The notes beneath the pieces are model-generated. The model was not told the origin of the DNA. It did no database searches and was given only the letters and a program-made list of their open reading frames with translations. Made by a program: the position numbers and the translations under genes. From contig NZ_CP045455.1 in NCBI RefSeq assembly GCF_030060925.1, forward strand, positions 868,001 through 932,000: 64,000 nucleotides of DNA. Reading direction: 5' to 3'. This document shows, in pieces, positions 1 to 64,000 of this stretch. The DNA is from Spiroplasma sp. SV19 (lineage in GTDB: Bacteria > Bacillota_I > Bacilli_A > Mycoplasmatales > Mycoplasmataceae). Each line of letters begins with the position of its first letter. The stretch's first letter is position 1.

Positions 1-82
1 TTACTAAATTTTCTTCTTGTAAACGTGATAATGTATTATTAACAGCACTTTCTATTTTTTCCTTGACTAAATTAAAATTCAT
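1..82 (-). CDS. Partial hypothetical protein (N-terminus only)
   Basis: The first 27 codons are visible from ATG at 82 and the gene runs off the left edge. The peptide begins MNFNLVKEKIESAVNN and looks helical and charged. It stands 58 nt downstream of the first promoter-hairpin cassette (141-235), so it is probably transcribed from it. Function is unknown. Confidence 0.55.
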   Translation of the reverse strand, partial: MNFNLVKEKIESAVNNTLSRLQEENLV

Positions 83-140
83 TTTGTTTTTCTCCTCTTC
101 TTTTATTTACTTCATATTTTTTATAATTATTTTTTATGAT

Positions 141-235
141 TGTCATATACCAATATAAAAAACACATGCGCGACATTTAAAAATGTCTGACATGTGTCAT
201 TGGTCATCTACAGAAATATTATACTATGAAAATTA
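141..235 (-). promoter_or_regulatory. Promoter plus leader ORF plus hairpin cassette, copy 1
   Basis: Read on the minus strand: a TATAAT -10 box, about 10 nt, an ATG, then an inverted repeat with ACACATG/CATGTGT arms followed by TTTTTT. A short ORF starts at that ATG (MTNDTCQTF...) and runs across the hairpin for 26 codons. Copies 2-4 are at 1515, 9306 and 13038, each just upstream of a minus-strand gene. It looks like a promoter with a transcription attenuator; the mechanism is inferred. Confidence 0.6.
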
Positions 236-297
236 GGATATAATTTAATTAAATAACAACAATTTCTTATCAATATGAATTAATTTAGTATTTACCA

Positions 298-849
298 TTA
301 TGCTGACAAATTTTTAATTAAATCTTGAACAGTAGAAATTTGAGCACTAATTTTATTAATATCATTTTGGGTATAATTTGTTGGATAAAGCAACATAATT
401 GCTTTAATGGTTGATAACGTTGTTAATTTATCTGTTAAAAATCCTAATGCTTTAACTTTAATTGTTGGATCACTAAAATTACCGTTGTACTGTAAAGATA
501 AAATTTGATACTGACAATCACTTAAAATTACATTATACTGATATAATTCAACCTTAGCTACATCAATCATTTCTTGTAGTTCCGCACAAATTAACACACC
601 CCCATCACAAATTTGTTCAATCATTTCTTTTGACTGTAAATCATCAATATCTTGTTTTGTTATTTTATAATCAACTAAAGTAGCATCATATAAATTTTGA
701 TAATATTTTATATCATGTGTAATTGGTGGTGGATCTGGATTGGGTGAAATTGATTTTGGTCTTGATAAATTATCATTACATGCCGTTAAACTTGCTGTGC
801 CAATAACCATCAATCCTAATGTACTAATAATTGATAGGACCTTTTTCAT
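298..849 (-). CDS. Predicted lipoprotein
   Basis: 183-residue protein with a basic N-terminus (MKKVLS), a hydrophobic stretch and the lipobox LTAC (Cys at about residue 24), so it should be lipid-anchored outside the membrane. The mature part is Pro/Ser-rich near the anchor and then mainly helical. A good ribosome site (AGGAG) precedes the ATG at 849. No known domain recognised. Spiroplasmas encode many such surface proteins, and plasmid-borne ones are often adhesins, but nothing here shows the ligand. Confidence 0.8.
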   Translation of the reverse strand: MKKVLSIISTLGLMVIGTASLTACNDNLSRPKSISPNPDPPPITHDIKYYQNLYDATLVDYKITKQDIDDLQSKEMIEQICDGGVLICAELQEMIDVAKVELYQYNVILSDCQYQILSLQYNGNFSDPTIKVKALGFLTDKLTTLSTIKAIMLLYPTNYTQNDINKISAQISTVQDLIKNLSA

Positions 850-921
850 GAGATATTTCTCCTCTTAAATTAAAGACCTTGAAAATACAAGGTCCTTATT
901 AGTCTAAATAATTAAGTTATT

Positions 922-996
922 TTAATCTCATAAAATGGCATCATCACCATCGAATGAAATTGAATCAGTAGGAGCATTATCTGCTGTTACTGACAT
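922..996 (-). other. Small acidic ORF overlapping the 3' end of the next gene
   Basis: A 24-codon ORF starts at ATG 996 inside the 3' end of the 977-1459 gene, in the +1 frame. It is strongly acidic at its end (SFDGDDAILWD, with TGA as Trp). It could be the original acidic tail of the 977-1459 protein, lost by a one-base change, or chance. No independent ribosome site is seen. Confidence 0.3.
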
Positions 997-1459
997 CTTG
1001 TTTTGCTAAAAATTCTTCTTTTGCTTTACGCATTTCATCTCAAATTAAAGCAGTTTCCTCTTTAAAGTGAGTTTTTAATCCTGTTAAAGCACAATCTCTT
1101 TCTTTATAAATTGCTTTTCCTTGTTCATCATTTCCTTCAAACGTAGAAATTTTTACTTTATCCCAATCCTTACTGTTTTTTGGATATGAAATTTGAGCAT
1201 AATCCGCTTCTTCCAAAGTTGAAGTTTCTTTTAATAAATGCTCTCCATCATTAGCTAATGCTTTAGGAAAAACTGAATTTTGCGGATAAAAGAATGTTTC
1301 TTTTTCTGATAAACGAATTAAATACTTAGCTTTTGTTTCTTTTGTTGTTCCATCGGGCAATGTTACTAAAGCTGGTGCTATTGCTTTGATAATTCGTTCC
1401 TTCTTAATTAAAAAGTTGTCATATTCTTGTTTTTTTGGTGTTGTGTTTTGTTCTGTCAT
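977..1459 (-). CDS. Hypothetical soluble protein
   Basis: 160 residues from ATG 1459, reading one TGA as Trp near residue 140. Soluble, charged, with many Lys/Glu. No transmembrane segment and no motif I recognise. It lies directly behind cassette copy 2 (1515-1610), which should drive it. The C-terminus overlaps an acidic ORF in the +1 frame, so the end of this protein may be frameshifted. Overall composition is compatible with a nucleic-acid-associated plasmid protein, but this is only a guess. Confidence 0.65.
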
Positions 1460-1514
1460 ATCTTATTCCTCCATGTTCTTAAATATCAATGATTATTAAA
1501 TTATTTAGACTATT

Positions 1515-1610
1515 TGTCATATACCAATATAAAAAACACATGCGCGACATCATAAAATGTCTGACATGTGTCATTGGTCATCTACACAAATATTATACTA
1601 TAAAAATTAG
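1515..1610 (-). promoter_or_regulatory. Promoter plus leader ORF plus hairpin cassette, copy 2
   Basis: Same layout as copy 1 on the minus strand: TATAAT, ATG about 10 nt later, ACACATG...CATGTGT inverted repeat, six T. The leader ORF is MTNDTCQTF... and closes with TAG after 23 codons. It sits 56 nt upstream of the 1459 start. Confidence 0.6.
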
Positions 1611-1781
1611 TATAGAATTAAGTTAAATAAGAAAATAAACATAATATAGTATTTAAATTTACAATAATATTTTTTAATTCATAAATTTATAAAAAGTTTA
1701 ATAGTTTAGGTTTTTATATAAGTTTAAAAATAATATAATTAAGATATAAATTTATAGTTATATAAGTTGGAGGTAATACAT

Positions 1782-2467
1782 ATGAAAATAGATTTTTACA
1801 TTGATGAATCTGGTGGTATTAATACTCATTATTTCAGTATAGGTGGTTTAATACTTGTTAACAAAAATAATAAAGATAAAATTAAAAAAATTTTAGGAGT
1901 GTATTAAAAAAATTAAAATTAAAATTGGTCAAGATATTAAAAAGAACTAAAAGCAAAGGATACTAATCTAGAACAAAAACAATTTATTTTTCAAAAATTA
2001 AAAAATTATAACCAAGAGTTTGTTTCTATTTCATGTAATATGCTTAAATATAAAGAAACATCAAAAAACAGGAATATTACTATAGTTTATAACTATTTGG
2101 TAAAGAAATTACTTGAAAATGTATTTTTATCTAAATCAATAGTAAATAATTGTATTGAAAATAATGTTGAAGAATGTGAGATTAATTTATATTGTGATAA
2201 TAGAAATATATCAGTAAATAAATTAAAATTTCTTGAAGAATATTTAAATACTGAATTTTCATTATGCTCTGATACAGTTAAATTTTATTTCAAAGTAGTA
2301 TACAAAAATCAGAGCAAACTTTATTAATTCAATATGCTGATTTTATTGTAAATACTAAATATCTTTATATTAATGAATTTGGAAATAATAAAAAGGTAAA
2401 TTTCACAATTTTACCATTATGACATTATATAAACTATAATTTTGATAATTTTTATTATATCTGGTAG
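1782..2467 (+). pseudogene. DUF3800-family protein, frameshifted
   Basis: A ribosome site (GGAGG) and ATG at 1782 open a frame beginning MKIDFYIDESGG, the hallmark N-terminus of DUF3800 (RNase H-like fold). The frame breaks in a poly-A run near 1906, continues in another frame through about 2327, and breaks again. The tail contains LIQYADFIVN, matching the conserved final QxADxxA segment of the family. With at least two frameshifts it should be inactive. DUF3800 proteins are typical cargo of phages and mobile elements. One of few plus-strand genes in the element. Confidence 0.75.
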
Positions 2468-2499
2468 ATTGTCAACTTAAGGGTAAGTTTTTATTAAAT

Positions 2500-2960
2500 C
2501 AAAATAAGGACTAAACATTTTAAACACTTCTAAAGGTGTTTTAAAGTTTAGTTTTTTTTGCTGGATTATTTAATAAAAGCATTGTTTCTTTGTCATATTC
2601 TTTACTGTATTTATTTAAATCTCTATTTTTAGGATATCTTTACCGTAATAATTTATTTTTGTGTTCAATAGCACCTTTTTCTAATGGTGAAGCTGGTGTT
2701 GTAAAGTAAACTGGAATACCAACAATTTATTCAAATTTTTCTCACATGGTAAATTCGGAACCATTATCCAATACTAATGATTTAACATATTTCATAATTG
2801 TTGGATTTTTAAAGTTGATATTTATAATGTAATATTGTTCGTTTTACAATGTATTTGTTAACTTTATAGCGTTTTAATTTGTTCCAACTGAAGGAATTCC
2901 AATTTAACCGTTAGGCCACATTCACGATTTTTTCATCTTTGAATTTTATAACTTTCAAGT
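2500..2960 (-). pseudogene. IS30-family transposase remnant
   Basis: On the minus strand one frame reads SLVLDNGSEFTMWEKFE and, after a stop, PVYFTTPASPLEKGAIEH and RYPKNRDLNKYS. The DNGSEF motif and the SPLEKG...N/H..LLR.RYPK block are the C-terminal catalytic signature of IS30 transposases. Stops and frameshifts break the frame, and the N-terminal half is unrecognisable. No clear inverted repeats remain. Confidence 0.75.
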
Positions 2961-3120
2961 AATGTTCATTCTTTTATGAAAAAATGTTTATAATTCATAT
3001 TTATTATTTTTTCTATTTAGTGGTAAAAAGTATAACATATGATTTTTTTACTTTATATAAACTTGCACTTATTATGATAATCTACAAGCAGTAATATTAA
3101 TTAAAAAGTTATATAAACTA

Positions 3121-3250
3121 TTTACATTTTATAATAATAATATATAATTTAACTAAGGTAAGACATCGGCTAAGTTGGTAAATCCTAAGCGTATGTTAAG
3201 TACGTAACTTCGGTGCACTCAAAGATGCTATTTATAGCATCTTTTTTATT
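3121..3250 (+). ncRNA. Putative small RNA with own promoter and terminator
   Basis: TTTACA (3121) and TATAAT (3143) are spaced 16 bp. The RNA would start near 3156 and end at the perfect hairpin AAGATGCTA/TAGCATCTT followed by T6 (3222-3247), about 92 nt. The part before the terminator is richer in G and C than its surroundings and has a CGTA...TACG stem. It has a D-loop-like stretch (CTAAGTTGGTA) but no T-arm, so I do not call it a tRNA. No riboswitch class matched. It lies upstream of the Cys-rich peptide gene, which has its own promoter candidate. Confidence 0.45.
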
Positions 3251-3368
3251 TTTATATATTTATTTTAGAAAAAATTATATTCTATATTGTGAATTAATTA
3301 ATAGAATTAGGACACTCGCTTTTATAATCTACAATGAGAAATAAAATTTAAATATACTAGTACTTTTA

Positions 3369-3400
3369 TTGACATAACTCTAAAAAGTTGAAATAATAAG
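3369..3400 (+). promoter_or_regulatory. Candidate promoter of the Cys-rich peptide gene
   Basis: TTGACA at 3369-3374 is followed 19 bp later by TAATAA, ahead of the 3475 start. The spacing is slightly long. Confidence 0.4.
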
Positions 3401-3474
3401 AATATGAGATAAAGGATAAATATCTTAAATATTACTATTTAATTTATTAAATTTTTTAGAAAGGAGCAACAATA

Positions 3475-3618
3475 ATGGGAAGCCCTGATTGTATTTTACA
3501 ATGTATGGCTTGTACTTGTAGCTGTAAAAAAAGTGGAGCACAGCATAACGAAGGGAATAGTAAATGTACTAACTGTCCAACTTGTAAACCAAATGATCGC
3601 CATACTAGAAAACAATAA
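3475..3618 (+). CDS. Cysteine-rich 47-residue peptide
   Basis: ATG at 3475 follows an AAGGAG ribosome site at good spacing and ends at TAA 3616-3618. The peptide has eight cysteines (6, 10, 13, 15, 17, 31, 34, 37) in two clusters, CxxxCxxCxCxC and CxxCxxC, separated by a Cys-free linker with His24. No signal peptide. It could be a metal-binding (metallothionein-like or double Zn-cluster) protein or the precursor of a modified peptide. No modification enzyme lies nearby, which favours metal binding. Too short for many gene finders. Confidence 0.65.
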   Translation: MGSPDCILQCMACTCSCKKSGAQHNEGNSKCTNCPTCKPNDRHTRKQ

Positions 3619-3680
3619 CTTAATATAAAGAAGTTATTATAAAACTATAAAATAATACATATTAATTCAAAATATTTTAA

Positions 3681-3710
3681 ACAAAAAAACTCGCCTTTGG
3701 CGAGTTTTTA
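3681..3710. terminator. Bidirectional intrinsic terminator
   Basis: CTCGCC-TTT-GGCGAG is flanked by A7 on the left and T5 on the right. It serves the plus-strand Cys-rich gene and the minus-strand 3708 gene, whose stop codon lies inside it. Confidence 0.8.
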
Positions 3711-4334
3711 CAATGACATACCTTCATCCAACGATAAATCATTAATTTTATTATGTAGTTTTTGATTTTCATCCTTTAAGAAACGATTTTGATCTTTTAA
3801 ATCTTCAATTTGTTTCATTAAATTATCTATCTTTTGACCATATTCAGTTATCGTGTTAGTAATTATGGCAACACTTTCTTTAAAATTATTTGGTTGATAA
3901 TGTTCATTCCGATCACTACGTTCTTTTAAAATTGCTAATATTTTTTCTAATTCATGGGTTTGAGTAATTAAACTTTCTTTTGAAGCAATTAAAATTGCTT
4001 TAATATTTTCACCAGTTCCGGTACCTAAATATGCCCGTAAATTTTCACCTTCAGAACATCCAATTAAGTTTTTAATTTCATTATGTTCTTTTGATAATTT
4101 GTTTTTTACTTTCCGATTTGATAATCAAACTGAGCCAATAACTCCCGCAATTGAGACCACGATTGGGACAACAATTGATGCAACAATTGTTATAATTTCT
4201 CCTGTTGACATATTGCTATAATCCTTTCTATTAAAAACATTTATTAAATTTATAACTGGTAAAATTATAGCAATAATTAACGGAAAAATAACTAAAAATA
4301 TTTGTCAAACTTTTGCTCAATTAATATTTTTCAT
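3708..4334 (-). CDS. Membrane-anchored coiled-coil protein
   Basis: 208 residues from ATG 4334, with several TGA Trp codons. Two N-terminal membrane segments (about residues 10-33 and 46-68) are followed by a long charged helical region ending in a predicted coiled coil (about 150-195). The start overlaps the TAA of the upstream gene (TAATG), implying coupled translation. An in-frame ATG at 4211 also has a ribosome-like AAGGA and could start a shorter 167-residue form. Probably a membrane accessory component of the conjugation region. No family recognised. Confidence 0.65.
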
Positions 4335-4816
4335 TATTTAATACCTTCCCTTTCTTTTCGTCGTAAATCTTTTCAAACATCATAATCAGTTTTTAATTGT
4401 TCTTCAAATTCTTTAATACAATCAATTTCATTTAATAATTCACTGTTTTCACCTGGGTTATTTAATAAATTTAAGTCAACACCTAATTGTTTTGCTAAAA
4501 TATTAAACATATATCTTGTTCTGTAATTTGTTACAATTTGTTGTTGAAGTAACAATGACATTAAATCATCAGTATAATTTTTATCAGCTTTTAATAATAA
4601 TTTAGTCGCCTTTAAAATTTCTTCACGAACAATATTTTGCACTAAATCGATATTGTTTTCTAAATTTTGCTTTTGGATTGATGAAACATAATGAATTGTT
4701 AACAGCTCATTGATCGAATTATATTTTGCTTTGTTACTTTCAATAAATAAATTATGGGCATTAATTTGATCTAAATTCCGTAATTTAAATCTAACCTCAA
4801 CTACTTTTTTACTCAT
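4334..4816 (-). CDS. Hypothetical plasmid-type helical protein
   Basis: 160 residues. I choose ATG 4816 because GAGGTGA precedes it; a GTG three codons upstream would lie inside that ribosome site. Soluble and strongly helical, with one TGA Trp near the C-terminus and a basic end (KDLRRKEREGIK). It sits between HU-like and membrane genes in a tight operon. Possibly DNA-binding or a relaxosome accessory protein by context only. Confidence 0.6.
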
Positions 4817-5099
4817 TGCTCTCACCTCGAAAATATTTATTGAACTTTTGCGATGGTGAAAATGAAACAGTTTTTGATGTTATAACTTTAAATTGCTTTT
4901 TATTTAAAATGACTTCTTCTCTCGTAACAATTAAAGTTTTAAACTTACCAAAATTAGCAATTAATACTTCATCATTATTTTTAACTAAATCTGATAATAT
5001 CAGAAAAGTTTGATTTACTATTTCCTTTGCTTTTTTCTTAGTTAAAGAACAATTAATAGCTAATGTTGTTATTAAATCATTAGTTGTCTTCTTTTTCAT
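4809..5099 (-). CDS. HU/IHF-like DNA-binding protein
   Basis: 96 residues from ATG 5099. The pattern fits HU: N-terminal helices (MKKKTTNDLITTLA), LSDLVKNNDEVLIANFGKF matching the family's ...GF G.F core, and a beta-arm region ending SFSPSQKFNKYF, like the HU FxPGxxLK end. HU proteins bend DNA. A plasmid copy may help assemble replication or transfer complexes. It overlaps the next gene's start by 8 nt and its own start lies inside the upstream RHH gene. The first 15 residues of a longer frame are rejected because GAAGGA precedes this ATG. Confidence 0.8.
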   Translation of the reverse strand: MKKKTTNDLITTLAINCSLTKKKAKEIVNQTFLILSDLVKNNDEVLIANFGKFKTLIVTREEVILNKKQFKVITSKTVSFSPSQKFNKYFRGESNE

Positions 5100-5250
5100 G
5101 TTTTTGCATTCCTTCTTTAATAAAATGACGAATAACATTAGCAAGGGAATGATCCTTATCAGTATATTGCTGTAATTGGTTGTACATGTTCTTTGAAATT
5201 TTTAATTGGATTTTACAAGAATTTGCAGGTTGCTTGTTTTTTTGTTTCAT
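5080..5250 (-). CDS. Ribbon-helix-helix (CopG-like) protein
   Basis: 56 residues from ATG 5250. A short basic N-terminus, a beta strand (KIQLKIS), then two helices (KNMYNQLQQYTD, SLANVIRHFIKEGMQ) is the usual RHH layout. Such proteins are DNA-binding repressors or partition/relaxosome factors on plasmids. The 3' end overlaps the HU-like gene by 20 nt. It probably autoregulates this small operon, though no operator is identifiable. Confidence 0.65.
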   Translation of the reverse strand: MKQKNKQPANSCKIQLKISKNMYNQLQQYTDKDHSLANVIRHFIKEGMQKHEKEDN

Positions 5251-5276
5251 TGTTTCACTCCCTTATATTTAAGTAA

Positions 5277-7943
5277 TTAATTTTCAGTTAATTTAATCCC
5301 AAATGCTGCTTGTTCATCTTCAGACAATTCAACATGTAAACAATGACGATTATAGTCAGTTACCATAAACAACATATCGCCTCGTTTAGCCCCGGCACAA
5401 AAACTTATTTCATTATCAGATAAACCGCCTGAAGCACTATAAAGTTCACTGACATCATGTAAGTCTTTTTGTTTTAATTTTAAAATCCCAACATATTGGG
5501 CATTATTTAAAATAGCGGTTGCTTCTCGTTCTAATTCTGGGGTTGCTTTAAAATCAGATAAATTTTGTGTAACGAGCATCACACCCCCATTAAAACCACG
5601 AATCATTTTAACTGTTTCAAATAAAAATTTTAAAGCTTGGGGATTTTGTTTATCAATAACAATATGAGCTTCATCAACCGCTAAAATAATTTCATTATTA
5701 GTATTAAAACGATTATTATTAATTTCAGTACGGATGAAATTTAGCATTAAAAACATTTGTGCTTTTAAAACTTGCGATTTTGAATATAATGTTTGAATAT
5801 CCAAAACAGTTAATAAATTATCCCCCAAATTAATTGTTGAATGACAATTTCATAGCGCAGCATACTTACCAAATTCAGTAAAATCATATTTTATTATTTT
5901 TGATATTTTATTTAAAATTTCTTCTTCACCAACATCTGGTTTTATTGTTAATAGAAACTTAGTTAATTCAGTAAAAGTTGGTCAGTCGCTATTTTTCATT
6001 TTCCGAAATTTATTAATATCATTAATTTCTAAACTCATATAAAAATCTAAGATTCGTTGAATTAAATATCCCACTTCTTCGTCTTTTAACGATGGATGAG
6101 TAAAATGAAAAAATGTTTCTAATACTTGCAAATGATCACCGATGATTGTTTTGATATCTATTGTTTTATCGATGTTTGTGTTAATTTGCAAAGGATTGAA
6201 ATGCCCTTTTGAACCAGTTCCAACATCAATTCAATTACCATTATGATAATCACAAAGTTTACCAAACTCACGTTTTGGATCAATTATAATAACCCTTCTT
6301 CCTAAGGCAATATGGTAATTCAAAAATTTTGATACCGTTGTTGTTTTCCCACCCCCTGTTGTTCCAATAAAAAAGGCGTTTGAATTTTGATAATCACCAC
6401 CCCGGCGAAACTGGTCAGAAAAAACAACATCCCCAGTGCTGTTATAACCAATAAAGAGCCCCTTTTCGTCTTCTAAAGCATTGTTCATAAAGGGATATGA
6501 ATTCCCTAAGGTAGAACATGGCATTTCGTGCGAATTTGTATAAGCTGTTGGGTCAGTTGGTTTTGGTAACATTCCACTATAACCATCAATTTGTTTAAAT
6601 AAAAGATAGTCCATTTTCATGTTCTGTGTTTTTAATAAAAGTTCTAAACTTTCTTCTGCTTGACGTAAACTTGGTTTATTAACTCCATAATTCAAAAATA
6701 ACACATTAACCCTTTTTACTATTTCTTCACCAGCAGAAATTAATTGCACTAAATTTTCAAAAGATTGATATTGATGCTCTTTTTCTGATTTATTAACAGT
6801 TTTTTTAACTGAAAATAAATTCGTTCTAGCGTTAACCATTGCTCGGTGCAATTGTTCTTTTACTGCTTCATGATTAGTACTTGAAATATTAAAAATAACT
6901 GTACTATCAGTTGTACATAATTTTGCCCCTCAGCCATGATTTGGATATATTGGATATTCCTTAATCCCCTTTAAAGAATAATAGGCATCATTAATCTTAA
7001 AATAATTTTGAGTAAAAGTGATGTTATCCAATGCTAATAAGTCATTTAACTTAGTAGCATATTCATCAATAACTTTGTTTGAAAATGGTTCATCATAAGG
7101 ATTAAAAATTAATTTGATGGTATTCACTAAATCATATTTATTAACGTTAACGGCAAGTAAATTACTTTCATTTATTTTAGCTTTTATTAAGCGCATATTT
7201 TTATTTAATTTAGAAATATCACGATCATAAATAAATAAAATAAACATTTTTTGGGTTGCAGAATAACCCAAAATTCCTCCCTGATCAGAATATATTCTTT
7301 CATAACCTTTTAATTGCTTAATTCGACTGTTATAGGCTTTATCAGATAATATGTTAAGTTCTTTTAAATTTTTTAACTTAATCATAATATCTTTTAAATA
7401 ATTTATGTTTTTATTTAAATTATAAGGCTTATCTAACTTAACTAAACTAATTTGACAGTTAATTAAACGAAATACTTCACTTAACTGATTTAGTCGTAAC
7501 TCTTGTTCTGAATAATCTAATGTTGTAATATTAAAGCCCTTAATTTCAATTGCACCAACAAATCATTTTTTACCACCCTCTAAAATTGAAGTTTCCAAAC
7601 ATGTTTCATGTAACTTACGATAAGGCATTAAAAGTGATGTATTATTATTTTTACTATCAATTGTAAACTTTTTCTTTTTCGCTAAAAAAATGAAACCACG
7701 AATAATAATCATATAAATTCGACCATTATATTTCTCAGAATTAATTAATGACAACATTAAAAACATAAAAATTGTAACACCAAGGATGATTCGTACTAAA
7801 GTACTAAAAACAGTTAAATTATATCCAACGATAAATGAAATGATTGCATAACCAACCGCAAAAGCTAAATCTAAAAGGGAAAAATTATCTTTTAATTTTA
7901 ACTTTTGTTTTTTTAACTGTGGTGGAATAATACTTTGGCTCAT
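5277..7943 (-). CDS. traE: TraE/VirB4-type conjugation ATPase with N-terminal PrgI/VirB3-like domain
   Basis: One 888-residue frame with several TGA Trp codons. Residues 1-100 are a PrgI/VirB3-like membrane domain with two hydrophobic segments. The rest is VirB4: Walker A GTTGGGKT (527-534) and Walker B LAVDEAH (754-760), with a C-terminal MLVTQNL sensor region. VirB4 ATPases energise type IV secretion and contact VirD4. The fusion merges two genes that are separate in many Gram-positive systems. The start is adjacent to the upstream stop (TAAATG). Related TraE proteins are known from Spiroplasma plasmids. It appears intact. Confidence 0.88.
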
Positions 7944-8666
7944 TTATTCAATTTCCATTTCATCATCTTGGCTTACTTCAATTGCTAATTTGTTTTGTAA
8001 ATCAATAATTTCAGATTGTTGTGCTTTAACTTGCTGTTCTAAATGTTGAATCTTTTTATGGGTTTTTGCTAACTCATTTTGATAATATGGTAATTCTTCA
8101 AATGCTTTGTTAAGTATATTAAAACTTTTGTGATCAAGTGTAATTGTATTATCACTTGCAACATATTTTTGATTAAATTGATCTAACAAATTTTTTGATG
8201 CCTTATATGCTTCATTAATATTTTGATCAATCCCTTTAACTAAACTATTAGCTTGATAGTTATAGTCAATATTTTCTAATTGATCTAACGAATGAAATTT
8301 AAATTCCTTTATTTTTCGATATTTTTGTAATTTAAAATGCTCAATAATAATTTTCTTATGATTGGATGTAATATTAATATAACCATTTTGATTTTTAAAT
8401 GGTCTTTTTAAATGAGAATTATAAATTCTGACTAAATTATTAGGCAATAACTTATTAGTTTTTTTATTTTTTAACAAATCATTAATTATTAACTCACCAT
8501 CTATTTGATTATTTTTATATGAAGTTGTTGCTAATAATCCATAAGTTTGATAAGGATTATGACCTTGTCCTAATGCAATAAAAGCTCGTGGTTTTTGTTT
8601 TCCTGTTTGATCTAAATCACCTGGATTTTGCACCTCATAAACTCTCCATGTTTGTATTTTTTTCAT
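7944..8666 (-). CDS. Hypothetical protein with C-terminal coiled coil
   Basis: 240 residues, ATG 8666 after GAGGAAG. The N-terminal half is mixed alpha/beta with no TM segment. Residues about 195-235 form a coiled coil with an acidic end (SQDDEMEIE). It is first in the operon with the VirB4 gene and directly abuts it, so a transfer role is likely (mobilisation or scaffold). I cannot assign it to a relaxase family: no His-rich relaxase motif is visible. Confidence 0.65.
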   Translation of the reverse strand: MKKIQTWRVYEVQNPGDLDQTGKQKPRAFIALGQGHNPYQTYGLLATTSYKNNQIDGELIINDLLKNKKTNKLLPNNLVRIYNSHLKRPFKNQNGYINITSNHKKIIIEHFKLQKYRKIKEFKFHSLDQLENIDYNYQANSLVKGIDQNINEAYKASKNLLDQFNQKYVASDNTITLDHKSFNILNKAFEELPYYQNELAKTHKKIQHLEQQVKAQQSEIIDLQNKLAIEVSQDDEMEIE

Positions 8667-8741
8667 TTTCTTCCTCGTTTCTATTGTTTTTTACTATTTG
8701 TATGATATTATTTACTTATCTTAGTGTTATGAATTTTTTCA

Positions 8742-8787
8742 TAAGATGAGAGCTATTCCCACTTGCTAGACGAGTGGGCTTTTATTT
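8742..8787 (+). terminator. Plus-strand intrinsic terminator in a minus-strand region
   Basis: CCCACT-nine bases-AGTGGG followed by CTTTTATTTTTAT on the plus strand, and a second small hairpin TTATGA...TCATAA just before it. No plus-strand gene ends here, so it may end a short antisense or regulatory RNA. Confidence 0.4.
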
Positions 8788-9276
8788 TTATAGTTCTAAC
8801 TCTTCATCTTCCAATTCATAATCTTCACTATAATTAAAAGCACCTGTTTCTTTACTATAACCAAATGTCTCTGTAAAACCCATATTAGGTTCTTTAGAAT
8901 AACATTTAAAATCAATATTATATTTCTCAGCTAAATTTTGCGCATTTTGTATAAAGGTACTATCCATTTGTCCTGTTCAAGACCAAGCAGCTTCGCCACA
9001 TACTTCAATAGTAATCATTTTTGTTGTATCTTCTAAAAAATCAGCAAAAATTTCATTACTATATAAAAATGCTCTTGCTGAATTAAATGTTGGATCTGTA
9101 ATATGTCCTAATTTTTCTTCTGCCGCAATATTTAATAATCGCCCATTCGGTGATATTTTAATACCATTTTCAATTTCTTCAATTTTAATATCATTACTTA
9201 ATCAATTTTTTAAAAATTGAACTAAATCTTGTTTTAGACCTTTTATATTAAATTCTCCCATTGCTCAATTTGGCAT
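8788..9276 (-). CDS. YubB/Api92-like ferredoxin-fold protein
   Basis: 162 residues if started at ATG 9276 (MPNW..., the usual first residues of this family), or 168 from ATG 9294. The GEAAWSWTG segment and the aromatic-rich end fit plasmid/phage YubB (DUF1281, Api92-like) proteins, whose function is unknown. The C-terminus is acidic (EDYELEDEELEL). It follows cassette copy 3, and the leader ORF of that cassette is in frame with this gene, so a leader fusion product is possible. Confidence 0.6.
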
Positions 9277-9305
9277 ATATCTGCATTTCTCCATAATTTT
9301 TATTT

Positions 9306-9390
9306 TGTCATATACCAATATAAAAAACACATGTCAGACATTTAAAAATGTCTGACATGTGTCATTGGTCATCTACAGAGATATTATACC
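9306..9390 (-). promoter_or_regulatory. Promoter plus leader ORF plus hairpin cassette, copy 3
   Basis: The inverted repeat is perfect here: ACACATGTCAGACATTT on one arm and its complement on the other, with a 2-base loop, then T6 on the minus strand. The -10 is TATAAT again. The leader ORF from ATG in GTAGATGACC reads through (TGA as Trp) into the 8788 gene in frame. Confidence 0.6.
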
Positions 9391-9403
9391 CCATATTCTT
9401 CCA

Positions 9404-9558
9404 AAATTACGTAGTAATTTCAGAAGCAGGATAAGGAGCATGCGCACACATCAATTTTATACGGTATCTACCGTAAAAATTGAGTGCGCTTTTGCTCAAC
9501 AAGAGGGCGTAAATGTGCGCGCACTTTTTTTACCCCCTCTTCCTCGGACAACCGAGGA
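9404..9558. other. Palindrome-dense, GC-richer block; candidate oriT or replication origin
   Basis: Four inverted repeats in about 155 bp: AAATTAC-GTA-GTAATTT (9404-9420); a large cruciform 9436-9497 with nested arms GAGC, GCGCAC and TACGGTA around TC; AAGAGGG/CCCTCTT (9501-9541) enclosing GTGCGCGCAC; and TCCTCGG-ACAA-CCGAGGA (9541-9558). It is clearly richer in G and C than its surroundings and holds no convincing gene. It lies between the VirB4 and VirD4 operons, as expected for a transfer origin. The nic site cannot be identified. Confidence 0.55.
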
Positions 9559-9618
9559 TTATTTAAAATCTTTGACATTTATCCTTTTTATAGGAAAATG
9601 AAAATATATTGAAAAAAA

Positions 9619-10138
9619 TTATATTGTTCTTCTAATAGTAAGCAATTTTTTAAATTTTTCTTCTGATAAGTTATTTACATTATCTAAAATATTATGTCAA
9701 TGCTCTAGTAATGTTTCTTTTGGCTGAAATATTGTCATTTGAATGTCTTTCACATATATATGAACTAACTCTAAACAATTATTATCTTTTATTTTTCAAA
9801 TACATCAATTTAAAATTATTATATTTTTATCTTTTATTTCATCATTTTCTTTATTTTTTATTATTTCTCAACCTAATTGATATTTTATTCCATTAAAATC
9901 AATTATTCTAGCTTGATATAAAGATAAATAATTTTTTTATATCAATTTGTAAAAAAATATAATTGCTTTATTTTATTTTTAATTTCTTTTTTATTAATTT
10001 ATTATATGGATAATTTGCTTTAATTATTTGATATAAATATGAAATACATTTATTTATGATAATTCCTATTTTTGTTTCATCTATATAATGGTTTATAGTT
10101 TCTGTTAGCATAAAATTATTAAATTGTTCTTTATTCAT
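9619..10138 (-). pseudogene. Hypothetical protein, probably frameshifted
   Basis: ATG 10138 opens 56 codons (MNKEQFNNFML...) ending at 9968. A second frame from about 9925 to the stop at 9619 encodes a coherent, Trp-containing sequence (...ARIIDFNGIKYQLGWEIIKN...). The two parts are in different frames with no second start, so I read them as one broken gene. No family recognised. Confidence 0.45.
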
Positions 10139-10320
10139 TGTTTGTGGTTTAATATATCATATTTTTTTATTTTCAACTCTATTCTGGCTAATTTATTGCT
10201 TAAATAATTTACATTGTTTAACCAATGTTTAATTCATCGTAAATATACAATATCAATAAAAGTAATCATAACTGAAATAATACCTACTATACCAAATCAA
10301 AAAGTAATTTCTTTTTCCAT
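10105..10320 (-). CDS. Small single-pass membrane protein
   Basis: 71 residues from ATG 10320 preceded by GGAAGAGGAAA. One N-terminal membrane segment (about residues 7-27) then a basic helical tail. It overlaps the start of the next broken gene by 34 nt. Typical of small conjugation-region membrane proteins; role unknown. Confidence 0.5.
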
Positions 10321-10454
10321 TTCCTCTTCCTTTCTAAAATACGGGCTTATTATATTAAGTAAATAATTAATTCTAAGTTTTCTAAATTATAATATATTTC
10401 CCCTATTTTTTATATACACTATTTAAATTATCTACCAGTTACAAAAGAAAATAA

Positions 10455-10481
10455 AAACAAGATTTATTTCAAATCTTGTTT
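10455..10481 (-). terminator. Terminator of the traG operon
   Basis: AAACAAGATTT/AAATCTTGTTT around a 5-base loop, followed on the minus strand by a T-rich run. The stem covers the last codons and stop of traG. Confidence 0.7.
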
Positions 10482-12728
10482 ATTCTTTGCCACGATTAAG
10501 TTTTTGGTTTGTTCCTTGTTCAATTTTGTTTTAATATTGCGATATTTTTCAACAATTGCACGTTCTTCGGGCGTACGATCAAGGGGTGATTTAGCTAAGA
10601 GATTATTAATATTTGGAATATTGATTTCATTTTTTGCTTCAGTAATTTCTCGTTTAGTTTCCTGTTCAATTAAAATATCGTATTTATCATCAAGTTTTCC
10701 TGGGATATATGCAAATAAATCAAAATAATAATCTGTTAAAAAATTAACGGTATTAATTGTTTTTGGTTTTTGTTCTTTTCCCAAATTAAATTCCTTAGCA
10801 AATTTTCAACTAGATTCCATATAAACTTTAGCTGGATTTTCTCTTGCTGAGAAAACAACACCATATGGATTTTTCAATTTAAATAAATCACTCGCTTTAA
10901 TTAACTCCATCCCTTCTAAACGAGTTTGGGGTGGATTCTTAATTATTTTTTTCGTTTTTGGATCACGAGAAGTTGAATAAGTTATTACTTCAACGGTTTG
11001 AATTCCTAGCATCTCACTATATTCTTTTGCTGTCGTAATTTCGCCACTGGAAATATAAATGTTTAAACTACAGTTGGATTTAATCACACTACCATCTTCT
11101 TGGCCATACTTTTTATATAGTTGCTTAAAATCTTGTAAAATAATTAAAAAATACATTCCCCGACTTCGCGCCACTGTAACAAATCCTTGAAAATTTGGAA
11201 TTGTTGGCATATTTCCAAACTCATCCAAATAAAACTGAATATCGCGTGGTAAGCGCTTATTTTTGCTTTCGTTAGCAATTGCAACATTAGCTTTATATAA
11301 TTGTGTTACTAGTAAACTGGCAAAAATATGTCGATTTGTTTTTTCATCGGGAACAATTAAAAACAAGGCTTTTGGTTTTTCGGTAAAGCGAAATAAATCA
11401 ATATCATTTTTGCAAACGATTGATTGAATTCCAATATCTTGATAGATTTGTAAGCCTTTATCTAACGTTGAAAAGATTGACCCCTGCTCTTTGTCACCTG
11501 TTCCCAAGGCGTTTGCCCCAACTATTCTAGCAAAAGATTTTATTGGCAATTTATTAAACCATGTTTTTAAGCGTTTACGATCACTACATAAAACCGCAAT
11601 TGTCGGTAAATTAAACATTTCTAACGGCAAAGCATCTAAATCATTAACTAGTAGTTCTAACATTCCGAGCATTACACATTTAGCAACACTACCAGCCATT
11701 GCTGAAAAATGATCATTTTCATGTCCTTTTAAGGGTCAAATTGTTGTGATTAAATCATTAATTTCATCAATTGCTTTGTCCCGATATTCTAATCGTAATG
11801 CCTCGCAGAACTTGTTTGCTTTAACTTCATCATAGAATCACATCTTCTCAAAGACAATTACTTTATTACTAACATTATTGAAGCAGTTATCACAAGATTG
11901 TTCATCATGATCATAGCATTGATAATTATCTAACTTTATTTTTAAATCCTCAATTGAATTAAATGTAACTAATCGAATTTGTTGTTCAATTGTAACTGCA
12001 TCATAATAATATTTATAAGCAATGGCCAATGGATTTCACGAAGATGATGATTTTGCATCACGTAAATCAAGTGTTAAAACTTGATAACCATTTTCTGCTA
12101 ATGGCTTTGATAAATTACTATATAATTCACCTTTTGGATCTGTAAAAACCATACATGGCTTTTGATCATATTCTACTTTTGAATTATAAATCGCACTGGG
12201 CATTACTACTTTTTGCGACTTTCCACTATTTGTTGCTCCTAAAACTAAAGCATGGGTATTAGCTTTAATGTTAAAAACAAAATCATTTTTTGTTTTGGTA
12301 AAACGAACTACTCACCCGGGTATATTTATTTCCGTATTGGCAGGATATAATTCGTTAAAATCAGTAACATTACCTTTTTTCTCTAATTCATCTACGATTC
12401 ATTTCGCTGTTCCATATTCAGTAGAATTGCTATCTTTAACTTGCACTTTCCGATATTCTTTCAAACATACAATTCATAAAATCAATCCTGTTCAAAATAG
12501 TAATGTTGATACTAAACTTAATACAACAATAAATACTATATTTGATTGCATAAAAATTCACAAAAATTGAAAATATTTTAAAAGTTTAAATCCCTCCATT
12601 TTAAATACTTTAAAACAAGGAATTAAAATAACTACTAAGGTAAGAAAAAATGGAAAGACAATTAAGCCATATGTTAAATGTTCCTTTCGAATTTTACTTC
12701 AAAATTGCTTTTTTTCATTAAGAAACAT
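10464..12728 (-). CDS. traG: VirD4/TraG-type coupling protein
   Basis: 754 residues with several TGA Trp codons. Two N-terminal membrane segments (about 20-38 and 63-88) are followed by Walker A GATNSGKS (164-171) and Walker B YLDEFGN (500-506), the diagnostic order of type IV coupling proteins. These proteins recruit the relaxase-DNA complex to the secretion channel. The start overlaps the upstream small membrane gene by 11 nt. A hairpin terminator covers the stop. It appears intact, so with VirB4 the element keeps two of its main transfer ATPases. Confidence 0.9.
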
Positions 12729-13011
12729 AAGCTAAGACCCCAAAAAGAATAGTTCCAACCGTTGTTAATGATAAAACAACAAGATTAAATATTAATCTAA
12801 TTTTAATTTCCTTTTTTGCTTTTAAAGTATCATCATCATTTAATTTTGAAATTTCGTCTAATTGTTCATTTTTATTTTTTAGTCATTTGCCAAGATATTT
12901 TGATCAAATGCGCCGACAAGTTTTATCTCATTTAACAAAAACAATGATTTCATAAATTAATAAAATAATTGATAAACAACATAATGCTGACATTCCTGTT
13001 TGTAAACTCAT
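12718..13011 (-). CDS. Small two-pass membrane protein of the traG operon
   Basis: 97 residues from ATG 13011 after an ideal GGAGGAATT ribosome site. Membrane segments at about residues 9-27 and 74-94 flank a charged loop (KNKNEQLDEISKLNDDDT). First gene behind cassette copy 4 and overlaps traG by 11 nt. Probably a structural partner of the transfer machinery; no family recognised. Confidence 0.65.
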
Positions 13012-13037
13012 AATTCCTCCTATCATTAAATTATTAT

Positions 13038-13128
13038 TGTCATTTACCAAATAAAAAACACATGCATACGATAAAAATCGTAGCATGTGTCATTGGTCAT
13101 CTACACAAATATTATACTATAAAAATTA
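13038..13128 (-). promoter_or_regulatory. Promoter plus leader ORF plus hairpin cassette, copy 4
   Basis: The outer parts match copies 1-3, but the inner stem has different bases on both arms (TACGAT against ATCGTA) and still pairs. The inner segment is 3 nt shorter, so the leader ORF frame is kept (MTNDTCYDFYRMHVFF). It drives the traG operon. Confidence 0.65.
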
Positions 13129-14863
13129 TTTTAATTTGTCAAAAATATTTTCTGATAACCAACTATTAAATTCATTATCGCTTATCTCAACAAGACTTTT
13201 TGGTTCTCTCATAATTTTTTTCTTTGAAATAACAAGCGATTTATCAAAATCAATATCCTCATCGTATACAGAAAAAATTAAAATTTGTCGATTCATAGTT
13301 TTGTTATTTGAACAAATTAAATTAATAATTTTATTTCTAGCAATTCGCGCATTTGAATCTAGTTCTTTTTCTCTTGGAGAATCAATTACAAAAAAACTAT
13401 TTAATTTAGAGATATTCATGTAATTAATATACATTCTGGATAAAGAATATATTATTGCTTCACTACCTGTATAAGTTTTTTTATTTTTTATAAAATCTTT
13501 TATTTCGACATTATATTCTAATTTTAGAGATTTAATAAATTCACTAATTTGACTTGTTAAGTCAAATGTTAAACTCTGAATTTTAGAAAGTATTGTAGAT
13601 GATTTTTCAGTGAATTCTTTTTTTGATTTTTAAATTCACTAATTTTTAAATCGATTTCATTCAAAGAACTTTGATAATTTTGAATTAATAATCTAATTTT
13701 ATCATTTTCTTCTTTAGTTCCTATATCAGATAATAAAAGATTATATTTATTTAGTTGTAATTTTGTTTCATTATATTTTTCTTTAATAGATTTGATGTTA
13801 GATAATATAGTTCTTTTATTTTGTTTTAGTTGAACCAGACTCTCTTCTAAATTTTCTTTTTTAATAAATTTAAAATAATTTTTGCTTTAAAATCCATTAT
13901 ATCCTTTAAATAAATTTTATGTTTTTGATCTGCAATCGTTACTTCATACATGAAATCCTTATTTTCTTCCATAAATTCGTTGATATAATTTATATTACCA
14001 TTTAACATGTTTAATTGAATTTCCATTTCCATAGCTGATTCTTCTATTTTTCTTTCCTCAATTAATAAACTTTTAATATTTTTTTCAAGGTTTATTAATT
14101 CCTTAAATAGTTTTTTTTGAAATAGTATTTATATTTTCAATTTCTTTAAAATCAACTTCAGATGAAAATTTTATCGATAATTGATCAATTAGAAATTGCA
14201 ATTTATTTTTGTTTAATTCATTTTCTGAAAGTTGAAAGTCAATATTAATATTATCATTTAAAACTTTAATATCATTGTCTGATATAACTTCAAATAAATA
14301 TGCATAAATATATGCAAAACTATCGCGATCAATATTAAATAAATCATTTCTAAATGTCTTTCAATCTGACCCTCAATATGATTGATCAATATAAAATAAA
14401 TCAAACATCGCTCCTGGATATGGGAGCACAAGAGATAATTTATTTTTATCAGAATTTTTAATTAAAAAGTTTTTTAAACCAAATAAATTATAAATTTCTT
14501 GTGCATATCCTTTAATTGATATTAATTTATCACGACTATAAAAATTGCCTTTTCATATTACATTATATAAATTATCTAAAATATACAGATGGGAATCATA
14601 TTTTTATTATTTAATCTTAAAAAATAAAAAATATGATTGTTTACACTCAATGAAATAATAGTCATAAAATCATCATATTTTTCACTTATATCCTCTAACA
14701 TTGTATTACAGCCAAGAGTATAAAAAGGTAATTTGGCAAGCGTTGTCTTTCCAACTCGACTATTTGCCATAATTAAATTTATACCATCTTTTAAAAAAAT
14801 TCTGTATGAACCTTTGTTTTTAAAGTTATATATACCCAAAAAGTTAATTTTTATTTTGTTCAT
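13126..14863 (-). pseudogene. SMC/Rad50-like ATPase of a nuclease-ATPase defence pair, frameshifted
   Basis: ATG 14863 follows GGAGG. The N-terminus has the Walker A ANSRVGKTT. A long coiled-coil middle and a C-terminal FFVIDSPREKE block (Walker B/D-loop type of ABC-3C and SMC-like ATPases) follow. The frame breaks four times, each in an A-run: near 14600 (A5, needs one more), 14111-14118 (A8, one too many), near 13860 (A6, one short) and near 13628 (A7, one short). Joined, it would be about 575 residues. The start overlaps the nuclease gene by 20 nt. A full-length product would need repeated frameshifting, so it is probably inactive. Confidence 0.75.
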
Positions 14864-15878
14864 AATTTGCCTCCAATATAATTTTTCCTTCCAATAATAA
14901 TCATGCAATTTGTTCATTATTCAAACTAATTTTATTTTCAGATAAAAATTCATATATTTCAATATCATTAGTTAATTCTTGAGTTTTTATTTTTGTGACT
15001 AATTTGTCGTATATAGTATTATTACCTCATTTAAAATCAATTTCATATTTCCGCAAGTCTCTAATTAGTTGAAGACCAACTGAATCAGGAAAATTAAATG
15101 ATTTTAAATAATTGTTTTGAATATAAGACATAATTTTTTCAGAATAAGAATTTAAAGAACTAAATTTTTTCATTGCATCTATAACGTTTGAATATTTAAC
15201 CCATTTTCTAGAACTAACATCAGATAAGAATTTACTTTCTAATTTAAGTGAATCATTATTTAAATCAATTATACCAATTAGTTGGCTAATTACATCTTCA
15301 ATTTGTTCAGGTGAAAAAATTTTATAAGTATCATTGTCTTTAATAAATTGTCGAAGAATATTTAAGTGCTCAGAATTTGGGTGATCAAAATAATGAATGA
15401 CTATTCTTGAATTAATGTTATTACTTTCTATCAATGATAATTGTTCATAACCTAATATTTTGGAATATACTTCACCGCTATCAAAATATTTACTATTAAG
15501 ATGCAATTTCCCACTAAATATAAATTTTCCAAAAACATCTATTTCATTATTGATATCCTGAACTAAATTTATTCTTTTCTTAATAGAATTTATTACATCA
15601 TAATAATTATTTAAATTTTCTGTATTATTTGTGCCTACATACTTACCCTTAACTTGACAGATTGTTGTTGAATAAATTTCATTATTTTTTGCAAAAAGAA
15701 ATAAAATATCATCAACAAGTTCATAAAACGCGTATACATTATAATCTTTTAAATTTAAAAGTTCATACAATAAAAAAGTTTTTTGAAATGTATATCCTTT
15801 ATTTCCATAACTTCCTGATGTGTTAATTGTCTTGTCATTAATAATTGATAGTTTTTCTTTATAATCATTTTTATTCAT
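14844..15878 (-). CDS. Cap4/DUF4297-like dsDNA nuclease, defence-type
   Basis: 344 residues from ATG 15878, intact, with two TGA Trp codons near the end. The N-terminus carries the pattern of DUF4297/Cap4 nucleases: YTFQKTFLLYELL, then a Glu and DD (YELVDDILFLF) and TICQVKGKY, fitting a PD-(D/E)xK site. In Lamassu and ABC-3C systems such a nuclease is the effector controlled by an SMC-like ATPase, which here is the next gene, translationally overlapped. With the ATPase broken, this nuclease would be unpartnered. A middle (LmuC-like) component is not seen. Confidence 0.7.
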
Positions 15879-15914
15879 AACCAAAATATCCTATCTAATT
15901 ATTTTTATTATACA

Positions 15915-15950
15915 ACAAAAAAATTGCGCTAGCATAAATTAGTGCAATAA
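15915..15950 (-). terminator. Intrinsic terminator
   Basis: On the minus strand ATTGCACTA/TAGCGCAAT (one mismatch) is followed by T7. It closes the group of genes upstream (15988-17090) before the nuclease gene. Confidence 0.65.
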
Positions 15951-15987
15951 AAATTAATTTCTTTAATTATTTTTATCAAGGTTAGAA

Positions 15988-16199
15988 TTAAGTTAACATT
16001 TTTATTTCCATATTAACACACCCTGAGTTTGAATTATATATCAGTGGGATTGAAGAATCGGAATACATTTTATTATTTCCTAATGTCTTTAAATATAATA
16101 TAATTTGTCTGTTATTATTATTGATGAAATTAATTCATAAATATAAATCATCTGTATATTTTAAATTAAATTTTTAATTAACTTATTGATTTTTTTCAT
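15988..16199 (-). pseudogene. Hypothetical 70-residue protein, one-base frameshift
   Basis: ATG 16199 (MKKINKLIK...) hits a stop after 12 codons, but adding one A in the A5 run at 16171-16175 gives a 70-residue frame ending at 15988 (...YTDDLYLWINF...). No family recognised. Overall evidence for coding is the long open code-4 frame. Confidence 0.4.
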
Positions 16200-16202
16200 C
16201 TT

Positions 16203-16463
16203 CTAAATACCTCTTAATACATCCATTAATATTTTATAATCATAAAATTTAAATAATATATTTCTAACTCATCAATAATGTTTACGTTCTAATTTGGTAT
16301 CATTTACTCATGGCAGAATTTCTTGATTCTTTTTTTCCTTTTCAACAGCAACATTTATCTTATTAAAGGCATCTAAAATTTGGTCTTTTGTATAATGACG
16401 AAACAATGTATTTTTTAATCATCAATAATGTTTATGCTCTAATTTATTATTTAAATTTGCCAT
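16203..16463 (-). CDS. Small protein with two HYWW repeats
   Basis: 86 residues from ATG 16463. It contains an internal duplication: KLEHKHYWWLKNTLF (about residues 7-21) and KLERKHYWWVRNILF (about 58-72), each followed by a similar helix (KDQILDAF, YKILMDVL). Each WW pair uses TGA codons. The repeats suggest a two-lobed binding module, possibly helix-turn-helix-like, but I recognise no family. Located just downstream of the MazG-like gene. Confidence 0.6.
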
Positions 16464-16466
16464 AAC

Positions 16467-16760
16467 TTAATTACTCTCCTTCTTTACTTTTTGGGTTAAT
16501 TCTTGATCAATAATATTTAATGTTCTTTTAATTTTATTAAACATTATTGCTTCTATTTCTTGACTATTAAATTTAAACAATATTTTTAACTGTTCTAACA
16601 TAATATAACAATCAGCCATTTCTTCTTTAATTTGATTTTTATTTGATTTTCCTTTGCTGTTTTTACATAACTCTTTAATTAATTCTGAAAATTCTTCAAT
16701 AGCTTGTATAATTTGTTTTTCCTGGTAATGCAAAACAATTGGTTTTAATAAATTATTCAT
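16467..16760 (-). CDS. MazG-like nucleotide pyrophosphohydrolase
   Basis: 97 residues from ATG 16760 after GGAGGAAAT. The all-alpha NTP pyrophosphatase pattern is present: AIEEFSELIKEL (first ExxE) and KEEMADCYIMLEQL (ExxD), the metal-binding residues of the MazG fold. Such enzymes hydrolyse (d)NTPs to NMP and PPi; phage and plasmid copies adjust nucleotide pools. Near-adjacent to the HYWW gene. Substrate not predictable. Confidence 0.75.
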   Translation of the reverse strand: MNNLLKPIVLHYQEKQIIQAIEEFSELIKELCKNSKGKSNKNQIKEEMADCYIMLEQLKILFKFNSQEIEAIMFNKIKRTLNIIDQELTQKVKKESN

Positions 16761-16778
16761 ATTTTATTTCCTCCTAGG

Positions 16779-17090
16779 TTATTTAAACAATGTTAATTGA
16801 ATATTTTTTTTCTTATTATTTACTGTCATTAGTTTGCATTCTTTTATTCGATAAATTCAATAGATTGTAGAATGATATTTACAACCCTGTGAATGTTCAT
16901 AACCACAGACACAATTTTTTCAACCATCTAAATGACAAGAAAAACAATGTTCCTTGCATATTAATATTTTTTTATCATCTAAAATTTTTTGTTTTTTCAT
17001 ACGATTATTGTTACATTCAAGACAAAATCACCGAATCTTATTTTTATAAATACATTTGCAAGTAATTTTTTGCATTTTCTTTTCTTTCAT
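16779..17090 (-). CDS. Cys-rich zinc-finger-like protein
   Basis: 103 residues from ATG 17090. Cysteines come in CxC, CxxC and CxxxxCxxC-like groups (CKC, CLEC, CKEHCFSC, CVCGYEHSQGC), enough for two or three Zn sites. A basic segment (NNNRMKKQK) lies between them. Likely a nucleic-acid or protein-binding Zn protein of the element; no exact family recognised. Confidence 0.55.
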
Positions 17091-17114
17091 AAATATCGCT
17101 TCCTTTTAATTTCA

Positions 17115-18894
17115 TTAATTTTTAAATAACTCATTGAAAATTGCCTCTAAAACTTGAATTACAATTGCATTTCCTGCTAAAAAATACATTTTAGATTTTG
17201 GTAATTTAACTTTATTAATATCTTCATCTTGTCATCCCATTAAACGTCAATATTCAATATGCGATAGATGTCTAATTGCATATAATTTATTTTCGATATT
17301 AAAGATAGCAATATTATTCTTTATACAAAATTCAATTGTTAATTCATTATCAAGTTCTTTTGCAACCTTTTGACTTCATCCATGATTTTCGGTTAAAGTT
17401 GGTGTAATGCCATCTTCATTTACAACAGTATCTACTTGCGAATAATTTTGATGGGGAATTTTAATTCTACCTTGAATATTAAAATTTTTTAAAGAAATCG
17501 GAAAAGCAATTTTAGAACTTTTTAAATTCGTCGTTAATGTATCAATAAAAGTTTTGTAATTTGAACTATCATAAACTCTTGATTCTTGATTATAATTATT
17601 TTCAATATTGATTTCTGTTTTCCCGCGATCATTAAAATTATTAACCTTGATAGGTACTAAAATATTTTGAATTTTACTGGCGGGTAAAGTTCCTATTAAT
17701 TTATCATCCTTTCAATATCGATTATATGCCCCATTCGCATTATCGATTGCCTTAGCTTTCCCATCTAATTCCCGCGGGAATTGCCAATAATTAGAATATT
17801 CCTCAAACTCCAATGGTACTAACACTTTTACATTAGGGGAAGTAGTTAACGTTGAAGCAGTTGTAACCCCTATTTTATTATTTGAGTGGACATTAGATAT
17901 TGGAATCGTAACTTTCCCTTCCTTATTTATTTTGCCAATTGGTCTTGGTGATCCATCTGACATTTTATACTCTTTCGTCTTGTCAATTTCATAAATTGAT
18001 ACTAACACTTGGGCTGGCGATTTATAATCTCTTGCACATAACGTTCTAACTTCGTTTAAAGCAATATCATTAGCACTTTTAAAATTAGTTAAGGGGATTA
18101 AAACCTTTGTTTGATTATTATGTGCTTGTAAAGGTGCTGTAACATTTTTTCCAACTTTATTATCAGATTGCCGACCACTTAATGGTAAATAACAAAACCC
18201 GTTATCATTAAATTCTCACTCTGTTGTTTTATAATATCCTTTTTCAATCGCTTTAGCTAATTTATCTTTAGTAAATCATAACTTAATATCGGTTTCATTA
18301 ATACTATGCAAAAAACTTTTTAATGGTTTACAATTAATTGTTTTCAAATTATCTCAATCAAAATTATTTTCTTGATTGTTTTTAATTGAAATAACAAATA
18401 CTCGCTCGCGACTCTGCGGAATCCCAAAAGCTTTTGAATTTAAAACTTTTCAAGTTGATTTATATCCTAATTCTTCCAGTTTAGTTAGATAATAATCAAA
18501 ATATGGTTTAAATTTTTTTAGATATTAAATTTTTAACATTCTCTCAAATGATATATTTTGGCCTTATCTTAAAAGGCAAATCTTGAATCAGACGTAATAC
18601 TTCCATATATAAGATACTACGTCCTTTACTAATATCTTGTTTACCAGCATTAGAAAAATCCGTGCAAGGTGACCCATGAGCAAAAACATCAACCGTTCAA
18701 TCATATTCTTTAATATCTTTTGTAATTTGGTCATTATTATGCAAAGCATTGTATGCATCAACTGCATATTTCCATCATTCAATATAGTCTCTTGTTTCAA
18801 CTTCAAAACCAACATTTTCTAATGCTTTGCGAAAAGTGCCAATTCCACCAAAGGCTTCGATTAATTTAATCTTTTTCTTTTCTGTTAAATTCAT
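17115..18894 (-). pseudogene. C5-cytosine DNA methyltransferase, split by one frameshift
   Basis: ATG 18894 opens a typical Dcm-type enzyme: AFGGIGTFRKAL (SAM binding), GSPCTDFS (catalytic Cys77) and WENVKNL (ENV 118-120). An A7 run at 18513-18519 shifts the frame to a stop at 18508; with A6 it continues for about 465 more residues to 17115, including the C-terminal RHLSHIEYWRLMGW and LAGNAI blocks. The large middle part contains a target-recognition region. So the enzyme is broken unless the A-run slips. It overlaps the 3' end of the preceding methyltransferase gene. Confidence 0.8.
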
Positions 18895-19422
18895 TGAACT
18901 TGGCCACCATTTAAACTTAATTTATATGTAATTCAGACACAACCTTGATTAAAAGATCCTGTGCATCCTTTGAATTTAATCCGTTTTTTTAAAAATTAGA
19001 ATCTGTAAATCATCTTTAAATTTCTCAAATAAATTAGCTCTGACAGGTGTTTCTAAGGTCCTCAAAGGTAATAACATCGCAAATGGAATATCTAAATTAA
19101 ATAATCGTTTTAAGATTTCATTTTGAATACTAAATGGTGGATTAGAAATAATTAAATCACAATTATTCGGTGGTGGTGTAATAAAGAAATCATTTTGCAA
19201 ATCATCAAAAATATGCGTTGCCTTGAAATTCGATAAATTATTGTTTAAAGCTTCTTGACGAAATTCTGATTCTAAATGATTAAATGGTAACCAAATATTT
19301 CGATATTGTTTAATATTGATGCGATTGTACATATCTTGGACAACTCATTTTGGGGTTTCAATATGATTTTTATCTTTGATTTTTCATTCCAATGATGTAA
19401 TTTTAAATTCTTTAGTCTTCAT
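18885..19422 (-). pseudogene. Amino-methyltransferase with NPPF motif, frameshifted near its end
   Basis: ATG 19422. About 149 residues with CDLIISNPPFSI, the motif IV of DNA N6-adenine or N4-cytosine methyltransferases. An A7 run (18984-18990) leads to an early stop at 18976; with A6 the frame continues (...RIKFKGCTGSFNQGCVW...) to 18885 and overlaps the dcm-like start. Short for a complete enzyme and lacking an obvious FxGxG motif; resembles small phage-type methyltransferases. Confidence 0.65.
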
Positions 19423-20716
19423 TTAATACTGACTCCAATGCTAATTGTGTATAAGATTTTTGCTCTATATTCCTTAGTGCTAAATTTTTTAATTCAGATT
19501 CTTTATTTATTTGATAATTCATTACATACTCAATTCTTTTAGATGCAATTGTAAAATATTCTTCTGAAAGTTCATAACCAATAAAACTATAATTCATATT
19601 TTTAATCCTATTAATGAATGCAACAGCTTTCCCTGTTGAACCAGAACCTAAGAATGGATCTAAAATAGTGGCATTCTTAGAAGCAAATAAACTAATTAAA
19701 TGTGTCATTAATTCCATTGGCTTTACTGTTATATGAGTATTTTTACGTTTATTTAGACCATCAGATTTCTCTAACCCTTCTTCGCGGTCAATTAAAGATG
19801 CTTTGGCACAATAGAAAAAACGAGAAGCACTACCACTATCTCCAATAGTTTCAATATTATTCTTAATATTATATTTACCATAAATCCCTATTTTTGAACC
19901 ACTCGTAGTAATATTATGGATATTACTATTCATATAGCCACTCTTTGTATTAGGAAATAATTTTAAAACGTCTTCAGAACCATCATGAATAAAATTACTT
20001 GGAAATCTACCCTTTAAATTTGGATTTATAGCATCAAGATTCTTATACCCATATCCTTCTGTTCTTCGACCTGTTCTTCCGCCAATGACTGGTGTTTCAT
20101 TTCCATAACTAATTCTATTATCATCAATATTCATTGCCCCAATTCCCCATTTTAATAAATTATTTGCATAATTTTTATCCAATGGTTTTTGAGCAAGAAT
20201 TATTGGTTCATAGGCTGGTTTTAAATTTAATGTCTTTCACCCCTTTCATTTTTTAGCTAATTTAGTAATTGGTTCATATTCTTGAATATTAATGCCCTTT
20301 TCTAACATTTTGCCATTATACTTAAATTTACTTGCAAATGATGTTTCTCTACCACGATGAGATACTTGTGCTATTTTTTTATCAATAATCATGGAAACAT
20401 CCTGTGCTTTTGGAAAACCTGAGCCATATACTCAACTAATAGTATCTCTTAAAATAAAGCCGGCATCTTCAATTGCACAAGCAACTCTATGATATTTAGT
20501 TGGATGACCAAATACGAGTAAAATTCCACCCGGTTTTAAAACTCTTAACAGTTCAATTCATGTTGCAATGTTAAATACAATTTTAGTTTTATCTCATTTT
20601 TTATTCATCATACCAATTTCATATGGTGGATCAGTACATATAATATCAATTGAATTACTATCTAAGTTTTTTATCATATCCAAACAATTTCCAAGTTCTA
20701 AAATAAAATTATTCAT
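19412..20716 (-). CDS. DNA N6-adenine/N4-cytosine methyltransferase (beta type), intact
   Basis: 434 residues from ATG 20716 with several TGA Trp codons. Motif order is motif IV (CTDPPYEIG, DPPY 29-32) first and the SAM-binding DPFLGSGST (353-361) last, which defines beta-class amino-methyltransferases. The central region is a candidate target-recognition domain. No restriction endonuclease is next to it, so it may be an orphan protecting the element from host restriction or altering transfer. The only one of the four clustered methyltransferases without a frameshift. Confidence 0.85.
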
Positions 20717-20717
20717 T

Positions 20718-21511
20718 TTACACCTCATTCCTAAAATTAGTTATTATTAATTCTTGGCCAAGTTTTGGTTTGCGATTATGACAATTTGTAGAGCTATATA
20801 CTCATTCAAATTCATGAACGTTAAATTCTTGAAATAAATCCTTAATAAATTCAGAATTATCAATACTTAAAATTCACTTACCTTTAATTTTTAAAATATT
20901 ATTTTTAATTCTTGAAAATCAATTTTTGAATGTTTATACGGTTTCCCTTTATTGTAATAATATGGAGGATCTAAATATCAAATAATATTTTTATTATTAC
21001 TATACCGATTAATAATTTCCTTATAATCTGAATTGAAAAATTTAATCTTATATTTAGGATTAACTAATAGGTTTTTGACATTTTCAACTCTTTTTAATTT
21101 ATTAACATTAAAATTTTGTTGTAACCTCTTATCTGTTCAGACACCTCATTCCTTACCATTGAAAGTTAAAGCATTTTTCATTAGAAATTCTTCGCCTTGG
21201 TTTAAACAATAATCATTTAGCATTTTTGCTTTCATTTCATTGATAGTTTTGGCATTAGGATAAACTAACTTTTGCAAATAATCTAATTCAATTAAATGAA
21301 TTCCTTCTTGTCAAAAAGAAATTAAGTCGGTGTGTAAATCATTGAAAATCACTTTCGTGCATAACTGTTGCTCTAAGACATTTAATCCAACAGATGCTCC
21401 GCCACAAAATAAATCTATAAACATATCGAATCTACCCGGTAAAAATGCTTTAATTTTATCAAAATGTTTAGCTTTACCACCAGGACAAGATAAAGGACTA
21501 ATAAATCGCAT
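20718..21511 (-). pseudogene. Dam-family (MTase D12) adenine methyltransferase, frameshifted
   Basis: ATG 21511 begins MRFISPLSCPGGKAKH; DLFCGGASVG (motif I) and LDPPYYYN (motif IV) identify the D12 class. After the DPPY region the frame is lost in a short A-run (20902-20906); adding one A restores a frame to TAA 20718 with the tail FRNEV, whose stop lies 2 nt before the next ATG. Dam enzymes methylate adenine, often in GATC. Probably inactive as written. Confidence 0.75.
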
Positions 21512-21521
21512 AAAAAGTATC

Positions 21522-22256
21522 CTAACAATTTCGAAAGAAAAAGTATTTATTTTCTTCATCTTCTGCACCATATTTAGTTTCAAAAATATCTTTACACATC
21601 TGTTTATATTCATTTCAAGAAATATCATAATGAATATTTTTATCATAATTTGCTAGAGCATCTTTCATTCAACAATGAAAAACGTATTCGCTGTCTAGTC
21701 TATACCACGCCCTAATCTCGTGAATATTAAATATTTTTTTAAATTCATAAATAAAATCATCGGCATATTCGGAATATTGTTTATTGTCATAGTCATAATG
21801 CATGCTATTTTTAAAAAATATTATAAGATCATTGATTCGTTGCGCTATTGTATATTTTTCCTTAATTTTATTTTTATATTCTTCGTTGAATCTATCTGTT
21901 GGATAATTATATATAAAATTTAAATATTTTGTTTGATTATATTTATCTCAAATAAAATTATATTCCTCTAATGATTCTAACGCTGCGGTTGGATATTTAT
22001 TTAAGTTAACTCTATAATCACTATTTCTTAACTGAATTTTTTCAATACTTCAGTCTTCTTTATCTTTTTTAGCAAGATTTTTAGTAATTTCTTCTTCTAG
22101 CTTTGCATATCTAGGATTATCAAAAAGAATATATTTATGTTTATTTTCATATTTTATGTCTTTTTCTTTTAATAAGAAAACAGCTTTATATTTTTCAAAT
22201 ATTCTACATACTAATTGCATTTTTCTTTTATCCAAAACTAAACTATGATTTGCCAT
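21522..22256 (-). CDS. Hypothetical protein of the methyltransferase cluster
   Basis: 244 residues from ATG 22256 (TAATG overlap with the preceding gene), with several TGA Trp codons. Soluble, helical, rich in Tyr, Asn and Lys. No transmembrane segment, no known motif. Ends at 21522, 11 nt before the Dam-like start. Probably phage- or plasmid-derived. Confidence 0.6.
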
Positions 22257-22411
22257 TAAATCACTCCTTTACATTCTTGACACTTATAAAATTTATTCAT
22301 CGTTAATCATTCAGATTTTGTAATTTTAAATTCTTTATCACATCTAATACAGTCAATGAGAATAACACCATTAATACAATCTTTCGGTTTTGAATAATCT
22401 TTTTTTGCCAT
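22256..22411 (-). CDS. Small zinc-ribbon protein
   Basis: 51 residues from ATG 22411. CIRC near residue 21 and CQEC near the end form a treble-clef or ribbon-like CxxC...CxxC site. It lies 3 nt after the topA stop and overlaps the next gene by 1-3 nt, so it is in the topA operon. Perhaps a nucleic-acid-binding accessory. Confidence 0.55.
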
Positions 22412-22413
22412 AT

Positions 22414-24204
22414 TTAACTCACTATGTTTTTACAATCTGGATAATTATTACAAGCTTTAAACAAATTTCCTTTATAACTTTTCCGTTGAATAATATAACC
22501 TATCTGACATTTACTACATTTTATAGAATCTTTAAAAATAACATTTGTGGCATTACTATAATCTAAAATAAAATTCTTATAAAATAATTTTAAATATTCC
22601 GTTTTATTAATTTTATTATCAGCAATGTGATCTAAGATGTCTTCCATTTCCGAAGTATATTTTTCATTAATAATGTTTGCAAAATATTTTTGTAAAATAG
22701 TATAGGCTTTTATCCCATTATCGGTAGGAACAATACTTTTTTTCTCAAATTTGATGTACTCTCTATTAATCAAAGTTTTCATAACAGTTGCATAGGTTGA
22801 AGGGCGTCCTACTCCTTCTATTTCTAATTTCTTAATTAAATTTGGTTCAGTGTATCTAGCGTTAGGTTTTGTAAAATTTTGTTCTGCTAATCATTCTGTA
22901 GTTAAATTTAGGATTTGGCCAATTTCAAATTGATAATCAAAACTATTTAAAGCTATTTCTTGGAGATCATAATAACTAGTAAAAGTATATTTTTTATAAT
23001 CCATTTTACAGATATAACCATTATTCTCAAAAAGAACTCGATATTTTTTTCCCACTTCGTTTGCCATTAAAGCAAATAACGTATTATTATAAATTAATTC
23101 ATATAGCATAAATTCACTATGATTGCCAATTTCTCTTTTAGCTTGCTCAACTGTTAACGAAATATTTGTTGGGCGGATTGCTTCATGGGCATCTTGAGCA
23201 TTTTCTCCTAATTTCTTTGGTTTATAACTGCCAACATACTCTTTGCCATAATTATTTTCAATATATTCATATGTATCTAAAACAAAATCATCATTTATTC
23301 GAACGGAATCAGTTCTTGGATATGTAATATAACCCGTTTCAAATAAATGCTGTAGTAAACTTGTTGTTCTTTCACTTGGGAAATTTAACATTACACTAGC
23401 ATATTGTAAAATACTTGATGTTGTAAAAGGAGTGTATCTATTTTTGCTAAAATTTTCTATCATAATTTCTTTTACAACCAATTTATTTGATAATTCATTT
23501 AATATTTGATCTGCTAATGTTTTTGAATTAATTACTTTTTCTTTTACAATTTCTTGTTTTGCTTTATTTAAAAATAATTCAATATCATTACCATTTTGAT
23601 ATTCTTGTTTAATTGTCCAATATTCTAACTTGTTATGCTCTTTTCGTTCTAATTCACGTTCAACAACTAATTTTAAAGCGACCGATTGTACACGCCCTGC
23701 TGATTTTAAATTAACTGCTTTTTGTAACAACCCGGATAATTTAAAACCCATTATCCGGTCAATCATTTGGCGAGCTTGTTGGGCATTAACCAAACTATAA
23801 TTTATCGCACTTTGTTTTGCAAAAGCTTCTTTAACTGCTTTCTCCGTAATTTCATTAAATATTAAACGAACTGCTTTATTTTTACAGTTTAATTGTTCTT
23901 GTAAATGCCAAGCAATTGCTTCGCCTTCGCGGTCAGGGTCAGTCGCTAAAATAACCTTATCAACTTTTTTTGATAGCTCATGCAATTGTTTAACTGTATC
24001 TTTTTTAGTTTCTAATAAATTATAAACGGGAGTCATTGTTTCTAAATCAATTCCTAATGCATATTTTTGATTCTTAATAGCTAGCTCAGTTATATGTCCC
24101 ATCGAAGCTTTTACAATAAAATTATGGTTAGGAAAGGCTTGTTCCAAATAAGCTTTAACTTTTGTTATTTTGTTTGGTGATTCTAAAATCACTAAATACT
24201 TCAA
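22414..24204 (-). CDS. topA: DNA topoisomerase I (type IA)
   Basis: 596 residues. The start is TTG 24204, preceded by GAAGG; no ATG fits. Toprim motifs are ILESPNK (6-12) and ATDPDREGEA (87-96). The catalytic tyrosine is Y295 in YITYPRTDS. One C-terminal four-Cys zinc ribbon (CSKCQ...CNNYPDC) closes the protein. Type IA enzymes relax negative supercoils through a 5'-phosphotyrosine link. Plasmid and ICE copies help transfer or replication. It is shorter than chromosomal TopA with multiple ribbons, so I infer an element-encoded paralogue. A duplicated copy of its first 20 codons is at 25438-25569. Confidence 0.9.
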
Positions 24205-24271
24205 TTTGGCACCTTCTTTCTATATAAAATATTGATATAATTAAATAAATATTTAAATTGGAGGTAATTTT

Positions 24272-24460
24272 ATGAGTTTTTATAATACTGATATATGTAC
24301 TGAAAAACAGTACTTACTAATAAAAAAATTTTGAAATAAACAAACTGATGGAATACAATCTTTTAAAGAAATAATTGCACCAAATGGGGTTATTGTTCCA
24401 ATGGAAAAAATAAAGAAAAGTGAAGCTAAAATGATTATTGGTTGTATGCTATCAAAATAA
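24272..24460 (+). CDS. Small hypothetical protein divergent from topA
   Basis: 62 residues from ATG 24272 after an ideal GGAGG. Soluble, mixed charged. It diverges from topA across a 67-bp spacer with TATAAT. No family recognised. Confidence 0.5.
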
Positions 24461-24462
24461 GA

Positions 24463-24669
24463 TTATTTTAAATTATTATAATGATCATTACATAAAACAA
24501 AAGCAACATATAATTCCAAATTATTTTTTAAAAGTGGTTTTATTGTAAAATCTATTCGGACATATGATGAAATATTTCTGCAGAATGCAACTCCGCATTC
24601 TGTTTTTTCATTTTCGGCACAATTATTTAAAATGTAATGTTCTTTCTTTATTTCAATTAAATTTACCAT
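24463..24669 (-). CDS. Small hypothetical protein
   Basis: 68 residues from ATG 24669 after AAGAAGG. Cysteines at about 17, 25, 30 and 59 could form a Zn site. Converges with the previous gene (2-nt gap) and diverges from the next (68 bp). No family recognised. Confidence 0.5.
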   Translation of the reverse strand: MVNLIEIKKEHYILNNCAENEKTECGVAFCRNISSYVRIDFTIKPLLKNNLELYVAFVLCNDHYNNLK

Positions 24670-24737
24670 AATTAACCTTCTTTCTATCTGATTGGTATAA
24701 TGAAATTAATAATATTTTTGGAGAAGAAAATAATTAT

Positions 24738-25217
24738 ATGGATAAATATGAATTACTTGGATGATCAATTTTATATATTTTATTCAGTATTTTTGTCCAT
24801 ATTGGATTTACAATTATTTATTACTTAATAAATTTTTTAATTGTATTAATTTCGCACAAGATTAAAAGTAATATAAATAATGAAAAAGATTGACGAGCAC
24901 GAATTCTTCGTTTATTAAATGAGATAATAATTCAATCTTGAAAATGAGAATGAGTTTTATATATAATTTTAATAATCATTGCATTATTTTCTTCTCTAAA
25001 ATATGAGTGAATTTTATATTACTATAAAATTGCTTCAACAAAATATTCTATTTGAATAATTTCAATCTCGTTCATGACAATTACAAGAATTTTAGGTGTA
25101 TTTATAGTAAAACTTATGATTAAAGTTAGGCATGATAGATTAAATAATCCTAATGATAAATTTGCCAGATGACATTGATACAATGATGATGAAGAAAATG
25201 ACGAAGAAGAGATCTAA
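24738..25217 (+). CDS. Multi-pass membrane protein
   Basis: 159 residues from ATG 24738, visible only with TGA as Trp (nine or more such codons). Hydrophobic segments at about 8-40, 73-90 and 108-128, followed by a charged C-terminal tail ending DDEENDEEEI. Unknown role; the neighbourhood suggests an element-encoded membrane protein. Confidence 0.6.
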
Positions 25218-25437
25218 ATATTGATATTAAAAATTGTAAAAATAATAATTTCTAAAGTAACACTAGATGATATAAAAAATAATATCCAGAATACTATCTT
25301 AAAACGCTTTTTATCTTGTTTAAATCATAGTGATTTCTTTTTCAATTCTCTTCTAACTTGCAAAGTAATTAGAATTGTTAATATGCAAAGAAATCATATT
25401 ATGATTGAAATAATTGTAAGTATCTTGTATATTTGCA

Positions 25438-25569
25438 CTAATTCACTTTTCCTCTAACAAATTGATCATCTTTATTTGATAATAAAACTTGTAATTCTTT
25501 TGCTTGTTGTAAATAAGTTTTAACTTTTGTTATTTTGTTAGGTGATTCTAATACGACTAAATATTTCAA
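25438..25569 (-). pseudogene. Chimeric remnant: topA 5' end joined to the 3' end of the 26299 gene
   Basis: A 43-codon frame from TTG 25569. Its first about 20 codons copy the topA start (LESPNKITKVK, same ribosome site GAAGG), and the last 23 copy the C-terminus of the protein at 26299 (QQAKELQVLLSNKDDQ). The joint falls where both parents share TATTT..AACAAGC. Looks like a deletion/recombination scar, not a gene. Confidence 0.7.
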
Positions 25570-25625
25570 TTTAGCACCTTCTTTCTATCTGATTGCTATA
25601 ATTTATATATGAAAGGAAATTGTAT

Positions 25626-26099
25626 ATGCCAATAGATTATTCAAATGATATGTGAAATAGAATTTTAATTTATTTTAAAAATAAACCACTAGGTAGAATA
25701 TTACAAAATTTTATAGATGGTTCATTTAGAGATTTTTATAATGATAAATATCTCAGAACAAATAATGAAATTATTTTATTTTATTTTCTAATTAGAAATA
25801 ACAAAGATGAATTTCATGATTTAAATCAGCATAATTCTAATATTTTAATAAAAATATAAATGATAAAAATAAACGCGGAGTTTTTATACCAAAGATAATA
25901 AGGAATTTATGAGTTTAGATTTACTTAAAAATAAAGTTAATAATTTTAATGAAAATAGAAGAATTAAAATTATTTTTATGGTTACAATACAGTTGCATTA
26001 TTAAAACTTAAAAAATATGAAAAACGATTATTTTTAGTAGCAGATTTAAATAAGTTAGATCAATTTGAAAAATATATAAGCTCTTGACTAGGAATCTAG
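25626..26099 (+). pseudogene. Hypothetical protein with several frameshifts
   Basis: ATG 25626 gives 77 codons (MPIDYSNDMWNRILIYF...), then coherent coding continues in other frames (KRGVFIP, KEFMSLDLLKNKVNNF, LLKLKKYEKRLFLVADL) to TAG 26097-26099. At least three frameshifts. No family recognised. Diverges from the chimeric topA scar. Confidence 0.5.
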
Positions 26100-26295
26100 G
26101 TGAACAAACAAGCAACTGTTTTTATCTGACATTTTTTTGAACAAACTTGTCTATTTATTTTAATACCTTCATAGGTATCAAATTTATCAAATATTGGTAC
26201 TTTAATCCAATATTTTTAATTTCTATACTTTTATTACAAACAAAACATGATTTTCAAATTTCTCTATTTATTTTTAGAAACCTTTTTTTAGTCAT
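26096..26295 (-). pseudogene. Small zinc-binding protein, frameshifted
   Basis: ATG 26295 opens MTKKRFLKINREIWKSC with CFVC; after a frame change the sequence continues ...RQVCSKKC... to 26096, giving CxxC...CxxxC. As written the frame stops early. Confidence 0.4.
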
Positions 26296-26298
26296 ATA

Positions 26299-26751
26299 TT
26301 AGTTTATTTCTCCTCTAACAAACTGGTCATCTTTATTTGATAATAAAACTTGTAATTCTTTTGCTTGTTGTAAATATTGCTTACTATTATTTTTTTTAAG
26401 AATTTCAAAGGCTTCATAAAGTTTTTTGCCATTGATGGGAATTATTTCTTCCACCCCTTTTTCTGTATAAATAATTTGTTCATAATCTTTATTAAAAAGA
26501 CATGCCGTTGCAAAATACCCGATTGGGCAATACTCATGGTTAGGATTATTTTCACCAACGCCCAAGCATGTTTCATCAAATTTACAAGGTCACTTTTTAC
26601 TAACTCGAAATCATTCCCGTGATCATCAAATCACAGCTTGAGGATTAACTGGGGATTGTACCGCAAAAGCTGTTTTCTTTTCAGTTCATTTTATTAAATA
26701 ACGCTTATTTAGAAAAACTTGTTCCTTGATTTGTTCCAAGATATACACCAT
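26299..26751 (-). CDS. Hypothetical protein with conserved Cys
   Basis: 150 residues from ATG 26751, or 146 from TTG 26739, which is better spaced from the AAGGATGG. Trp-rich N-terminal half (several TGA), then KWPCKFDETCLGVG...EYCPIGYFATACLF with four or five Cys that may bind metal. Its start overlaps the end of the upstream gene. The 3' end is duplicated in the topA chimera. Function unknown. Confidence 0.55.
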
Positions 26752-27160
26752 CCTTTCAACAATCTGGTTCATCAATATGTTTTAAATCTTCTAACAACTT
26801 TTGTATATCAATATCTTCATCATTATTTATTGTGGTTAACTCTTGGTGACTATTATTTGTTTTTTTATTTAACTTACTAATAAAAACCGCAATTATTTCT
26901 GAACCATTAATGTAATCAACCATTGTAGTTAAATCATCTTTGTTAAAAACTGGATATAAGTTTTGTGAAATTCCAACTTTAAAGCAATTAATAAAAGCTT
27001 CATCGTTATATACTCAACTCTTTTGCACATAAAATACTTTATTATCGGTATTTGGAATATTAATAAAGTAACCTAATAGTTTATTTTGATTGTTTTTATC
27101 ATATATTTTTGAATGTATTTCAGATGTTAAAATATATAAATCCGTTATATTCTTTGCCAT
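26705..27160 (-). CDS. Hypothetical acidic protein
   Basis: 151 residues from ATG 27160. Soluble; the N-terminal part (LYILTSEIHSKIYDK...LLGYFINIP) looks alpha/beta, and residues 105-145 are acidic (INNDEDIDIQKLLEDLKH). Overlaps the next gene by about 47 nt. No family recognised. Confidence 0.55.
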
Positions 27161-27270
27161 TTTATTTTGATTTCCTTTCTACCATAATTAACTAAGGTTT
27201 ATTTTTCTTATTTGTTTCAATTAAGAATCTATTATCTGAGCGATGTTTTTTCTTTTTATGTAACTGCTTT

Positions 27271-27783
27271 TTACTCAATTTTTTTCAAGATTTCTTCATT
27301 AGCATGTTCTCCTTCCGGTAAGTTATCGATTTTTGCCAAGGCATCACTCTTCACTATTCACTCGTACATATGGAAACTATTACTATCTAGTCTCGTTTCT
27401 GCATCCTGAAATTCTTTCGGACTTCGACAGTTTTCACAAATAAATTGTCCTGGTAACTTTTCAATATCACTATATGGACATGCTTTGAAAAAATCTGCTT
27501 TAGATAATTGAGATTTTGATTGCTGATATTCTTTATTAGATAATTTAATATATTTAACATTAACTTTATTAAACATATCAAATCAATACCTTTCTGTTGT
27601 AACATAGTTGCCAATTATTTTATTTTGTGTTGCAATTAACTCATCTTTTTCTGTTATTTCTTGTTCACAAATTTTTAGTGCTCGATATAACATTGAATTT
27701 AAACACACGCAGTTTTGAATATCATCTGCTGTACAAACTCCATTTTCAAAATTACTGTATTGCATTCTCAGCGTTGTATTCAT
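27271..27783 (-). CDS. Hypothetical protein with Cys pairs
   Basis: 170 residues from ATG 27783 after GAGGAGGTT. Contains CVC near residue 26 and CPYS...CENCR near 100-120, so a Zn site is possible. A helical region (LYRALKICEQEITEKDEL) lies in the N-terminal half. First gene of the minus-strand series at this end of the element. Confidence 0.55.
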
Positions 27784-28129
27784 TGAGAATAATCATTGAT
27801 TTTTTTAACCTCCTCCCCTCATTGTTTTTTAAGCAATCTCTAAATCTTTGTTTTAATCAATGATGTGTCTGCAAAATTAATTAATTTTACGCACTTAAAA
27901 TAGCTTTTCATAACTAACCTGTTGTTCTCTCTTAGTTTTAAAAGCTAAATATTATTTAATTAAGTTGCGCGCTTGATATGATTTTGACAAATAAGTTTTG
28001 ATATTTTAATAAAATTTAAAATAAGTCTGTAGATTGACTTTTGACACATTATTTAATTATATTTAAGTTATGTATAATATTTGTGTAAATGAAATAATCT
28101 TTATCCCCTTTTATCGCTTCCTTTCACCA
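27784..28129. other. Intergenic region at the element/chromosome boundary
   Basis: No convincing gene. It holds the ribosome site and upstream region of the 27783 gene, and on the plus strand a TATAAT at about 28072 without a clear product. The boundary of the accessory element probably lies here or just to the right. No direct repeat could be identified because the other end is outside the window. Confidence 0.4.
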
Positions 28130-28262
28130 AACACATATACATAACTCTTGAGACTAATCGCTAATTATATTATCAACAACTATTTAGAAAGGAGGTTCTC
28201 GTAGGGTTTAGAGAACTTTTTATACGAAGTTTGACTAATCCCAAGAATTATGCATATGTGTT
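28130..28262 (-). ncRNA. Structured RNA with a 30-bp helix, unidentified
   Basis: Arms 28130-28159 and 28233-28262 pair over 30 positions: 25 Watson-Crick pairs and five that are A/C on the plus strand but G-U on the minus strand. That points to selection on a minus-strand RNA. The 73-nt interior contains a hairpin GTTCTC/GAGAAC and two unpaired flanks. A long closing stem, an asymmetric bubble and an apical hairpin resemble 6S RNA in outline only. Other options: leader of downstream genes, or element-end structure. Confidence 0.5.
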
Positions 28263-28275
28263 CCTAAATAAGTAA

Positions 28276-28299
28276 AAAAGACTGATTTTTCAGTCTTTT
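28276..28299. terminator. Bidirectional terminator
   Basis: AAAAGACTGA/TCAGTCTTTT with a 4-base loop and A/T runs on both sides, between rpoC and the structured RNA. Confidence 0.7.
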
Positions 28300-28350
28300 T
28301 GTTGATTGTTATAAAATTAGTCTTGGTTCCAATTATTTCATCCTATCTTA

Positions 28351-28372
28351 AAAAAAGACCATCTGGTCTTTT
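28351..28372 (-). terminator. rpoC terminator
   Basis: AAGACCA-TC-TGGTCTT followed by T-run on the minus strand, 4 nt after the rpoC stop. Confidence 0.75.
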
Positions 28373-28375
28373 CTC

Positions 28376-32128
<3,753 letters not shown>

Positions 32129-32142
32129 TTTTTCTTTCCCCC

Positions 32143-35100
32143 TTAATTTATTTCTTCTTGATCATTAACATAATCAATTTCACTCTCAATATCACCATTG
32201 CCATAAGAGTCTTCATCTAAATTATCTTGTAAATCAAATTCATCCTCAATTTTAGCAAAGCCATCTAAAATATCATCTTGTTGCGGTTCTCGATTTGTAT
32301 TTAAAATAAAATTATCAATATCAAATTCATCTTCAAAGTCATCATTATCTGTTAACAAGTCTTCATCAACATAATCTGATTCATCATAACTTTTAATATT
32401 TTTAATGTTTCCTTCTTCATCAATCATATGAATATTAAAACCTAAACCTTGAATTTCACGAGTTAAAACATTAAATGATTCTGGGATACCCGGTTCAGGA
32501 ATCTTTTTATCTTTTACAATTGATTCATAAGCACGTGTTCTTCCCTTAATATCATCTGATTTAATTGTTAAAATTTCTCGTAATGTATGTGCTGCTCCAT
32601 AAGCTTCTAACGCTCATACTTCCATTTCTCCAAAACGTTGTCCCCCATTTTGAGCTTTTCCTCCCAATGGTTGCTGTGTAATTAAAGAGTATGGTCCAAC
32701 ATTCCGTGCATGTAATTTATCATCAACCATGTGTGATAATTTCAACATATACATTACTCCTACCGAAACAGGATTATCAAATTTTTCACCACTACGGCCA
32801 TCAATTAAAACTTCTTTCCCAAAGTTTTTCATATTAGCTTTGTCCATAATTTCAATTAATTCTTCATTTGTCATTCCATCAAAAACAGGAGTAGAAACTT
32901 TTTGCCCTAATTTTTTCGCAGCCATCCCCAAGTGGATTTCTAGCACTTGACCAATATTCATCCGTGATGGTACTCCTAACGGATTTAACATAATATCAAT
33001 TGGAGTTCCATCTTCCATATGTGGCATATCTTCTAATGGTAAAATTTTTGAAATAACCCCTTTGTTCCCATGGCGTCCCGCCATTTTATCTCCTTCTTGG
33101 ATTTTTCGTTTTTGAACAATATAAATTTTAATTACTTCTAAAACATCAGCCGATAATTCATATTTTTCACGAGGAAAACGTTTAATTGCTTGAATAATTC
33201 CTTCACCACCATTTGGTACACGTAATGAATTATCTTTCACATTTTTTGATTTTTCACCAAAGATTGCTTGTAATAGTTTATCTTCTGGTGATAATTGTGT
33301 TTGTCCTTTTGGTGTTACTTTTCCAACTAAAATATCTCCTGGTTTAACTTCTGTTCCAATAATAACTAATCCATCATCATCTAAGAATTTACGAGCATTT
33401 TCAGAAATATTTGGAATTTCACGAGTAATCTCTTCTGGTCCTTGTTTTGTTTGGCAACGTTCAATTGTATATTCTTCAATATGAATCGAGGTAAAAACAT
33501 CTTCTGATACTAAACGCTCAGAAACAATAATCGCATCCTCATAGTTATAACCATTTCAAGTCGTAAAGGCAACAACAACATTTTGGCCTAATGCTAACTC
33601 ACCTTTATCAATTGATGGACCATCTGCTAAAACTTGTCCTTTTTCAACTTTTTGGCCTTGTTTTACTAATGGGACATGCGTTAATGAAGTTCCTTGATTA
33701 CTACGCACAAAAGTATCTAAATTATAATTCTTTAGACCTTCTTTTGTTTTTAAAACAATTCTTGTTGCATCAACATAATCAACACTACCATCATATTGTG
33801 ATACAATTGCTAATCCTGAATCACGAGCCGCTGCATATTCAACCCCTGTTCCAACATATGGTGAATTTGGTGAAATCAAAGGAATTGCTTGTCGTTGCAT
33901 ATTAGCTCCCATTAATGCACGGTTAGCATCGTCATTTTCTAAAAAGGGAATACAACTTGTTGCAATTGAAACAATTTGTTTTGGTGAAACATCAACATAG
34001 TCAACATCATTGCGGGTTGCAATAATATTTTCCCCTTGGAACCGCGCAACTACTTGCTCATCCAAAATTTCTCCTTTATCGCTTAAACGAATATTTGCTT
34101 GGGCAACAACATAATTTTTTTCTTGATCTGCTGTTAAATAATCATTTTCAGCAGTAACCTTACAATCAATCACACGACGGTATGGCGTTTCAATAAATCC
34201 AAAGGTATTAATCTTAGCATATGTTGCTAAATTATTAATTAACCCAATATTAGGTCCTTCTGGTGTTTCAATCGGACAAATGCGACCATAATGTGAGTAA
34301 TGGACATCCCGCACTTCTAATCCCGCACGTTCTCTTGACAGTCCTCCTGGCCCTAACGCTGTTAATCGTCGTTTATTTGTTAACTCTGCTAATGGATTTG
34401 TTTGATCCATAAATTGTGATAACTGCGACAAATTGAAAAATTCTCCAATAATAGCAGATAGTGGTTTATTGTTAATAATATTTGACGGTTTCATTTTAAA
34501 TAAGTTTGATGTCGACATTTTTTCTTTAACATTTTTTTCAATTCTTAATAAACCAATTCGAAATTGATTTTGTAATAATTCTCCAATTGTACGAACACGA
34601 CGGTTTCCTAAATGATCAATATCATCAACTTCACCAATGTTATCCGTTAAATTTAATAAATATGAAAATGTTGCTAAAATATCTGGCACAGTAACATATT
34701 CATCAGTTGCATTTGGATCAATCCCGATAATGTTTGCTACACGTGTGCGAACCTCATTATCAACATAAACTTTAATTTTTTGGATTTTACTTGAACAAAT
34801 AATTTCATCACTAAATTTAACTTCTTCCAAGCAAGCTCCTGCTTTTAAAATTCCTTTTAATTTATTAATGGCTTCTTTATCCATTAAAGTTCCTTCTTTA
34901 AAAGCAACTTTACCATTAACATCCTTAATATCTTCAGCTAAAACTTTATTATAAATTCGATTTTCAACTGATAATTTTTGAACTAATTTAAAACGTCCTG
35001 CCTTTGTTAAATCATATTTACGTTTGTCAAATAATAACCCATATAAATATTTTGTTGCACCATCTGGAGTTGCTGTTTCTCCTGAACGAATTTTTTTATA

Positions 35101-36057
35101 AATTTCTTGAACTGCTACACTTTGATCATATCCAATATCACCAGTATAAGGGTCTAATTCATAAGTACTTTTTACTAACTTATTATCGCCAAAAATATCG
35201 AGTGCATCCTCTTTAATGATTCCTAATGCTGTTAAAAAATTAGCAACTGATACTTTTCGTGACTTATCGATTTTTACATAAAAAACATTATCAAATCGTT
35301 CTTCTTTTCCAACTTTAATTTTCTTGTGATCTGATTCAAATTCCAGTCATGTTCCTCGTGATGGAATTAAATCAACATAATAAACATTTTCTCCATTTTT
35401 ACGGTTCAAATCAATTTTATAATATGCTCCTGGTGAGCGAACTAATTGTGAAACAACAACTTTTTCTGAACCATTAACAATAAAAGTTCCTTTCCCAGTC
35501 ATTAATGGAAAATCTCCAAAAAAGACTTCTCCTTCTTTTTCAATTGTAATATCCACTAATAATTTGTCTTCTAGTCTTTCTTTAATTGTTACAGTACATG
35601 TTGCTGTTTCATCCCCAGAGTGAATATCATAATAAATAACATCTGGTGATTTTTTTAAAATTGTAATTATGTGTCCAACACGTTCTTCAATTCATGATTT
35701 GATTAATTCTGGTTCCCCTTTAACAATTAATTTTTCCACTTCCAAATCTTTTGAATTAATTGTTAATTTTAAATTGGAATAAATTGGTGCTTCAAAAATT
35801 TTTGACTCATCTTTTGCTTGAAAAATAGTTCGTCGTGGCTCTCTAAATTCTCAATTTAACATCTCTAAAACAATATTTCCTTCATGCCCCACAATTGGAA
35901 ATACCTCACCGAACACTTCGCTAATCCCGATTTTCTTAAATCAATCATATGTTTCAGTTTGAATTTCAATCAAGTTTGGTAAATCCAAATTCCCACTTAC
36001 TTTTGTATAATCAATTCTTTTAGCGTAATGCCCAAATTCTTTTTCTTTTAATGCCAT
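32143..36057 (-). CDS. rpoB: RNA polymerase beta subunit with acidic C-terminal extension
   Basis: 1304 residues from ATG 36057. All main blocks are present, including [28 protein letters not shown], the GRHGNKGV region and the C-terminal [16 protein letters not shown]. In the rifampicin pocket the residue equal to E. coli His526 is Asn (Asn561; codon 34375-34377), a known natural-resistance residue of spiroplasmas. The last about 95 residues (from 1211) are an extension rich in Asp/Glu ([16 protein letters not shown]). Complete. Confidence 0.97.
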
Positions 36058-36095
36058 TAATTATTAACCTCACTTTTCACAATATACGCTTATAA

Positions 36096-36124
36096 ATTTT
36101 ATATTGCTTTAAGGAAAAAGTCAA
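36096..36124 (-). promoter_or_regulatory. Candidate rpoBC promoter
   Basis: TTGACT (36119-36124) and TAAAAT (36096-36101) with 17-bp spacing, 39 nt before rpoB. The -35 box lies in the arm of an upstream hairpin. Confidence 0.5.
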
Positions 36125-36152
36125 TGACTTTCGTCATTTCATTGACTTTTTT
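36115..36152. terminator. Symmetric hairpin upstream of rpoB
   Basis: AAAAAGTCAATGA pairs with TCATTGACTTTTT over 13 bp. It can stop transcription in either direction and shields rpoB from upstream read-through. Confidence 0.6.
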
Positions 36153-36171
36153 AAATTTTTTTTCCTTAATT

Positions 36172-36220
36172 TTGTGGTGAATTAAAAAAAGCACAATGTG
36201 CTTTTTTTAATTCACCACAA
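36172..36220. terminator. Perfect 23-bp inverted repeat terminator
   Basis: Two perfectly complementary 23-base arms (each containing GTGGTGAATTAAAAAAAGC) around a 3-base loop, 7 nt after the stop of the 36227 gene. Longer than usual for a terminator. The A7/T7 inside each arm allows termination in both directions. Confidence 0.75.
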
Positions 36221-36226
36221 GTATCT

Positions 36227-36382
36227 TTACTTATGACGATCACAAACAAAAATTTCATCATCAACTGAACCAACCATTGCTTGTTTCATTTTTCCAAATA
36301 AAACTCCTGCTGCTCCACCATCACCACTTTGTTTTTCTTGTTCTGCAACACATTTAAAACATCTTGGATTAAAATTTGCCAT
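36227..36382 (-). CDS. Small Cys-containing conserved protein
   Basis: 51 residues from ATG 36382 after GGAGG. CFKC near the N-terminus and CDRH near the C-terminus form a likely Zn site around a Gly-rich middle. No known family. Ends at the long terminator. Confidence 0.65.
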   Translation of the reverse strand: MANFNPRCFKCVAEQEKQSGDGGAAGVLFGKMKQAMVGSVDDEIFVCDRHK

Positions 36383-36445
36383 TTGGTTTGCCTCCTTTAA
36401 GGTCTTTTTAATTTTACTAAAAAATAATTAAGTTTATCAACTTAA

Positions 36446-38098
36446 TTATTTATCAATTAAAATTCATGCTCATCACCCATGTTTAACATTAATATCTCCC
36501 GCATTTGAACCATAGGCTGTATAAAAAATTGAATTCATTCGATCTTGGCCAAAAGTAAATGCTAAACAAAATGATCCGTTTTTATAATTAAAGACAATTC
36601 TATTTTGAGTTGCTTCATAATCATTGGCTCCTCCGATTCACAATGATTTGTCCTTAACTAAGTTATGCATATTAAATAACCCAAGATCAGGTAAATCTTT
36701 TGCCATTTGACTACGTTTAAAATTAGTTAATAATTTTTTAAAGATTGCATTTGCACTGCTAATATCATTCTTAAATTCTGCAAAAAGACTATCACCAACA
36801 TGAAAAACACTAGTATTTTTAAAATTAGTATCATCATTACTCCCAAGAATTCGTTTTTTTAATTCAATATTATAGTATTTATGAAATGCTACAATAATTT
36901 CTCCAAAATTAATTAATTTATTATCTAATCCTTGGCGACTAATTAAAATATTACTTTCAAAAGTTTGATTATTAATTTTTAAGGTTCCTGATAATGGTAA
37001 ACCATCTAATGAAATATAATTTAAATTAACACTTAACTTTGCTAACATCATATTCTCATGGTCCACATTAAAAATTGGTAAACTTTTCTTATATGCTGTC
37101 ACAAAATTTACTGCTGTCAAACCAACCGGATTGACACCCTCACCCTCTCAAAGAGCAGGTTGGTAATTTCCAATATCCGCTTTTTCTGGAATTTGACCTG
37201 AATTTTCTGCCGTTATTGTTCCAGAAATCAAACGCATTAATCTTTTATTTCCCCCATTGTCAAGGACAATCGCATCACGAACTGCTTGATCAATTTCAGT
37301 ATCTTCTCTAATCATCTTCTTTAAATTATTAACAAAAATCTCATCCAATGATTTAACATCCGTATTATAATTAACTTGAAAATTATTATAAAGTGAACGA
37401 AACTTGTCATCATTATCAATAACTACTTTTTGATAATTATTAAAGAACTTAACTAAAATTTTAGTCATCGTTTGAATTGAATTTTGTAATAACTTTTTAA
37501 TTTTTTCTGGTTCATTTGTAATAATATAAGTAATTGTGAACGGCATTTGTTGATTTAGATTTTTAAAAGCTAAATTTAACACAAACTTATATTGTAATTG
37601 CACCGCTTTAACTCCTGTTACTGATGTGCCAGTTAATTCACCAATTTTATCTAAATCAATATAATTTAACACAAACTTACTTTGATCTTCAATAAAAGTT
37701 AATGGTACCGTATCTAAATAGTAATTTGAATATTCACGAATAATTTCGAAATTTAAATTATCAAAAATAGCACGAAAACCATTCTCAATATTTTCTACTC
37801 CTTTTTTAATGTTGGAAACTGTTCTATCAAGTTCAACAGTTCCTTCATCTTTACTAACTAATTCATAAAAAGGTGCTAATTCTGGAAAAACATTTGAGTC
37901 CTTCAAATTACCATTGTTATCATAATCAGTAATAACAGAACTAACTTTACTAGCAATTTTAGTTAAATTTATCATATCATTTTGTAAATTTGAATTGTCA
38001 TAATCGTTAACAACATCTTTTTTATAACAACCTACCAGATTGACTGTTCCCGCCGTCGTCATAACTGAAGTGGCCAATATGGCTAATATTTTTTTCAT
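36446..38098 (-). CDS. Large lipoprotein with homopolymer-containing promoter
   Basis: 550 residues from ATG 38098 (GGGAGG 9 nt upstream), reading several TGA as Trp. MKKILAILA..., hydrophobic core and lipobox LVGC give a surface lipoprotein. The mature part is acidic, helical and ends in a Trp-rich segment (KHGWWAWILIDK). Unknown family. A run of 23 A (T on the coding strand) lies 58 nt upstream within the promoter, like phase-variable mycoplasma lipoprotein genes, so expression may switch. Confidence 0.8.
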
Positions 38099-38139
38099 AT
38101 TTTGTTTCCTCCCAAAAACCATACCATTGATTTTGGTAT

Positions 38140-38184
38140 CTATAATAATAATATTAAAAAAAAAAAAAAAAAAAAAAAGCAAGT
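38140..38184 (-). promoter_or_regulatory. Lipoprotein promoter with poly(T)23 spacer
   Basis: On the minus strand, TTGCTT is followed by T23 (38156-38178) and then AATATTATTATTATAG, offering TATTAT as -10. Changes in T number would alter the -35/-10 distance. The 5' UTR also has a small ATACC/GGTAT hairpin. Confidence 0.55.
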
Positions 38185-38290
38185 ATTTAACAAAAAATAT
38201 CACTTTATTACTGTGCTTCCTTACTAAAAATCCGGACACATAACTAACTCAATTATTTATAGTATATTTAAAATGATAAAGAGATAAAAA

Positions 38291-39540
38291 ATGGCAAAGT
38301 AAGGACAAAAATTTAAAAAATATGCTCAAAACTTAAAAAATCAAATTATACAAGTTTTCTATCTTAGTTATTATTCATACAAACTAATATCAATAAAATA
38401 TTCAATTCCAATTGGAACATTAGCAACATGAATTAGTCATTCAAAACGAACAGATTACTTGCAAAATGAAAATGTGTCTAATAAGACAATAAAAACTATC
38501 TTACAATTATCGCTAAATCATTTGTGTAGCCTAAAGATGAAACAAAAGCAACTGCTTGCAGAAAACACTCAATTAAAAACAAATAAGAAAATTAATTTAG
38601 ATTTAAAAAAACAAATACAGAAACTTGAAGCAAAAAATCAAATCTTAAAAAAGTATCAAACCTTCATCCGGTCACAACAAAAGAAAAAATAAAATTTATT
38701 AAAGACCATACAAAATACTTTTCAATTAATTTATTATGTGAGGCTATTGGAATTACACGGTCAAATTATTATCGTTATTTACAAGCAAAAAATTCATTAA
38801 TAAAAGCCGATGAAGGAATTATTACCCTTATTCAAAATGAAAAACTTAATAACAAATTTCTTAGCTCCTATGGAATAAGAAGATGAAAAATTTACCTATT
38901 TAAGAAATTCAATCTCGCGGTTAATAAAAAACGTCTTCAACGAATCTTTAAAGAACATAGAATTATACCTTTCTACTGAAAAAATCGTTCCCGTCATATT
39001 AAAAAATTATTAAGCCAAACAAACAAAAAGAATTTACTAAAACGTAAATTTAAACAATTGAAACCAAATCAAGCATGAAGTACTGATGTAACTGTCATTA
39101 AACATAAGCATACTGAAAAATCTAATTTAATTTCATTCATTGATTTAACAACAAGAAAAGTAATTGCTTATACAATCTCAGATTCAATGACAACTTCAGT
39201 ATTAATCAACACTTTATTAAAAGCGATAGCAACAGTTTCAAATAAAAAAGATCTGAAGAAATTAATAATTCATTCAGATCAAGACTCAATTTATACTACT
39301 ACAGAGTACATTGAATTTTGTAGAAAATATAAATTTAAAATAAGTTACTCAGCAATAACTACTCCAGTTGATAATGCTGTGCAAGAAAGTTTCCATACTA
39401 GATTAAAGTTTGAAACCTTCTATAATAATTAGAATACGCAAAATAAAATAAAAGACATAATTATTATTAAAAGATATATTGAATTTTATAATACAACTAG
39501 GGTATCATTAAAAAAATAAAATAAATAAAATTTTGTCCTA
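38291..39540 (+). pseudogene. IS3-family (IS150-like) insertion sequence, inactivated
   Basis: OrfA (38291-38692) has a stop at codon 4 (MAK*GQKF...), then a helix-turn-helix and Leu-zipper-like region. OrfB follows in an overlapping frame across an A6 slip site. It carries an integrase core with WSTDVT, HSDQDSIY and VDNAVQESFHTRLK, supplying the D, D and E residues. A TAG at 39430-39432 truncates it before the last about 30 residues. Terminal repeats are not clear. Inserted between the lipoprotein gene and the nucleoside transporter. Confidence 0.8.
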
Positions 39541-39559
39541 TTTAATGGGCACACACCCT

Positions 39560-40474
39560 TTACCGAAGGGACTTATCAAAAGGAATTCCTGATGCCTTTG
39601 GAATTTTGGAATATTTGGAAAAGGCAACCATTGTTACTAACGCTAGAACAAATGGTAAGATTTTTAACAATTGGTTTGATGGATCTGCAATATTTCAACC
39701 AGTAAATCGTCATAATGTTCCTGCTAATGCAATTAAGAAACTAAATAACACCGCTCCTAAGGTAATATATTGAATTCTTCATTGTCCAAAAATCATAATT
39801 GCTAAAGCAATATAACCTTGCCCTTGCACATCACCACGAAATTGACCAGAAACATAATGTGTAAACATTGCTCCTGCTAAACCAGCTAAACATCCTGAAA
39901 TAACAACCGCTTTGTATCTTGTTTTAATCACATTAATTCCAGCAGCATCAATTGCATTTGGATTTTCACCACAACCAGCATAACGAATTCCGGTTTTAGT
40001 AAATCTGAAGAAAACAAAGGTAAAAATCGCTAAAATTATTGCAATAATTAAGAAAATATTAATAATTTGTGCTCGATCAATTCCAATTGTACTAAAACCC
40101 GTTTGAATCATATTTCCAGCAGCTAAAGCGGGAATACTAACAAAGAATAATCCTAATCCAGTTGCTAATAAATTTAATGCTGTTCCTGAAATTACTTGTT
40201 GTGCTTTTAAAGTAATTGAAGCAAAACCATGTAATAAGGCAAATGCTCCACCAACAATTGTCGCAATTAGTAAAGCAATAATTTGCATTCCATTTCCATA
40301 TTGCGAAAGAGCTTTTCCTAACAATGCATAAACCAAGGCTCCAATAATCATCATTCCATCAATCGCAATATTAACCACCCCAGCGCGTTCTGAATATAAT
40401 CCGGCCATTGCCGCAATTAATAATACAGCAAAAAGGACTGAACCATTAGCAAATAATTGTGAAACTGCTTCCAT
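39560..40474 (-). CDS. Nucleoside-type ABC transporter permease 2
   Basis: 304 residues from ATG 40474. Eight or more membrane segments; ERAGVVNIAIDGMMIIGAL and CGENPNAIDAAGI are hallmarks of the BmpC/YufQ-type branch of the BPD_transp_2 permeases. The TAATG overlap couples it to the first permease. The C-terminus (IPFDKSLR) ends about 20 nt from the dead insertion sequence, so it is intact. With its neighbours it imports nucleosides, an essential source for mollicutes. Confidence 0.88.
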
Positions 40475-42639
40475 TAATTTTTTCCTCCTTCTTGCATTAA
40501 CTTACGATATGCTGTTTTTTGACGAAGATACTCTGTTTTTAAAATTTTATTATCTTCACCAACAGTTTTAATAATTGTCTCCAACTTTTGATTTAATTCG
40601 TTTTTTCATTGCGGTAAATTTGTGCGATGTTTTTCTTGTACAACTTTATTTTCAGCAACAAATTTTTCCTTCATTGTTGCTAATTGGGTTGCTAAGTTTT
40701 GCTTTAACATTATCACTTCTTTTTGAACTGCAGAATCATTTTTTAATTTAACATCAATTACTCTTAATTCATGTCTGATTTCTCTTCGTATTTGATGATT
40801 TGTTATTTTAAACTGATGAATTTCTTGTCGTTGTTGCTGTTTTAGTTTTTTTATCTCTTGGTTTAATTGTTTAATAATAACCTTTTCTTTACTTTGTAAT
40901 GTTTTAAAATCAGTTAAATATTTTTGCTGAATTTCATCAAAAACAGGATAATAACTTTCTCGTAATTTTTTAATGTCATCTTCTTGTTTTAAAACTAAAT
41001 CACCATATTGCGTTTGCAATTGTGCCAATCTAGCATATAAATCTTTCTTAGGCAGACTGTAAAGTTGTGAAAGTTGTTGTTTTGTTTGCCCTTTACATTT
41101 TTTAATTGCTTGTCCATAATTTCGTTTTAAAAAACTAACCTCTTGTTTCTTTACTAAATAATCATTTTTTACTTGTACAAAATGATCCATTGCTGAACCA
41201 AGAGCAATAAAAACAGCTAAATTATATTTTGTTTTAATTCCTCGTTGACCAATTTTTGCAGCTTCTTTATATTTTGAATTTGTAAAGAAACGTATTTCTG
41301 TTTTTAAAGTTGTAATTTTTCCAGCATATAATGTTAACTGATCATTAATTTCATCTCGATAAGTTTTGATTAGTGCCTTATCCCCTTGTTGTTTTAATTC
41401 TTGTATTTTCACCCGATAGGTTTTATTGAGTGTCTTAATTTCTTTTTGATATGTTTTAATTTGTTGCTTATATTCATTATATTCTTGTTTCCAATCAGCA
41501 TGATGATGAATATTTCACCAACGGCGAATTCAAAAGATTGGTTTAAAATAAATGAACAAGGCCGAAATGGCTGTCATATAAATAATAATACCAAAGATTA
41601 ATTGTCCCATCTGTTTTGACATTTGAAAATCTGGTAATTGTGTAGTTTGCAAAGCTGCTGTTTTAATAATTCCTCATAATAAAGCAATTGGCAAAATCGC
41701 AAACCCATTAGTAAAGGCTACTAACGCAACAGCAATCGCATCAAATCCAACCACCGGTAAAGCATCTGTTGTAAACTGTAAGACCGTTGACTGGGTCATA
41801 TAATATAACATCCCTAAAACTCCGGCGAGTCCACCTGATAAGGCCATTGAAACAATCATATAAGCACGAACATTTGTTCCAGCATATAATGATGCATTAC
41901 GTGATTTTCCAACCGCTTTAATTCGAAATCCTAACACCGTATAATTCATAATGAAAATAACTGTTATTAACAATAACATTGCAATAATAAACGGAATAAT
42001 TCATGTTTGACCATTTAATACTAAATTAAAATTAGGAGCAGTTGTTACAATATCAACTGTTGAGTTATGATTTGAATTTCACATTCCATAATCAGGATTC
42101 ATAAACATTCACTTCATTACATATCAAACAATTCAATTTAACATAATTGTTGAAACAACTTCATGAATATTAAAATACGCTTTTAATGCGCCAGCAATTG
42201 CGGCTAAAGCAGCTCCCACTAGAATTGAAATAAATAAGGCCCCCACAACACCAGTGCCTTGACTTATAGCTGGATTTTTTAATCCTAACACAATCGTCAT
42301 ACTACCAGCTAATAGCATTTGTCCGGGAACTCCAATATTAAATAGTCCCGCTTTAAATCCAACCGCAACGGCCAATCCCGCAACAATATAAATTGCTCAA
42401 TATGTTAATGTTTGGTCTTTTAATAACGGATGAAAAGCTAAACGAAAAACATAACTAAAAAACAACAATGGATTTGAAGCATTTGCCCCAATAATAATAA
42501 AGCTAAGAATAGCCCCGGCAATAATGGCACAGATAGATGCTTTAAAATAATTCATTTTTGTTTTAAATTCATTTGACCGAAAGAAAATTTTGGTTTTTTG
42601 TCTTAACAATCAGCCATAACTTTTAATTTGTTTTTGCAT
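40474..42639 (-). CDS. Nucleoside-type ABC permease 1 fused to a long coiled coil
   Basis: 721 residues from ATG 42639. Residues 1 to about 375 are a BmpB/YufP-type permease (NIGVPGQMLLAGS, FNIHEVVSTIMLNW, GFRIKAVGKSRNASLYAG). From about 385 to 721 is a cytoplasmic, highly charged coiled coil (KEIKTLNKTYRVKIQELKQQ onward). A typical permease of this family has about 350 residues, so the tail nearly doubles the protein. The frame is continuous through TGA Trp codons. Overlaps the ATPase gene by 17 nt. Confidence 0.85.
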
Positions 42640-44191
42640 CAATTTGAGTTCCTTTCTGCTGATATGTCCCAGCCATCATTAATCCAATTTCTTCACGCTT
42701 AACTTTATTCCCAAAAACTTCGCCTGTTACTCGACCATTATGTAAAACAACAATTCGATCAGCTAAACTTATAATTTCTTCTAATTCATAAGAAACTAAT
42801 AGCACAGCTTTCCCTTGGGCTTTTTCTTCTAAAATCTTATTATGAATATATTCGATTGCCCCAACATCTAACCCACGTGTTGGTTGAACAACAACTAAAA
42901 TATTGTGTTGGCGTGATAATTCACGACCAATAATTAATTTTTGTTGGTTCCCACCCGATAATCCTCTACTCATAGCAAACCCAGAATTTGCACCACGCAC
43001 ATCATATTTTGTAACAATTTGTTGGGCATACAACTGAATCGCAGCCTTATTTAATAAACCATAATTTGAAAATGGTTTTTGATTAATATTTTGTAACACA
43101 ACATTATCAATTGCATTAAAATCTAAAATTAAACCATACTTATGCCGATCTTCAGGAATATGAGACATCCCATTTTGATATCGTTCATAAATACTTTTTT
43201 TAGTAACATTAATATCATTAAAAATGATTTTTCCTGATGTTACTTTTTCTAATCCGGCTAGAGCATTAACTAACTCAGTTTGACCATTTCCTTCAACTCC
43301 AGCAATCGCCACAATTTCACCCGCCTGAACAGTTAAATTAAAATCATCCAACGCCATTAAACGGGTTAAACCTTTTTTCTTTACCGACAAATTTTCAATT
43401 TTTAATAATGTTTCAGTTTGTGGTGATTTTCCTGCATTTTTAATAGCAACCAAATTCCGCCCCACCATTGCTTCAGCAATTCATTTTTCATCTTTATCTT
43501 TAACATTAAATGTTTCAATAACTTTTCCCCGGCGAATAACAGTGGCACGATCAGCAATTTTCTTAACTTCATCTAACTTATGCGAAATAAAAATAATTGT
43601 TTTCCCATCTTTTTTTAAATCTAACATAATTTTTAATAATCCCTCAATTTCTTGTGGTGTTAACACTGCTGTTGGTTCATCAAAGACTAAGATATCAGCT
43701 CCACGATATAAAATTTTCAGAATTTCTACGCGCTGTTGCATTCCAACTGAAATGTTTGCAATTTTCGAACGAAAATCAACTTGTAAATTATATTTAATTG
43801 CAATTTGAGCAATATCACGTGTTTCTTTTTGACGATCAAGAAACACTTTCCCAGCTACTTTTTCATGTCCTAACGTAATATTATCTAAAACAGTAAAAAT
43901 ATCAATTAATTTAAAATGTTGGTGTACCATTCCAATTCCTAATTTATTTGCTTTAATTGGGTCACTAATATATTCTGGTTTCCCATTAACAAGAATTTCA
44001 CCTTTGGTTGGTTCATATAATCCAAATAAAATACTCATTAATGTTGATTTTCCGGCACCATTTTCCCCAATTAAAGCATGAATCTCACCTTTTTTAACTT
44101 TTAGGGTAATATCATCATTTGCAATTAAATCACCAAACACCTTTGTAATTTGCTTCATTTCAATTGCATATTCATTATTATTTGTCATCAT
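42623..44191 (-). CDS. Nucleoside-type ABC transporter ATP-binding protein (two domains)
   Basis: 522 residues from ATG 44191 (or 44188). The first ABC domain has Walker A GENGAGKST (42-50), ISVGMQQRVEI and Walker B LVFDEPTAVL; the second has GVEGNGQTEL, SGGNQQKLIIGREL and a VVQPTRGLD Walker B in which Asp/Glu are not conserved, as is common in RbsA/BmpD-like proteins. Belongs to the nucleoside importer family. One TGA Trp joins the halves. Confidence 0.9.
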
Positions 44192-44206
44192 TATGTCCTT
44201 TCTTCA

Positions 44207-45607
44207 TTATAAAGCTGCTTCAATTGCATCTAAAATATAGTCTTTTAATTTATCACTACTTTGGTAAGTATTTGTTAATGTATTTGAAAATGCTTTAGCA
44301 GCAACTGCTGGTTGTCCCCCAATTCCATGTGAATAAACATCTTGTAATACTTCAACAATTTTGTCAAAAACAGTATCTTTTGCATGTTGATCTGTTTCGT
44401 TATGAATGAAAGCAACAGTTTCTGCATTAATTGCCTTTGTTTTTTCAATTCCTGTCCAAGTTGGATGTTGAATTGATGATTGATCAGTATTGATTCAACA
44501 GTCGCTTGTTGCTTTACTATTATCTCAAGTTTGGTTATTTGTTTGATAACCACATGTTGATGAATAAATATTTTTTAATGCTTCTGAAGTTGAAGTCGCA
44601 ATTTCTTTTAAAGCACTTGTTACAATAATTTCTTCACCATAAATTTTTGATTGTTCAGTATCAACCCCAATAACTTTTGCCATTGATTTATTATATCTAA
44701 TCCGGTCAATCGTATCTTGTGTTTGTGGCCCGGCAACTGGAAAAATGATACTTGCTCCCCGTGAAATTAATTCGTCAGAAATATCTTTTCCTTGGCCAAC
44801 CTCAAATGATTGTGAAAATCATGATTCATTACTTTTAACAACATTTTGAACTTTTTCAATTGGTTGTAAAGCAGTAACTTTTGGATTCATTTTTTGCACT
44901 TGTTTTAAAATATCATTTTTAATCTGAAATAGCTTTGGAAAAGCACTGTTACCAATAATTATATTAAAGATATCAGCTGCAACAATAAAACCTCACATAT
45001 AGTTTGAAACAGCGCCCGGGTTATCCATTCCCCCATAAGTTGCAATTTTTAATCCACTTGGATATCGTTCTTGATTTGCATTTAATCATAAAGCTGTAGC
45101 AATTCCAGCAAAAAAACCAGAAGATTCAGCTTCGTAAGTTATTCCAATAATATTTTTTGCTAATGGTCTTGTTCCATCCATTCCTAAATGAATGTTTTGA
45201 CTACTTCCATCAATATAAATAATATTTTGGGCCACTTCTGCTGCTCAACCAATTGTATTCCCATGGGCAAACCCTGGTAAAATTAAAGTTTTAGCTCCAG
45301 CAATATTTGCTGTCACATAAGCTGTTTTAAAATCAGACGGAGTTTGACTAGCTGGTTCAAAATAACTAGCCCGTCAACTACTTTTTTTCCACTCGGTGGC
45401 AGAAACTTTTTGATCTTTTTGTGAAACAACATATTTACTTGCTCCATCTCATGCTGATTCATTAAAAGATGCATCAGTAATTGTTCCTGCATCCGTAATG
45501 ACTCAAATATCACTATCAAAAGTGTATTTTTTTGCACAAGCAACAAGAGAAATACCTGAACTAGCTATTAACATTGCTGCGGTTAAAAAACTGAGCAATT
45601 TTCTCAT
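44207..45607 (-). CDS. BMP/Med-family substrate-binding lipoprotein
   Basis: 466 residues from ATG 45607. Lipobox LVAC; the mature N-terminus WVITDAGTITDASFNESAWDG is the signature of the BMP (PnrA-like) family of purine nucleoside binders, followed by GMDNPGAVSNYMWGF and RGASIIFPVAGPQT. It delivers nucleosides to the ABC importer encoded downstream. No frameshift; short overlapping frames inside it are shadows. Confidence 0.9.
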
Positions 45608-45774
45608 TGTGTGTTTCCTCCTATTATATTTTTATTTTTTTGGCAATTGCATATTCCCTTATATTATATTTACTATTTTTAACGCCCCAACAATGTAATA
45701 TATCATTGCTAGTTTATTTTTAACATATTTTTAAAAGAAAGAAAAGCAAATAATTTTAGTTTTTTTAAATAAAA

Positions 45775-45806
45775 AAATTAAATCCACATTAACTGAATTT
45801 AATTTT
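45775..45806. terminator. A/T-rich hairpin
   Basis: AAATTAAAT/ATTTAATTT arms with a 13-base loop and T6, upstream of the BMP gene. Confidence 0.4.
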
Positions 45807-45846
45807 TTCATTAATTTTTAAGAAATTATTTGCTCTTTAAAATATA

Positions 45847-45936
45847 GTTTTTACCAACGTGCTCAACAAGTACAGGGTTGAATTTGATGTAAAACAATCT
45901 GTTGCTAATACTTTTCAAAACACTGATGCTAAATAA
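45847..45936 (+). pseudogene. 3' fragment of a plus-strand gene
   Basis: An open frame without start, VFTNVLNKYRVEFDVKQ..., ends at TAA 45934 and is followed by a perfect terminator at 45962. Looks like the remaining tail of a lost gene; identity unknown. Confidence 0.35.
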
Positions 45937-45961
45937 CTATACGCCTTTAAAAGATAACTTA

Positions 45962-45987
45962 TGTCCTAATTATTAGGACACTTTTAT
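45962..45987 (+). terminator. Intrinsic terminator
   Basis: TGTCCTAA-TTA-TTAGGACA followed by CTTTTATT on the plus strand. Confidence 0.65.
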
Positions 45988-46103
45988 TAACAATACCTAT
46001 GCTATTATTAACTTATTTTCGAAAATACAATTTTTATATATTTATAAGAAAAAAACAAAAAATATTGCATTATTAAAAGAAATTATATATAATTAATTTG
46101 TGG

Positions 46104-46346
46104 TTAAAAAAAATGACTTTACCAGTCAAATAAACTACTCTTCTCAGTCTGGTTTCCAAAGCGACTGAGTTTTTTATTAGGTTAATTTAGTTAATATTCA
46201 TATTAATACAAACATTAACAACATGATTTTGTAATTTAACTGGTAAAGTCATTAATGAAGGGAAGTTCATACATAGCACCCCCATTAATGTAGATATCCT
46301 GATTATCTACTAGAGTAATTATAACATAAAAAAATAAAATTGTCAA
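46104..46346 (-). ncRNA. Putative ~208-nt RNA with perfect consensus promoter
   Basis: On the minus strand TTGACA (46341-46346), 17 bp, TATAAT (46318-46323). The RNA would start near 46311 with a hairpin GTAGATA/TATCTAC. Two 15-base arms (46239-46253 and 46112-46126) pair perfectly across about 110 nt and are followed by T8, so the closing stem is also the terminator. An inner hairpin CTCAGTC/GACTGAG lies in the loop. Two tiny ORFs overlap inside (MYELPFINDFTS with GGGGGTG before it; MTLPVKLQNH...). No RNA family recognised. Confidence 0.6.
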
Positions 46347-46412
46347 TTTTTTAATTTTTTATGGTATAATAATATGTCTAAAAATTATAATAATTTAAAT
46401 CCTTTTAATAAA

Positions 46413-46441
46413 AAATACCTTAGGTAAAACTAAGGTATTTT
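46413..46441. terminator. Bidirectional terminator
   Basis: AAATACCTTAG/CTAAGGTATTT with A/T runs on both sides, just after the 46443 gene's stop. Confidence 0.75.
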
Positions 46442-46442
46442 T

Positions 46443-49298
46443 TTATTTACTATTCTTTTTACAAAATGGACAATTTGTTTCAAAAGGAATATCTTGTTTT
46501 GTATATTTTGAAATATTATGTAAATTAAGATGGTTATAATCAACACGTTGGTTATTATTCATCATCACCTCATCTTGTCCTGATAAAGGATTTTTTGCAC
46601 GATAATAACTCCCTAAACCATACGGAACATCACTCGTGCTGGCTGCTCCATATGTATTTGAATATCCTTTTTTATTATACAAATTATAACGGGTTGAAGC
46701 TAAGTTAAGATCATCAATTTGTGGATAAAACTGATCAATTAGTACTACCCCATGATAATTAACATATTTTTTTGTTTCAACATCTGCAATTTTTTTTGCA
46801 AAATCAGTTGATTTTACTTCCAATGTTTCTACTTTTGACGTTAAAGTAGTTAAATGTTCTTGAACTTCTCCCAATGTTTTTGTATGTGCTGATTGTAAAT
46901 CAATTGAATTTTTAATTAATTCTTCTAGTTTTATAAAGCGGCAGTCAAAATTGTTATCACTTTCTGGTTGAGTTGGGGTTGATAACTGTTCTAAAGTTGA
47001 TTCTGATGTTGCTGTTGTTCCTACTATTGGTACAACTTTTTGTTCTGTTGTATCATATTCAATTATTTCATCACCAAGATTTGAAAAATCACCATTCATA
47101 ATTTTATTATCTAATTCATCTAAACTATATGATATTTCATCATCTAAAACTGGCTTAATTTCTGACGGTGCTGATTTTATTGGTTCACTTATAACAACGT
47201 CATTTAATAACTCACCTTCGTTATTATCATCTTTCTCAACTAGCTTATTACTAACGTGTTCTAAATTACTTACTGACTTTGTTTCTGTTGGTAAAGCTTG
47301 TACTTTGTTGTCATCAACTGTTGCGTTAAAACTTGGTTCTTTTTCAGTAGTTACTGAAATAGGTTCTGATTGTTCAGGAGAAATTACATCATTTAAGGTT
47401 TCTTCTGCTTGTTCTAACGTTTGTTCAATATGTTCAGCATGTTCAAATGTCACTATTTCAGCATCATCAACTTCATCTTCAACTGTAATTGGAGCTCCTT
47501 CATTATTAAAATCATCTAATCCTTCCAATTCTGCAAATGTATAACCATGACTGTCATCGGCATAATTAAAAACTTCTTTTGACTGATTATCTGATGATTG
47601 GATTTCTGATAATAGTTCGCCTCCTAATTCCGCAATATTATAATTTTCTGGAATAAAAGTAGTATCTTCTTGTGGACTATCTTGAGCAGTTTCCCCTGCG
47701 ACACTTGTACCAAGAATAATTTTTTCATTATTATTACTTTCTGTAGTAATCAAAACATCATTATTGTCATTAAAAGTTAAACTATCGTCAACAGTATTTG
47801 TTAAACTATCAAAAGCATCATTATCTTCTTTAACCGTAATTACTTCATCAGAAATGTCATTTAAAGCATCATCAGTTGGAACAATAATATGTTCATTAAG
47901 AAAATCGGTTGTTGCTTGGGAATTATCACCAAAGATTTCTGCAATATGCATAAGTTTTAAATGCTGATCTGCCCCTAATTTTAACTTTGCTGCTAAACCA
48001 TTTGCCTCTTTAACAATTAAATTATAAATCTTCGATTTCTTTTTAATTGATTTATTTGGAGCATTAATACTCTGAACTTCTTCTTCTACCAAGTTTCTAA
48101 TATTAAGAGCTTGTTGATACATTTCACTTCATTTATTGTAAAGTCTTTTTTCTTTTTTTGTTAATACTCTTGCATCCGATGAAGAAGAATCCAACAATTC
48201 ATCATTTAAAAAATCAAAGTCAATTTCTTTATCTATAACAGATTCTTCTTTTTGTACCTCATCATTTAAATTAGCACTTTCTTCTAAAATTTCTGTTTTA
48301 TCAACGAAAAGTTCAACATCAGCATTAACTGCATAATCAGAGTTAAGATTAGTTTCTTTAAAAGAAACATTAGCATCTTCATCTTTTACCGTACTTGACT
48401 CAGTTTCAACATTTGTCTCTGCTGAAATTAATGGTTCTTCCACGATTACCGTTTCTGTAGTTACATCTTTAACAACATTTGTTGATAATGGTGGGTTGAT
48501 TAAATCATTAGGTTTGTTTAATTCTGAATTAGAGACACTTGACATTGTATGTGTCATATCACTAATTAAATTTGCTAATTCATTTTCATCAACATCATTT
48601 TTGCCAGAATTAAATAAATTATTTAATTCATTTGATGTAAAAATTGCATTTGATTTTTCCGTGAATGATTTTTTATTATCATCCACGTTTACGTAACCAC
48701 TGTCTTTGAAATTTTTTTCGGTATCTTCGATCCCTACGGTAGTCACGCCAACTCCCATAGTTGCGCTTCCATGATACTTTCCCTCTTTATTTACCTCTCT
48801 TTCCAGTTTTTTATCCTGATGGTAAATAACAATCATATTTCGTTCTTCAACAAAATTTTGTAAAGCTTCGACATCAAATAATGATGATTCAATAAATAAT
48901 AAACCGATAAAAATGAAGGCAGCAAAGATTAAGATAGCTACTTTTCCATATATTAATGAAGCAATAATTAATGTAACAAAAATCATTTTAATATATGGTT
49001 TTGCAATTCGTTGCCCTTTCTTAATGCGATTAATTTGGAATGACACTAATGTAATTGCTGCTAAAGCAACAAAGATTGATAATGCAATAATAGTGTATGC
49101 CCAAGTGTCACCAGTTAAACGGTTTAATATTTCTTCTTGTTTAAAAATTGAGGTTTGAAAAATATCATTTATTGAATTTAAAATTGTTGGAAGCGCAACT
49201 TGTTGAATCACCAAAAGATTTAATACTGCTGCAAAAATTTGAACTATTGCTCCAATTATGATTAGGACTCATCCTAAAGTTACTAAAAATGTAAACAT
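46443..49298 (-). CDS. Large membrane-anchored acidic protein, Spiroplasma type
   Basis: 951 residues from ATG 49298. The frame passes through a TGA (48126-48128) that standard-code reading takes as a stop. The N-terminus has three or four membrane segments (within about 1-30, 60-80 and 90-130). The middle, about residues 170-750, is low-complexity and rich in Asp, Glu, Ser and Thr. A coiled coil near 790-830 and a C-terminal domain with Tyr/Asn-rich sequence and CPFC end it. Probably a structural protein linking membrane and cytoplasm; no family recognised. Confidence 0.7.
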
Positions 49299-49319
49299 AT
49301 TAACTTATTCTCCTCTAAT

Positions 49320-50333
49320 TTACTTTCCACCGCGCATAGCTCAATAATCAAACCCAATTGTGTCATCATCTTCTTCCTCTTCAACTGGAACAAAATTTTG
49401 CATTGAATGTTGGGTTTCTTCTTCTATTTTTGGTGTTACTTTTGCAACAGAACTACCATCTTCATCATTTCTAATAATGTAGCACTTGTTAAAAATACTA
49501 ATTTCATGTCCTATTAACTGGTCTGTTAAATTGTTGCCATAAATTTGTTTAACATAGGTTTCAATTAAAACCGGATTTAATGCAACAATAAACTTAAATT
49601 GTATAATTCCTTTAAAAATCGCATGCACTAAACTAAAGACCGTTTTAAACTTAGCATATCCAACTAAATCAATGTTATTGAAAACAATTACAATATTATC
49701 TTTAATCTCATATGCCCGTAAGATTTCTTCAAATTCTTTTTTAATATATTCTAATGGATCATCAAATTCTAATTCATTAATAATTACCACCGAATTTGAA
49801 TCATTAGTTTGCTCGGATAATTCGTTGTTTTTTAAAGTTCTTGCAAACAATTTAACACGATCTCATAAGACTTTTTTATCCTCTAAACTAACTTTTGGCA
49901 ACCCTTTAATAACTCTTTTAAGCAAGAATAAGAATGGTGAAGCATATAACTCAATACGTAACAAATCAATATTAACAAGTGGCATTGAAAAAAATGAACT
50001 AACAATTTCAGACATTGATTCCTGATGTTGATTATCAATTATTGTTAAGAAAAACTGCATCTCATTATTTTTTTCTTTAAATGTTTTTATTAAATCACGA
50101 ATAATTTCATAACTTGATAATACCATGCCATCAATCTTACTTAAATCTTCTTCATTTTTATTTTTTCTAATTTCATGACCACTATTTTTAAATAACCCTA
50201 ATGTCATATCTTCGCCTTTATTAACAACCTGCGTTGAATTCATTTTTCGATCATTGCTTTTTGAATCATTTGGCTTTGTTTCTTCTGTATTTAATTTTAA
50301 GTTTTTCATTCGTTCGAATGGATTGATGTACAT
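49320..50333 (-). CDS. Hypothetical protein, AAA-like C-terminal half
   Basis: 337 residues from ATG 50333 after AGGAGGGC, two TGA Trp codons. The central part (QFFLTIIDNQHQES, NIVIVFNNIDLVGYAKF, KFIVALNPVLIETYV) resembles the beta strands of STAND/KAP or AAA proteins around a Walker B, but no Walker A is present. The C-terminus is acidic (EEEEDDD). Upstream of the large membrane protein with a 21-nt gap, so they likely act together. Confidence 0.55.
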
Positions 50334-50453
50334 GTTGTTTAGCCCTCCTGCATCATTTCTCCATATCTAAATTATATCATATTTACTAAAAAACTTATAA
50401 AAAAAATTGCATTTTAAACTGCAATTTGGTATGATATTATCCTTTTTATAAAA

Positions 50454-50804
50454 TTACTCTTTGTTCTCTTCTTTTAAATCAGCTAGTTCTTTTTCTAACC
50501 GCTTAATTTTTTCTTCTTTTGATTCCTTATTTTTATTCTTATCCTTTTTGCGATAATCATCAAATAACTTTCTTGTTCCATCTTTAATATTATCTTTATT
50601 CATAAATAAAAAATGCCCCATAAAATAACCCGTGACTCAAATTCCTAACAATAATACACTAATTAAAAATGCAACTGTATATGTTTTTTGATCAAGTACA
50701 TACAACACTGTAAAGACAATAGTTAAAATAATTAAAATAATTAAAATAACAAGATTAATAATCTTATATCATGATCATTTTTTTGGTTTTAATTCTTTTG
50801 TCAT
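50454..50804 (-). CDS. Two-pass membrane protein with coiled-coil tail
   Basis: 116 residues from ATG 50804. Membrane segments at about 15-36 and 44-65, then a basic-acidic coiled coil (EEKIKRLEKELADLKEEN). Unknown role. Confidence 0.65.
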
Positions 50805-50814
50805 TGTTTACCTC

Positions 50815-51354
50815 TTATCTAATAAATTCTTTTGTTAAAGAATTATAAATTTTTGAAGGGCGATTATCTAAATATCCATCATCAACAATAATATCAACAT
50901 CAAATTTTTTTAGTTCATTAAATTCTTTCGCATAATTTTGCCCACTAATATTAACACTTGTTCCATAAATTGGACCCACTTTTTTAATAATTTTTTGTAA
51001 TCATTTTGATTTTGTAATTCGAAGTCCAATTGTATTATCTTTAGTGATATTATAACGACTATTAATATCATTCTTTATGTTACCTATTATAGTAATAGTT
51101 TCGTTTTTCTTAAAAAGTTTTAAGTCCTCACGTGTCAAAGCAATAAATTTTTTTGCCATACGAACAGAATTAACAATTACTGACAAATACATTCTTTCTG
51201 AACGCCCTTTAACTTTAAAAATTCGGGCTTTTGCTGTTTGTGAACTAATAATACATGTCATCCCATAAATTGTATCAGTAGGAATAATAATTACATTTTC
51301 AGCCAAATAACCCGCAATAATTTCTTTATATTCTTTTACTGTATACACTTTCAT
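50815..51354 (-). CDS. tsaC: Sua5/YrdC-family threonylcarbamoyl-AMP synthase
   Basis: 179 residues from ATG 51354. IIIPTDTIYGM near residue 24 and the KGRSERMYLSVIV block are the ATP/threonine-binding core of YrdC. The enzyme makes threonylcarbamoyl-AMP for t6A37 in tRNAs reading ANN codons. Short form without Sua5 C-terminal domain. One TGA Trp. Confidence 0.85.
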
Positions 51355-51373
51355 TGTTTATCCAACCTCCTTT

Positions 51374-52798
51374 TTATAAGTTTTTAGAATCTAGTTTAAT
51401 TTGGTTTTCACGATTATTATTACTTTTAATTTTTGAAATATGTGAAATAGCAATAATTGATAACACACTAATAAAAGAAGACAATAAAATTCCACTCGCA
51501 ATTAATTCACTTCCTTGCAATCAAAAATAATTTAGTTTTGTTGTCCCAAAAATTGGTTTCATAACTGTATCTTTAAAATGTTGATCTTGATTATTTCAAT
51601 AATCTACTGCTTGTGTCATTTGATACTGCGAAATTAAAAACATTACTAAGGACATCCCCGTTACAATTAAAAAACTAACATAAAAACTAATAAATCCTTT
51701 TTTCGTTAAATTTGGTTTTTTAATCATTACAAAACTAAAGGCAAACAACATTGAAATAATTAAAGCTGAAAAAATAATTGGTGCAATATTAATAAAAAAT
51801 GTTGACCCCGGCATTTTGCTCGTCATATGAAAGTAATCAAGATTTGGCTGATCTAAAATACTAGTTGTTCCTGGAATAATAACATTAATTGTTAATTCTG
51901 GATATAAGTAGGAGTACAAAATGAATCGATTCGCTTCTGTAAAACCACTACCTATAATAATTGTATAGATTAACTGCGGAATAAAAGCAATACTTGAAAA
52001 GAAAATAACCCATAATGAAATATTAAATTCATTTGGAATTAAGAATAAACTAATAATTTTTTTAGCAACACTCTGGTTAAAAGTATCTTTTAAAACAACT
52101 AATTCTTCTTTTTTCCCTAAGTTAACATTAGTATTTAATAATCATTCTAACTTAAAACCAACTTTTAACATAATAAAAATAATAAAAATCATTTGTAAAC
52201 CGGTAATTCATCAAATTACATTAATTCCAATTCATGTGAACGGATACGGATTTTTAGTGCCAGAACCTGTTGCTAAATTAATTAGGGCATTAATAATTGC
52301 ATCTCGATTTGGAATTCCTGGTTTAATCATATTTTTAATATTTTCAATGTAATCTGGACCATTATATCCTCCTTTTAAGGAGCGGCATCACTCGGTAAAT
52401 AAATCATAATAATACTCTGCAAATGAAAATAATAAGCAGGTAATAAAAATAAAAGAAGTAATAGTAATTGTTCCAATTAATAACATTCGATTATTAAAAT
52501 TAATTGTTCGTTTTTGATAATAAATATAAAAAACAGTACTAATAATTGCACATACTAAAGTTGCTAAAGCAAAATATGGCAATCCAAAAATTAAAAACCG
52601 GTTTGGCAAATCAGATGTTGTAAATGTTTCTAAGACATCTTTTGGTGTTGTTTCAATAAAGACAAAGAAATTTTTTAAAATACTATCCCGATGCGAAATA
52701 ACAATAAAAGCAAAATATGGCATCATAATAAATAAAACTAATAAAAATGCAATACTAATAATGCGAATTCTTTTAATATTTTTAATCTTATTGTCCAT
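51374..52798 (-). CDS. Polytopic membrane protein
   Basis: 474 residues from ATG 52798, with several TGA Trp codons. About eight hydrophobic segments spread over the length and a Lys/Asn-rich C-terminal tail. No transporter signature recognised. Between prmC and tsaC. Confidence 0.65.
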
Positions 52799-52832
52799 AC
52801 TTTCACCTCACACCTGAGCTCCTATCATTTTA

Positions 52833-53690
52833 CTACAAAATATTAACAAATAACATTCGTCATTTTTTATTTATATCTTTTCTAAAATAATATCTTTGGT
52901 TTGGGAAATATTCTTTAACTAATTTTTCTAGTGCTTTTTTTTGATCATAGCCATGTTCAAAACATAAAAAACCATTTTTATTGACAATTTTCTGTCAATT
53001 TTGAAAAATTTGACGGTAGAAATATAATCCATCATCATCACCAAATAAAGCAACATGTGGCTCATAGTTTCTAACACGATGACTAATTTGTTGGCTTTTT
53101 GGAATATAAGGTGGATTACAAACTAGAATATCAGCTTTAATTTTGTTTGTAATAAAGGGTTCTAACATATCACCTTTTAACAATTTAACATTCCGACAAT
53201 TTAACTGCTTAATATTTCTTTTTGCAACATTTAAAGCCAAAGGTGAAATATCACTGGCATAAATTGTTAAATTGGGATTTTCTAATCCTAAGCTAATTGC
53301 AATAGCCCCACTACCAGTTCCAACATCAATTAAAGTCAATGGTTTCTTGTTTTCAACAAAAATATCATCAATTAAAACATTAATATTATCGACTAATTCT
53401 TCTGTCTCATATCGTGGAATAAGAACATTGTCATCTACATAAAAATCATAACCATAAAAACTCTGTAAATTAGTAATATGCTGAATTGGTTTTCCATTTC
53501 GATATTCAACCAACTTTTGTCAGTAATCATCAACCTTAAAATTAATCTTGTCATTTTGAACAGCATACAATTTCGCTAATGATATTTGCATAAAAAAAGC
53601 TATTAAAGTTTTAACATCAGCAAGATAATTAATAATATTAGACTCTTTAAGATAATTTTCTGATTTTTCAATTAATTCATTAACCGTCAT
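52833..53690 (-). CDS. prmC: Release factor glutamine methyltransferase
   Basis: 285 residues from ATG 53690, overlapping the prfA stop by one base (TAATG). SAM-binding LIDVGTGSGAIAISL and the catalytic CNPPYIP (NPPY 192-195). PrmC methylates the Gln of the GGQ motif of release factors; its substrate gene prfA is directly upstream, a common arrangement. Last segment read through TGA. Confidence 0.93.
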
Positions 53691-54766
53691 TAGTTTCCTT
53701 CCATTTTTAATCTTTGCTCTTCATTAATTAAAGCTGTAAGAATTTCATCTAGATTACCTTCCATAATTTGATCTAATTTTTGCAAAGTTAAATTAATCCG
53801 ATGATCAGTAACTCGATTTTGTGGATAATTATATGTCCTAATCTTTTCACTACGATCACCAGTCCCTACTGCATCTTTTCGTAATGTTCCTCGTTCTTCG
53901 TTAATTTTACGCTGTTGTTCTTCATATAATTTACTACGTAAATGTTGCATTGCTAATGCTTTATTATCATGTTGACTACGACCATCTTGTGATGTAACAA
54001 CAACACCAGTTGGTAAATGGGTAATTCGTACTGCTGAGTCAGTTGTATTAACATGTTGTCCTCCCGCACCAGAAGCACGATATGTATCAATTTTTAAATC
54101 AATGGCTTTAATTTCAAAATCAACCTCCTCAATTTCTGGTAAAACGGCAACTGTTGCTGTTGAAGTATGAACCCGCCCTTTGCTTTCTGTTTTTGGGATT
54201 CGTTGAACGCGATGTGCTCCTGATTCAAACTTCATTTTTGAATAAACACGATCACCTTTAACCATAAATGAAATTGTTGAAAACCCGCCAGCTTCTGACT
54301 CATTTTCTTCAATTAATTCAATTTTTCACTTTTGTTGTTCAGCATATTTTAAATACATTCGATATAAATCACCAGCAAAAATATTTCCTTCATCACCACC
54401 AGCAGCACCCCGAATTTCAAAAATAACATTTTTTTCATCATTAGGATCTTTTGGCAATAACATTACTTTTAACTCAGCGGTAATTTGTTCTTTTCTGATT
54501 TCTGAAGTTTTTATTTCCTCTTTAGCTAAATCAATTAATTCTTCATCTTTTTCATTTTCTAAACTTGCTTTTGCTTCATTAATATTATTTAAAACATTTT
54601 TATAATTTAAATACAATGCAACAGTATCTTCTAATTGTGATTGTTCTTTTGCCAAACTAGTTAATTTTTTGACATCATTAACTATTTCTGGCTTTGTTAA
54701 TTCTTCATTAATTAAATTTGATCGCTTTAACATTGCTTCTAATCGGTCAACTGTTTTTTGATTCAT
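53690..54766 (-). CDS. prfA: Peptide chain release factor 1
   Basis: 358 residues from ATG 54766. Contains the GGQ motif (235-237, [10 protein letters not shown]), the HRVQRIP block and the C-terminal [15 protein letters not shown]1 reads UAA and UAG; with UGA as Trp no RF2 is needed, fitting the genetic code seen here. One TGA Trp. Confidence 0.95.
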
Positions 54767-54875
54767 TTTACCACCTCTATTTATTCAAACACTTAACAAT
54801 TATAATATATTTTAAATCATAATGATTAATTTAATCTATATATATAAAAATAAATCATAATAGTTAATGATTTAT

Positions 54876-55184
54876 TTACTGATTTGCAATGATTTCTTGA
54901 AATTTTGGTAATTTTCTTAATTGGTCAAGTAAAGTTAAACGATACTCGCAACTCACAAATGTTTTTTTAACGGGATGTTTTGTAATAATTTTCTGACTAA
55001 TTTTAAAAACATTACCATTCACAACAACATTATCATTTTCTTTAATCATTAAGTCTTCCATAATTGTAATTTTAGAATTAACTGGTAAATTTTCAACAAA
55101 GTGTGCTTTAATCTTGGTCACCATTTTGAGTTTATCACTTGTAATAAAATATGCTTCTGCATTTAATCCTGCTTTTGTTAACAT
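54876..55184 (-). CDS. Hypothetical protein between prfA and tdk
   Basis: 102 residues from ATG 55184 after GGAAAGG. Beta-rich pattern with a predicted small barrel (ITIMEDLMIKENDNVVVNG). Followed by a small A/T-rich hairpin (54848-54871). No family recognised. Confidence 0.6.
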   Translation of the reverse strand: MLTKAGLNAEAYFITSDKLKMVTKIKAHFVENLPVNSKITIMEDLMIKENDNVVVNGNVFKISQKIITKHPVKKTFVSCEYRLTLLDQLRKLPKFQEIIANQ

Positions 55185-55201
55185 TTTTGTTCCTTTCCAA
55201 G

Positions 55202-55786
55202 TTAATATGTTACTTCATGGCAATGACGACAACGAGCTTCATATTTATCTTTCTCACCAATTAAAACAATTGGATCATAATAATTAGCGGGTTTACCATT
55301 AATCAAGCGTTGAGTACGGTTTGCTAAATTTCCACATTTAACACAAATTGCATGTAATTTTTTTACTTCTTCTGCTCGAGTCATTAACTGTTCAACATTT
55401 AGAAATGCTTCACCACGAAAATCTTTATCTAAGCCATTAACAATAACAATAATTCCTTTATCTGCTAACGAATCAGCAACCTTAACAATATTGTTATCAA
55501 AAAACTGAATTTCATCAATTCCAATGACATTTGTTGTTGGTTCAATTTGATTTAATAATTCTGTTGAATCTTTCACTGGTCTTGCTTCAACTGAATTTTG
55601 ACTATGACTAACAACTTTGTTTTCACTATAACGGTTATCAATTTCTGGTTTAAAAACCTGAATGCGAAATTTGGCATAGCTTAACCGTACTAAACGACGA
55701 ATAAACTCTTCTGTTTTACCAGCAAACATACAACCAGTAATTACCTCAATTCATCCCATTTGGGCCTTGCTATTTAAAAAATACAT
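55202..55786 (-). CDS. tdk: Thymidine kinase
   Basis: 194 residues from ATG 55786. P-loop GCMFAGKT (18-25), VIGIDEIQFF, the lasso segment and Zn cysteines CVKCG...CRHCH are typical of type II (TK1-like) kinases. Phosphorylates thymidine for salvage, matching the nucleoside importer in this window. The start is 3 nt after the DHH gene's stop. Confidence 0.94.
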
Positions 55787-55788
55787 TA

Positions 55789-56751
55789 TTAACCTCCCAT
55801 ATATTTAACATTATTTTTAATTAAAAGACTTAAATCAGTCAAAACTTTTTCAGTGTCTTCTCACTGATAAATCTTCGCCCCACTAGCTAACTGATGACCG
55901 CCACCATGATATTTTTCAGCAACACCATTCACAATATAAGTATTACTGCGAATACTAATATTAATATAACCCTCTGCCTTATTTTCAATTAATAACATTC
56001 AAATTTTAAATTCTTTAATATTACTCATAATATTAACTCATGGTTTAACAGTTTCATAATCCATTTGATGTTCTTTTAACATTTCATCTGTTATTTTAAC
56101 ATAACTAATTTGTTCATTATAAACGATTACTTGTGATAATAAATAATTTTTAAAACAAACATTTGCTCATGACTCTTCATATAAATTTTGATAAATACTT
56201 TGTAAATCAAATCCCTTTGCAACTAATTGTCCTGCTAATATGAAAGTTTCACCACAAGTTTTATTATACATAAAACGATTAGAATCAGTTACAATTCCAG
56301 TAAAGATTAATCTTGCCGTTGTTGATGAAACTTCTAATTTTGATGTTAAAACTAAATCAGCAATCATTTCACTAGCGGCAATTTTGCTTTCATCAATTCA
56401 TTGCAAATCACCATATGGTGTTACATTTGGATGATGGTCAATTTTAATAATTTCTTTTGCTTCTTGTCAATATTTACTATCGATTCGTTCCATATTTGCT
56501 GTATCTGTCACAATTACTAAAGCTCCTTGATAATCTTCTTGTTTAACAAGATCTGGTGTTGCTAAAAAAGATAAATATTTATTTGGTTCACCATCGACCA
56601 AAACTTTTTTAGGAGGAAAATTATCCTTAATAAATTGTGCTAACCCAAATGCTGAACCATAAGCATCACCATCTGGTGAAATATGGCGTAAACAAATAAT
56701 AGTGTCATAATCCTTAATTTTTTGTAAAATCACTTCTTTTAAACCTTGCAT
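55789..56751 (-). CDS. DHH/DHHA1 phosphoesterase (NrnA-like)
   Basis: 320 residues from ATG 56751. RHISPDGDAYGSAFGL, VTDTANMERID and IDHHPN are the metal-binding motifs of the DHH family, and GGGHQLASGAK is the DHHA1 motif. Such proteins degrade nano-RNA, pAp or c-di-nucleotides. Two TGA Trp codons join the frame. Confidence 0.9.
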
Positions 56752-56767
56752 TCAAAATTTCCTCACT

Positions 56768-58692
56768 TTAAATATTAACAACTAAATTATTTTTAATTTT
56801 ATCATAAATTAATAAGGCGTGTTTATCAAAATATATCGTAGTCATTTTTTTCAAATTTAATTCTTTCTCAGGAACTAAAACTTTTAAAACTACTTCATTA
56901 TTAGTTTCAAAAAAACAAACAACTGACTTAAAAATTTTCTTAATTGTTTTAACTTGTCCTCTATACATTAAATATAAATCTTTATTAAAATATTTTGTTT
57001 TTTCAAATGAAATCAAATTTGGATTAATAGCTAGCCAATACTCCTTCTGATTAACTAATTTAATTTCTTTTGGTAATTTAATTTTAATTTCTTCATTTGC
57101 TAACATATTGTCTTTCTCAAAATATTGCACTAAAAAAATATTTTCAGAACTATTGTACATTGTTTGATATAAATGCATTGTTTCAGGGAAAAACTCTGCC
57201 TGTTCTTTTGTCATTAATTTGTAATTATTATTATCATCAAAAATTAGTAACTTAGTAACATAATTTTTAATATTTTCAATATTTCTTGTTAAAACTAAAA
57301 ACGTTATTTGTGGATTATAATTTTTAAAGTTAATAAAATTTCATTTAATTCAATAGCTTCATTATGTGTTAGATTATCAAAAGTATTATGCAAAATAATT
57401 AATTCTTTATTTGTTAAAATTGCATTAATTAATCTAATCTTTGTATGATCAAAACTACTTAAATTTTTAGTAATTTTAAATCAATTCATTTTAATATTTA
57501 AATTAGTCATTAGTTCTTTGACTTGCTCAAATGCTTGATTATAAACTGTTACAATTTTTTCATTTGCTGCAGCAATCGCAAGTGAATTATCTTCTTCATG
57601 TTCGATTAATTTATTATTTAATAATGCTAAATGGTATTTATGAAAATACTCTAAAACTTTTCCTTTAATAATTGTTGCTTCATCTGGCAACAAATTAGAA
57701 ATTAGTTGTTCTTGTTTTTGATTATAATTAAACCATTGGTCTTCTGCTAATTTTAATCAAGTAACAACATTGATAGAATTACTTTTATGCAAAATCCCTT
57801 TAATAATATTTTTTCGTTCACTATCACGCATAACAGTATTCATAACGTTAAGACGATATTTCTTTAAAGCTTTCCTTACTTTAATTAGCTTATATCGTTC
57901 ATAAAGAATTTCAGTCTGCAAAATTTTTAAATACTTCTCACAGACAAGTTTTGCCCCAATAAACCCAAAATTTTTATTTTTAATCTTTCTTTTCTTTGCA
58001 ATTTCATAACAATCACATAAATAATCTAATTCTGAAATATAATAAATCTTATCTCATAAGGCTTGTAAAAACGCAAGAAAACCTTCGTAAACACGAATCT
58101 CTTCTTTTTTGTAAGTATATGTATGCAAACTTTGAATTAAAATTGAATCCTTGTCATCTATTAAAATTTTAGCAATTTCTTTTTTATGAAATTCACTAAT
58201 TTGTGTTAAATACGTTTCAATTCATTCTTCTTTAATTCGAATTGAATTATGAAAATATTCATTAATAATTTTATCTGTTTTTGATATTAAATCTTTTTTA
58301 TTTAAATCATTACCTATAAAAGTTAAGTTTTTATAATGGTATTTATTTTTAATGTATTTTAAAGAACTATCATGTAAAAATTTTGGTGTTTTCAAAATAT
58401 GATAGGCTAACCGTAGTTTAGTTGGCAAAAACCCTAACCGTAATGTCCCTGGTGAAACATAACCAATTTTTCGTTCTTTTGGAAGTAAGGCAGTAATATT
58501 TTGATTATTTAAGTAAATTTTCCCACTGCGTGGTTTTCTTTTCCCTAATAAAAGTTTTAAAAAATATAACTGTGAAAATTTGTTTTCAAAATAAGTTCCT
58601 AGAACCTCTTGGCTATTAACGTCAAAATTTAAATCAGTAAAAACCATTTTTTTATAACGTTTATATTTTAAATTACTAATCTTTAATCCCAT
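56768..58692 (-). pseudogene. Pseudo-ABC ATPase-like protein, one frameshift
   Basis: ATG 58692 opens an ABC-like fold (MGLKISNLKYKRYKKMVF...SGKIYLNNQNITALLPKERKIGYVSP), but the P-loop is GTYFENKFSQ instead of GxxGxGKS/T. Later LSSFDHTKIRLINAIL and LIILHNTFDNL align with the signature and Walker B, again without catalytic Asp/Glu. A helical insertion of some 300 residues separates them. The frame is lost in the T5 (A5 coding) run at 57321-57325; one added A restores it to 56768. The protein probably once had a non-enzymatic role. Confidence 0.65.
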
Positions 58693-58800
58693 TAAAACAC
58701 CACTCTTCTAGTTATTTTTATTATACCCAAATAAAAATAATAAAAAACACTTATTCTTAAGTTAATGATTTTATTAACCCTCCATAGTGTTTTATATAAA

Positions 58801-59685
58801 TTACATAATTTTATATCTAATTTCCATCCCTAAACTCAATCTTGGTTGATAATCTAACCCTTCAATATTTAACACAAAATTAAATGTTGTCGGGATTTTA
58901 ACTAAACTATTAGCAGGTTCGTCTAACTTCTTAATTTGATTACCCTTTGGGGGAATAATTTTTTTAAGATTAAGTTTTTTATTAAGACCCTTATTTTCAC
59001 TAATAAAATTATCAATAAAAGTTTTTGCTTTTTCTTCCAAATACTTTGTATTTATTGCATTACTTAAATCATTAAAATCTAATTTACTCTTATCAATTTC
59101 AATATTATTTTGTTCAATATAACCCTTGTATTTTTTCAGAACATATTCATTTAACTCATCACTTTCATTTGGAATAATTGGAATTTTAAAAGTTACTTTT
59201 TGTTCAACATTCATGTCAGTAAAACGCATTTTTCAAACCCCAGCTTCGAACCATTTCTCAGCTACTTTTAAACATTTCACAGCTAAAGTAACATTAACCA
59301 TTTTATTTTCATCAAGAGTCAATTCTTGATCACTAAGAATGGTAAAGGTTGCCGCAAACGGGTAATCTAAATAAACGCGAAAATCATTAATTGCTGACAC
59401 ATCTTCTGCAAATCCTAATGGAGCAATTTTGCGTTGTGGTAAATTTAAAAAAAGAGTACTTAATTGATCGCTTGTGGGCTTAAAAAAATACTTTTGACTT
59501 CCCTCTTGCTTACGAATACCAAATGATTGATAAATATCACCTTGCAAAATTGTAAAATTACTCGGTAGTGTCGGTAAATTTTCCTCACTTTTATTATTTT
59601 GATTTAAATTTTGACAACTAACTAAACTTGTTGTCGTTGTTAGAGCCAATGATAAAATTAGTAAATTAGTTAATATTTTTTTCAT
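58801..59685 (-). CDS. Lipoprotein downstream of the B12-type riboswitch
   Basis: 294 residues from ATG 59685 (one TGA Trp). Signal and lipobox LVSC, then an unrecognised extracellular domain, partly beta and partly Lys-rich helix (EYVLKKYKGYIEQNN). It follows the secreted DUF4430 protein by 51 nt and probably belongs to the same transcript. May be its membrane anchor or a partner; inferred from context only. Confidence 0.7.
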
Positions 59686-59735
59686 AATTATAGAAAACTC
59701 CTTTCTTGAAAAGGATAAATAGGATTATGATTTAA

Positions 59736-60203
59736 TTAAATATTAGTTAAAATAAAATCAAATAATTGGTCTTGTTCTCAAACATCGCGAAAAACTAAAC
59801 CATCAATTCCAACCGAACAATAATTCGTTGGATTAGTACTAAATTTACAAAATGGATGTGTACTTGAGTAAATTGCTCAATAATTCTTATTAAAATCTGT
59901 TGTACGATAGTCAACTCTAATTAACAGACGTCCAAATGCTGTTTCATTAAGTCCAAAAAAATCTGAATCAGATGCTAACATATCACCTAAACTTACTAAC
60001 GAATTATAAAAAGTAATTCTATCGACAACTTTCCCACTTTCATCTTTTATTGTGATTTTAACACTATTAACGTGATATCCATCCGTACCATTTTGTGAAG
60101 TTTTTTCCGTAATTGATGGAGTTACTTGTTGTAATGTTATATTTGCTATAGTTGTTGCACTAATCGTTAAACTTGTTAATGCAGTTAATATATTTTTAAC
60201 CAT
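59736..60203 (-). CDS. Secreted DUF4430 (transcobalamin-like) protein
   Basis: 155 residues from ATG 60203 (SD GAGGAG). A signal peptide (MVKNILTALTSLTISATTIA) without lipobox Cys. The rest fits DUF4430: SVKITIKDESGKVVDRITFY, a helix (VSLGDMLASDSDFF), then YWAIYSSTHP...SVGIDGLVFRD.W, parallel to the W.yyvNG...vGi..y.l.dGD pattern. This domain occurs in B12-binding proteins such as intrinsic factor and bacterial cobalamin uptake lipoproteins. A cobalamin-type riboswitch precedes it, supporting a B12-binding role. Confidence 0.7.
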
Positions 60204-60262
60204 GCTTTTGTTCTCCTCTTGTTTTTTATGCTTATATTTTTATTTTATGTGTAAAATAAATT

Positions 60263-60430
60263 AATCCTATTTACCTAGTAGGACTCTTATTAAATTTATA
60301 AGGCCGGTCTACTGGCTTAACTTCATCCTACTAGTTAACCCTTCCCAAATTATTATTCAGTGGTTTATTAACATTCGTCAGTTTTACAGTTGCTAGGACA
60401 GCTTAAGACTTTCACTTAATTCCCTTTAAT
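60263..60430 (-). promoter_or_regulatory. Cobalamin-type riboswitch
   Basis: On the minus strand the conserved core appears in order: GGGAA, AGTGAAAGTC, AGCTGTCCTAGCAACTGTAA, CCACTG, TTGGGAAGGG, GATGAAG and the B12 box AAGCCAGTAGACCGGCC. A 7-bp hairpin (60263-60285) with a 9-base loop downstream fits the P13 position, and CCTACTAG there can pair with CTAGTAGG or AGTAG in the core. 60 nt later comes the ribosome site of the DUF4430 gene, so translation control is likely. Confidence 0.8.
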
Positions 60431-60461
60431 CCTTTATAAACTTTTAAAGTAGTCTACTTTT

Positions 60462-60490
60462 ATTATAAACAAAAAAAAAAAAAAAACACT
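60462..60490 (-). promoter_or_regulatory. Riboswitch promoter with a T16 run in the spacer
   Basis: TATAAT (60462-60467) is preceded on the minus strand by T16 (60471-60486) and a weak -35 region within the rpmE terminator arm. The same T-run is the tail of the rpmE terminator. Length changes would alter both termination and promoter spacing. Confidence 0.5.
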
Positions 60491-60512
60491 TTTATCTTGT
60501 TAAGATAAAAGT
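60488..60512 (-). terminator. rpmE terminator
   Basis: ACTTTTATCTT/AAGATAAAAGT with a 3-base loop, followed by G and T16, 9 nt after the rpmE stop. Confidence 0.8.
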
Positions 60513-60520
60513 TTTCTTCC

Positions 60521-60826
60521 TTACTCTGCTTTTTGATTATCAGATTTTGGTTTTGCTGTTTTTTTATTAAGTTCTTTTTGTGTTTTTGATGCTGCTTCTG
60601 TTTGCTTTACTAATTCTTCTTTTTTATTAAATTTAGATTTAAAGCGCTCAACACGTCCTGCGGCATTAGCAAATTGTTGGTTACCAGTATAGAAGGGATG
60701 GCATGAAGAACAAGTATCAACTTTCAATTCTTCCCCCTTAGTAGAACCACTCATGCGCTCTGTTCCACAAGTTGTACACATGATTTTAGTATCAAAATAT
60801 TTTGGATGGATTCCTTCTCTTGCCAT
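60521..60826 (-). CDS. rpmE: Ribosomal protein bL31
   Basis: 101 residues from ATG 60826 (SD GAGAGGTG; an upstream in-frame extension is rejected). MAREGIHPKYFDTKIMCTTCG and CSSCHPFYTG are the four-Cys Zn form of L31. A Lys/Glu/Ala-rich tail of about 35 residues extends beyond the usual 65-80 residue protein. Confidence 0.93.
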   Translation of the reverse strand: MAREGIHPKYFDTKIMCTTCGTERMSGSTKGEELKVDTCSSCHPFYTGNQQFANAAGRVERFKSKFNKKEELVKQTEAASKTQKELNKKTAKPKSDNQKAE

Positions 60827-61005
60827 ATAATTCACCTCTCTTTTAATAATATGGATGCATATTATTTGCACGTAAATAATGATAACACATATTATCAATA
60901 AAAACAAAAATTATTTAAGAATCTTTACAAATTAATTAATAGCAGTTTTAAAAGAGGTTACTTTTTCATTAAACATCTAATTCAAATTTCTTATGCGGTT
61001 AATTA

Positions 61006-61701
61006 TTATTTTTGACCATAGTATGCATCTTTACCATGTTTACGATAATAATGTTTATCTAATAAACTCTGTGCTACTTTATTAGTGTCTTGGTTTAATA
61101 AATATGTTTGAAAAGCCATCTGACTAACGATTTCTAAAATCTTTGCATTTTTAACTGCTGCTAATGGTGAAGCACCAAATGTAAATGGCCCGTGGTTATT
61201 GCAAAGAATCGCGGGCATCATGTCGAGAGTTAGTTGATGATCGTTAAAAGTTTCAACAATTTTAACTCCCGTTTCATGCTCATAATTAGTAGTAATTTGT
61301 TCAACATTTAATGGTTTTGTACAAGGAATCGGTCCATAAAAAGTATCAGCATGGGTTGTTCCTAATGGTGGAATATCTAATCCACTTTGTGCTCATGTTG
61401 TAGCATAAATAGAATGAGTATGCGTAATACCACCAAGATCAGGAAAATGATTATATAAATAAAGATGGGTTGGGGTATCAGTTGAAGGAGAATACGAGCC
61501 TTCAACGATATTTCCCCTTAAATCAACAACAACCATTTTATCAACACTTAAATCATTGTAAGCAACCCCAGATGGTTTAATTACCATTAAACCACTTTCT
61601 CGATCAATCCCACTAACATTGCCTCATGTAAAGGTAATTAACTTATATTCTTCTAATAACAAATTAGCTGCTAATACATCAACTTTTAATTGTTCTAGCA
61701 T
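61006..61701 (-). CDS. ulaF: L-ribulose-5-phosphate 4-epimerase (UlaF/AraD family)
   Basis: 231 residues from ATG 61701. GNVSGID near the N-terminus, metal ligands in [11 protein letters not shown], and the C-terminal [14 protein letters not shown] are typical. Last step of L-ascorbate breakdown, giving D-xylulose 5-phosphate. Close behind the ulaE gene, so ulaF is preferred to araD. Confidence 0.92.
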
Positions 61702-61702
61702 C

Positions 61703-62554
61703 TTATCATCCTCCTTTTGTAAATTGCTGACGAACAAAACTTACCGCTGCTGCTAATGCTGATTCTGAATCAGGATCATCTTCATATCATGCTTCTAACA
61801 TAAATGATCCTTGATAATTGTTTGCCTTTAAAAATTGAAAAATTTTAATAAAATCAACACAACCACTTCCAAATGGCACTTTTTTAAATTTACCAGGACT
61901 GCTTTTTGTTACAGCAATGGTATCTTTAACATGCAAACCTACTATTTCGGTTAATCCAAGTTCTAATTCAGAAATAACATTTTTGCCACATCAAGCAGAT
62001 AAGTTCCCAAGATCTGGATAAACTGCTAATCACGGTGAAGGTACTGCTTTTTTTAAAATTAAATATTTAGTAATTGTATTTAAAAAAGGATCATCCATAG
62101 TTTCTAATGCTAACATAACACCATAACGGTTTGCGATTGCTAACCCTTTTTGTAAATTTTTTAAAAAATTTGCTGCTGTCACATCAGTTTTTTGTTCATA
62201 ATATACATCATAACCAGCGAGTTGAATAATTCGAACTCCCAACTTAACAGCTAACTGAATGCATTGCTCTAGTAATTGTAAAGAATAATCTTGGATTTGT
62301 TTGTCCAAACTTCCTAAGGGGTATTTTCGTTGGGCAGAAAAACAAATTGAACGAATTTTAACACCAGTTTTTGCTTGTAAAAAATTAATTTCAGTAATTT
62401 CCTTCTCTGTTCATTCTAATCGTGCTAAGCGTACCTCTGATTCATCAATTGATAATTCAATAAAATCAAACTGATATTTTTGGGCAAGAGCAAATTTTTT
62501 TACTCACGGAACTGGAGGTAAGGCCTTTTCATAAATGCCAAATTGATTTTTCAT
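61703..62554 (-). CDS. ulaE: L-ribulose/L-xylulose-5-phosphate 3-epimerase
   Basis: 283 residues from ATG 62554. Starts GIYEKALP and contains SIDESEVRLARLEW, QLAGYDVYYE, LALETMD, LHVKDT and GSGCVDF, the TIM-barrel blocks of UlaE/SgbU. Ends with TGA Trp then TAA overlapping the ulaF ribosome site. Converts L-xylulose 5-P to L-ribulose 5-P. Confidence 0.93.
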
Positions 62555-62556
62555 GA

Positions 62557-63207
62557 TTATTGTCATTTCGTTTGCAACTGTTGTTGAAAACTTAAAGCTG
62601 CTTCACGAGGATCTGCTGCATCTCGAATTGCCCGACCAGCAATAACAATATAAATTGGAAAGGCAGTAAATAATGCTAAATCTGTAATTTCAACTCCTCC
62701 AGTAAGAGTAACTTTAAAACCTAAAGCAACTAACTGGGTAATCTTATCAAAATCAGCAGCTCCTCACTGACTTCCGGCTGCTTGCGCATCACGTGAACGA
62801 TGATAAACAACTTGTTCAACCCCAACTGCTCGTCAAGATTTCGCTTGTTCAAAATCCCATTGCCCTGTTAATTCAATTTGCATATCTTTTTTAGCTGTTT
62901 TTGCTAGTGTTACAACATTTTTAATCGTAGCAAGATCAGCACAGCAAATTACGGTAATAATATCTGCTTTCGCCGTGAAAAGCATTTCCCCTAAAATTTT
63001 TCCTGCATCAGCAATTTTTCCATCGGTTAAAACAATTTTGTTGGGATAACATTCTTTAATTGCTGTTATTGCGCGTTTTCCTTCAGCACATAATAAAATA
63101 GTTCCCACTTCAATTACATCAACAATATCTCCGACCATTGTAAGAGTGGTCATTGCCTCTTCTAAGGTTAAACAATCTAAGGCAATTTGCAATAATGGTT
63201 TTTGCAC
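62557..63207 (-). CDS. ulaD: 3-keto-L-gulonate-6-phosphate decarboxylase
   Basis: 216 residues. I choose GTG 63207, seven bases after GGAGG; an ATG one base away is out of frame. KPLLQIALDCLTLEEA, IEVGTILLCAEG, VLTDGKIADAGKI, and TLTGGVEI are diagnostic of UlaD in the OMP decarboxylase superfamily. One TGA Trp. Same operon. Confidence 0.93.
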
Positions 63208-63220
63208 ATTAATTCCTCCT

Positions 63221-63703
63221 TTAACGAACATACTTCATATAGTCAATTGTTTTAATAATTTTTAATACTTCTGTCACACTTTTAGCTGCAATGATTTGCT
63301 CAATAATAGTTTGCTTTTCAAAAATTGCGACAATTTGTGGCAAGGCAATACTTAGATGGGTGTCCGCATCAACTGCCGCAAAACCAATTAATAATTCAAC
63401 TTCTTGATTATTTGAAAATTTTACTGGTTGTTGAAGCGAAATTAAACTAAACGAATTCTTTAACACTCCATCTTCAGGACGAGCATGCGGCATTGCTAAT
63501 TTGGGCGCAATAATATAATATGGTCCCATTTCCTTTGTATTCGCAATGACATGATCTGCATATGCTGCTGTTACAGCCTGACTTTTTTGTAAAGGCAGAA
63601 AACATTTATAAACAGCCTCTTCTCAGGTTTGAGCAGTTTGCTGTAAACAAATTGAATTATTTTCTTGCAATGAGGTTAGAAAATCAACATTATTATGAGA
63701 CAT
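63221..63703 (-). CDS. ulaC: PTS EIIA component, ascorbate type
   Basis: 160 residues from ATG 63703. The phosphorylatable His is in KLAMPHARPEDG (His73), as in the mannitol/fructose-type EIIA fold of UlaC. Overlaps the EIIB gene by 11 nt and precedes ulaD by 13 nt. One TGA Trp near residue 27. Receives phosphate from HPr and passes it to EIIB. Confidence 0.92.
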
Positions 63704-63980
63704 TAGGTTTTAAGTTCTTTGCTAACGATTCTTTGATTGCTACTTCATCTAATAAATTTTCTAACCCAATAACTGTTGATGATAATTCGTCTAAGTCATC
63801 TTGTAAATAAGTTGAGCATAAAACAATATCAAAGTTATTGCCAATTCCTTTGGCTTCACTAACCGAGGCTGTTTCCACAGTTCCTTCAATTCCTAACTCT
63901 GTTAAAACTTGTTCAACTTTTATTTTAATAATCATTGATGAACCCATTCCGTTTCCACAAGCACATAAAATTTTTATCAT
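63693..63980 (-). CDS. ulaB: PTS EIIB component, ascorbate type
   Basis: 95 residues from ATG 63980 (GGAAGTG seven bases upstream). IKILCACGNGMGSS holds the phospho-cysteine (Cys8) in the CGNGMGSS loop of lactose-type EIIB proteins such as UlaB. The EIIC permease gene would lie right of the window. Confidence 0.92.
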   Translation of the reverse strand: MIKILCACGNGMGSSMIIKIKVEQVLTELGIEGTVETASVSEAKGIGNNFDIVLCSTYLQDDLDELSSTVIGLENLLDEVAIKESLAKNLKPNVS

Positions 63981-64000
63981 TATTATCACTTCCTTTTCTG

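Follow-up and report, generated by a model that had tools for sequence, protein, structure and literature searches.

The window analysed here, a stretch of 64,000 nucleotides from Spiroplasma sp. SV19, is occupied up to position 28347 by part of a conjugative element. Close to that end of the element lies an inverted repeat whose two 30-nt arms (28130-28159 and 28233-28262) are separated by 73 nt. The features considered below are as follows:

1-28347: part of the element lying in the window, its identified genes being on the minus strand
4809-5144, minus strand: element gene for an HU-like protein
5277-7943, minus strand: element gene for VirB4
10464-12728, minus strand: element gene for VirD4
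22414-24204, minus strand: element gene for a topoisomerase
28115-28129, minus strand: purine-rich, Shine-Dalgarno-like stretch just 3' of the helix
28130-28262, minus strand: candidate structured RNA, a 30-bp closing helix around a 73-nt inner domain
28185-28196, minus strand: anti-Shine-Dalgarno-like stretch ACCUCCUUUCUA, identical to the 3' end of the 16S rRNA of the same genome
28195-28216, minus strand: inner hairpin GUUCUC/GAGAAC of the RNA fold
28275-28300, minus strand: terminator-like hairpin that has a T run and lies 12 nt upstream of the helix
28308-28313, minus strand: candidate -10 box TATAAC, weak and with no -35, from which transcription would begin just ahead of the terminator hairpin
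28326-28347, minus strand: terminal inverted repeat at the RNA end, sharing 19 of its 22 bases with the far end
28348-28355: target-site duplication of 8 bp (plus strand TTAAAAAA), which falls within the T run belonging to the terminator-like hairpin behind rpoC

The carrying conjugative element

The sequence-only reading of this DNA had set the structure between rpoC and a mobile element; it lies instead inside that element, 85 bases from the end at 28347 and opposite the far end. Judged from its ends, the element covers G000:C1:850,881-896,347 (about 45.5 kb; G000 being the source genome), which corresponds to window positions 1-28347 together with locus L212, and in the window it also encodes DNA methylases on the minus strand. 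Type IV secretion genes are present (T4SS-DNA_transf, E 3.6e-37; P-loop_TraG, E 6.7e-16). A second element of the same genome, which carries another copy of the structure, extends over approximately 58,655-89,364 (30.7 kb, again from its ends; loci L054 and L213) and encodes a DnaG-type primase and a weak relaxase match (PF03432, E 4.2e-4). Its far end is adjoined by a gene of the UPF0236 family (PF06782, E 1.4e-26), which we take to be a transposase family. This gene is a single 490-codon frame in the second element (L213 10723-12195), and its counterpart in the window's element seems to be split over two frames (L212 3107-4023).

The terminal inverted repeats are imperfect, reading GATAGGATGAAATAATTGGAAC at the RNA end and GATGGTAAGAAATAATTGGAAC at the far end, and both of the insertions examined are bordered by 8-bp direct repeats (TTTTTTAA for the window's element, TTTTACAA for the second). 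The window's element is inserted between rpoC and rpsL and the second between pyrE and infC (gene names other than those from Pfam assigned by eye), and beyond the far end of each there is a promoter-like TTGACT-17-TATAAT or TAATAT. In the parts of the published account drawn on here, TnGBS elements are described as restricted to streptococci and as inserting 15-17 bp upstream of sigma-A promoters, and transposases of their type as leaving direct repeats of 8 or 9 bp (PMC3942029). Counted from the outer edge of the direct repeat, the -35 TTGACT is at 17 and 18 bp in our two insertions, and counted from the terminal repeat at 25 and 26 bp; the published 15-17 bp may refer to either. The terminal inverted repeats, the 8-bp direct repeats and the type IV secretion genes are likenesses to the TnGBS type, with its p-MULT 3 DDE transposase, and the UPF0236 gene by the far end and the site upstream of a TTGACT promoter are possible ones; TnGBS differs, however, in gene content and in its streptococcal host, and those parts of its description mention no such RNA (PMC3942029). 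The element may be viewed as a TnGBS-like, promoter-upstream insertion in a mollicute, unlike the mycoplasma ICEA, for which the portion of its description used here states random insertion (PMC6030558).

Elements related to this one, with 56-57% identity in VirD4, occur in G015, G017, G018 and G020 and have the appearance of remnants behind lon (named by eye). The 20 kb upstream of them contain no comparable stem; the best were of 18 pairs in both G018 and G015, and in G020 of 42 with 4 mismatches. The ORF at 26299-26775 of the window (minus strand) has relatives, among 60 genomes, only in G000, G014 and G026, i.e. in three of the four genomes that bear the RNA. A short ORF at 25438-25569 (minus strand) has a beginning like that of the topoisomerase and an end like that of the ORF at 26299-26775, as in a recombination chimera.

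The helix and its pairing in nine copies

On the minus strand, the 30 facing positions of the helix comprise 25 Watson-Crick and five G-U pairs without any mismatch, and the five G-U positions become A-C when the plus strand is read, exactly as had been noted from the sequence. Folded as RNA, the minus strand forms these 30 pairs without interruption, followed by a branched inner domain, at -48.6 kcal/mol (z -9.8, with none of 200 shuffles as good); the plus strand of 28130-28262 folds at -32.3 kcal/mol (z -4.0). In a gapless-stem scan of the whole window (loop of at least 40, span of at most 300) this stem ranked first of 13 with a score of 26.4, the second scoring 19.2 and the best stem in 20 randomised windows of equal dinucleotide composition 21.2. 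The scan lengthens the stem to 32 positions, which on the minus strand include six G-U and one A-C, so that strict one-sidedness is limited to the 30 positions and does not continue past the loop end. Since six of the other 12 stems in the window have at least four wobble-type pairs, and one of these six is likewise one-sided, the window's hairpin on its own constitutes modest evidence.

The comparative material came from a search of 60 genomes of the family, which yielded diverged copies, full or partial, in G014, G026 and G023, to be set beside the second copy in the source genome (G000:C1:58702-58882, 99% identity over 181 bases). A covariance model built on eight copies (R1) added a ninth, in G023; as the members of R1, and of the model R2 built on nine, match by construction, this ninth copy is the only additional find of R1 beyond its members and the truncated copy. 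The nine copies analysed are that of the window, the second one of the same genome, four from G014 (a to d), one from G026 and two from G023 (a and b), with the truncated G014 copy (527312-527427), a decayed G023 copy (L097 near 2135) and antisense model hits left out. Two of the nine are atypical in their setting: G014c is a second, tandem copy with a different inner domain and without the terminator, and G023b lies between lipoprotein-like genes, in surroundings with no recognisable element. In L097 of G023 the decayed copy (approximately 2015-2180, plus strand) and a full copy (4662-4791, minus strand) flank a lipoprotein-like gene in opposite orientation.

In a fixed register of 30 pairs, the nine copies provide 270 cells, of which 227 are Watson-Crick, 40 G-U, none A-C and three other; G-U is present in 11 of the 30 columns and A-C in none. 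When the nine copies are aligned, 99.3% of 269 cells are paired and 13 of the 30 pairs are altered on both sides, as where CATAAT in one arm becomes CTAAAT and the opposite arm follows. None of 500 shuffles of this alignment was as good on any of five measures, and shifting the partner by one to three columns leaves only 22.5-49.4% of cells paired. A-C facings are found one or two positions past the loop end in the window, the second copy of the same genome and G014c. Wobbles are equally one-sided in the outer half of the helix (beyond the conserved TTGGGATTAG), so that this half belongs to the folded strand, and in the inner hairpin of the second copy one pair has gone from U-A to U-G, which is again a wobble on the minus strand.

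With columns counted as separate events, the one-sidedness of eleven wobble columns has a chance of about one in a thousand under a symmetric null, although the cells of the helix are not independent because the copies are related by descent, and the comparative base is a narrow one of related copies from four of 14 genomes. Strand-biased mutation could yield one-sided wobbles, but not compensatory changes. The proposal that a folded minus-strand nucleic acid is under selection is thus borne out by the compensatory changes and one-sided wobbles of nine copies, and its pairing is conserved in the homologues.

The distribution of the structure is restricted. R2 matches four of the 14 genomes of the genus; across 320 genomes of the order it matches four at E <= 0.001, all four in the same genus, with no match at that level in the other 306 genomes searched, and a class sample of 296 genomes gave two matches, both from the same genus. 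The searches of order and class used stricter filters, with about ten candidates scored per genome. In another genus R1 gave a weak match (G056, E 0.066, 27.1 bits). Phage records held no match to the RNA, and plasmid records held four, all short stretches with a coverage of 12-20% at E 0.01 or weaker. From genome contigs (85 stretches) and viral contigs (18 stretches), 98 pattern matches were re-scored and are taken as chance, because the best helix extension reached only 13 of 20 pairs; a protein query with an element gene confirmed nothing in the genome contigs.

Surroundings, inner domain and known RNA families

In every copy on a conjugative element the RNA occupies the same element end, in front of the genes, and with one exception a terminator-like hairpin comes just before it. 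Judged by eye over all nine copies, this hairpin precedes the helix in eight, with an imperfect stem in G023b, and is absent from G014c; in the heads of G014 and G026 its T run is present only on the strand of the proposed RNA. Seven copies form element heads (the window, the second copy of the same genome, G014a, G014b, G014d, G026a and G023a), and in every one of them the nearest long upstream ORF is co-oriented with the RNA (that of G014b being unnamed). Directly behind the structure no conserved coding frame is discernible by eye, G023b having a frame of about 20 codons. A promoter scan upstream of the minus-strand RNA found no good promoter, the best site (9/12, 28276-28247) reaching into the helix, and the scan total was six sites against 4.2 expected. 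The candidate -10 box at 28308-28313, which is absent from the scan output, reads TATAAG in the G014 and G026 heads.

The inner domain ranges from 63 to 115 nt among the copies and is variable in sequence, but CUCCUUUCU is kept in seven of nine otherwise diverged inner domains. The 16S rRNA of the source genome ends in TGGATCACCTCCTTTCTATGG, with which the RNA of the window has the 12 bases ACCTCCTTTCTA in common. In G023b the corresponding stretch is CCUCUUUCU, one base shorter than the CCUCCUUUCU of the window, and the inner domain of G014c is without the 16S-like motif. A purine-rich stretch lies no more than about 20 nt behind the helix in all nine copies, as seen by eye.

For a putative pseudoknot between the inner domain and this purine stretch the evidence is mixed, and we do not claim it. 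In RNAduplex comparisons with composition shuffles, which covered eight copies and left out G023b, p was 0.012-0.03 in the second copy of the source genome, G014a, G014b, G014d and G026a, and 0.23 in the window, 0.20 in G023a and 0.96 in G014c. The duplexes of G014 and G026, which are close relatives, include an 8-base match AUGUUCCU/AGGAACAU. The longest contiguous run of pairing was matched by 159-274 of 300 shuffles in the eight copies and by 40 of 300 in G023b. That the motif and the purine stretch both differ in G023b and seven pairs are nevertheless kept is a further point in favour of the pairing. The 30-bp stalk speaks against a pseudoknot, because it keeps the motif and the purine stretch far apart.

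Complementarity in trans is present in the ribosome-binding sites of the element, of which 23 were inspected, with up to nine contiguous bases upstream of the gene at 27160; in the host, rpoC and rpoB were inspected and have seven and five bases, respectively. Since any copy of the 16S end complements ribosome-binding sites, as those of rpoC and rpoB illustrate, the nine-base match shows no specificity. It is not conserved as a trans target, being found in the second copy of the same genome but not in the G014 and G026 relatives.

The long closing stem and apical hairpin had suggested a likeness to 6S RNA. 6S RNA has a central bubble that mimics an open promoter, and the 30-bp helix here, contrary to that suggestion, has no central bubble. 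A search with the Rfam 6S model gave no match at the gathering threshold in the whole window and none up to E 10 at 28050-28380. Permissive Rfam matches at 28050-28380 up to E 10 number seven; none of them is a 6S match and none is above its curated threshold, those over the helix being MIR4208 (24.6 bits against a threshold of 140, E 0.12) and rliB (18.3 bits against 40, E 0.13). The RNA is moreover found in only four of the 14 genomes of the genus, with most copies tied to a mobile element. On the missing match and the missing bubble, 6S RNA is rejected as the identity, and that this should be the 6S RNA of mollicutes is scarcely credible.

A literature search found no description of such an RNA. 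The family appears to be new, although a structured RNA in a mobile element is a known kind of object. Leader and antisense RNAs control plasmid replication or transfer, as do the IncI-alpha repZ pseudoknot leader and CopA. The present RNA is like these in being a structured RNA of a mobile element with complementarity of the Shine-Dalgarno type, but differs in that no conserved frame follows directly behind it (by eye) and in that its evidence for loop-flank pairing is mixed.

The nature and role of the folded strand

With RNA parameters the advantage of the minus strand over the plus strand is 16.3 kcal/mol, whereas with DNA parameters the two are at -17.9 and -15.3 kcal/mol, a difference of 2.6 kcal/mol, so that the strict strand bias is more easily explained by selection on RNA. 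On these computed energies the selected folded minus strand is most likely RNA. The initial claim of a minus-strand RNA therefore stands firmly in its first part, a folded strand seen in nine copies, and as a likelihood in its second, RNA rather than single-stranded DNA.

Our preferred reading, to which we assign a probability of about 0.4, is that an element-encoded RNA shows an anti-Shine-Dalgarno strand on a long stalk and regulates translation. It is favoured by the 12-base identity to the 16S rRNA, its persistence as CUCCUUUCU and the complementary ribosome-binding sites of the element; against it are the want of a good promoter, the loss of the motif in G014c and its shortening in G023b, and the unspecific nature of the complementarity. 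While the folding is well supported, it is the transcription, pairing, target and effect that we infer. Transcription would proceed by read-through of the head terminator or from the weak -10 box just before it, and the long duplex may stabilise the RNA or be cut by RNase III. The anti-Shine-Dalgarno strand would then pair with Shine-Dalgarno sequences, in cis or in trans, and this pairing might damp or time the translation of element messages. A more ambitious version, which is doubtful, has a whole family of mobile-element RNAs presenting a copy of the 16S anti-Shine-Dalgarno tail on a 30-bp stalk; as mobile regulators of translation, these would stand in for the ribosome in pairing with the ribosome-binding sites of element or host messages.

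The main rival, on account of the conjugative nature of the element and the presence of such a site in ICEBs1, is that the minus strand folds as single-stranded DNA in conjugative transfer, either as a single-strand origin or like site, to which RNA polymerase or primase would be drawn to make the second strand, or as part of the transfer origin. G-T is better than A-C in DNA too, so the wobble asymmetry would fit, and the carrier has VirB4 and VirD4, a weak relaxase match and a DnaG-type primase. Behind the structure come several hundred non-coding bases that are partly conserved, and the promoter scan found no strong promoter for an RNA. According to the sections of the source used here, ICEBs1 of Bacillus subtilis possesses an origin that works only in the single-stranded state, its sso1 being predicted to form three stem-loops (PMC4595007). 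The likeness to sso1 and to the sso of rolling-circle plasmids, which is one of description, lies in strand-specific stem-loops within a conjugative element, but three stem-loops are predicted for sso1 (PMC4595007, same sections) where there is one 30-bp stalk here, and it is only with RNA energies that the strand bias of the present structure is large. The near-equal DNA folds would predict weak selection between strands, yet all 40 wobbles of the register are one-sided, and in DNA the conserved 16S-like stretch would serve no evident purpose; we accordingly consider this rival rather unlikely.

Less probable again is a leader of a long element operon that acts on transcription elongation, whether by attenuation or by antitermination, in which the helix would be the partner structure of the terminator ahead of it. 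The hairpin directly upstream in eight of nine copies (by eye) and the identified element genes of the window, which run in the same direction from the RNA end, agree with such a leader, but no clear promoter was found for it, and an alternative pairing between terminator and helix would be hypothetical. A small RNA on the plus strand, running from a promoter-like sequence at 28034-28063 (TTGACT, 18, TATATT, 10/12) to the terminator at 28275-28300, would match the consensus for both signals, if weakly in view of the six sites against 4.2 expected in the scan. In each of the nine copies, however, such an RNA would meet A-C clashes at the G-U positions of the minus strand, the head hairpins of G014 and G026 have their T run on the strand of the minus RNA alone, and in the second copy of the same genome and in G026a more than 100 extra bases intervene between the promoter region and the helix, all of which makes it quite improbable. 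More improbable still is a DNA inverted repeat bound by a transposase or other protein with no folded strand: the position 85 bases from the terminal repeat of the element would suit it, but a bound sequence would stay fixed, whereas the arms co-vary, and the wobbles are one-sided.

Wobble asymmetry in one sequence has thus led to an unlisted structured nucleic acid, which the copies in relatives then confirmed. Should it be transcribed, it would offer a handle on the self-regulation of conjugative transposons in wall-less bacteria, and the 16S-like stretch leads to a testable prediction on translation; if it is instead a DNA structure, it would be a candidate single-strand origin for these elements.

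Several further features of the region may be recorded. Behind the RNA, at approximately 27880-27900 on the minus strand, lies AAGTGCGTAAAA, which we presume to resemble a transfer-origin nick site. A DUF3800-I RNA match at 3143-3254 on the plus strand (47.2 bits against a threshold of 44.2) is a separate hit, and this family, with no match at the helix locus, was rejected as the identity of the structure; the only neighbour of the match examined, a small ORF at 2040-2327, has no Pfam match. A cobalamin riboswitch is found at 60285-60451 on the minus strand (74.8 bits). A MITE-like short repeat with the palindrome ACATGTCAGACATTT...AAATGTCTGACATGT occurs at 140-249, 1512-1603, 9301-9389 and 13037-13122, and also in the second copy of the same genome, in the extra stretch just behind the RNA.

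Follow-up and report, generated by a model that had tools for sequence, protein, structure and literature searches.

Mollicutes are usually listed as having abandoned cobalt and vitamin B12; in a 2009 survey, 88% of those analysed had lost the use of both nickel and cobalt, and no cobalt transporters were found (PMC2667541). Why, then, should a Spiroplasma carry what looks like a cobalamin riboswitch in front of a gene for an exported protein? The locus lies in a 64,000-nt stretch of DNA (the window, positions 868001-932000) of a 1,456,516-base (1.46-Mb) single-contig genome that uses genetic code 4, and we analysed it together with the rest of that genome and a comparison set of 320 genomes of the order. 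The reading that we favour, with a probability of roughly 0.8, is that the riboswitches of this genome form an OFF-type cobalamin regulon that joins B12 capture and import to a B12-independent source of deoxynucleotides, in a mollicute whose only detected ribonucleotide reductase (RNR) is the B12-dependent NrdJ.

The original prediction, made from the letters of the window, placed a cobalamin riboswitch on the minus strand at 60263-60430, with the conserved blocks CCACTG and GGGAAGG and a B12 box. A covariance-model scan confirms the riboswitch: the minus strand matches RF00174 over the full model (1-189) with 74.8 bits (gathering score, 31.5 bits; E = 1.3e-16 for 64 kb), and all three blocks occur in it, the B12 box being intact (GCCAGTAGACC). 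The predicted extent shifts at both ends: the 5' end of the aptamer lies at 60451, some 20 nt upstream of the predicted one, and the segment 60263-60285 is a downstream hairpin, P13, rather than part of the aptamer. Directly after the terminator hairpin and T run of rpmE (around 60471-60512) stands the hexamer TATAAT; it is absent from the listing of the consensus scan, and for that reason we offer it as a probable -10 element of the riboswitch's own promoter.

The loop of P13 (L13, CUAGG, 60274-60278) is complementary to CCUAG in loop L5 of the aptamer, giving the window riboswitch the L5-L13 kissing loop. Most of the other parsed riboswitches pair L5 UCCCAG with L13 CUGGG (L5 or the B12 box stayed unparsed in about 30 of the 70 copies), whereas the window copy, like both of its orthologues, pairs UCCUAG with CUAGG, the latter in a 7-bp hairpin that is identical in all three. 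Both partners differ from the usual pair, which points to a compensatory change in which the two sides were altered together. A 9-bp helix that is mutually exclusive with P13 dominates the predicted fold (-39.1 versus -34.6 kcal/mol in a forced-fold comparison); it is probably the switching helix, which with P13 would make up the usual two-state layout. Taken as a whole, the window leader has a folding energy typical of its shuffled versions (z = -0.03), and none of the four leaders of this genome contains an intrinsic terminator passing the consensus scan, which requires three G-C pairs and is strict for DNA as A+T-rich as this. A+T-rich hairpins can be seen by eye in the leaders, the clearest being AAAAAGCATT..AATGCTTTTT in the leader of the 327-aa lipoprotein gene, and on their account transcription attenuation is a candidate mechanism, beside a block of translation. 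We infer that cobalamin is the ligand of the riboswitches and that it would act by repression.

Table 1. Features of the riboswitch locus (window positions) and the four riboswitch loci of the genome (A to C elsewhere in the genome)
Feature	Position	Strand	Basis or content
155-aa exported protein, predicted DUF4430/transcobalamin β-domain fold	59736-60203	-	ORF under code 4; family and fold matches
294-aa lipoprotein, lipobox-like ...SLVSC, second gene after riboswitch	58801-59685	-	ORF listing
Ribosome-binding site AGAGGAG, ahead of first gene	60213-60219	-	sequence
P13 hairpin AGUCCUA(CUAGGUAAA)UAGGAUU, 7 bp	60263-60285	-	kissing-loop parse
3' arm of alternative 9-bp helix	60275-60283	-	minimum-free-energy fold, forced-fold comparison
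5' arm of alternative 9-bp helix, inside aptamer	60326-60334	-	minimum-free-energy fold, forced-fold comparison
Cobalamin riboswitch aptamer, RF00174	60285-60451	-	cmscan and whole-genome search
Loop L5 (UCCUAG), kissing-loop partner of L13	60393-60398	-	kissing-loop parse
TATAAT, probable -10 element of riboswitch's own promoter	60462-60467	-	read from sequence
Locus A	1353182	-	163-aa anchored paralogue of window protein and 218-aa membrane protein; convergent with nrdJ
Locus B	1083204	+	327-aa lipoprotein and small membrane protein
Locus C	377426	-	deoxynucleoside salvage operon
Locus D (window locus)	60285-60451 of window	-	155-aa protein and 294-aa lipoprotein

The first gene after the riboswitch was predicted to encode a signal-peptide protein with a DUF4430 pattern and the next a lipoprotein, and both genes are present. 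The first frame is open over its 155 codons under code 4 only (TGA read as Trp; two in-frame TGA) and begins with a signal-peptide-like segment. Relatives of the 294-aa lipoprotein occur, among the genomes compared, only in the two that have this locus. The DUF4430 pattern stood in part. Searched by itself, the 155-aa protein returns no PF14478 (DUF4430) match, falling short of the gathering score, and no other significant Pfam match; seven of its 23 aligned relatives do match PF14478 (best 1e-8), and two relatives exceed the cut-off (35.9 and 31.3 against 23.8 bits). Because it lies below the Pfam cut-off itself, we treat the protein as a remote relative with the DUF4430 fold and do not file it as a Pfam member. 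NCBIfam was uninformative for the window proteins, and scans of genome contigs with the 155-aa protein and with the transporter S-component described below as queries gave no named relatives.

The fold is well supported by profile and structure prediction. Run against the PDB, the family profile has its best match in 3u7z, a DUF4430-type protein (E = 0.0014), followed by gastric intrinsic factor (E = 0.008, covering chain residues 292-374). An AlphaFold model of the protein, confident over about residues 45-155, gives Z scores of 12.4 to 3u7z and 10.0-11.2 to the β domains of transcobalamin, intrinsic factor and haptocorrin, with the next unrelated structure at 5.0, which places the predicted transcobalamin β-domain fold well above background. 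Identity to these structures is about 11-17%. The shared predicted fold spans residues 45-155; unlike transcobalamin, intrinsic factor and haptocorrin, the 155-aa protein has no α domain and consists of one small domain attached to a signal or anchor segment. Most likely it is secreted or signal-anchored and would retain cobalamin at the surface of the cell in the manner of the transcobalamin β domain, a putative binding role that follows from the modelled fold.

A whole-genome search found four RF00174 copies, at 110.6, 87.3, 76.5 and 74.8 bits. With its full-length aptamer, B12 box, peripheral CCACUG/GGGAAGG element and L5-L13 kissing loop, the window riboswitch is like other members of RF00174; it is unlike typical ones in its mollicute host, in being one of four copies in a reduced genome and in the salvage operon among the targets. 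That operon (locus C) encodes a DeoD phosphorylase, a deoxynucleoside kinase, a transketolase, a KDPG-type aldolase and, with a Pfam score slightly below the cut-off, a deoxyribosyltransferase-like protein. The operon starts about 400 bases past its aptamer; the riboswitch would govern it, though an independent promoter may lie between the two.

The remainder of the window has its own features. At 55202-55786, about 4.5 kb downstream of the riboswitch locus and in the same direction (minus strand), a gene that by eye is thymidine-kinase-like would add another deoxynucleoside salvage enzyme. Also by eye, the minus-strand genes at 39560-45607 (a BMP-type lipoprotein, an ABC ATPase and two permeases) resemble a nucleoside importer, which could feed the salvage operon with nucleosides; the window scan found no RF00174 match at these genes. 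At 56768-58692 (minus strand), frames of 462 and 148 aa stand where G172 and G173 have one 641-aa gene, so the gene is probably disrupted in the window genome. The region 4300-24200, mostly on the minus strand, appears mobile-element-like by eye, with large VirB4-like and VirD4-like ATPases, DNA methyltransferases and a topoisomerase; the only plasmid matches of a 7.5-kb piece of its conjugation genes are to Spiroplasma citri (67% identity over 4% of the query). A DUF3800-I RNA (Rfam; 3143-3254, plus strand; 47.2 bits against a cut-off of 44.2) adjoins the conjugation-like gene region.

What would such a genome need B12 for? Its NrdJ scores 1314 bits against a cut-off of 854 in NF005991, the equivalog model of the vitamin-B12-dependent RNR, and has the NPCGE motif, a C-terminal CxxC and no small subunit, as a class II RNR. 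Searches of the genome found no NrdF, NrdD, PduO-type adenosyltransferase or PF02310 B12-binding domain. NrdJ accordingly stands as the single RNR, and the single B12 enzyme, detected in the genome. A corrinoid adenosyltransferase, CobA (BtuR type), is encoded elsewhere in the genome. The family profile of the 218-aa membrane protein of locus A matches 6fnp_A, the solved ECF-CbrT, at E = 1.9e-15 over 155 columns; its relatives match PF12822 only under the cut-off, and the best Foldseek matches of its model are S-components, but at E > 0.1. EcfT (PF02361), by which we judge the ECF module to be present, occurs in all 14 members of the genus and, in the window genome, away from this locus. A class II RNR and an ECF transporter were partners to look for under the original prediction; the former is present, as are a CbrT-like S-component and EcfT for the latter. 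The original idea of a B12-sensing and capture module gains support from the riboswitch score, the fold comparison, NrdJ, the CbrT-like protein, EcfT and CobA, with cobalamin the predicted ligand. The whole genome adds what the window could not show: the riboswitch has three companions, and a deoxynucleotide supply independent of B12 appears to belong to the regulon.

Since the only RNR detected needs B12, the switches appear to control B12 capture and a back-up supply of DNA building blocks. Leaders bound by cobalamin would be OFF, and scarce intracellular cobalamin would let expression proceed. Capture and import (loci A and D, perhaps B) would then be turned on, and likewise deoxynucleoside salvage (locus C), as a deoxynucleotide source independent of B12. 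The capture set would comprise two transcobalamin-like (DUF4430-fold) exported proteins and the lipoproteins; the CbrT-type S-component would work with the shared ECF module, CobA would adenosylate the imported corrinoid, and NrdJ would use the resulting adenosylcobalamin.

Comparison across the order shows the same association. RF00174 scores above its cut-off in 35 of the 320 genomes, including 13 of the 14 in the genus, the window genome among them. The genes that follow 70 riboswitches fall into few groups: CbrT-like, DUF4430-like, lipoproteins, ABC components, CobA, nrdF-nrdI-nrdE, nrdD-nrdG and the salvage operon. Nine genomes of the genus have a riboswitch-led salvage operon, truncated in G171; within the genus the salvage riboswitch occurs only where NrdF is absent, and the three genomes with NrdF have a riboswitch ahead of nrdF. 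In all, 17 genomes have a riboswitch above cut-off just upstream of nrdF, 14 of them with NrdJ over its cut-off. Across the 320 genomes, the riboswitches precede B12 uptake genes and whichever B12-independent deoxynucleotide route is present, be it nrdFIE, nrdDG or salvage.

At one locus (L065 of G166, 2079-5139), a cobalamin riboswitch stands ahead of the class III RNR pair nrdD-nrdG; the related copy in G169 is broken and full of stops. In co-occurrence counts, which like their p-values ignore the relatedness of the genomes, a CbrT-like protein is found in 31 of 37 NrdJ genomes versus 6 of 283 others, and within the family the corresponding counts are 20 of 20 versus 1 of 40 for intact CobA and 19 of 20 versus 3 of 40 for the DUF4430-like gene family. 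Three genomes (G197-G199) have nrdJ, cbrT, cobA and a DUF4430-like gene in one row. Fourteen of the 37 NrdJ genomes are without a riboswitch above cut-off, and 12 genomes have a riboswitch without an intact NrdJ, some of these riboswitches being well kept.

These distributions bear on a different account, which we regard as unlikely: the riboswitch would be genuine and the 155-aa protein not a cobalamin binder, its DUF4430 fold serving in adhesion, for another corrinoid or a metal, or as a partner of the lipoprotein. No function is assigned to the DUF4430 domain, the title of 3u7z says no more than 'putative metal binding protein', and the window paralogue, itself lacking a significant Pfam match, is present in few genomes. 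Against this stand the DUF4430 matches of the seven relatives, the 163-aa paralogue in the CbrT operon beside nrdJ, the relative in the nrdJ-cbrT-cobA cluster of three genomes and the way the gene family tracks NrdJ; moreover, the human transcobalamin β domain has been solved alone with cyanocobalamin bound, as the title of 5np4 states.

Traces of decay in relatives raise the further possibility that the window locus is a decaying duplicate, left over from a B12 system in the course of being lost and with no present role. Four genomes without NrdJ (G183, G188, G189 and G190) have weak RF00174 matches of 22-27 bits that lie 309-349 bases upstream of the nrdF match, and G195, whose NrdJ is broken, has a 38-bit riboswitch match; these weak or degenerate riboswitches ahead of nrdF are probably relics. 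Neither NrdJ nor NrdF was found in G165, G167, G170, G171 and G175, and NrdJ and the uptake genes are gone from several members of the genus. The 327-aa lipoprotein gene is broken in G165, G167 and G170, while the salvage riboswitch scores well in these three and in G175, its leader conserved; G175 also keeps CobA without NrdJ. G172 keeps NrdJ and CobA but has no CbrT-like match; its DUF4430 and lipoprotein genes are broken, and so is its orthologue of the window locus. In the window genome, however, all four riboswitches exceed 74 bits, both frames of the locus are open, a compensatory change keeps the kissing loop, and the NrdJ, CbrT-like and CobA genes are intact, which makes a locus without function improbable. 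That the RF00174 match is a chance or compositional product of an A+T-rich genome (bias term, 6.1 bits) has negligible probability, refuted as it is by a window score that exceeds the gathering score by 43 bits (E = 1.3e-16), by the copies found genome-wide and by matches in 13 of the 14 genomes of the genus, ahead of functionally coherent genes.

For the regulon that we favour, the closest described uptake arrangement is the nrdJ-cbrS-cbrT-pduO cluster of L. delbrueckii with its transporter ECF-CbrT (PMC5997447, PDB 6fnp), which follows the same logic of a B12 auxotroph, a class II RNR standing beside a CbrT S-component and an adenosyltransferase; neither 'riboswitch' nor 'DUF4430' occurs in the text of that paper. 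Here, by contrast, CobA takes the place of PduO, and the uptake operon is led by a riboswitch of its own and encodes a protein predicted to be exported with a DUF4430 fold.

B12 riboswitches are known on B12-independent isozymes, which B12 shuts off; in Streptomyces, one controls the class Ia RNR operon nrdABS, a B12-independent substitute for the class II enzyme. The mollicute arrangement would be alike in that B12 shuts off a B12-independent substitute for the RNR, and differs in the substitutes: an RNR of class Ib (nrdFIE) or class III (nrdDG), or deoxynucleoside salvage. We lean towards the view that a B12 riboswitch was recruited to deoxynucleoside salvage as a stand-in for the class II RNR, that the same switch sits on the stand-in of each mollicute lineage (class Ib, class III or salvage) and that decay of B12 use leads to obligate salvage. 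In the open-access literature, outside which most subscription journals lie, we found no description of a mollicute B12 regulon with deoxynucleoside salvage, no paper joining Spiroplasma and class II RNR, and none joining transcobalamin-like proteins, bacteria and riboswitches. Each part is of a known kind; as far as that search tells, what is new is the mollicute B12 riboswitch regulon, its transcobalamin-like exported proteins and the placing of salvage under B12 control.

The lineage ties the synthesis of DNA precursors to a single scavenged cofactor, and RNA sensing appears to move it from B12-dependent synthesis to salvage and back. It presents a B12 economy built on one enzyme and exported proteins that may be the bacterial counterparts of intrinsic factor, while its relatives have gone to varying lengths in losing the system and include some with orphaned riboswitches.
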